From: Candidatus Latescibacterota bacterium
Lineage (GTDB): Bacteria; JAAXHH01; JACQVL01
DNA: 27,858 nucleotides
Direction of reading: 5' to 3'
NCBI GenBank assembly: GCA_016209865.1
Contig: JACQVL010000227.1
Span: 1-27,858, forward strand
Part shown: in pieces, positions 1 through 27,858 of the stretch
Numbering within the stretch: the stretch's first letter is position 1
Layout of the letters: the number at the start of each line of letters is the position of its first letter
The notes under the pieces: model-generated
What the model saw: only the letters and a program-made list of their open reading frames with translations
The model's database searches: none
What the model was told of the DNA's origin: nothing
Position numbers and translations under genes: made by a program

Positions 1-63
1 GCCCCGGTGGGGCGGGGCTGTGCGGGGACTGCCTACTGCCCGGTAGGGCGGGGGATGGGGGGC

Positions 64-2619
64 TTACCGCGCCAATTTCTCGTACACCGCACGGGCCTGC
101 CGGAACTGGCCGAGGACGTAGTCTTTTTCCGCCTGCGACCGCCAGCCGGGCTGTTGCGCCGTCAGCGCGGTCAGCGCGTCGATCCAGCGGACGAAGTACG
201 CGGCGGACGCCTTCGACCGGATGGGCTGGTCGCCGACGTACACCCGGACGGCGTTCGTCGTCGCCTGCGGGTAGCCGTCGTCGATCGGATGCGTCGGCTC
301 TTTCCCCTCCGCCTGCAGGGTGTACCACCCGCTCGTCGTGACCCTGATCTGCTTCTTCAACGTCGCGCTCTTCTTATCCTGGCTCAGCGGGATCGTCTCC
401 AACACCTGCCCGTTGCAGTAGATGACGGCCTTATCGAGCGGCACGATGCTCTGCACGTCCGCCTGGAGGGTGACCATCCCACCCCCCTTCGGCAGGCGCA
501 CCTCGCCCCCCGGAATCTCCCCGTTGATGGAGAACATCAGCAACGGGCCGTTCGTAACGAACGTGTGCCCCTTCCGAATCCCGTCCATCCAGCGCTCCCA
601 CGTCAACGGCTCATCCCCGACGTAGACGTACGTCCGGTCCTGGCCGACGATGGCGGTGCGGTAGAGGTTGCTGATCGAGTCCTCCCCACCGGTCGGGACG
701 ATCTTGAAATCGTTGTTCAGCAGATGGTGCCAGACGATGTACCCGGCGTGGTTGGCACCCGACATCAGCTCCAGACCCTCGACTGTTCCCAGCGCCGCGT
801 CGACGGGGAACGATTTTGCGCCGCCTAAGGACGGGGACGGTCCGGCGAGCGGGTCATTCTCGCCGCCATACGGGTGGACATAGCCCCGAAACGCTTTCTG
901 CTTCTCGGCCAGCTCGAAGATGTCGGTGTTGGACGGGGACGGGCTCTCGATAGCCGTGCCCTCGTACCCCGACGCGAAGGGGGAGAGGAGATGGTCGGTC
1001 AGGCCGAGCAGATAGACGTGCCCGTGGAACGCCGGGCGGTATTCCTCGCTCACGTACAGGATGCGGTCGGGCGTGGAGATCGGGTCGGGTTTTCCCGTGA
1101 AGAACTGATAGTCGAGCACCCGGTTGTCCTTGTTGGCGACCAGCTCGTTGACGACGGATTGGTCCTCAGCGGCGGACATCAGCATCAGGTTGGGCAGGGT
1201 GTTGTGCAGGTCGCCGCCGTAGTTCATGTGGACGTGCGTGCTCCCGCTGTACCAGCCCCGTCCGGGCATGTCGGTCAGGCGCGACAGGGTGATCGTCGTC
1301 GCCGTCGCCGTCCCGGCCTTGATCTCGATCTCCGTGCGTCCCGGCCGGTACTCGAACCCTTTCATCGCTTCGACGCTGATCAGGCCGGTCGGCACCTGCA
1401 TCGTGACCGTCCCGTCGGTGTGGAAGAAGTGCTCATTCAGCCGGCCGACCCGGTGGTAGGCGTTATCGGGCGCGTACGCCTTCCCGTTCGACGCGGTCGT
1501 GTAGACGCGGGCCGGGGTCGGCTGTCCGGCGGCCGCGTCGATCACCCGCAGGTTGAGCGTGCCGTGCGGCCGCTTCCATCGTTTTTGCGTGATCGTCACG
1601 TCCGTGATCTTTCCGCCGACGGCTTCGAGCACCTTGAGCTGGGGCAGGCCAGCCTGGTTCGACACGAACGCGATGTTCGTCCCATCGGGCGACCAGCGGG
1701 GATGGAAGCTGTCCCACGACCCGAACGTGCGCTTGTACGGCTCGCCCCCGTCGCCCGGCAGGAGGTACAGGTTGTTGAACTGCCCGCCCACGTGCGAGCT
1801 GTAGACGAACCGGCTTCCGTCGGGCGACCAGTGGGGCCGGGTCCGGTAGAGCGTCTGTTCGGTGTGGATCAGCCGGGCGTTGTCGATGCCGTTCGGCCCG
1901 GCGGGCATCCGCCAAATCCCCCCGGAGCCGAGCGGTAGCCCCCGGTTGCTGACGAACAGGAGTTCTTTGCCGTCGGGCGACCAGGACGGCTCGATGTGGA
2001 GGTCGTAGTCGCCGAAGTACAGCCGACTCTTGCCGTACGCATGGTCGCGGGTGAGGGACACCGGCTCGCCCGCCGCCTTCCCGTCCTTCATGGGGAGGAC
2101 GACAATATTGAAATACCCGTTCGGCTCGGTCGACACGTATGCCAGACGGGTGCCGTCGGGCGACCAGGCCGGGTCGAGGTAGAGGTGCGGGCCGGTCTTG
2201 AGCGGGGCTGAGGTCCCGGCGGCGACATCCAGGATCATCAACCCGATCGTCTTGCCGTCGTCCTCGGCGGTATAGACGATCCATCTCCCGTCGGGCGACC
2301 AGGCGGGGGAGGAGTCGTACGTCGGGTTGTCGGTCAGCTCCTCCGCCGTCGTGTCGCCGACTTTGATGCGCCAGATCGAGCCGTGCATGGCGAACGCCAG
2401 CCACTGCCCGTCGGGCGACCAGCACGGCCAGACCGGACTGCTGGGCGCGGGCGGCGGCAGATAGAAGTTGTGCATGTAGTTGCCGCCGGTCTTGGCGGCG
2501 GGGAACGGGGACGGCTGGGCGAGCAGGACGGGGGGGAGGAGTCCCGCCAGCGCCAGCCACCCGATCTGAAAGAATCGTGCGCGCCAGGGTCGGGGGATAA
2601 GGGTGAGTGGAATCCGCAT
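64..2619 (-). CDS. Secreted PD40 beta-propeller / CehA-McbA-type metallohydrolase
   Basis: Predicted 851-residue exported protein. An ATG at 2617-2619 is chosen because an AAGGGG ribosome site lies about 7 nt upstream and a signal peptide follows directly (basic start, hydrophobic run, cleavage near LLAQP). Residues ~65-315 hold six WSPDG motifs typical of PD40/TolB-like propeller blades. The C-terminal half has GSTHVHMN near residue 457 and later HPYGG and GGEDS motifs, resembling the PHP-like CehA/McbA metallohydrolases. These act on ester- or phosphate-type bonds, but substrates are mostly unknown and none can be inferred here. It is the last gene of a four-gene unit, 52 bp after the dioxygenase gene. 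A longer in-frame start at 2700 would overlap that gene and lacks a ribosome site. The domain calls are fairly safe; the substrate is unknown. Confidence 0.8.
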   Translation of the reverse strand: MRIPLTLIPRPWRARFFQIGWLALAGLLPPVLLAQPSPFPAAKTGGNYMHNFYLPPPAPSSPVWPCWSPDGQWLAFAMHGSIWRIKVGDTTAEELTDNPTYDSSPAWSPDGRWIVYTAEDDGKTIGLMILDVAAGTSAPLKTGPHLYLDPAWSPDGTRLAYVSTEPNGYFNIVVLPMKDGKAAGEPVSLTRDHAYGKSRLYFGDYDLHIEPSWSPDGKELLFVSNRGLPLGSGGIWRMPAGPNGIDNARLIHTEQTLYRTRPHWSPDGSRFVYSSHVGGQFNNLYLLPGDGGEPYKRTFGSWDSFHPRWSPDGTNIAFVSNQAGLPQLKVLEAVGGKITDVTITQKRWKRPHGTLNLRVIDAAAGQPTPARVYTTASNGKAYAPDNAYHRVGRLNEHFFHTDGTVTMQVPTGLISVEAMKGFEYRPGRTEIEIKAGTATATTITLSRLTDMPGRGWYSGSTHVHMNYGGDLHNTLPNLMLMSAAEDQSVVNELVANKDNRVLDYQFFTGKPDPISTPDRILYVSEEYRPAFHGHVYLLGLTDHLLSPFASGYEGTAIESPSPSNTDIFELAEKQKAFRGYVHPYGGENDPLAGPSPSLGGAKSFPVDAALGTVEGLELMSGANHAGYIVWHHLLNNDFKIVPTGGEDSISNLYRTAIVGQDRTYVYVGDEPLTWERWMDGIRKGHTFVTNGPLLMFSINGEIPGGEVRLPKGGGMVTLQADVQSIVPLDKAVIYCNGQVLETIPLSQDKKSATLKKQIRVTTSGWYTLQAEGKEPTHPIDDGYPQATTNAVRVYVGDQPIRSKASAAYFVRWIDALTALTAQQPGWRSQAEKDYVLGQFRQARAVYEKLAR

Positions 2620-2671
2620 CGAATACCCCTTCAGGAAGAACCGCATGAGGGTTGACTCGTCCCAGGCTTCC

Positions 2672-3424
2672 TCAATCGATCTCCAGGGACACCTCCGCAT
2701 TCAGGCTGGCATGATCAGACCGTGCGGATGCGGTCGTATAGTGGAGAATGACCGCCCGCCGCCAGGTGTTCGTCCGATTGACCTCACTGCTGTGGAGGGT
2801 ACACCCGTGGTGAAAGATGATAGACCCGGCCGGGACGGGGCATCGGACCTCCTCCCGGAATTGAATCGCTCCCGTGACGGGGATATGGTGAACTGGCTTC
2901 TCCGGGTCCGTCTCGATCTCAAAAATCCCATACTTGTGCGAGCCGGGCACGTAGCGCATACACCCGTTCTCCTCGGTGGCCGGGTCAAGGGCGATCCACG
3001 CGGTCACCAAATCCCCTTCTGGCCGCACTCGGAAGTAGCTCTGATCCTGGTGAACGGGTTTGGCCTGCCCGCCGGGCGGTTTGAGCAGCATCTGGTCGCG
3101 GAACACTTTAATCCGCGGCCCGATCAACCCGCGCACCAGTTCCAGGATGTTGGGGTTTTGCGCGAATGCCCGGAAAATTGGATCAAATCGCACCAGAAAG
3201 GCCGTGCCTCGAACTGCCCGATTGGCCGCCTCGGTCCTCGATTTATCCGCAATCGTGTCCCCCTCCCGGCCCACCGAGACACCGGGCGGCGCGCTGTCAG
3301 GGTCCGCGATAATCTCATCCGTCCGCCGCCGGACTCCGGCCATTTCCTCCTCAGTCAGCACGTGCTCGACGACCAGGTAGCCGTTGTCATCGAAGAATGT
3401 CTTCATCGAAGCCTGAAAGCGCAT
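2672..3424 (-). CDS. Phytanoyl-CoA dioxygenase (PhyH) family protein
   Basis: A 250-residue Fe(II)/2-oxoglutarate-dependent oxygenase of the PhyH family. The iron-binding HxD is visible as H125-Q-D127 (VHQDQSYF), followed by WIALD, the NGCMRYVPGSHKYG stretch, and the distal histidine in HHGCTLHSS (H211). Arg222/223 is the likely 2-oxoglutarate-binding position. These enzymes hydroxylate substrates using O2, which implies at least microaerobic life. There is no signal peptide, so it is cytoplasmic, unlike the secreted proteins on either side. It lies 18 bp after the esterase stop. A start at 3406 (MKTFF) is also possible. Bacterial members act on very varied substrates, so none is proposed. 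Confidence 0.88.
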   Translation of the reverse strand: MRFQASMKTFFDDNGYLVVEHVLTEEEMAGVRRRTDEIIADPDSAPPGVSVGREGDTIADKSRTEAANRAVRGTAFLVRFDPIFRAFAQNPNILELVRGLIGPRIKVFRDQMLLKPPGGQAKPVHQDQSYFRVRPEGDLVTAWIALDPATEENGCMRYVPGSHKYGIFEIETDPEKPVHHIPVTGAIQFREEVRCPVPAGSIIFHHGCTLHSSEVNRTNTWRRAVILHYTTASARSDHASLNAEVSLEID

Positions 3425-3442
3425 CGCCTCATCCCCTGTCCA

Positions 3443-4402
3443 TCACGGGCTCTGCGAGAAGCGCGTCGAATGGAACCGGAGGGAGCGGTGGACGGTCGTC
3501 TTCATGTACTCCCAGCCATGCCCGCCCGGAAACAGGTGGTACTCATGCGGCACGCCAGCCCGCTCGAACACCTGGTGGAGCTTCGTCGCCCCCTTGTCGA
3601 ACCCAAATCGGTCTTCCGTCCCGCAGTCGAAATACCAGGCTACGCGCTCCAGGTCTTTCGTGCGCTCCGCCAGCGCGATCGGGTCGTGTTGCGCCCAGTA
3701 CGCCTCATCGACCGGCTTTCCGAACACCGCCTCGAAGAACTGGGATTGGAAGGATGCCCGGAGCGGCGGCGGAAGCTGGTCGAGGGGGACGGGCAGGAGC
3801 ATCGCGCTGTGGGCGCTGGCCGAGGAGAAGAGGTCGGGATGGCGCATGGCGAGTTTCAACGCGCCGTAGCCGCCCATCGAGATTCCGCTGATCGCCCGGA
3901 ACGAGCGCGCCGGTCTGGTCCGGTAGGTCGCGTCGATGAAGGAGAGAACGTCGGTGATGATGTAATCTTCATACGCGGCACCGCCCCCGATCGCGTTCGT
4001 GTAGAAGCTGTTGTCCGCTTCGGGGATGGCGATGATCATCTGCTGGATCGCGCCCGCGGCGATCAGGCTGTCGACGATGCTGTTCACGCCGTGCTGTTCC
4101 CACCGCCGCTCCGACTCGAACAGCCCGTGGAGAAAGTAGAGGACTGGATACCGTGTGTTCGACGTCGCGTACCCGGCCGGGAGGTAGACCGCACACCGTT
4201 TCTCCTGCTTCAGAGCTTTACTGTAGAGGGTTTTGTATTCAACGGTGGAGGAAGAAGTCTGCTGTGCGGAGAGGGGATTTGTGAGGACGAGACACAACAG
4301 GAAGAAGAGGATTAATCCGCAATCCGCAATCCAGGGAAGGGAGACGTTCCAGTGGATCGCCCGGGGAGGAGGCCCGCAATACGACAACCGTTTCCCATTC
4401 AT
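3443..4402 (-). CDS. Secreted alpha/beta-hydrolase esterase (esterase D / antigen 85-like)
   Basis: A 319-residue serine esterase of the putative-esterase family (S-formylglutathione hydrolase, antigen 85 and feruloyl esterase relatives). Landmarks are the oxyanion region FLHGLFES (~90-97), the nucleophile elbow GISMGGYGA with Ser175, an Asp in CGTEDR (~264), and His295 in GGHGWEYM. This is a complete catalytic triad. Residues ~29-47 form the hydrophobic core of a signal peptide ending LSAQQ. The stretch before it (1-28) is unusually long and contains a 7-bp tandem repeat at the DNA level. Its start overlaps the stop of the upstream small membrane protein gene by ATGA, suggesting translational coupling. 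It is probably periplasmic or lipid-surface active; the substrate is unknown. Confidence 0.85.
   Translation of the reverse strand: MNGKRLSYCGPPPRAIHWNVSLPWIADCGLILFFLLCLVLTNPLSAQQTSSSTVEYKTLYSKALKQEKRCAVYLPAGYATSNTRYPVLYFLHGLFESERRWEQHGVNSIVDSLIAAGAIQQMIIAIPEADNSFYTNAIGGGAAYEDYIITDVLSFIDATYRTRPARSFRAISGISMGGYGALKLAMRHPDLFSSASAHSAMLLPVPLDQLPPPLRASFQSQFFEAVFGKPVDEAYWAQHDPIALAERTKDLERVAWYFDCGTEDRFGFDKGATKLHQVFERAGVPHEYHLFPGGHGWEYMKTTVHRSLRFHSTRFSQSP
4310..4332. repeat. 7-bp tandem repeat inside the esterase signal-peptide region
   Basis: Two exact CCGCAAT heptads (4317-4323, 4324-4330) with a partial unit on each side. On the coding (minus) strand they read ATTGCGG and encode residues about 24-31 of the esterase, immediately before the hydrophobic core of its signal peptide. 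Confidence 0.6.
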
Positions 4403-4605
4403 GCGCTATTTCGGTCCTTCGGGCGATGGTCGTGGAAGACCTGGTTGATCCGGCGGAATCTATTGACGAGCAAGAGACAGAGAATGGCCAGGACGACGAT
4501 GAGGATGACTTTGTAGATCGGGTGCGTCCAGCCCAGGATGGTCGGCCAGAGGGAGGCGATGGCCAGGAGCGTAAAGAGGCGTTCTGCGAGTTCACGTTTC
4601 GTCAC
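4399..4605 (-). CDS. Small membrane protein, unknown function
   Basis: A 68-residue protein with one or two hydrophobic segments (about 9-25 and 30-47) and a basic C-terminal tail (RFRRINQVFHDHRPKDR), so a cytoplasmic tail is likely. I recognise no family. It is supported as real by a promoter 50-80 bp upstream and by an ATGA overlap with the esterase start, the usual form of translational coupling. It is the first gene of the four-gene unit. It could be a small partner or anchor for the downstream exported enzymes, but nothing in the sequence shows this directly. Confidence 0.6.
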   Translation of the reverse strand: MTKRELAERLFTLLAIASLWPTILGWTHPIYKVILIVVLAILCLLLVNRFRRINQVFHDHRPKDRNSA

Positions 4606-4656
4606 GGGAAGGCTCCGGGAAGGTCACCACAACCCCGCTCGATCATGCACCCGCAT

Positions 4657-4685
4657 TGTGTACTATATTGTCAGGGGATTGTCAA
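4657..4685 (-). promoter_or_regulatory. sigma70-type promoter for the small membrane protein-esterase-PhyH-hydrolase unit
   Basis: On the minus strand, TTGACA (4680-4685) is followed after 17 bp by TACACA (4657-4662). The -35 is a perfect consensus; the -10 matches at four of six positions. Predicted transcription begins about 45 bp upstream of the ATG at 4605. A TATAGT 12 bp from the -35 is too close to serve. Confidence 0.55.
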
Positions 4686-4722
4686 GGGGTTTTCGTCGAG
4701 AGAGGATTCAGGGTCGCTCAAT

Positions 4723-5439
4723 CTACTCAGTGGGGGACGAGCATGCCGTATCGGACTGAGGGGAGGTCACGTCGGCGAGGAGGTCTGCAAAGATGAATCC
4801 CTCACGTTCGACCACTTCACCCAATCGAACTGGTACCGGGTGATGGAACATCGGGCCATCGTAGGCGAACGTGTGAAATTCACCGCGCTCGCCGCAGGGG
4901 TCGACGGATGCAGGCAGATCATGGAGGAACGCCATGTCAAACTCACGGCCAGCGAATGACCGAGGTAAGTGTCGTGGGTCGATGCAGGTCAGCCGGGCTC
5001 GCAAGCCAGCCGCGATCATATCCCGCGCGAGTCTCTCTGTCGGCAATTCCCAGAGTGGAAAGAGCGGCGAAAGACCGGTCCCAGCAAGCCGGTCTTCGCG
5101 ATACTGGCGGATATCCTCGAGGAACAGATCGCCGAACGCGACAGCGGTCATCCCCTCTGCGCGTGCCTTCTCGATCGCGTGAGCCATCGCTGCCTCGTAG
5201 TCTGCGTTGCGACATGGGCTCGGGATCGGCACCGGCCAGAGAGGAAGTCCGACAGCCTCTGCCTGGGCTTCGAGGAGCGTGCGGCGCACTGCGTGCATGG
5301 CGACGCGATCATACACCTCGTTGACCGTCGTGAGTAACCCCACGATCTCCACCTCGTGGTGCTGTCGCAGGAGGTGCAACGCCCACGCGCTGTCTTTCCC
5401 GCTGCTCCATGAGAGGAGCGTTCGAGTTCGATTGCTCAT
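4723..5439 (-). CDS. Dph6-like PP-loop ATP pyrophosphatase (COG2102 type), last gene of the B12 regulon
   Basis: A 238-residue PP-loop enzyme related to diphthine-ammonia ligase (Dph6/MJ0570 group). The ATP-binding loop is SSGKDS at residues 12-17. Family motifs FGDLFLEDIRQYRE (~102-114) and CGERGEFHTFAYDGP (~182-196) are clear. PP-loop enzymes adenylate a carboxyl or carbonyl before amide or thiol transfer. Bacteria lack diphthamide, so another substrate is needed. The gene lies 66 bp downstream of cobC, in the same direction as the whole cobalamin salvage cluster, which suggests a corrinoid-linked amidation or adenylation (inference). The family call is strong; the function is open. Confidence 0.85.
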   Translation of the reverse strand: MSNRTRTLLSWSSGKDSAWALHLLRQHHEVEIVGLLTTVNEVYDRVAMHAVRRTLLEAQAEAVGLPLWPVPIPSPCRNADYEAAMAHAIEKARAEGMTAVAFGDLFLEDIRQYREDRLAGTGLSPLFPLWELPTERLARDMIAAGLRARLTCIDPRHLPRSFAGREFDMAFLHDLPASVDPCGERGEFHTFAYDGPMFHHPVPVRLGEVVEREGFIFADLLADVTSPQSDTACSSPTE

Positions 5440-5505
5440 GAGCTGTGTCCTTCGCCTGATGATAAAGAGTGAACGCAGAACAAGGCCTCATCCACCATTG
5501 CGAGT

Positions 5506-6135
5506 TCAGAGAAACGCAATGGTTTGGTTGAGTGTTTGGAGAACAGGACAACCGTCATACCAGTCAACGATATTGATGCAGCCAAAGTCCTGGGCCAGAC
5601 GCAGCCAGTATTTCGGAGCCAACTCAAGAACGCTGCCGATGATGAGTCGACACACCCCGCCGTGCGTCACGAGAGCCACTTCGCCATTCTCGTGCGTAGT
5701 CAGGATTCTCTGGAGCGCGTCTTGCACACGGTGATCGAACTCTGGGAACGACTCTCCCCCAGGATACCGAAACTCACCAGGGTTTTCAAGTAGCTGAGCC
5801 ACCATCTCAGGGTGCATGGCGCTGAGTTCCGCCAATGATCGCCCTTCCCATTCCCCCAGATTGATTTCGCGTAGTAAAGGGAGACTACTCACCGTCAAGC
5901 CATGCGTCTGCGCGATCAGATCCGCCGCATACCTCGCGCGCTTCAGATCACTGGCGTAAACGGCAACGAGCGGTGCTGAGGTGACCATCTTGCACAGCCG
6001 GTGCGATTGCTCTACGCCACGCGTCGAGAGGGCAACGTCGGTCTGGCCGTAGTACACCGGGTCTCTGCCCTGTTCAATCTCTCCATGTCGCATCACGTAC
6101 AGTCGCAGATGCTGATGCACGGTCAGTGCGTTCAT
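5506..6135 (-). CDS. cobC: Alpha-ribazole phosphatase, histidine phosphatase family
   Basis: A 209-residue protein of the phosphoglycerate-mutase-like histidine phosphatase superfamily. The phosphorylated histidine lies in VMRHGE (His17). Also visible are SDLKRARYAADLI, LREINLGEWEG and VALVTHGGV, which supplies the second catalytic histidine. In cobalamin nucleotide-loop assembly CobC removes the 5'-phosphate of alpha-ribazole phosphate or of adenosylcobalamin phosphate. Motifs alone would fit many phosphatases; the assignment rests on position, since its ATG overlaps the cobS stop (ATGA at 6132-6135) within a cob cluster. Coding sequence here is clearly less G+C-rich than hutU. Confidence 0.85.
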   Translation of the reverse strand: MNALTVHQHLRLYVMRHGEIEQGRDPVYYGQTDVALSTRGVEQSHRLCKMVTSAPLVAVYASDLKRARYAADLIAQTHGLTVSSLPLLREINLGEWEGRSLAELSAMHPEMVAQLLENPGEFRYPGGESFPEFDHRVQDALQRILTTHENGEVALVTHGGVCRLIIGSVLELAPKYWLRLAQDFGCINIVDWYDGCPVLQTLNQTIAFL

Positions 6136-6887
6136 CCCCGCGTTCCCATCCTCGATAGGATGACAGCCATGAAATAGAGCACGACCTCGGTGAGCTGGTT
6201 AGTCGCCCCCAGACAATCGCCCGTAATGCCGCTCAGTCGAGACCGGTAGTACAACCCGCTGATGACCACGACCGCAGCGATCATCGCAAGCGTCACGAAC
6301 GCCGCACTCCATGGCAACAGCAATAAGACAGCGATGAGTGTGAACGTCGCGATGGCCATTGCTGACCATCCGATTCGACGGGCTACGAGCTGGCCCTGTC
6401 CTTGCTCACGCGCATAGGGCAGCCACAGACACAGCGGCAATACTGTCCAGCGACTGGCGGTGTGGGCCACGATCAGCCAGCGCCATACCTGTGGCCGTTC
6501 GAGCATGGACAGCAGGTTGTATTTTGCCAGGACGAGGAAGACCAACCCTAACGTACCGAACGTGCCGATGCGGCTGTCGCGCATGATGGTGAGCATGTCC
6601 TGTCGGGTCCACCCGCCACCAAACCCATCGAGCGAATCCGCCAACCCATCTTCATGAAATCCATTGGTGATCAAGACTGAGTAGATGAGAACCAAGAGCA
6701 CACAGGTTGTCGCGGGCAAGAAGGGCCTGAGTAGAGCATAGAACAACGCGCCACCGCCACCCACAACAATGCCGACCAGGGGAAAGAACGCAGCAGCCTG
6801 ACTGATCTCCTCTTCTGAGGCCACGAGCGACCGTGGCATCGGGAGTCGCGTCAGGAATTGTATGGCGATCAGGAACCTGCGGATCAT
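6132..6887 (-). CDS. cobS: Adenosylcobinamide-GDP ribazoletransferase (cobalamin synthase)
   Basis: A 251-residue polytopic inner-membrane protein joining adenosylcobinamide-GDP to alpha-ribazole (or its phosphate) to give adenosylcobalamin. The family signature FHEDGLADSLDGFGGG and the MRDSRIGTFG motif are both present, with several hydrophobic spans around them. The start at 6885-6887 (MIRRFLIAIQFLTRLP) is chosen because this is the usual N-terminus of CobS. The open frame reaches upstream to 7160, but that part is antisense-like sequence inside cobT. It begins 4 bp after the cobT stop and overlaps cobC by ATGA. No clear Shine-Dalgarno is seen, so coupling to cobT translation is likely. Confidence 0.93.
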   Translation of the reverse strand: MIRRFLIAIQFLTRLPMPRSLVASEEEISQAAAFFPLVGIVVGGGGALFYALLRPFLPATTCVLLVLIYSVLITNGFHEDGLADSLDGFGGGWTRQDMLTIMRDSRIGTFGTLGLVFLVLAKYNLLSMLERPQVWRWLIVAHTASRWTVLPLCLWLPYAREQGQGQLVARRIGWSAMAIATFTLIAVLLLLPWSAAFVTLAMIAAVVVISGLYYRSRLSGITGDCLGATNQLTEVVLYFMAVILSRMGTRG

Positions 6888-6891
6888 GCGG

Positions 6892-7953
6892 CTACGGCTC
6901 TTTCTGGCTGACCCCGGCTTCATCGAATGTCGCCATTTCAGAGAGGAGTTTCGTGGCGGCTTCGATGATGTGCATGGCGAGGGCCGCACCGGTTCCCTCC
7001 CCGAGTCGCATACCGAGATCGAGCAAGGGTCTGAGGTTGATAGACCTGACCAACGCGGTATGACCCGGCTCCTCTGACAGATGGGCGATGAAGAGATAGT
7101 CGCGTATGCACGAACAGGAGGCAACTGCCAATGCCGCCGCCGCCGTCGAAATAAAGCCATCGGCCACGATGGGCAGGCGCTCCGCGGCGGCCCCGATCAC
7201 CAGCCCCATCATCACACCAATCTCGGCGCCACCGACCTTGGCCAGGATATCAAGCGGATCCTTCTTATTCGGACGGTTCAATTCGATGGCCCGCTCGATC
7301 ACCGTGATCTTCCGTGCCAGACTGGCATCATCGATGCCAGTGCCACGACCCGTTACCTCGTTGGGCAGAGAGTCGGTCAGGACAGTGGTGATCGCACTCG
7401 CCGCCGTGGTATTCCCGATCCCCATCTCACCGATGCCAAGCAAGCCGATACCGTCCCCTGTAGCCGCACGAGCCAAGTCAATCCCAACAGCGACACTACG
7501 CTCTGCCTGCTCGCGCGTGAGGGCAGGTCCCTCAGTAAAATTTGCCGTGCCGCGCACGATTTTCATGCTGAGGAGACGGTCATGCGGCGGAAAGTCGTAA
7601 TCCACCCCAGCATCGACGACCTGCACGTCGATGTGGCCATGACGTGTCAAGACATTGATGGCGGCGCCACCACGCAGGAAGTTGAACACCATCTGGTATG
7701 TCACCTCGCGAGGGTAGGCGCTGACGCCTTCGGCCGTCACCCCGTGATCGGCTGCCACCACATAGATTCGTTTGCGCATCGGATGTGGCATTGTCCTCCC
7801 CCTGATGGCCACGATCCGGTTGCCGATCTCTTCAAGTTGACCCAAACTGCCAGGCGGCTTGGTCAAGGTACGTTGTCGAGCCCGCGTTGCAGCCAGCCCG
7901 GCTTCATCGACAGGTTGAATGCGACGACACGCTGCTTCGATGTCCTGTCCCAC
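6892..7953 (-). CDS. cobT: Nicotinate-nucleotide--dimethylbenzimidazole phosphoribosyltransferase
   Basis: A 353-residue cytoplasmic enzyme making alpha-ribazole phosphate from a lower-ligand base and nicotinate mononucleotide. Recognised by KPPGSLGQLE (~32-41), DHGVTAEGVSAYPREVT, GEMGIGNTTAA (Glu176) and MRLGEGTGAA with Glu319, the position of the catalytic base in this family. Length matches the family norm. A good AGGAGG precedes the ATG. It sits 10 bp after cobU and 4 bp before cobS. No dimethylbenzimidazole synthesis gene is present in the window, so the lower-ligand base must come from elsewhere. Confidence 0.95.
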   Translation of the reverse strand: MGQDIEAACRRIQPVDEAGLAATRARQRTLTKPPGSLGQLEEIGNRIVAIRGRTMPHPMRKRIYVVAADHGVTAEGVSAYPREVTYQMVFNFLRGGAAINVLTRHGHIDVQVVDAGVDYDFPPHDRLLSMKIVRGTANFTEGPALTREQAERSVAVGIDLARAATGDGIGLLGIGEMGIGNTTAASAITTVLTDSLPNEVTGRGTGIDDASLARKITVIERAIELNRPNKKDPLDILAKVGGAEIGVMMGLVIGAAAERLPIVADGFISTAAAALAVASCSCIRDYLFIAHLSEEPGHTALVRSINLRPLLDLGMRLGEGTGAALAMHIIEAATKLLSEMATFDEAGVSQKEP

Positions 7954-7963
7954 CTACTCCTCC

Positions 7964-8530
7964 TTACAGCTTTACCGGAGCGCCGGGTTTCAGTTGAAGC
8001 GGCAGCCCGGCGACCAACACATACACTCGGTCTGCAGCCTGTGCGAATCGCTGATTCATCCTTCCAAGCACATCTCGAAACGCACGTCCCACCGACGTTT
8101 CAGGTACCAACCCCAGCCCAACTTCGTTCGAGACACAGATGATGAATTGTCTCTGCGTCCCAGAAATCGCGAGGAAATCTTCTACGATCCGCGTCACTTC
8201 TTGTTCACACGCGCTCTCATGTTCAGTGGCCAACAGCCAGTTCGAAGCGAAGAGAGTCAAGCACTCGACGATCACAACATCGGCGTCACGAGCTTGGCTG
8301 AGCGCTCGATCCAGGTGCTTCGGCTCTTCAATCGTCTGCCAATGCGATGGTCGTTCGGCGCGGTGGGAGACGATGCGGGCATGCATCTCGTCATCCAACG
8401 CCTCAGCCGTGGCAATGAAGCAGACACGCCCTGACGTGGAAGTCGCACGCTCCCTGGCTAGGCGCAAGGCAAACGTACTCTTGCCGGCACGCGCACCGCC
8501 TAAAATGAGGATCAACTCTCCCTCGTTCAT
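7964..8530 (-). CDS. cobU: Adenosylcobinamide kinase / adenosylcobinamide-phosphate guanylyltransferase
   Basis: A 188-residue bifunctional enzyme (CobU/CobP) that phosphorylates adenosylcobinamide and transfers GMP to it. The P-loop GGARAGKS lies at residues 10-17. Further family marks are the SHRAERPSHWQTIEEP stretch (~54-69), VIVECLTLFASNWL, and the C-terminal VSNEVGLGLVPE followed by FRDVLGRMNQ. Size is normal. It begins 48 bp after the btuB stop and has only a weak ribosome site (GTCAGG), so it may depend on readthrough from btuB. The gene order cobU-cobT-cobS-cobC follows the order expected for nucleotide-loop assembly. Confidence 0.93.
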   Translation of the reverse strand: MNEGELILILGGARAGKSTFALRLARERATSTSGRVCFIATAEALDDEMHARIVSHRAERPSHWQTIEEPKHLDRALSQARDADVVIVECLTLFASNWLLATEHESACEQEVTRIVEDFLAISGTQRQFIICVSNEVGLGLVPETSVGRAFRDVLGRMNQRFAQAADRVYVLVAGLPLQLKPGAPVKL

Positions 8531-8578
8531 CCTGACCCTGACCTCAATCGTGCCCGACCCATCGATGTGCTTTCACCC

Positions 8579-10459
8579 TCAGAAGTTCACCCGCCCGCCG
8601 ACCAGGACCGTCACGGCCGGGGCGGGGTATCCGGCGACTTCCTCATACTGCCGGTTCAGGGCATTCTCCGCCCGCCACGTCAACTCGACGTGCCGGGTCA
8701 CCGCCCATGACAGGGCGATGTCGAGCTTCGAGTACCCATCATAGTACCGACGGCGGATGGGGACGGGGAGGGAGAAATCGTAACTGTCATCGAACCGTTT
8801 GCCGACGAGGGAAAGCCGAGCATGCAGGCGCACGGAGTTGGTCGGATGGCCATCCACATTCAGGCCGACGCGATGCTTCGGCCGGCGGAGCAACGGCTCC
8901 CTGGTTGATTCATCCTCGGCTTTCAAATAGGTGTACTGGCCGGCTAGCGTCAACCGGTCCACGACGCGCACCGCCCCGGTCGTTTCAACTCCTTTGGTGC
9001 TCGCCCGGTTAATATTACTCTGCACAAAATTCGCGTCGAACCCGATTAAATCGTGGAACTGCATCTGAAAATAGGTCACGCCGATTTCAACACGGCGGCC
9101 AGCCAATCGCCGTTCGATGCCCATATCAAAACTCCGGCTGGTCTCCGGCTTCAGGTTTGGGTTCCCAAAACCAGGAAAGAAGAGCTCATTCATGCTGGGG
9201 GCGCGGAACCCGGTCCCCCAACTCCCTTTCAGTCGTGTGTCGGTGACCGGGTCATACCCGGCGGTCAACCGGAGACTCGTGTGCGTCCCGAACGTGTTGT
9301 GGTGATCGACGCGAAGGCCGGCGGTCACCTGGATCCGGTCCAGGATGTCGAGGTGGTCCTGCGCGTAGAAAGCCTGCCGGGTGATGGGTCGGTCGATCTT
9401 CGTGTCGCCAAACGGACTCGTGCTGGTGATCGTTCCGGCGAGACGCTGCCACTCGTACCCAACCGTGAGGCGGGTGAACGGCGCGAGGGTCAGGTCGTGC
9501 TGCCAATCGATGGCGTGGACCGCCGTCTTCGTCCTCGAGGCGTACGTGTACACCGGAGCGTCATACGCGATGCGCTGAGCGGTCCTCGAGATGCGGAGTC
9601 GGTGTTCCCAGAGCGGGTTCACGCGGTGGTGCAGTTGATAGGCGAGGAGTAAGTCACGATCCGCCAAGCGCGCGGTGGAGTCGTAGCTGATGGATCGCTG
9701 GCCCGGAACTCCCAGCTCGTCGCGCAGGCCGCGGACCATCAGGCTCGTCAGGAGGCCGGTCGCGAGCTCGACGGTGAGTCGGCCGGACAGGGTGGTGTTA
9801 GTGTAATCGTCGTTCGCGAACTGACCGTCGGTATCCGTCCGGGATGCGGCGAACGAATAGCCGAGTCGGCGATGTCCTCCGGTGAGCGTGCTGGATCCGC
9901 GCATCGTCCCGTACCGACCCCCTTCCGCATGCAGACTGAACCGGGGACGACCGGCCCCGACCCGAGTGATGATGTGGATGACGCCGGCGATGGCGTCTGA
10001 CCCATACAACGCACTCTGCGGTCCGCGAACGATTTCGATCCGCTCGACGTTGTCAGTGGTCAAGCCTCCAAAGTTATACGCGCCATCCGTCGGGCTGTTG
10101 ACCTCCACCCCGTCGATGAGGACAAGGGTGTGGCTGCTGCCGCCACCCCGGAGAAAGGCTGATGTGGCCTTGCCTGAGGAGCCGGACTGGACGATGTCCA
10201 GGCCGGGCACCGTCCGCAACGCGTCCAGCACCGTCCGGAGTTGGCGGTGCTCAAGCTCGGTCCGCGTAATGACGGTGACGGAGCTGGCGACATGATCGAG
10301 CAACTCCTCCGACCGTGTGGCGGTGACGATGGTGAGGGGGAGGTCGTACTGGGTAGTGTCCGAGGAAACGTTGGAACGTTCTTGGGCTACAGCCAGGGCA
10401 GACAAGCAAAGACTGGTGAGCAAGGTGGTGAGGGTGGTGCGTACACTGTGTCGTCTCAT
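8579..10459 (-). CDS. btuB: BtuB-type TonB-dependent cobalamin receptor
   Basis: A 626-residue outer-membrane receptor. A signal peptide (MRRHSVRTT..., cleavage near ALAVAQE) is followed by a TonB-box-like LPLTIVTATR segment (~40-49). Then comes the plug domain with VLDALRTVPGLDI, FLRGGGSSHTLVLIDGVEVN and VRGPQSALYGSDAIAGVIHIIT. The C-terminal 22-strand barrel ends in an aromatic residue (VGGRVNF), as outer-membrane proteins do. An AAGGAG lies 7 nt before the ATG. The sequence alone could be another TonB receptor. The B12 assignment follows from its place between btuFCD and cobUTSC and downstream of a cobalamin riboswitch. It needs a TonB-ExbBD system not present here. Confidence 0.9.
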   Translation of the reverse strand: MRRHSVRTTLTTLLTSLCLSALAVAQERSNVSSDTTQYDLPLTIVTATRSEELLDHVASSVTVITRTELEHRQLRTVLDALRTVPGLDIVQSGSSGKATSAFLRGGGSSHTLVLIDGVEVNSPTDGAYNFGGLTTDNVERIEIVRGPQSALYGSDAIAGVIHIITRVGAGRPRFSLHAEGGRYGTMRGSSTLTGGHRRLGYSFAASRTDTDGQFANDDYTNTTLSGRLTVELATGLLTSLMVRGLRDELGVPGQRSISYDSTARLADRDLLLAYQLHHRVNPLWEHRLRISRTAQRIAYDAPVYTYASRTKTAVHAIDWQHDLTLAPFTRLTVGYEWQRLAGTITSTSPFGDTKIDRPITRQAFYAQDHLDILDRIQVTAGLRVDHHNTFGTHTSLRLTAGYDPVTDTRLKGSWGTGFRAPSMNELFFPGFGNPNLKPETSRSFDMGIERRLAGRRVEIGVTYFQMQFHDLIGFDANFVQSNINRASTKGVETTGAVRVVDRLTLAGQYTYLKAEDESTREPLLRRPKHRVGLNVDGHPTNSVRLHARLSLVGKRFDDSYDFSLPVPIRRRYYDGYSKLDIALSWAVTRHVELTWRAENALNRQYEEVAGYPAPAVTVLVGGRVNF

Positions 10460-10481
10460 CGTACGGCTCCTTGTGAAAGTC

Positions 10482-10563
10482 GGGAATTGGGAATTGGGAG
10501 ATAGAAATTGGGAATTGGAAGCGCGATCTGTTTCTATTTTCCAGTTCCCATTTTCTATTTCCC
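10482..10563. repeat. Inverted pair of 7-bp tandem arrays between btuC and btuB
   Basis: From 10482 the plus strand reads GGGAATT, GGGAATT, GGGAGAT, AGAAATT, GGGAATT in strict 7-bp register. From 10563 the minus strand reads GGGAAAT, AGAAAAT, GGGAACT, GGAAAAT, AGAAACA, also in 7-bp register. The two arrays face each other and can fold into a long imperfect hairpin in the transcript. This is almost all of the 108-bp btuC-btuB gap, so it could act as an mRNA processing or attenuation site. The same heptads recur at 27751-27787. Confidence 0.7.
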
Positions 10564-10567
10564 GTGA

Positions 10568-11599
10568 TCAGAACAACCGGTTCCGCTGACGATGTAGGAG
10601 ATAGAGAAAGAATGGTCCGCCCAAGAACGTCGTGATGATGCCGATGGGCATCTCGGCCGGGGCGACAACCGTCCGGGCGAGGGTGTCCGAGAGGACGAGC
10701 AGCAGGCCGCCCGCGATGGCCGCCGTCGGGGTCAGCGTCCGGTAATCCGGCCCGACCGCCAGGCGGACGAGATGGGGGACGATCAGGCCGACGAACCCGA
10801 TGATCCCGCTGACCGCCACGGCCGCCGCCGCCAGGCACGCCGCGGCGACCAACAGGATGACCTTCACGCGTTCGACGTTGATGCCTAAGTGAGCCGCCTG
10901 TTCATCACCGAGCAGCAGGACGTTCAGGTCGCGGGCAAAGACGATGACGACGGCAAGCCCGACGGTCACGTACGGCAGGAGCATCCGGAGATGGTCCCAT
11001 CGGCGGGCGGACAGGCTTCCCATCAGCCAGAAGAGCACCGTCCGCTGGTCTTCTCCGGCGATCACCATCAAGAAAGAGGTCATCGACGTGGCTAACGAAC
11101 CGACCGCGATCCCGGTCAGCAGCAGCGTCCCGGATGAGACCCGTCCACCGCGCCGGGAGAGGAAGTAGACGAGGAAGGTGACCACTAACGCGCTGGCGAA
11201 CGCGATGATCGGGACGGCGTTCAGCCCGAACAGCCAGAACTCGACCTTGAACGCGATGGCGACGGTCGCGCCCAATGCCGCGCCCGCTGAGATGCCGATG
11301 ATGTACGGGTCGGCCATCGGGTTCTGGAAGAACCCCTGCATGACCCCGCCCGACGTGGCCAGGGCGGCGCCGACGAGGACGGCCAGGAGGGTACGGGGCA
11401 GCCGGATGTCCCACACGATCGTGGCCACCGACGGGTCGATCCCGGCCAGGCTCACCCAGTCACGGATGACCGGGAGATGGCCGAGGATCGTCCGGGCGAC
11501 CCATCCGGCGGGGATGGGCACCGCGCCGACGCCCATCGACACGACCGACGCGCCGAGCAGGATGAGCAGGGAGAGGAGGAAGGTGAGAGGGCGTTTCAC
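10568..11599 (-). CDS. btuC: Vitamin B12 ABC transporter permease (FecCD family)
   Basis: A 343-residue polytopic inner-membrane permease of the FecCD/BtuC family with about ten hydrophobic spans. Typical segments are WDIRLPRTLLAVLVGAALATSGGVMQGFFQNPMADPYIIGISAGAALGA and, near the C-terminus, GIIGFVGLIVPHLVRLAVG, the loop that contacts the ATPase. The start is a GTG at 11597-11599, forming a GTGA overlap with the btuF stop. The open frame extends to 11860 but the extra part overlaps btuF and is not FecCD-like. It is translationally coupled to btuF. Confidence 0.92.
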   Translation of the reverse strand: MKRPLTFLLSLLILLGASVVSMGVGAVPIPAGWVARTILGHLPVIRDWVSLAGIDPSVATIVWDIRLPRTLLAVLVGAALATSGGVMQGFFQNPMADPYIIGISAGAALGATVAIAFKVEFWLFGLNAVPIIAFASALVVTFLVYFLSRRGGRVSSGTLLLTGIAVGSLATSMTSFLMVIAGEDQRTVLFWLMGSLSARRWDHLRMLLPYVTVGLAVVIVFARDLNVLLLGDEQAAHLGINVERVKVILLVAAACLAAAAVAVSGIIGFVGLIVPHLVRLAVGPDYRTLTPTAAIAGGLLLVLSDTLARTVVAPAEMPIGIITTFLGGPFFLYLLHRQRNRLF

Positions 11600-12582
11600 T
11601 GAAACATCTCCGGGTGCAGACACCGCGCCATTTCCTCCAGAGCATCGACCAGTCGCGGGCCGGGCCGGAAGATCGCGTCCGCAAACAGGTAGCAGATGCG
11701 CCCCTGACGGACCGCGGGCATCGTCCGCCAGCCGTCCATCTCCTTCAGCGTCTTCTGGGCGTCTACGGCGCGCACGCGCGGGTCTTCCCCGGTTACGTAC
11801 GTCGTCATCACGACGTCCGGGGCCTTCGCCACGAGCGTCTCCAGGCCGTACTGCACCCACGTCTGTTTCGGGGCGTCGGCGGCGACGTTCCGCCCGCCGG
11901 CCAGGTCGATCAGGTCGTTGACGACCGTGCCCGGGCCGGGAGTGAAGAAGGGGGGTTGCCAGCCGCCGACGAACAGCACCCGCGGCCGCTGGCTCGCCGG
12001 GAGACGCCGGGTCCGGTCCGAGACTGCGGCGATCCGCGCGTTGATCGAAACGATGAGAGCGGCGGCTTCGCCATCCCGTCCGGTCAGCGCCCCGATCATC
12101 CGGATGTTGCGCAGCGCGTCGTTCAACGTCTTAGGGTTGACGGAAAAGACGGGGATGCGCAGCTTCTCCAGTTCTGCGACCAGCTCGATCGGGTTCCCGT
12201 GCGCGGCGAGGACGAGGTCGGGTTTCAACGAGACGATCTTCTCAAGACTGGGGTCGTTGTACGTCCCGATGAGCGTCTTCTGCCTGGCCTCCGGGGGATA
12301 GTCGCAGTACGAGGTGACGCCCACGATGCGCTTTTCGAGGCCGAGCGCGAACAGGACCTCCGTGTTACTGGGCGCGAGGGAGACGATCCGCGCCGGATAC
12401 GCGGGGAGCCTCACCTCATGTCCCAGATCGTCCTTGAGGGGAGCTGGTTTCGAGGACGTCTGCGCGGCCGCAGGTTGAAGGCTCGCCACGCAGAGCACCA
12501 GGGCAAGGCCGAGGAGAAAGAATGGATTCCCGCTTGCGCGGGAATGACACCGAAGGGAGGGGGTCGAACACGAGTTGTTCAT
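11596..12582 (-). CDS. btuF: Periplasmic cobalamin-binding protein with REP-derived N-terminus
   Basis: A 328-residue class III (helical-backbone) substrate-binding protein. After a hydrophobic signal core (about 21-40, ending AAAQ) it shows RIVSLAPSNTEVLFALGLEKRIVGVTSYCDYPP, then SLEKIVSLKPDLVLA and TYVTGEDP, all BtuF-like. It delivers corrinoids from BtuB to BtuCD. The ATG at 12580-12582 overlaps the btuD stop. An AAGGAG lies 11 nt upstream, rather far. Residues 12-20 (CHSRASGNP) are encoded by a REP-like palindrome, so the n-region of the signal peptide is unusual. Another ATG 7 nt upstream is in a different frame. Confidence 0.9.
   Translation of the reverse strand: MNNSCSTPSLRCHSRASGNPFFLLGLALVLCVASLQPAAAQTSSKPAPLKDDLGHEVRLPAYPARIVSLAPSNTEVLFALGLEKRIVGVTSYCDYPPEARQKTLIGTYNDPSLEKIVSLKPDLVLAAHGNPIELVAELEKLRIPVFSVNPKTLNDALRNIRMIGALTGRDGEAAALIVSINARIAAVSDRTRRLPASQRPRVLFVGGWQPPFFTPGPGTVVNDLIDLAGGRNVAADAPKQTWVQYGLETLVAKAPDVVMTTYVTGEDPRVRAVDAQKTLKEMDGWRTMPAVRQGRICYLFADAIFRPGPRLVDALEEMARCLHPEMFQ
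12524..12548. repeat. REP-like palindrome inside btuF
   Basis: GGATTCCCGCTTGCGCGGGAATGAC: arms ATTCCCGC and GCGGGAAT-like, matching the widespread GTCATTCCCGCG...CGGGAATCC bacterial intergenic repeat. It is translated in frame as the basic n-region of the BtuF signal peptide. Confidence 0.75.
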
Positions 12583-13391
12583 CGTTCATGAGTCTCCTTT
12601 CTGAAGTTCTTCCGTGGCATGATCAGCACCTGGGGAGCGCCGGTGTACGGACTCTCCGTCACGGCGACGGTCGCCCCGTACACGTCTTTGATATGCTCGG
12701 CGGTCAGGATGTCCGATGGGGAACCGGTGGCGAACACTCGTCCCTGGTGAATGATCATCAGACGGGAACAGTATTCCGCGGCCAGGTTGAGGTCGTGCAG
12801 GACGCACAACACCGCGAGATGATCCGCTTTGCACAGATGATCGAGCAGGTCGAACGCCTCGATCTGATGACTGAGGTCGAGATGGGAGGTCGGTTCATCC
12901 AGCAGCAGCACGGTCGGCTCCTGGGCCAGGGCCCGGGCGATGATGACGCGCTGCCGCTCTCCCCCTGACAGTTCGTGGATGACGCGGTCCTTGAACTGGA
13001 TGGCGTCCGCGCGTCGCATCGCCTCCAGGGCGATATCGAGGTCCCGCCGCGTTTCCCGCTGGAACCGTCCGAGGTGGGGAGTCCGCCCCATGAGGACGAC
13101 GTCCAGGGCCGTAAAGGCGAACGGAATCTCCCCGTTCTGCGAAATCACCGCGACCGTCCGGGCCATCTTCTTTAACGAGAGGGTCGTGACCTCCTGCCCG
13201 TACAACAACACGCGCCCGGACTCCAGGGGAAGGGTTTTGGTGAGCGCCCGGATGAGCGTGCTCTTGCCAGAGCCATTCGGGCCGAGCACCCCTAACATCT
13301 CCCCACGGTGCAGGTCGAACGTCACCTCATGCAGGACCGGGCGTGTCCCGTATCCGCAGGAAATGCTGTCAGCGCGGAGTGCGATGTCCAT
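12579..13391 (-). CDS. btuD: Vitamin B12 ABC transporter ATPase
   Basis: A 270-residue ABC ATPase of the FecE/BtuD type. Visible motifs are Walker A GPNGSGKST, the Q-loop region VISQNGEIPFAF, the signature LSGGERQRV, Walker B VLLLDEPTSHLD, and the switch histidine in VLHDLNLAAEY. It energises BtuC. The start at 13389-13391 (MDIALRADSISCGYG) is chosen because it follows a GAGGGT ribosome site. Upstream in-frame residues up to 13502 would be translated from the riboswitch terminator region and are not ABC-like. It is the first gene behind the cobalamin riboswitch. Confidence 0.93.
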   Translation of the reverse strand: MDIALRADSISCGYGTRPVLHEVTFDLHRGEMLGVLGPNGSGKSTLIRALTKTLPLESGRVLLYGQEVTTLSLKKMARTVAVISQNGEIPFAFTALDVVLMGRTPHLGRFQRETRRDLDIALEAMRRADAIQFKDRVIHELSGGERQRVIIARALAQEPTVLLLDEPTSHLDLSHQIEAFDLLDHLCKADHLAVLCVLHDLNLAAEYCSRLMIIHQGRVFATGSPSDILTAEHIKDVYGATVAVTESPYTGAPQVLIMPRKNFRKETHER

Positions 13392-13407
13392 TCGTACACC
13401 CTCTAAC

Positions 13408-13443
13408 AAAAAACCCCAGCCTCCTCGGTACCGAAGGCTGGGG
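13408..13443 (-). terminator. Rho-independent terminator of the cobalamin riboswitch
   Basis: On the minus strand CCCCAGCC (13436-13443) pairs with GGCTGGGG (13414-13421) across a 14-nt loop, followed by six U (13408-13413). It ends 17 bp before the btuD ATG and about 65 nt after the aptamer, the arrangement of a transcription-attenuating riboswitch. Between the two, a GCTTCT/AGAAGC hairpin near 13475-13500 could take part in switching. Confidence 0.88.
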
Positions 13444-13507
13444 TCTCTCACCCTGCACTCAATCATCTCGCTTCGGCTTCTCAACTCGCGAAGAAGCACC
13501 ATAAGCC

Positions 13508-13720
13508 ATCCACAGGCAGGTCTCCTGACTGACGGATCATCCTACTCCCCGTGTCTTCCCGCTCTTCGATGCGGAGCAGTGACGTTTACGGGTTTCGTCC
13601 CCGAACACAGTGGCGGGACCATGATGGACTCGCACCATCTTCCCTTTTCAGCTTCGACAGCCGTCGGACTGGCAGGACAAGCTCCTACGAGCCGGTCGAC
13701 TCTCGCCGCCACCTGTGGAT
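13508..13720 (-). promoter_or_regulatory. Cobalamin riboswitch aptamer
   Basis: The B12 box AGTCAGGAGACCTGCC is present on the minus strand (13515-13530). Upstream in the RNA are the other conserved pieces: GGGAAGATGGTGCGAGTCC, CCGCCACTGTG and the GGAAGACA-like loop. The closing P1 stem is visible as a 9-bp match between 13712-13720 and 13508-13516. Adenosylcobalamin binding should favour the downstream terminator and shut off btuDFC-btuB-cobUTSC. The long distance from the aptamer to the last gene means internal promoters cannot be excluded. Confidence 0.95.
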
Positions 13721-13760
13721 CTCATGATTCAGTTGTCAAATAGTGTGACAGATAGTTATC

Positions 13761-13789
13761 AAAATACGTTGGACATCTGCCCCTGTCAA
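13761..13789 (-). promoter_or_regulatory. Promoter of the cobalamin regulon
   Basis: TTGACA (13784-13789), a 17-bp spacer and TATTTT (13761-13766) on the minus strand. Predicted start near 13754, about 35 nt before the riboswitch P1 stem. The -35 lies only 25 bp beyond the kptA stop, with no obvious terminator between. Confidence 0.6.
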
Positions 13790-13813
13790 GCCTATTCTTC
13801 ATGGCCGGCTTTC

Positions 13814-14428
13814 TTAGCTGAGTTTGGGGCGCGGCGTTTTCAGCCGTCTACGCCGTCCGTAGAACGCGTTGACGGCCTGCTTTGAGGCCTCGACGACCTC
13901 CAGAAATTCCGGAGGGACGAGGGTCGTCAGGATGACCGGGGTCCGGTCGAAGAATTGAACACCCGCCGCGGCGGCTTTCCGCGCCAGGACCCTGAACACC
14001 ACCGGCGTCTCGGTCCGGTTCTTCGCCACCTCGGCCGCGATGTCCGGGGTCAGGGACAGGTGCACGTACTGGCGATCCAGGGGTCTCAAGCCGTCGGCGG
14101 TGATGTGGGGAGCTTGAGTGGGCGTCGTGGCGTAGTACAGGAATTCGGGCGGGTCGATCGGCGCAAGGCCGAGGTCGATCGGGAAGCTGTGCCCGTAGCG
14201 GGCGCGAATTCGGTCGCCGGTGATCTCGAATCGTTTCTTCTCCGCGTCCTCCACGATGTCCCGGACCTGATCCTCGGTGACGTCCGGCAACTTCTGCCGT
14301 GCGGCGGCGACGACGTCGGTGAGCGATGCGAACCCCTGCGGATCGAGTCGCAATCCGAACATCTCAGGTTTATGCCGGAGCATCAAAGACAGCAATTTCG
14401 ATAACGTCTGGCGTGTGTGCTCGTCCAT
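13814..14428 (-). CDS. kptA: RNA 2'-phosphotransferase (Tpt1/KptA)
   Basis: A 204-residue KptA/Tpt1 enzyme that removes an internal 2'-phosphate from RNA by NAD+-dependent transfer. Family marks are SKLLSLMLRHKPEMFGLRLDPQGFASL (~9-35), IRARYGHSFPID and LYYATTPTQAP, followed by QYVHLSLTPDIA. The start at 14426-14428 (MDEHTRQTL) is chosen because this is the family's N-terminus. Upstream in-frame codons run through the promoter. A perfect-consensus promoter precedes it. The substrate in bacteria is unclear, since they lack the tRNA-splicing ligase that leaves 2'-phosphates in fungi and plants. It could repair RNA ends or detoxify. Confidence 0.92.
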   Translation of the reverse strand: MDEHTRQTLSKLLSLMLRHKPEMFGLRLDPQGFASLTDVVAAARQKLPDVTEDQVRDIVEDAEKKRFEITGDRIRARYGHSFPIDLGLAPIDPPEFLYYATTPTQAPHITADGLRPLDRQYVHLSLTPDIAAEVAKNRTETPVVFRVLARKAAAAGVQFFDRTPVILTTLVPPEFLEVVEASKQAVNAFYGRRRRLKTPRPKLS

Positions 14429-14503
14429 TTCATCAATCCCTTGTCTCGTACAGTCCCTTGTGTCTGATGCTCTTGAAGACGCTTCTCGCTCGTTTTCTAC
14501 CTG

Positions 14504-14532
14504 ATTATAGTGGAGCGGCAGACGGTTGTCAA
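14504..14532 (-). promoter_or_regulatory. Perfect-consensus sigma70 promoter for kptA
   Basis: TTGACA (14527-14532), 17-bp spacer, TATAAT (14504-14509) on the minus strand: a full match to consensus at optimal spacing. Predicted start near 14497, giving a leader of about 70 nt. Such strength is unusual for a gene of this kind. Confidence 0.75.
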
Positions 14533-14565
14533 GACGAATCACGGAGGTCGGGAAGAGATTCTCCC

Positions 14566-14595
14566 TTGACAACCGATCACAGTGTGTAGTATGAA
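14566..14595 (+). promoter_or_regulatory. Promoter for the dialkylglycine decarboxylase-like gene
   Basis: TTGACA (14566-14571), 18-bp spacer, TATGAA (14590-14595). Both divergent promoters carry the same TTGACAACCG string at the -35, with the two -35 boxes 33 bp apart, so one regulator could bind both. Confidence 0.5.
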
Positions 14596-14645
14596 TATTA
14601 CTATACGGATTCCCAGACAGGTGCTCACCAGGAAGGAGGACAGAC

Positions 14646-16043
14646 ATGCACCCTTTACCTCGTACGAATGACGAATGGCTCGACCTCGAACAGCAGTACT
14701 ACATGCGGCATCCGCTCCGCACCGCCCCGATGGTGCCGGAGCGCGGGGAAGGGTTGTACATGTGGGACGTCGAAGGGAACCGGTACATCGATTTCCAGTC
14801 CGGACAGCTCTGCGTCGTCCTCGGCCATTCCCATCCCCGGTACGTCGAGGCGGTGTGTGAGCAAGCCCGAACGCTCATGCAGACGGGCACCGCCTTCTCG
14901 GTGCCGTCCCAGATCCTGCTGGCGAAGAAGATCGCGGAGCTGATGCCCGATCCGCTGCAGAAATCGATCTTCGCCTGCACCGGGTCGGAATCGAACGAGA
15001 TCGCGCTGCGCCTCGCCAAGGTGTACACCGGCCGGTTTGAAGTGGTGAGTCTGACGCACGGGTACCACGGCCAGACGTACGGGAGTTACTCCATCAGCGG
15101 CTACGGGGGCGCGTTCCGCGACGGGTATGGCCCTGGCGTGCCGGGCGTGACGTTCATCCCGGAGGCGAACTGCTACCGGTGCCCCCTCGACCATCACTAC
15201 CCGGAGTGCGGGATCGCCTGCGCGAAGTACGCCGAATACGTCCTCGACACGACGACGTCCGGCAAGCCGGCTGCGCTCTTCTTTGAGCCGTTGATGAGCG
15301 CGGGCGGAATGCTCGTCCCGGCGGTCGAATGGGTCCGGGAAATCCGCCGCATCTGTACGGAGCGGGGGATTCTCATGGTGGCGGACGAGGCGTTAACCGG
15401 GTTTGGCCGGACGGGCAAATGGTTTGCGTTCGAGCATTTCGGCATCGTGCCGGACATCGTCACCCAGTCGAAGGGGTTGGGCGGCGCCGTCCCGCTCTGC
15501 GCGGTGACGACTTCGGCGGAGATCGCCGACCGGGCGATGGAGAGAGGGTTCATGACGTTCTCCTCCCACTCCGGCGACCCCCTGCTCTGCGCGGCCGGAC
15601 TGGCCAACATCGAGATCATCGAGCAGGAAGGTTTGGTCGAAAATGCGCGGGTTGTCGGCGATCATCTCAAGGCCGGGTTGTGGCGGCTTCAAGAGCAGTA
15701 CGACATCGTCGGGGATGTGCGGGGGCTGGGGCTGTGCCTCGGCCTGGAGATCGTCACCGACCCGAAGAGCAAGACGCCGTTCGGGGCGGGTGTCATCACG
15801 ATCAGCAAGTACTGCTTCGATCACGGCCTCTGGCTGGCGGGCGTCGGACTCCCGCGCAAGGGAGATAACCAGCAGGACACGGTGCTCCGGTCGTTCCAAC
15901 CGAACATCATCCGGCTGATGCCGCCGATCACGCTGACGATCCAGCAGGCGGACGAAGCGCTGGAGATTATCGAGGGCGGGATCAAAGCGGCGCAGGACGA
16001 AGCGCCGCGCCCGTCGGCCGTCAGCATACAAGCCGCGTCGTAA
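14646..16043 (+). CDS. Class III PLP aminotransferase, 2,2-dialkylglycine decarboxylase-like
   Basis: A 465-residue class III aminotransferase-fold enzyme. The PLP lysine is Lys276 in TQSKGLGG; the ring-contacting acid lies in MVADEALTGFGRTG (Asp247). DFQSGQLCVVLGHSHP (~49-64) and the C-terminal DVRGLGLCLGLEIV resemble 2,2-dialkylglycine decarboxylase more than ornithine or GABA aminotransferases. The protein is somewhat longer than the known decarboxylase because of an insert with C176, C179, C188 and C192, a possible metal site. A strong AGGAGG precedes the ATG. An amino-acid permease gene follows in the same direction, so the pair may take up and degrade an amino acid. The exact reaction is uncertain. 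Confidence 0.8.
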   Translation: MHPLPRTNDEWLDLEQQYYMRHPLRTAPMVPERGEGLYMWDVEGNRYIDFQSGQLCVVLGHSHPRYVEAVCEQARTLMQTGTAFSVPSQILLAKKIAELMPDPLQKSIFACTGSESNEIALRLAKVYTGRFEVVSLTHGYHGQTYGSYSISGYGGAFRDGYGPGVPGVTFIPEANCYRCPLDHHYPECGIACAKYAEYVLDTTTSGKPAALFFEPLMSAGGMLVPAVEWVREIRRICTERGILMVADEALTGFGRTGKWFAFEHFGIVPDIVTQSKGLGGAVPLCAVTTSAEIADRAMERGFMTFSSHSGDPLLCAAGLANIEIIEQEGLVENARVVGDHLKAGLWRLQEQYDIVGDVRGLGLCLGLEIVTDPKSKTPFGAGVITISKYCFDHGLWLAGVGLPRKGDNQQDTVLRSFQPNIIRLMPPITLTIQQADEALEIIEGGIKAAQDEAPRPSAVSIQAAS

Positions 16044-16048
16044 TCGGG

Positions 16049-16076
16049 CGTTCGCACGTTGGCACGTTCACACGTC
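16049..16076. repeat. 8-bp tandem repeat after the aminotransferase gene
   Basis: CGTTCGCA, CGTTGGCA, CGTTCACA and a partial CGTC in 8-bp register, immediately before the palindromic element at 16077. Confidence 0.6.
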
Positions 16077-16144
16077 GTAGGGGCGAAGCATTCGCTTTAC
16101 GCTTCGAGGCCCCCGATTGCCGTTTGCGAATGCTTCGCCCATAC
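16077..16144. repeat. Palindromic dispersed element, copy 1 (68 bp)
   Basis: Left arm GTAGGGGCGAAGCATTCGC (16077-16095) and right arm 16126-16144, whose reverse complement matches 18 of 19 bases, around a 30-bp unconserved centre. It lies between the aminotransferase and permease genes and ends 12 bp before the permease ATG. Confidence 0.85.
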
Positions 16145-16156
16145 GAGGGGCCCCAC

Positions 16157-17548
16157 ATGGCTGATGCCCCCGTCAGCGCCGGGGAAGGGCGGTTTGAGCT
16201 GGAGACGGAGCTCGCGCGCGACCTCGGCCTGCTGTCCGCCACGACGATCATCATCGGGGGGATCATCGGCTCCGGCATCTTCGGCGCGCCCGCCGGCATC
16301 GCCAAACAGCTCGGCTCGCCGGGGCTGATCATGCTCGTCTGGGTCATCGGGGGCATCCTGTCGTTCTGCGGGGCGGTCTGTTTCGCCGAACTGGGCGGGA
16401 TGATCCCCCGGACGGGCGGGCAGTTCATCTACCTGCGGCAGGCGTACCCTCCGATCATCGCGTTCCTGTACGGCTGGACCGAGGTGTACATGATCTCGGC
16501 GGCGTCGGTCGCAGCGATCGCCGTCGTGTTCACGAGTTACCTCGGTTACTTTCTTCCGGCGATCTCCCCGGACAACCCCCTTCTCACGATCGGCGGGTTC
16601 GTCCTCTCGACCCAGCACGCGGTCATACTCGCCTGCGTCATCTTCCTCGGAGCCGTCAATTATTTCGGGGTCCGGTTCGGCGGGTTCGTCCAGAACCTGT
16701 TCACGATCGCGAAGGTGACGGCGTTAGGCGGGCTGGTGCTGGTGGTGGCGGCGGCCGGGGGCGAGTGGGGACACTTCAGGCCGTTGCTGCCTGAGAGCCC
16801 GCAGCCCGGCCTTATGGAAGCGTTCGGGGCAGCGATGATCGGGACGATGTTCGCGTACAACGGCTGGGCGAGCGCGAACATGGTGACGGGGGAGATCAAA
16901 GACCCGCAACGCCAGCTCCCCCGCGCGATTTTCGTCGGCCTCTTCGTCTGCATCGCCGTCTATTTAGCCGTCAATTGGTCGTTCATCTATGTGATGGCGG
17001 TCGAGGAGATTGCCGCCTCCCCGCGCATCGCCGCCGACGTGGCGGAGCGGGTCGTCGGTCCGATCGGCGGCTCCCTCATCTCCTTCGCGGTGATGATCTC
17101 CACGTTCGGGACGATCAACGCCAACATGCTGTCCCCGCCCCGGATCATCTACGCGATGGCGAAGGAGGGGCTGTTCTTCCGGTGGCTCAATTATGTCCAT
17201 CCCGTCTACCGGACGCCGTCGCGGTCGATCGTCGCGCTCACCGTCTGGGCGTCACTCTGGACGTTCCTCGGCTCGTTCCAGGCGATCGTCGATGCGTTCG
17301 CGTACTCTCTGTACACGTTCTACAGCCTCTCCGTCATCAGCCTGTTCCTCGTCCGCCGGAAGTACCCGATCGCCGTCCGTCCGGTGAAAGCCTGGGGGTA
17401 CCCGGTCACGCCCATCATCTTCCTCGCCATCTCCGCCTGGTACGTCAGCACGGTGCTGATCTTCAAGACGCGGGAATCCCTGCCTGGCTTAGCGTTCCTG
17501 GCGGTCGGGGTCGTGGTGTATGTCGTCTGGTTCCGGAAGACGAGGTAG
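16157..17548 (+). CDS. APC superfamily amino-acid permease
   Basis: A 463-residue inner-membrane transporter with about twelve hydrophobic spans. The APC hallmark GGIIGSGIFGAPAGI lies in the first span (~31-45), and the intracellular segment GEIKDPQRQLPRAI in the middle is also typical. The start ATG at 16157 (MADAPVS) follows GAGGGG; upstream in-frame residues derive from the palindromic repeat. Substrate class is probably neutral or small amino acids but cannot be specified. It likely partners the upstream PLP enzyme. Its stop codon TAG lies inside the terminal GTAGGGG of the next repeat copy. Confidence 0.88.
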   Translation: MADAPVSAGEGRFELETELARDLGLLSATTIIIGGIIGSGIFGAPAGIAKQLGSPGLIMLVWVIGGILSFCGAVCFAELGGMIPRTGGQFIYLRQAYPPIIAFLYGWTEVYMISAASVAAIAVVFTSYLGYFLPAISPDNPLLTIGGFVLSTQHAVILACVIFLGAVNYFGVRFGGFVQNLFTIAKVTALGGLVLVVAAAGGEWGHFRPLLPESPQPGLMEAFGAAMIGTMFAYNGWASANMVTGEIKDPQRQLPRAIFVGLFVCIAVYLAVNWSFIYVMAVEEIAASPRIAADVAERVVGPIGGSLISFAVMISTFGTINANMLSPPRIIYAMAKEGLFFRWLNYVHPVYRTPSRSIVALTVWASLWTFLGSFQAIVDAFAYSLYTFYSLSVISLFLVRRKYPIAVRPVKAWGYPVTPIIFLAISAWYVSTVLIFKTRESLPGLAFLAVGVVVYVVWFRKTR

Positions 17549-17612
17549 GGGCGAGGCATTCGCAGAAGCCAATAAGACATCTCCAATCATGACGCGAATG
17601 CTTCGCCCTTAC
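17545..17612. repeat. Palindromic dispersed element, copy 2 (68 bp)
   Basis: Arms 17545-17563 (GTAGGGGCGAGGCATTCGC) and 17594-17612 (reverse complement GTAAGGGCGAAGCATTCGC) around a 30-bp centre unrelated to that of copy 1. Same total length as copy 1. The TAG of the permease stop is bases 2-4 of the element. Confidence 0.85.
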
Positions 17613-17628
17613 TGTCCCCCGGCGATCC

Positions 17629-17644
17629 TGCTAAAAAATTAGCA
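17629..17644. promoter_or_regulatory. Operator-like palindrome 1 upstream of the blaI-type gene
   Basis: TGCTAA-AAAA-TTAGCA, a perfect inverted repeat ending 8 bp before the -35 box. Likely bound by the downstream BlaI-family repressor (inference). Confidence 0.65.
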
Positions 17645-17652
17645 TTTTTTGC

Positions 17653-17681
17653 TTGACATCGCACGTCCTTTATGCTAAATT
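17653..17681 (+). promoter_or_regulatory. Promoter of the BlaI-M56-repeat protein operon
   Basis: TTGACA (17653-17658), 17-bp spacer, TAAATT (17676-17681). The -10 box lies inside the second palindrome, so repressor binding there would block RNA polymerase. Confidence 0.6.
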
Positions 17682-17688
17682 TTTAACA
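17673..17688. promoter_or_regulatory. Operator-like palindrome 2 over the -10 box
   Basis: TGCTAA-ATTT-TTAACA, arms matching at five of six positions and sharing the TGCTAA half-site with palindrome 1. The two centres are 44 bp apart, about four helical turns, on the same DNA face. Confidence 0.65.
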
Positions 17689-17768
17689 TATCCTCAGTAC
17701 GTTTAAGATAGGGAGGTTGAATCCATAGAGGACAGGCAGTTTTGGGAACACGACGAAAGGAGTCTTCG

Positions 17769-18158
17769 GTGGCGAAACCGTTGGACAAAGGGCTGAGTCG
17801 GCGCGAACGGCAGATCATGGATATTCTGTACCGGCGCGGCCGTGCGACCTCCTCAGAAGTCCTGGCGGAGATGCCCGATCCTCCGACCTATTCTGCGGTG
17901 CGCGCCATGTTGAGGCTCCTGGAAGAGAAAAAACACGTGGCGCATGAGGAAGAGGGACTGCGGTACGTGTACCGACCGACGGTCTCTCGAGAGCAGGCCC
18001 GAAAATCCGCGCTGAAGCATCTCTTGGGGACGTTCTTTGACGGCTCGGCGACGCAAGCCGTCGCCGCCCTCTTGGACCTTCCGGATGCGAATCTGTCGCC
18101 GCGGGACCTGGATCGGCTGGCTCGATTGATCGACCAGGCCAGAAAGGAGGGACGCTAA
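17769..18158 (+). CDS. BlaI/MecI-family transcriptional repressor
   Basis: A 129-residue winged-helix repressor of the BlaI/MecI/CopY family. SRRERQIMDILYRRGRATSSEVLAEMPDPPTYSAVRAMLRLLEEKKHVAHEE spans the DNA-binding domain, and the C-terminal LKHLLGTFFDGSATQAVAALL is the dimerisation part. A GTG start at 17769 is chosen because AAAGGAG lies 6 nt upstream; a TTG at 17742 is in frame but lacks this. In the classic systems the partner protease triggers cleavage of the repressor to induce the operon. Only 2 bp separate its stop from the M56 gene. No beta-lactamase or penicillin-binding-protein gene is nearby. Confidence 0.9.
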   Translation: MAKPLDKGLSRRERQIMDILYRRGRATSSEVLAEMPDPPTYSAVRAMLRLLEEKKHVAHEEEGLRYVYRPTVSREQARKSALKHLLGTFFDGSATQAVAALLDLPDANLSPRDLDRLARLIDQARKEGR

Positions 18159-18160
18159 CG

Positions 18161-20065
18161 ATGATCGTCCTCTTCGACGCTATCGCCAGATCAGGGCTTC
18201 CTCTCACCTGGCTGACACTGGCATGGGAGGTGTTGTTCAAAGGACTGTGTCTGCTCGTCGTGGCGGGTGTCTGCGGGCTGGCGCTCCGACGCGCCTCCGC
18301 CGCGATACGTCATCTTGTCTGGACGGCGACACTGAGCAGCCTCATCGCCCTTCCAGTATTGTCGGGCCTCTTGCCGAATTGGGATCTTCCGGGATTACCA
18401 GAAGTTTTCAGTTCAAAACATGAGACGGCGTCAGTTGCTCTCCCCCGTTCTCCTCTCCTCGTCTCCTCGTCAGACGCGCTTCCCGGCGGGTCGATGATCG
18501 ACGCACGGGCTACAGAGGCCCCAAGACCATCCGGGTTCTCATCCCTTCTCCCTGCGACAGCTTCGCGTCCCCGGTCATGGGAGACCTGGGCGTTCGTCGT
18601 CTGGCTCACCGGGGCCTTAGCCGTGCTTACACGATTCGGCCTGGGAACGATCCGGCTCTGGGGGATGACGCGTCGCGCCCAACCGATCGTGGATGAGGAA
18701 TGGATCGGGCTGGGGCATCGACTCGCCGCCCGACTTGGGCTCGCCGCGCTTCCTCGGATGCTGGTCAGCGATCAGGCGACCATACCGTTCACGTGGGGGC
18801 TCTGGCGGTCGATGGTTTTCTTCCCTCGTGAAGCGGTCGAATGGCCTGTTGAACGCCGACAGATTGTGCTGGCGCATGAGTTCGCGCACATTAAACGGCG
18901 GGATTGTCTGACGCAGATGGTCGCCCAGGTCGCGGGCGCGCTCTACTGGTTCAACCCGTTGGTCTGGCTCATCGCGCGCCAACATCGGATAGAACGAGAA
19001 CGCGCATGCGATGATCAGGTCCTGCAGTCAGGGACAAAAGCGTCGTGCTACGCGGATGCCCTCCTGGAGATGGCACGATCGCTGCATCGCGCGCAGTTCG
19101 GTTCGTTCGCCACGGTCTGGATCGCGCGCCGGTCGCACCTGGAAGGTCGGCTGCTGGCCATCCTTGATCCCCGCATGAATCGTCGGGGCACGACGCGGTG
19201 GGCGATCCTGCTCGTCGCAGTCTTGGGGTTCGGTCTGGTCGTCCCATTCGCTACCATGCATCCCACCTCGCGCGCGGATGCGGTCACGCTCGTGAGCGAT
19301 ACCCGTTCACCTGCTCAGCCTGCGATGCCATCCTCCCCTGTTGCACGTCACACGATGCCCGCCTCGTCCGCGCCGTTATCACCCTCCGCGCAGCCGTCCT
19401 CTCAGACAATCCGGGTGACAAAGCAAGAGGCAGATGAAGAGGATTCTGGCGATTTTATCGATGAGATGGAGTCGTCAGGCTATCGCAATCTGTCGGTGGA
19501 TCAACTCGTCAAGCTAAAGATGCAAGGGGTGACGCCCGCGTTTATCCGCCAGATGAGAGCGTTGGGATACGATCATCTCTCTACGGATGCCCTGGTGGCT
19601 CTGCGAATTCACGGCGTCACTCCGGCGTACGTCGGTCAGATGAAGTCTGTACTCCGGCGCAATCCGACTGCTCAGGAACTGGTCGCATTCCGGGCTCAGA
19701 ATATCACTCCGGAGTTCATTCGGGAAACCCGGCGGGCTTTCGGGGAAGACCTCTCCCTCGATCAGATCGTCAAAATCAGGATTGCGGATATCACCCCGGA
19801 GTTCATCGACGGACTGGCGTCGGTCGGCTTCAAAGATGTGCCGGTCGAAAAACTGGTCTCGGCGAAGTTACAGGGCGTCACACCAGACTACATTCGAGCC
19901 CTCCAGGAGCAGGGGTATCCCAACCTGTCCATCGATCAGTACATCAAAGCCCGGACGTTAGGCGTCACGCCCGAATTCATCGAGGCGACGCGGGCGCGTG
20001 GATTCCATGGTCTCTCGATCGATCAGCTCATCTCGCTCAAGATGTCGGGGATTCTGCGGGAATAG
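18161..20065 (+). CDS. M56 (BlaR1/MecR1-like) membrane protease with periplasmic 29-residue repeats
   Basis: A 634-residue integral-membrane zinc protease. N-terminal hydrophobic spans (about 20-42 and 50-70) are followed by a linker, a further span (~142-160), and the protease core with HEFAH at 239-243 and IERERACDD (~277-285), which would supply the third zinc ligand. After a last span (~346-365) and a Ser/Pro-rich linker come six full and one partial repeats of 29 residues (~431-634), pattern GY..LS.D.LV.LK..GVTP.FI. In BlaR1 the corresponding C-terminal part is a penicillin-binding sensor; here no such domain exists. GGAGG precedes the ATG. It probably senses a periplasmic signal through the repeats and relieves BlaI repression (inference). 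Confidence 0.88.
   Translation: MIVLFDAIARSGLPLTWLTLAWEVLFKGLCLLVVAGVCGLALRRASAAIRHLVWTATLSSLIALPVLSGLLPNWDLPGLPEVFSSKHETASVALPRSPLLVSSSDALPGGSMIDARATEAPRPSGFSSLLPATASRPRSWETWAFVVWLTGALAVLTRFGLGTIRLWGMTRRAQPIVDEEWIGLGHRLAARLGLAALPRMLVSDQATIPFTWGLWRSMVFFPREAVEWPVERRQIVLAHEFAHIKRRDCLTQMVAQVAGALYWFNPLVWLIARQHRIERERACDDQVLQSGTKASCYADALLEMARSLHRAQFGSFATVWIARRSHLEGRLLAILDPRMNRRGTTRWAILLVAVLGFGLVVPFATMHPTSRADAVTLVSDTRSPAQPAMPSSPVARHTMPASSAPLSPSAQPSSQTIRVTKQEADEEDSGDFIDEMESSGYRNLSVDQLVKLKMQGVTPAFIRQMRALGYDHLSTDALVALRIHGVTPAYVGQMKSVLRRNPTAQELVAFRAQNITPEFIRETRRAFGEDLSLDQIVKIRIADITPEFIDGLASVGFKDVPVEKLVSAKLQGVTPDYIRALQEQGYPNLSIDQYIKARTLGVTPEFIEATRARGFHGLSIDQLISLKMSGILRE
19451..20062 (+). repeat. 29-residue coding repeats of the M56 protein
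   Basis: Seven units in strict 29-residue spacing, with consensus positions G4, L8, S9, D11, L13, G20, V21, T22, P23, F25, I26. The units are well diverged from one another, so this array is older than the one in the companion gene. Confidence 0.8.
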
Positions 20066-20120
20066 ATCAAGCGTAAGCGGTCGGGGGATGACCAGCACCG
20101 TGAAGAGAGGGGAGGGAGCT

Positions 20121-21314
20121 ATGAAGACGCATCATCAGAGAAAGATAGTAGGGCTTGGGGTATTGCTGGGTGTCGGTCTGGTGATTTGGATGTTTGCTCT
20201 CACCTCCAACGTGGAGCCATCCCGTATGACTCAAGCGCAAGATCGCGCGGATACCTCGTTTTCAGGGCAATGGTTGATCGAATTCGACTCCGGGATGCCC
20301 GATAAAATCCGCATGACGTTGATCCGGTTAACGAAGTCGTTCGGTCGTGACGATCGGCGGTTTTCCCTGCCATTTCTGCCAGACCAACTGCCGGGCTTGA
20401 CACGCACGCAGGTCATATCCTCCGGCTCTACGGTGCACTTTCAACTCCGGCGAGACGCCGGGACGTTCGACTGCGAAGGATGGTTTAAGGATGGGGACGG
20501 CTCCGGCCATTTTACCTTCGTGGCGAGCCCTGAGTTTGTGGCGGAACTGCGGAAACGCGGGATCGGAGCTCCGTCGGACAAGGAACAGTTTTCGATGGCG
20601 TTACACGACGTCAGCCTGGCGCTGATCGAGGAACTGTCCCGCCAGGGCTATGCGCAGCCGTCGCTCGACCAACTCGTGCGCCTGGGGGAGCACGGGGTGA
20701 GTCTGGACTTCGTCCAGGACTTGAAACACTATGGGTACCGCGCCGGCTCCATCGATGAGTTGATCCGCCTTCGGGATCATGGCGTGAACTCTGAATTTAT
20801 TCAGGGCATGAAGGAATTGGGGTATCGCGACCTGTCGCTCGATGAGCTGGTGAAAGCCAAAGACCACGGGGTTAACACCGACTTTATCCGAGAGATGGAG
20901 CGATTGGAGTATGGCCGCCTGTCGCTCGGAGACTTAGTGAGAGTCAAAGACCATGGAGTCAACGTCGACTTTATCCGGGAGATGGAGCGGTTAGGGTATG
21001 GTCGTCTGCCGCTCGAGGAGCTAGTGAGAATCAAAGACCATGGGGTCAATCTGGATTTTATTAAGGGCCTTGATCGATTAGGATATAAGAACCTGTCCCT
21101 TGACGACTTAGTAGGTGCCAGGGATCACGGGGTGAACGTCGAGTATATCCGAGACCTTGAAGCCATAGGATACAAAGGGCTTTCCCTCGATCAACTGAAG
21201 CGGATGAAGGATCACGGCGTGACTGCCTCGTTCATTCGGGACATACGCAAGCATGGCCTCAAAGACCTCTCGATCGATGAGTTGATCAGGTTGAAGGATA
21301 GCGGGTTCAGATGA
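20121..21314 (+). CDS. Membrane-anchored protein with 29-residue repeats, partner of the M56 protease
   Basis: A 397-residue protein of unknown function. The ATG at 20121 follows GGAGGGAGCT. One hydrophobic span (about 9-28) anchors it or acts as an uncleaved signal, putting the rest in the periplasm. Residues ~48-135 form a small beta-rich-looking domain (SGQWLIEF, FDCEGWFKDGDGSGHFTF). From ~144 to the end run eight full or degenerate repeats plus a partial, each 29 residues, with pattern GY..LSLDEL...KDHGVN.DFI..M. These are the same repeats as in the M56 protein. It lies 55 bp downstream in the same operon, so it may bind the protease or its ligand. I know no characterised homologue. Confidence 0.85.
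   Translation: MKTHHQRKIVGLGVLLGVGLVIWMFALTSNVEPSRMTQAQDRADTSFSGQWLIEFDSGMPDKIRMTLIRLTKSFGRDDRRFSLPFLPDQLPGLTRTQVISSGSTVHFQLRRDAGTFDCEGWFKDGDGSGHFTFVASPEFVAELRKRGIGAPSDKEQFSMALHDVSLALIEELSRQGYAQPSLDQLVRLGEHGVSLDFVQDLKHYGYRAGSIDELIRLRDHGVNSEFIQGMKELGYRDLSLDELVKAKDHGVNTDFIREMERLEYGRLSLGDLVRVKDHGVNVDFIREMERLGYGRLPLEELVRIKDHGVNLDFIKGLDRLGYKNLSLDDLVGARDHGVNVEYIRDLEAIGYKGLSLDQLKRMKDHGVTASFIRDIRKHGLKDLSIDELIRLKDSGFR
20550..21311 (+). repeat. 29-residue coding repeats of the companion protein, with recent 87-bp duplications
   Basis: Around nine units. Copies near 20880, 20967 and 21054 are almost identical at the DNA level (for example the GACTTTATCCG-GAGATGGAGCG string at 20880 and again exactly 87 bp later), indicating recent tandem duplication or gene conversion. 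Confidence 0.82.
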
Positions 21315-21330
21315 ACTCGTTCACCGCAGT

Positions 21331-21370
21331 CGCCTACGCAATCAGGGCGCGACGCCGCCTCGCCCCTACG
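21331..21370. repeat. Decayed copy related to the palindromic element, at the hutH stop
   Basis: The minus strand reads CGTAGGGGCGAGGCGGCGTC from 21370, sharing GTAGGGGCGAGGC with copy 2. The hutH stop TAG (21366-21368) lies within it. The partner arm is poorly preserved. Confidence 0.5.
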
Positions 21371-22901
21371 CCAACGTTCCAACCACTTTTCCCACCGCCC
21401 CCAGAATCTCTCCCCCGGTGATCAGACGCATCATCCGTTCGATGTCTTCATACAACGGCCGGTCGTCGTCGAGATGGGGCACGGCCTGGCGAATGGTGTC
21501 ATAGGCCGCGCCCGTCCCGATGCCCGGCCGGAGGGGAAGCCGGAAGTCGAGACCTTGCGCCGCGCAGAGGAATTCGATGGCGAGCACCCGCTGGGCGTTC
21601 GTCAGGATGGCCATCGCCTTCCGCGCCGCGATCGGCCCCATGCTGACGTGGTCTTCCTGGTTGGCCGACGTCGGGATAGAATCGACGGACGCAGGGGAGG
21701 CGAGGAGCTTGTTCTCCGAGACGAGCGCGGCGGCGACGACCTGGGCGATCATGAACCCGGAGTTTAGCCCGCTGTGCGCCGCTAAGAACGGGGGAAGGCC
21801 CCGGCTGAGCTGGGGGTTGACGAGCCGTTCGATGCGCCGCTCGGAGATGTTGACGAGTTCCGCGATGGCGATCCCCAAGAAGTCGAGGGCGAGGGCGACC
21901 GGCTGTCCGTGGAAATTCCCCCCGGAGAGCGCCGTATGGTCGTCCGGAAAGACCATCGGGTTGTCCGTCACCGCGTTGATCTCGATTTCCAGGACGCCCC
22001 GCACGTACCGCAGCGCGTCCTTCGTCGCTCCGTGGACCTGCGGGATGCAGCGGAGGGAGTACGCGTCCTGGACCTCCGGACAGTCCTTATGAGAGGCGAT
22101 GATCTCGCTGTCCCGGACGAGAGCGAGCAGGTTGCGGGCGCAGGCTAATTGGCCGGCATGCGGTCGGCTGCGATGAATCCGCAGGTCGAACGCGGTGTCG
22201 GTCGCCTTCAGCGCCTCGACGCTCATCCCGCCCGCGATGTCCGCGAGTGCGCTCAATCGTTCCGCGTCCAGCAGGGTCAGCACCCCCGCCGCCGTCATCA
22301 CCGGCGTTCCGTTGATGAGGGCGATCCCTTCCTTCGCTTCGAGCGTCAGCGGGGCCAGACCGGCCTGCCGGAACGCCTCCTGACTGGGCAGCGTCTGGCC
22401 GTCGAGCACCACCTGCCCTTCCCCGATCATGGCCAGCGCCAGATGGGCGAGTGGGGCTAAGTCACCGCTCGCGCCGACAGACCCCTGCTGGGGGATGACC
22501 GGATGGACGCGCCGGTTAAGCATGTCGACGAGCAGACGGAGCGGTTCGGGCCGGATGCCGGACAGCCCCTTAGCGAGGGTATTCGCCCGGAGGAGCATGA
22601 TGGCGCGTGTGACCGGCTCCGAGAACGGTTCTCCCACGCCGACGCTGTGACTGCGGATCAGGTTCTGCTGGAGCCGGGTGATGTCGTGCAGCTCGATCTT
22701 GACGTTGCGGAGCTCGCCGAACCCGGTCGTCACCCCGTAGACTGTCCGCCCTTCAGCGAGCATTCTCTCTACGACCGCCCGCCCCGCGCGCACCTGGACG
22801 TCGGCTGTGCCGGCGATGGCGACCGGAGGCCCGTCACGGGCGACCCGCTCCACGTCTTCGAGCGTCAGATGTTCCCCATCGATGACGACTGGCTCGGCCA
22901 T
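21366..22901 (-). CDS. hutH: Histidine ammonia-lyase
   Basis: A 511-residue aromatic amino-acid ammonia-lyase, first enzyme of histidine breakdown (L-histidine to urocanate and ammonia). The MIO prosthetic group forms from Ala144-Ser145-Gly146 in GSVGASGDLAPLAH. Tyr55 in TVYGVTTGFGEL is the expected catalytic tyrosine, and YSLRCIPQVHG, GNFHGQPVAL and TSANQEDHVSMG match HutH. The start at 22901 (MAEPVV) follows a GGGGGG ribosome site; an in-frame ATG four codons earlier is possible. hutU is 3 kb away with the same orientation, split off by a mobile element and two other genes; hutI and hutG are not in the window. Confidence 0.93.
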   Translation of the reverse strand: MAEPVVIDGEHLTLEDVERVARDGPPVAIAGTADVQVRAGRAVVERMLAEGRTVYGVTTGFGELRNVKIELHDITRLQQNLIRSHSVGVGEPFSEPVTRAIMLLRANTLAKGLSGIRPEPLRLLVDMLNRRVHPVIPQQGSVGASGDLAPLAHLALAMIGEGQVVLDGQTLPSQEAFRQAGLAPLTLEAKEGIALINGTPVMTAAGVLTLLDAERLSALADIAGGMSVEALKATDTAFDLRIHRSRPHAGQLACARNLLALVRDSEIIASHKDCPEVQDAYSLRCIPQVHGATKDALRYVRGVLEIEINAVTDNPMVFPDDHTALSGGNFHGQPVALALDFLGIAIAELVNISERRIERLVNPQLSRGLPPFLAAHSGLNSGFMIAQVVAAALVSENKLLASPASVDSIPTSANQEDHVSMGPIAARKAMAILTNAQRVLAIEFLCAAQGLDFRLPLRPGIGTGAAYDTIRQAVPHLDDDRPLYEDIERMMRLITGGEILGAVGKVVGTLA

Positions 22902-22926
22902 ATCCCCCCTCATGCAGGGATGACAT

Positions 22927-22954
22927 CGGTAGTCGGTGGTCGGTGATCGGTAAT
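22927..22954. repeat. 7-bp tandem repeat upstream of hutH
   Basis: CGGTAGT, CGGTGGT, CGGTGAT, CGGTAAT: four units in 7-bp register. If the promoter at 22956-22984 is used, the array lies in the hutH leader. Confidence 0.65.
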
Positions 22955-22955
22955 A

Positions 22956-22984
22956 AATCTATCTGTTTTGGATGAAGAACTCAA
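22956..22984 (-). promoter_or_regulatory. Possible hutH promoter
   Basis: TTGAGT (22979-22984), 17-bp spacer, TAGATT (22956-22961) on the minus strand. The match is moderate. Confidence 0.35.
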
Positions 22985-23048
22985 GACTTTCTTGTAGAGG
23001 AAATCACAGACCTTTCCCTCGCGGAAGCCCATGACTTCAGTATTGTCA

Positions 23049-23077
23049 TTGACAACAATTCTCAATGTTGTTATATT
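23049..23077 (+). promoter_or_regulatory. Promoter of tnpB, likely giving a leaderless mRNA
   Basis: TTGACA (23049-23054), 17-bp spacer, TATATT (23072-23077). The expected start point (23083-23086) coincides with the tnpB ATG at 23085, and no ribosome site precedes that ATG. An 8-bp inverted repeat, TTCTCAAT (23059-23066) and ATTGAGAA (23075-23082), overlaps the spacer and -10. Confidence 0.55.
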
Positions 23078-23084
23078 GAGAACC

Positions 23085-24158
23085 ATGAAACAAACGCTTG
23101 CTCTGAAACTCCAACCGTCCCCCGATCAGGCGGATGCCTTGACCCGGACGATGACCGCGTTCAACGCGGCCTGTAACGCGATTGCGGAGGTTGCGTATCG
23201 GGAACGGTCTGCGAACAAGGTCAAGCTCCAAAAACTTGTCTACTACGACATCCGCACGCGCTTCGACCTGTCAGCTCAGTTGACGGTTCGCGCTATCGCC
23301 AAGGTCGCAGAGGCGTACAAGCGGGACAAGACTCGGCAGCCGCGTTTCCGTCCCACTGGAGCCATCACCTACGACCAGCGCATCCTGAGTTTCAAGGGGC
23401 TGGATCGGGTCTCGCTCCTGACCCTGGACGGACGCCAACTGATCTCGTTCATCTATGGGATGTATCAGGCGGCCCGACTGGATCGCATCAAAGGACAGGC
23501 TGATCTCGTGGTCTGTGATGAGGTGTTTTATCTGTACGCAACGATTGATGTGCCGGAGCCTCCCCTGACAGAGCCATCCGAATTCCTGGGCGTGGATTTG
23601 GGCATCGTCAATCTCGCCACGGACTCCGATGGGACAGTTCAGAGCGGGAAAACCGTTCAATCGGTGCGGCATCACCATGCTCGTCTCCGCCAGAAACTCC
23701 AATCCAAAGGCACAAAGAGTGCGAAGCGCCTGTTGAAGAAACGACGGCGCAAGGAAACGCGCTTTCAACGGGATGTAAACCACTGCCTCAGTAAGCGGTT
23801 GGTTGCGATAGCCCAAGACACTGGACGCGGCCTTGCCCTGGAAGACCTGACGGGCATCCGGGACCAGATACGGTTGAGACGGGCGCAGCGACGCAGCCAG
23901 CACAGGTGGGCCTTCCGTCAACTCCGGGCGTTTATCGAATACAAGGCCCGGTTGGCGGGCGTCTCGGTGGTCCTGGTCAATCCCCGGCATACCTCGCGGA
24001 TGTGCCCGGCCTGTGGCCATTGTGAGAAAGCGAATCGCCGGTCTCAATCCCGGTTCTCCTGTGTCGCCTGTTCGTTCGCTGCGAACGCCGATGTTGTCGC
24101 TGCCATGAACATCGGCAGGGCTGCTGTCAATCAGCCACACGCGGATGCCGCCGCCTGA
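23085..24158 (+). CDS. tnpB: TnpB RNA-guided nuclease / IS605 OrfB-type protein
   Basis: A 357-residue TnpB. All RuvC residues are present: Asp171 (GVDLGIVNLAT), Glu253 (LALEDLTGIR) and Asp336 (NADVVAAMNIG). The zinc finger is intact, with Cys307, Cys310, Cys326 and Cys329. The N-terminal MKQTLALKLQPSPDQADAL is the usual TnpB start, so ATG 23085 is preferred over the upstream in-frame one at 23031. TnpB proteins cut DNA guided by an RNA made from the element's right end, next to a short TAM. Nothing indicates inactivation, and the size is compact. Composition is close to neighbouring genes. Confidence 0.92.
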   Translation: MKQTLALKLQPSPDQADALTRTMTAFNAACNAIAEVAYRERSANKVKLQKLVYYDIRTRFDLSAQLTVRAIAKVAEAYKRDKTRQPRFRPTGAITYDQRILSFKGLDRVSLLTLDGRQLISFIYGMYQAARLDRIKGQADLVVCDEVFYLYATIDVPEPPLTEPSEFLGVDLGIVNLATDSDGTVQSGKTVQSVRHHHARLRQKLQSKGTKSAKRLLKKRRRKETRFQRDVNHCLSKRLVAIAQDTGRGLALEDLTGIRDQIRLRRAQRRSQHRWAFRQLRAFIEYKARLAGVSVVLVNPRHTSRMCPACGHCEKANRRSQSRFSCVACSFAANADVVAAMNIGRAAVNQPHADAAA

Positions 24159-24201
24159 GCGGTAAGCTGCAAGCTCCTGATTTCAATCAGGGGCCGTTGA
24201 C
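24159..24201 (+). ncRNA. Candidate omega-RNA scaffold 3' end of the TnpB element
   Basis: Directly after the tnpB stop: hairpin GCTCCTGAT / ATCAGGGGC (24173-24194), then CGTTGAC. By analogy with characterised TnpB systems the scaffold would start within the 3' part of tnpB, and the guide would be the sequence just past 24201 (CTTGCATTCAATCTTT...). Ends are not defined by the sequence alone. Confidence 0.45.
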
Positions 24202-24202
24202 C

Positions 24203-24231
24203 TTGCATTCAATCTTTGCATGTTGTATAAT
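24203..24231 (+). promoter_or_regulatory. Promoter of the TauE/SafE-like gene
   Basis: TTGCAT (24203-24208), 17-bp spacer, TATAAT (24226-24231). The -35 begins one base beyond the putative TnpB element right end, so element insertion has left this promoter just intact or helped to form it. Confidence 0.55.
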
Positions 24232-24294
24232 TGTGTTATCTCTCTCATGGAACCGTCGCATGGCACTTATCGTCTTATGAAAAAGGGGACAGGC

Positions 24295-24651
24295 ATGATG
24301 ATGATCGCTGGACTCGTTCTGTTGGGGCTGGTGGTTGGAATACTGGGGGGGATGCTGGGAGTCGGCGGCGGCGTGTTCCTCGTCCCGGTCATGACCCTGC
24401 TCATGGGGGTTGAAACGCATAAAGCGATCGGGCTGTCGACCGCGTTCATCATCCCGACGATGATGTCCAGCTTCGTGAAGCATTACAGCGCCGGCAACGT
24501 CGACCTGAAATTCGCCGCGATGATCATCGTCGGCGGGATCGTCGGCGGGTATCTTGGGGCGACCCTCGCCCAGCACGTGCCCGGGGCGGTGTTGAAGAAA
24601 ATTTTCGGGGTGTTTCTCCTGATTACCGCCGGACGAATGATTCTGTCGTAG
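24295..24651 (+). CDS. Half-size TauE/SafE-family membrane permease
   Basis: A 118-residue membrane protein of the TauE/SafE (sulfite/sulfoacetate exporter) family. It shows the family's GGMLGVGGGVFLVPVM motif in the first span and about four hydrophobic spans. Typical members have about 250 residues made of two such halves, so this is a one-repeat version that would need to dimerise. The start at 24295 follows AAGGGG by 6 nt; 24277 is an alternative. The C-terminus (GVFLLITAGRMILS) looks like a natural end of the half-domain rather than a truncation. The substrate is unknown. The stop TAG is part of a GTAG preceding a degenerate repeat. Confidence 0.75.
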   Translation: MMMIAGLVLLGLVVGILGGMLGVGGGVFLVPVMTLLMGVETHKAIGLSTAFIIPTMMSSFVKHYSAGNVDLKFAAMIIVGGIVGGYLGATLAQHVPGAVLKKIFGVFLLITAGRMILS

Positions 24652-24662
24652 TCCAGGCGGAC

Positions 24663-24697
24663 GCGATGCCTCGCTCTTACTCGTCACTCGTCACTGA
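24663..24697. repeat. Solo right arm of the palindromic element plus 7-bp tandem repeat
   Basis: 24663-24680 (GCGATGCCTCGCTCTTAC) is the reverse complement of GTAAGAGCGAGGCATCGC, close to the arm of the palindromic family; the left arm is missing or decayed. It runs directly into ACTCGTC, ACTCGTC, ACTG (24679-24697), a heptad array. Confidence 0.5.
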
Positions 24698-24706
24698 TTT
24701 GACTCT

Positions 24707-25993
24707 ATGCGCTTCTTCGGGGCTCTGACCTTTCGCCTGATCCTGTGCGCCGTGCTCGTCGTGATCCAGGGGTATCTTTACCTCAAGCTCCGGTCCGCGG
24801 TCCGGCGGTCGCACGTCGAGGAGTCATTCAAACGCAGGCTGAGGACCGCCGTCTTGCCCGTCCTGCTGTACCTCAACCTGCCCTGGATGTACATCGTCGT
24901 CGCAGGCATCCCGACCTGGACGATCCCGACGCCGCTCGTCTATGGCCTCATCTATCCCTGCTGGGTCTGGATGCTCCCGTCGGTCTTCCTGTTGTTCCCG
25001 ATCTTTCTGATCAAAGACTTGAGCACCCTGCTCGTGCGCGGTCTGATGTGGTGCGTCCGCCGGGGTCGGCGTATCCATCCGGTGGAGTTGGTCGTGCCCG
25101 CTGGCCCGCCGGTCACCCGTCGCCAGTTCCTCCGGTACGCGGCCGTGGGAGCGGTTGCCGCCCCGATCGGGCTGTCCACGTACGGAGCGGCGTTCGGGAT
25201 GCGACGGTATGAGGTCGTGCCCGTCGACCTCCCCTGTCCCGGCCTGCCGGCGGGCCTGTCGGGCTTCCGGATCCTCCAGGTGAGCGACATCCACTCGAAC
25301 CTCTACATGGACAAACCAATGATGGACGAGATCGTCGCTAAGATGAACGACGTTCCGGCTGACCTCATCGTCCTGACCGGGGATTACGTCTCCTCCTCGG
25401 CGGGGTTCATCTATCCGTTCGTCGAAGCGTTCAGCGCCCTCAAGGCGCCGCCGTATGGCATCTACGCGACCTTAGGCAATCACGATTTCTGGACGAACGC
25501 CGACGTGATCACGGCCGCCATCCGGGCGATCGGGATCCCCGTCCTGCGGAACGAGACAGCGGTCATTCCGGTCAAGGACGTCCCGCTCAACTTAGTCGGG
25601 ATCGATTATGGGGGGACGCGCCGCCGTTCCCCCGGACCGCCCGGCCCTTTCTCCTGGTCTCCGTTGCCCGGCCTGATCGACCGGGCCTTGCAGAGCGCTC
25701 AGGCCGATGGGTTCAGCATCCTGCTGTCCCATAACCCGAGCGGGTTCGACCATGCCATCCCGAGGAACATCCCGCTCACCTTAGCCGGCCACACCCACGG
25801 CGGACAGGTTATCCTCGAACTGCCCGGCGGCATCCGGATCAGTCCGGCAGCGCTCGCCTTTAAGTACATCGCCGGGTTGTACCAGCAGGACGGACATTCG
25901 CTCTACGTCAATCGCGGGTGCGGGGTGACCGGCCCGCCCATTCGGTTAAACTGCCCGCCCGAGCTCACGCTGATCACACTGAAAAAACAGTAA
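24707..25993 (+). CDS. Membrane-anchored metallophosphoesterase (YkuE-like) with internal twin-arginine motif
   Basis: A 428-residue protein. The N-terminal third has hydrophobic spans near 8-27, 50-68, 76-101 and possibly 104-117. A segment TRRQFLRYAAVGAVAAPIGL (137-156) follows, which looks like a Tat signal (R138-R139) but sits internally. The calcineurin-like phosphoesterase domain has D194-x-H196 (SDIHSN), GDYV (225-228), GNHD (257-260), H342 (SHNP) and GHTHGGQ (361-367), so the dinuclear metal site is complete. YkuE relatives act on lipid or nucleotide phosphoesters; the substrate here is unknown. No clear ribosome site precedes the ATG. The stop TAA lies inside repeat copy 3. Confidence 0.85.
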   Translation: MRFFGALTFRLILCAVLVVIQGYLYLKLRSAVRRSHVEESFKRRLRTAVLPVLLYLNLPWMYIVVAGIPTWTIPTPLVYGLIYPCWVWMLPSVFLLFPIFLIKDLSTLLVRGLMWCVRRGRRIHPVELVVPAGPPVTRRQFLRYAAVGAVAAPIGLSTYGAAFGMRRYEVVPVDLPCPGLPAGLSGFRILQVSDIHSNLYMDKPMMDEIVAKMNDVPADLIVLTGDYVSSSAGFIYPFVEAFSALKAPPYGIYATLGNHDFWTNADVITAAIRAIGIPVLRNETAVIPVKDVPLNLVGIDYGGTRRRSPGPPGPFSWSPLPGLIDRALQSAQADGFSILLSHNPSGFDHAIPRNIPLTLAGHTHGGQVILELPGGIRISPAALAFKYIAGLYQQDGHSLYVNRGCGVTGPPIRLNCPPELTLITLKKQ

Positions 25994-26059
25994 GGGCAAA
26001 GCATTCGCAGGATACTCTGAATAAGGGCTTTCTCCCGAGGGCGAATGCTTTGCCCCTAC
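25990..26059. repeat. Palindromic dispersed element, copy 3 (70 bp), between convergent genes
   Basis: Arms 25990-26008 (GTAAGGGCAAAGCATTCGC) and 26041-26059 (reverse complement GTAGGGGCAAAGCATTCGC). Both arms carry GCAAAGC where copies 1 and 2 have GCGAAGC or GCGAGGC, a paired change that keeps the stem. It fills the space between the phosphoesterase and hutU 3' ends and may serve as a bidirectional terminator. Confidence 0.85.
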
Positions 26060-26060
26060 A

Positions 26061-27728
26061 TCACGTGAACGTTCTTACCCCCTCCTCCTTCGCCACTTCG
26101 ATCGCCCGGTCGTAGCCCGCGTCCGCGTGACGGATGATGCCCATGCCGGGGTCGGATGTCAGCACCCGCTCTAACCGCCGTTCCGCGTCGGCCGTCCCGT
26201 CCGCCACGATGACCATGCCGGCGTGGATGGAGTAGCCGATGCCCACCCCGCCGCCGTGGTGCACGGAGACCCAGGTCGCTCCGTTGACCGCGTTGATGAG
26301 GGCGTTCAGGATCGGCCAGTCGGCGATCGCGTCGCTCCCGTCCTTCATCCCCTCCGTCTCCCGGTACGGGGAGGCGACGGAGCCGCAGTCGAGATGGTCG
26401 CGGCCGATGACGATCGGGGCTGTGAGGTCGCCGTGAGCGACCATGTCGTTGAACAACCGTCCCGCCTTCGCCCGGTCCCCATACCCCAGCCAACAGATCC
26501 GGGCCGGGAGTCCCTGAAACCGGACTTCCTGGCGCGCCGTCTCCATCCATCGCCGGAGGGGTTCGTCGTCGGAGAACGCCTCGATGATCGCTTGATCCGT
26601 CCGGTAGATATCCTTCGGGTCGCCGGAGAGTGCCACCCAACGGAACGGGCCTTTCCCCTCGCAGAACAACGGCCGGATGTAAGCGGGCACGAAGCCGGGG
26701 ATATCAAACGCCCGCTCGACCCCGGTTTTTTCCGCCTGCGCGCGGATGTTGTTGCCGTACTCGAACACGCGGCTCCCCATCCGCTGCAGGTCGAGCATCG
26801 CCTGGACGTGGACGGCCATCGAGGCCATCGCCCATTCGACGTAAGCGTCCGGGTTCTTCTTCCGCAACGCGATCGCCTCGTCCAGCGTCAGGTCGGCCGG
26901 GATGTACCCGTTGAGCGGGTCGTGAGCGGACGTCTGGTCGGTCACCAAATCGGGGACAATCCCGCGCTGGACGAACTCCGGGTACACGTCCGCCGCGTTC
27001 CCGATGAGAGCGATCGACAGCGGTTCTTTGCGTTCCATCGCGGAGTGAGCCCGTCCTAAGGCGTCGTCAAGGGACTCGATGATCTCGTCACAGTACTCCA
27101 TCGCCACCCGGCGCTCCGCCCGTGCCGGATCGACTTCCACCCCGATGAACACCCCCCCGTTCAGGGTTACCGCGAGCGGCTGAGCCCCGCCCATCCCGCC
27201 AAGTCCGGCTGAGAGCACCAGCCGGCCTTTGAGGGTTCCGCCACAATGCTGTCGGGCCGCCTCGGCGAACGTCTCGTACGTCCCCTGCAGAATTCCCTGC
27301 GTGCCGATGTACATCCAGCTCCCCGCCGTCATCTGACCGTACATCGTCAGTCCCAAGCGTTCGTACTCCCAGAAATGCGCCCAGTCCGCCCAGGCGGGGA
27401 CGAGCATCGCGTTAGAGATCAGCACGCGGGGGGCGTCCGGGTGGCTCCGGAGGACGCCGACCGGCTTGCCTGACTGGACGAGGAGGGTCTCATCATCCTT
27501 CAGCTCGCGCAAGCTCTCCACGATCCGATCGTACGATTCCCAATCCCGTGCCGCTTTGCCCGCTCCGCCGTAGACGATCAGGTCCTCCGGCTTCTCCGCG
27601 ACGTCGGGGTCGAGGTTATTCATCAGCATCCGGAGCGCCGCTTCTTGTCCCCATCCCTTGCACGTGAGCGTATTGCCGCGCGGCGCGCGGATGACGACGC
27701 CGGGACGGGAGAGGGTGCGTTGGGACAT
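26061..27728 (-). CDS. hutU: Urocanate hydratase
   Basis: A 555-residue NAD+-dependent urocanase, second step of histidine breakdown (urocanate to imidazolone propionate). Evidence: [20 protein letters not shown] at the N-terminus, [10 protein letters not shown] (NAD-binding), [14 protein letters not shown], and the active-site cysteine in [18 protein letters not shown] (~Cys410). Full family length. AGGAGG precedes the ATG by 10 nt. Acts in the cytosol with HutH, whose gene lies 3.2 kb away in the same orientation. Among the most G+C-rich genes of the window. Confidence 0.96.
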
Positions 27729-27750
27729 GCAGAAGCACCTCCTATACAGA

Positions 27751-27787
27751 GGGAAAGGGAAATTGGGAAATAGAAAATGGAAAATGG
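27751..27787. repeat. 7-bp tandem repeat upstream of hutU
   Basis: GGGAAAG, GGAAATT, GGGAAAT, AGAAAAT, GGAAAAT, GG in 7-bp register. The AGAAAAT and GGAAAAT units also occur in the btuC-btuB array, so this is the same family. Confidence 0.65.
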
Positions 27788-27817
27788 TTCATCCGAGATT
27801 TTGGCGGGAACCGGTCG

Positions 27818-27850
27818 GTGTCATGCTGAGCCGAAGGCGAAGCATCTGGT
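27818..27850. repeat. CATGCTGAGC-type dispersed repeat at the window edge
   Basis: TGTCATGCTGAGCCGAAGGCG followed by AAGCATCTGG resembles a repeat seen between genes in many bacteria (TCATTCTGAGCG...AGAATCT type). ATGCT and AGCAT form short arms. It is the only copy in the window. Confidence 0.45.
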
Positions 27851-27858
27851 TGCATACA

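Follow-up and report, generated by a model that had tools for sequence, protein, structure and literature searches.

BlaR1/BlaI is mostly known for its part in antibiotic resistance, and the sensor domain of BlaR1 shares its fold with the beta-lactamases, the proteins induced by its own switch. The topology of BlaR1 is N-out, C-out, its protease facing the cytosol, and cleavage of BlaI by this M56 protease upon signal has been shown for the Staphylococcus aureus protein (PMC9834060). We analysed a window of 27,858 nucleotides from Candidatus Latescibacterota (contig JACQVL010000227.1), in which positions 17629-21314 form a three-gene, co-directional operon behind one promoter, made up of blaI, an M56 protease gene and a third gene referred to here as the partner (Table 1). 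A preliminary description of this DNA had proposed a BlaI repressor, an M56 protease lacking a penicillin-binding domain and a repeat-bearing partner in one operon, and Pfam searches together with the repeat arrays confirmed that composition. The repressor carries the Penicillinase_R winged-helix domain (PF03965) that defines the BlaI/MecI/CopY family, and its start is more likely GTG at 17769, with AAAGGAG 6 nt upstream, than TTG at 17742, the mechanical start of the ORF finder. The operon holds no beta-lactamase or PBP2a gene, although unlinked targets of this kind may exist elsewhere in the incomplete genome, and the gene after the partner is a convergent aromatic amino-acid lyase ending at 21366. 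No earlier work on a repeat-type BlaI-M56-partner system was found in the open-access literature, which misses most subscription papers.

Table 1. Features of the operon and its promoter region, in window coordinates.
Feature	Position	Strand	Basis
Upstream operator, perfect inverted repeat TGCTAAAAAATTAGCA	17629..17644	.	Operator class as in L031, L081, L100, L103-L106
Sigma-70-like promoter, TTGACA - 17 nt - TAAATT, extended -10 TG	17653..17681	+	
Downstream operator, imperfect inverted repeat TGCTAAATTTTTAACA, over the -10	17673..17688	.	By eye
BlaI/MecI/CopY-family repressor	17769..18158	+	PF03965, E=1.6e-27, whole domain
M56 (BlaR1-type) membrane zinc protease, 634 aa	18161..20065	+	PF05569, E=5.3e-32
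M56 C-terminal solenoid of 29-aa repeats, presumably periplasmic (aa about 429-634)	19445..20062	+	
Exported partner, 397 aa: signal/anchor helix, beta domain, 29-aa repeats	20121..21314	+	Repeats, model, homologues
Partner beta domain (aa 47-135), no Pfam family	20259..20525	+	Model
Partner alpha-alpha solenoid of 29-aa repeats (aa 137-397)	20529..21311	+	Repeat array, model

The M56 protein has the core of BlaR1. Its zinc-protease motif HEFAH is intact at aa 239-243, and H239, E240, H243, R279, E280 and D284 are invariant across 37 homologues. TM-type helices were found at about aa 16-41, 47-70, 139-172 and 345-366, and since three of them precede the protease and one follows it, the protein fits the N-out/C-out topology of BlaR1. 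Its AlphaFold2 model, confident in the core and the repeats and not confident in the linker 366-427, resembles the cryo-EM structures of BlaR1 (S. aureus 8exr_A, TMt 0.60, rmsd 3.3 Å, Foldseek). Pfam gave no match to a penicillin-binding family in this protein, and its C-terminus is modelled as a repeat solenoid instead; NCBIfam BlaR1 models matched the protease part only and fell far short of their cutoffs (90.9 bits where the cutoff is 400). The suggestion that the repeats form the sensor is supported by these results, as the solenoid takes the place of the BlaR1 sensor on an M56 core with the same TM layout, and neither Pfam nor structure comparison recognised a beta-lactam-binding fold within the repeat region.

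Repeat copies are spaced at exactly 29 residues, with six clear copies in the M56 C-terminus and at least seven in the partner, and alignment of the two arrays gave E=5.8e-36, far beyond chance. Each repeat is modelled confidently in both proteins as two short helices (pLDDT mostly 92-98), and 29 is the commonest repeat period among homologues. HEAT profiles had no match in the window proteins, and HEAT is outside the 25 commonest families of 62 partner homologues. The best structural matches of the solenoid, BurrH, TALE and MTERF, lie at helical-repeat background level (Z 7.8 by VIA-align, rmsd 13.9 Å). In partner repeats position 27 is mostly R or K and position 29 mostly H; in M56 repeats position 27 is K/R and position 29 is H or Q, a class contrast obtained with one search profile that favours H and so biases the residue percentages; G1, V2, R/K27 and H29 are the strongly conserved positions of the partner repeats. 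The nearest neighbour from another locus belonged to the same class for 457 of 466 partner repeats and 166 of 222 M56 repeats, a comparison that favours the larger partner class. Because the nearest repeats in other loci are mostly of their own class, the two arrays look like old, distinct classes. The preliminary description had spoken of the same repeats in both proteins, which holds at the level of one family and not below it, where two distinct sub-classes separate. With distinct sub-classes, sensor and partner need not share a ligand. That repeats were recently copied from one gene of the pair to the other was also considered and is unsupported, since M56 repeats show no preference for those of their own partner across the 11 operons that passed the filter; for the window M56 repeats, partners of other loci were as close as or closer than the own partner in 9 of 10 comparisons.

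The partner itself had no Pfam match. Its AlphaFold2 model, built with homologue alignments, is confident (mean pLDDT 91). The beta domain gave weak structural matches only, and across the 62 partner homologues no Pfam family matched it consistently; the beta domain and the repeat are both without a Pfam family. A signal peptide followed by a plausible cleavage site for signal-peptidase I is present in most homologues, and the window copy is compatible with either a signal or an anchor, which leaves the proposed membrane anchoring of the partner unestablished.

The promoter pattern of the window is weak evidence alone (one found against 1.5 expected by shuffling), but its TTGACA sits between two operators, the same arrangement as in other loci. 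The two operators lie 44 bp apart from centre to centre, and the second one is imperfect, failed the test of the script and was read by eye. Elsewhere in the window's 83%-complete genome, the pattern GCTAANNNNTTARC gave chance-level matches only. Paired inverted repeats with the same core were found in 39 of 47 regions upstream of blaI, against 0.02 expected from shuffles, although these regions include many close relatives and the 39 cases are not independent events. The operator class differs among groups: TACGAANNNNTTCGTA around TTGACA in Myxococcota and most Acidobacteriota, ACTAATNNATTAGT in Bacteroidota, and TGCTAANNNNTTAGCA in the window and its chassis relatives. These inverted repeats are putative BlaI operators, and inverted-repeat operators at the own promoter, a trait of the BlaI/MecI/CopY family, are found here at the sequence level.

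The double operator also allows members of the regulon to be found. It was present in all 19 genomes searched, from one to three times and usually once, whereas the control pattern never occurred. In G152 and G160 it lies directly upstream of an unlinked partner gene (L212 and L240), about 2.5 Mb and 2.8 Mb from BlaI-M56, respectively; both are myxobacterial genomes, with the partner megabases away from the pair. In G043 and G140 it precedes a gene for an exported DUF5916/CBM9 protein and also a DEAD-box helicase ORF whose N-terminus looks exported, and in G123 an extra copy precedes another BlaI-M56 pair. In addition, L040, L044, L055 and L063 have DUF5916 as the fourth gene after the trio. 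In G159 and G130 the double operator precedes an exported PF00144 hydrolase (beta-lactamase superfamily, S12-like; the two proteins are 96% identical). The earlier statement that no resistance gene is linked is correct for the window, but must be qualified for these two relatives, in which such a hydrolase carries the same double operator. The partner and DUF5916 keep BlaI-type operators even where they lie apart from the operon and therefore appear to be outputs of the switch; for the partner, this status as a regulated output is read from the operators of relatives rather than from the window lineage. The single 16-mer operator in four genomes had suggested that the circuit is closed, the operon being the sole target; this was discarded after the unlinked partner, DUF5916 and PF00144 targets were found. 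Single relaxed operator sites were also rejected as targets, since the twenty examined fall for the most part within open frames and resemble chance matches, and the stand-alone partners from the partner-seeded scan described below showed no BlaI-type operators in their upstream regions.

Three partner homologues served as seeds for a scan of species genomes that yielded 75 loci, which were classified with purpose-built profiles. Trios account for 42 of them, 34 in the gene order of the window and 8 with the partner beta domain inside M56, and occur in at least seven phyla (Acidobacteriota, Myxococcota, Bacteroidota, Rhodothermota, Pseudomonadota, Eiseniibacteriota and Fidelibacterota). Another 25 loci hold a partner without BlaI or M56 in the flanks; a few of these are at contig edges, so about 21 are real, and the M56 proteins detected in the genomes of stand-alone partners mostly have other sensors. 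The remainder comprises two M56-partner fusions without a separate partner, three M56-partner pairs cut by contig ends, one BlaI-M56 without a partner and two others. M56 is fused to the complete set of partner domains in Bacteroidota and in one acidobacterial locus (L119), in agreement with the proposed link between partner and sensor. Between loci of different phyla the trio alone is common to the neighbourhoods, except for DUF5916 in a few. Plasmid-borne copies were not found, and a defence-system identity was dismissed on one marginal match only. Since a partner-seeded scan alone cannot show that repeat-type M56 goes with the partner, a search seeded with the M56 C-terminus was run in one myxobacterial family, where repeat-type M56 was found in 16 of 39 genomes; in 12 of these the partner lies next to M56, in two it is unlinked and has a double operator of its own, and in two it was not found. 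In the last two (G138 and G153) no partner adjoins M56 and there is no second double operator; the repeat-type operon L081 likewise has no partner within 1.3 kb downstream. In the window's own taxonomic order no other trio was found, only a broken partner-type gene in G013.

In the M56-core tree the window protein groups with M56 proteins bearing other sensors, apart from the main repeat-type group of Myxococcota and Acidobacteriota, and a single clade for all repeat-type M56 was rejected (AU p about 1e-61), a result that held when the fast Bacteroidota rows were left out. The window partner clusters with stand-alone partners at strong support (100/97), away from the main trio partners, and one set of free Mucilaginibacter partners nests in the fused-sensor clade. 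As repeat-type M56 is not one clade and the window partner lies elsewhere in the partner tree, the pairing appears to recur on different chassis. These trees indicate that it arose or was exchanged more than once, the number of origins being unsure in an M56 tree with long branches.

We favour, at a probability of roughly 55%, a reading of the operon as a self-regulating BlaI-M56 switch for a signal from the envelope or the outside, with the exported partner as its output and with one class of ligand shared by sensor and output. BlaI dimers on the two operators around the promoter would keep the operon off, while M56 would have its zinc protease on the cytoplasmic side and expose its repeat solenoid to the periplasm. 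A ligand met by the solenoid would activate the protease, which would cleave BlaI and turn the operon on, and the exported partner would be induced as the output of the switch. Since sensor and partner have the same solenoid type, both probably recognise the same ligand class, and the signal is probably not a beta-lactam.

The same repeat type in both proteins would also suit a partner that binds the M56 solenoid repeat to repeat, holding the protease off until titrated by ligand, or that delivers the ligand; expressed from the same promoter, it would provide feedback. The fusion of M56 with a complete partner module in Bacteroidota and L119, the Mucilaginibacter set inside the fused-sensor clade and the recurrence of the pairing on different M56 lineages all argue for this, and because whole-partner-M56 fusions exist we regard it as a serious rival. 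A co-sensor role of the partner would predict such a fusion just as well as the output reading does. Nevertheless, the about 21 partner loci without flanking BlaI or M56, where the M56 proteins detected mostly have other sensors, and the lack of any closer match between M56 repeats and those of the own partner, in the 11 operons compared, make it less likely than the output reading. The preliminary description, in which the partner presents a ligand or acts as a lock, does not stand as worded given those loci and the two unlinked partners under a double operator.

It is very unlikely that the repeats are an incidental spacer, duplicated in tandem in both genes and without a role in sensing: their number does vary among homologues, as in many repeat proteins, but they have strongly conserved positions, are kept over many phyla and are repeatedly associated with the partner. 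At least as improbable is a conventional sensor of beta-lactams or cell-wall damage, in which the repeats would simply stand in for the penicillin-binding domain and hydrolases would be the main targets. The exported PF00144 hydrolase under the double operator in two genomes and the PF00144 gene that follows the BlaI-M56 pair in L195 would fit such a sensor, but the repeats belong to no penicillin-binding family, the double-operator hydrolase reads HSG in its sequence where class C beta-lactamases have KTG, and hydrolases are a minority among the double-operator targets.

A second BlaI-M56 operon occurs in the window's genome (G000:C52, L183): its M56 carries HEAT repeats, the next gene encodes an exported protein that carries them too (PF13646, E=2.5e-44), and its operators are of the TACGAA class. 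In L185 and L186 a HEAT-type M56 is followed by two exported HEAT proteins each. These three HEAT-type versions, like the window operon, have an exported partner, here a HEAT protein, and differ from it in the fold of the sensor. A fourth HEAT-like M56 with BlaI (L195) has the PF00144 serine hydrolase gene next and no HEAT protein, and in the SDYE-type loci L187 and L189 the next gene is DUF5916. The match between sensor and partner folds is therefore a tendency across two repeat classes with few HEAT cases, unproven as a rule. A broader reading, which we offer tentatively and would put somewhat below even odds, is that BlaI-M56 is a general plug-in chassis whose sensor is a tethered copy of the exported protein it induces, and that the solenoids read an extended polymer of the envelope or environment. 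If so, the 29-residue repeats, HEAT and BlaR1/beta-lactamase would be three cases in which the sensor fold is the output fold. What is new here are the paired blaI operators, the unlinked partners under a double operator, the non-monophyly of repeat-type M56 and the second (HEAT) operon in the window's genome. Myxococcus xanthus, which is genetically tractable, carries the trio (L075), and this makes the signal and the role of the partner directly testable.

Other systems resemble the window in part. BlaI-M56 pairs with HEAT, TPR, SDYE or CarboxypepD_reg/TonB_C-like (by eye) C-termini share its chassis and operator classes. Exported helical-repeat proteins, HEAT proteins among them, also stand beside a membrane-linked regulator in ECF sigma/anti-sigma operons (L198-L201), although that regulator is a different one, without M56 or BlaI. 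TAL-effector, BurrH and MTERF solenoids likewise wind short two-helix repeats into a superhelix, at an rmsd of about 14 Å, but the window-type partner, unlike them, is exported. BlaR1/BlaI and MecR1/MecI are the closest, with the same BlaI-family repressor, M56 HExxH protease, TM layout, C-terminal sensor and promoter operators. They form a divergon, whereas the window has one co-directional operon with a partner outside any Pfam family, and a solenoid sensor instead of a penicillin-binding one, with neither a beta-lactamase nor a PBP2a gene. The data suggest a broader family of trans-envelope proteolytic switches, with solenoid sensors that can be exchanged and exported outputs that match them, of which BlaR1/BlaI is one member.

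Exported DUF5916/CBM9 proteins repeatedly accompany BlaI-M56 switches (loci L243, L246, L040, L044, L055, L063, L187, L189, L202 and L082), and unlinked DUF5916/CBM9 genes carry, at the sequence level, BlaI-type double operators, the paired inverted repeats of blaI promoters. These proteins are a candidate for the shared output of such switches. The same kind of operator immediately precedes genes for exported PF00144 serine hydrolases in two genomes (L241 and L242), as well as two DEAD-box helicase ORFs whose N-terminal 180 residues look exported from their sequence and which are possibly fusions.

Features of the window and of related loci
Feature	Locus	Coordinates	Strand	Remark
KptA/Tpt1 RNA 2'-phosphotransferase gene (PF01885)	window	13814-14647	minus	adjoins aminotransferase gene
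Amino-acid permease gene	window	16124-17548		upstream of window operon
TnpB-type-like ORF, CxxC...CxxC end	window	23031-24158		likeness by eye, from ORF list only
Second BlaI-M56 operon	L183 (G000:C52)	2246-5638		genome of window
Third BlaI-M56	L184 (G000:C44)	1384-3390		genome of window; C-terminus of another kind
Exported PF00144 serine hydrolase	L241	2810-4308		directly downstream of double operator
Exported PF00144 serine hydrolase	L242	5354-3894	minus	directly downstream of double operator
Exported DUF5916/CBM9 protein	L243	2811-5547		also L246
DEAD-box helicase ORF	L244	1543-3895		BlaI-type double operator upstream
DEAD-box helicase ORF	L245	3817-6199		BlaI-type double operator upstream

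Amino-acid permease genes also adjoin the gene for the exported repeat partner in Gemmatimonadota and one Acidobacteriota (L016, L017, L025, L026, L077), and this proximity, like that in the window, may be a coincidence. A fragmented partner-type gene was seen in a genome of the window's order (L124, G013:C18), with BlaI and M56 absent nearby.

M56 proteins of similar size are present in nearly all genomes of the window's order. Exported HEAT-repeat proteins are also encoded in ECF sigma factor operons (L198-L201), with L201 belonging to the window's own genome. In the second BlaI-M56 operon of this genome, both the M56 sensor and the exported product of the third gene have HEAT repeats. Because its operators (TACGAA..TTCGTA) differ in class from those of the window operon, the two switches should not cross-talk, as judged from sequence.
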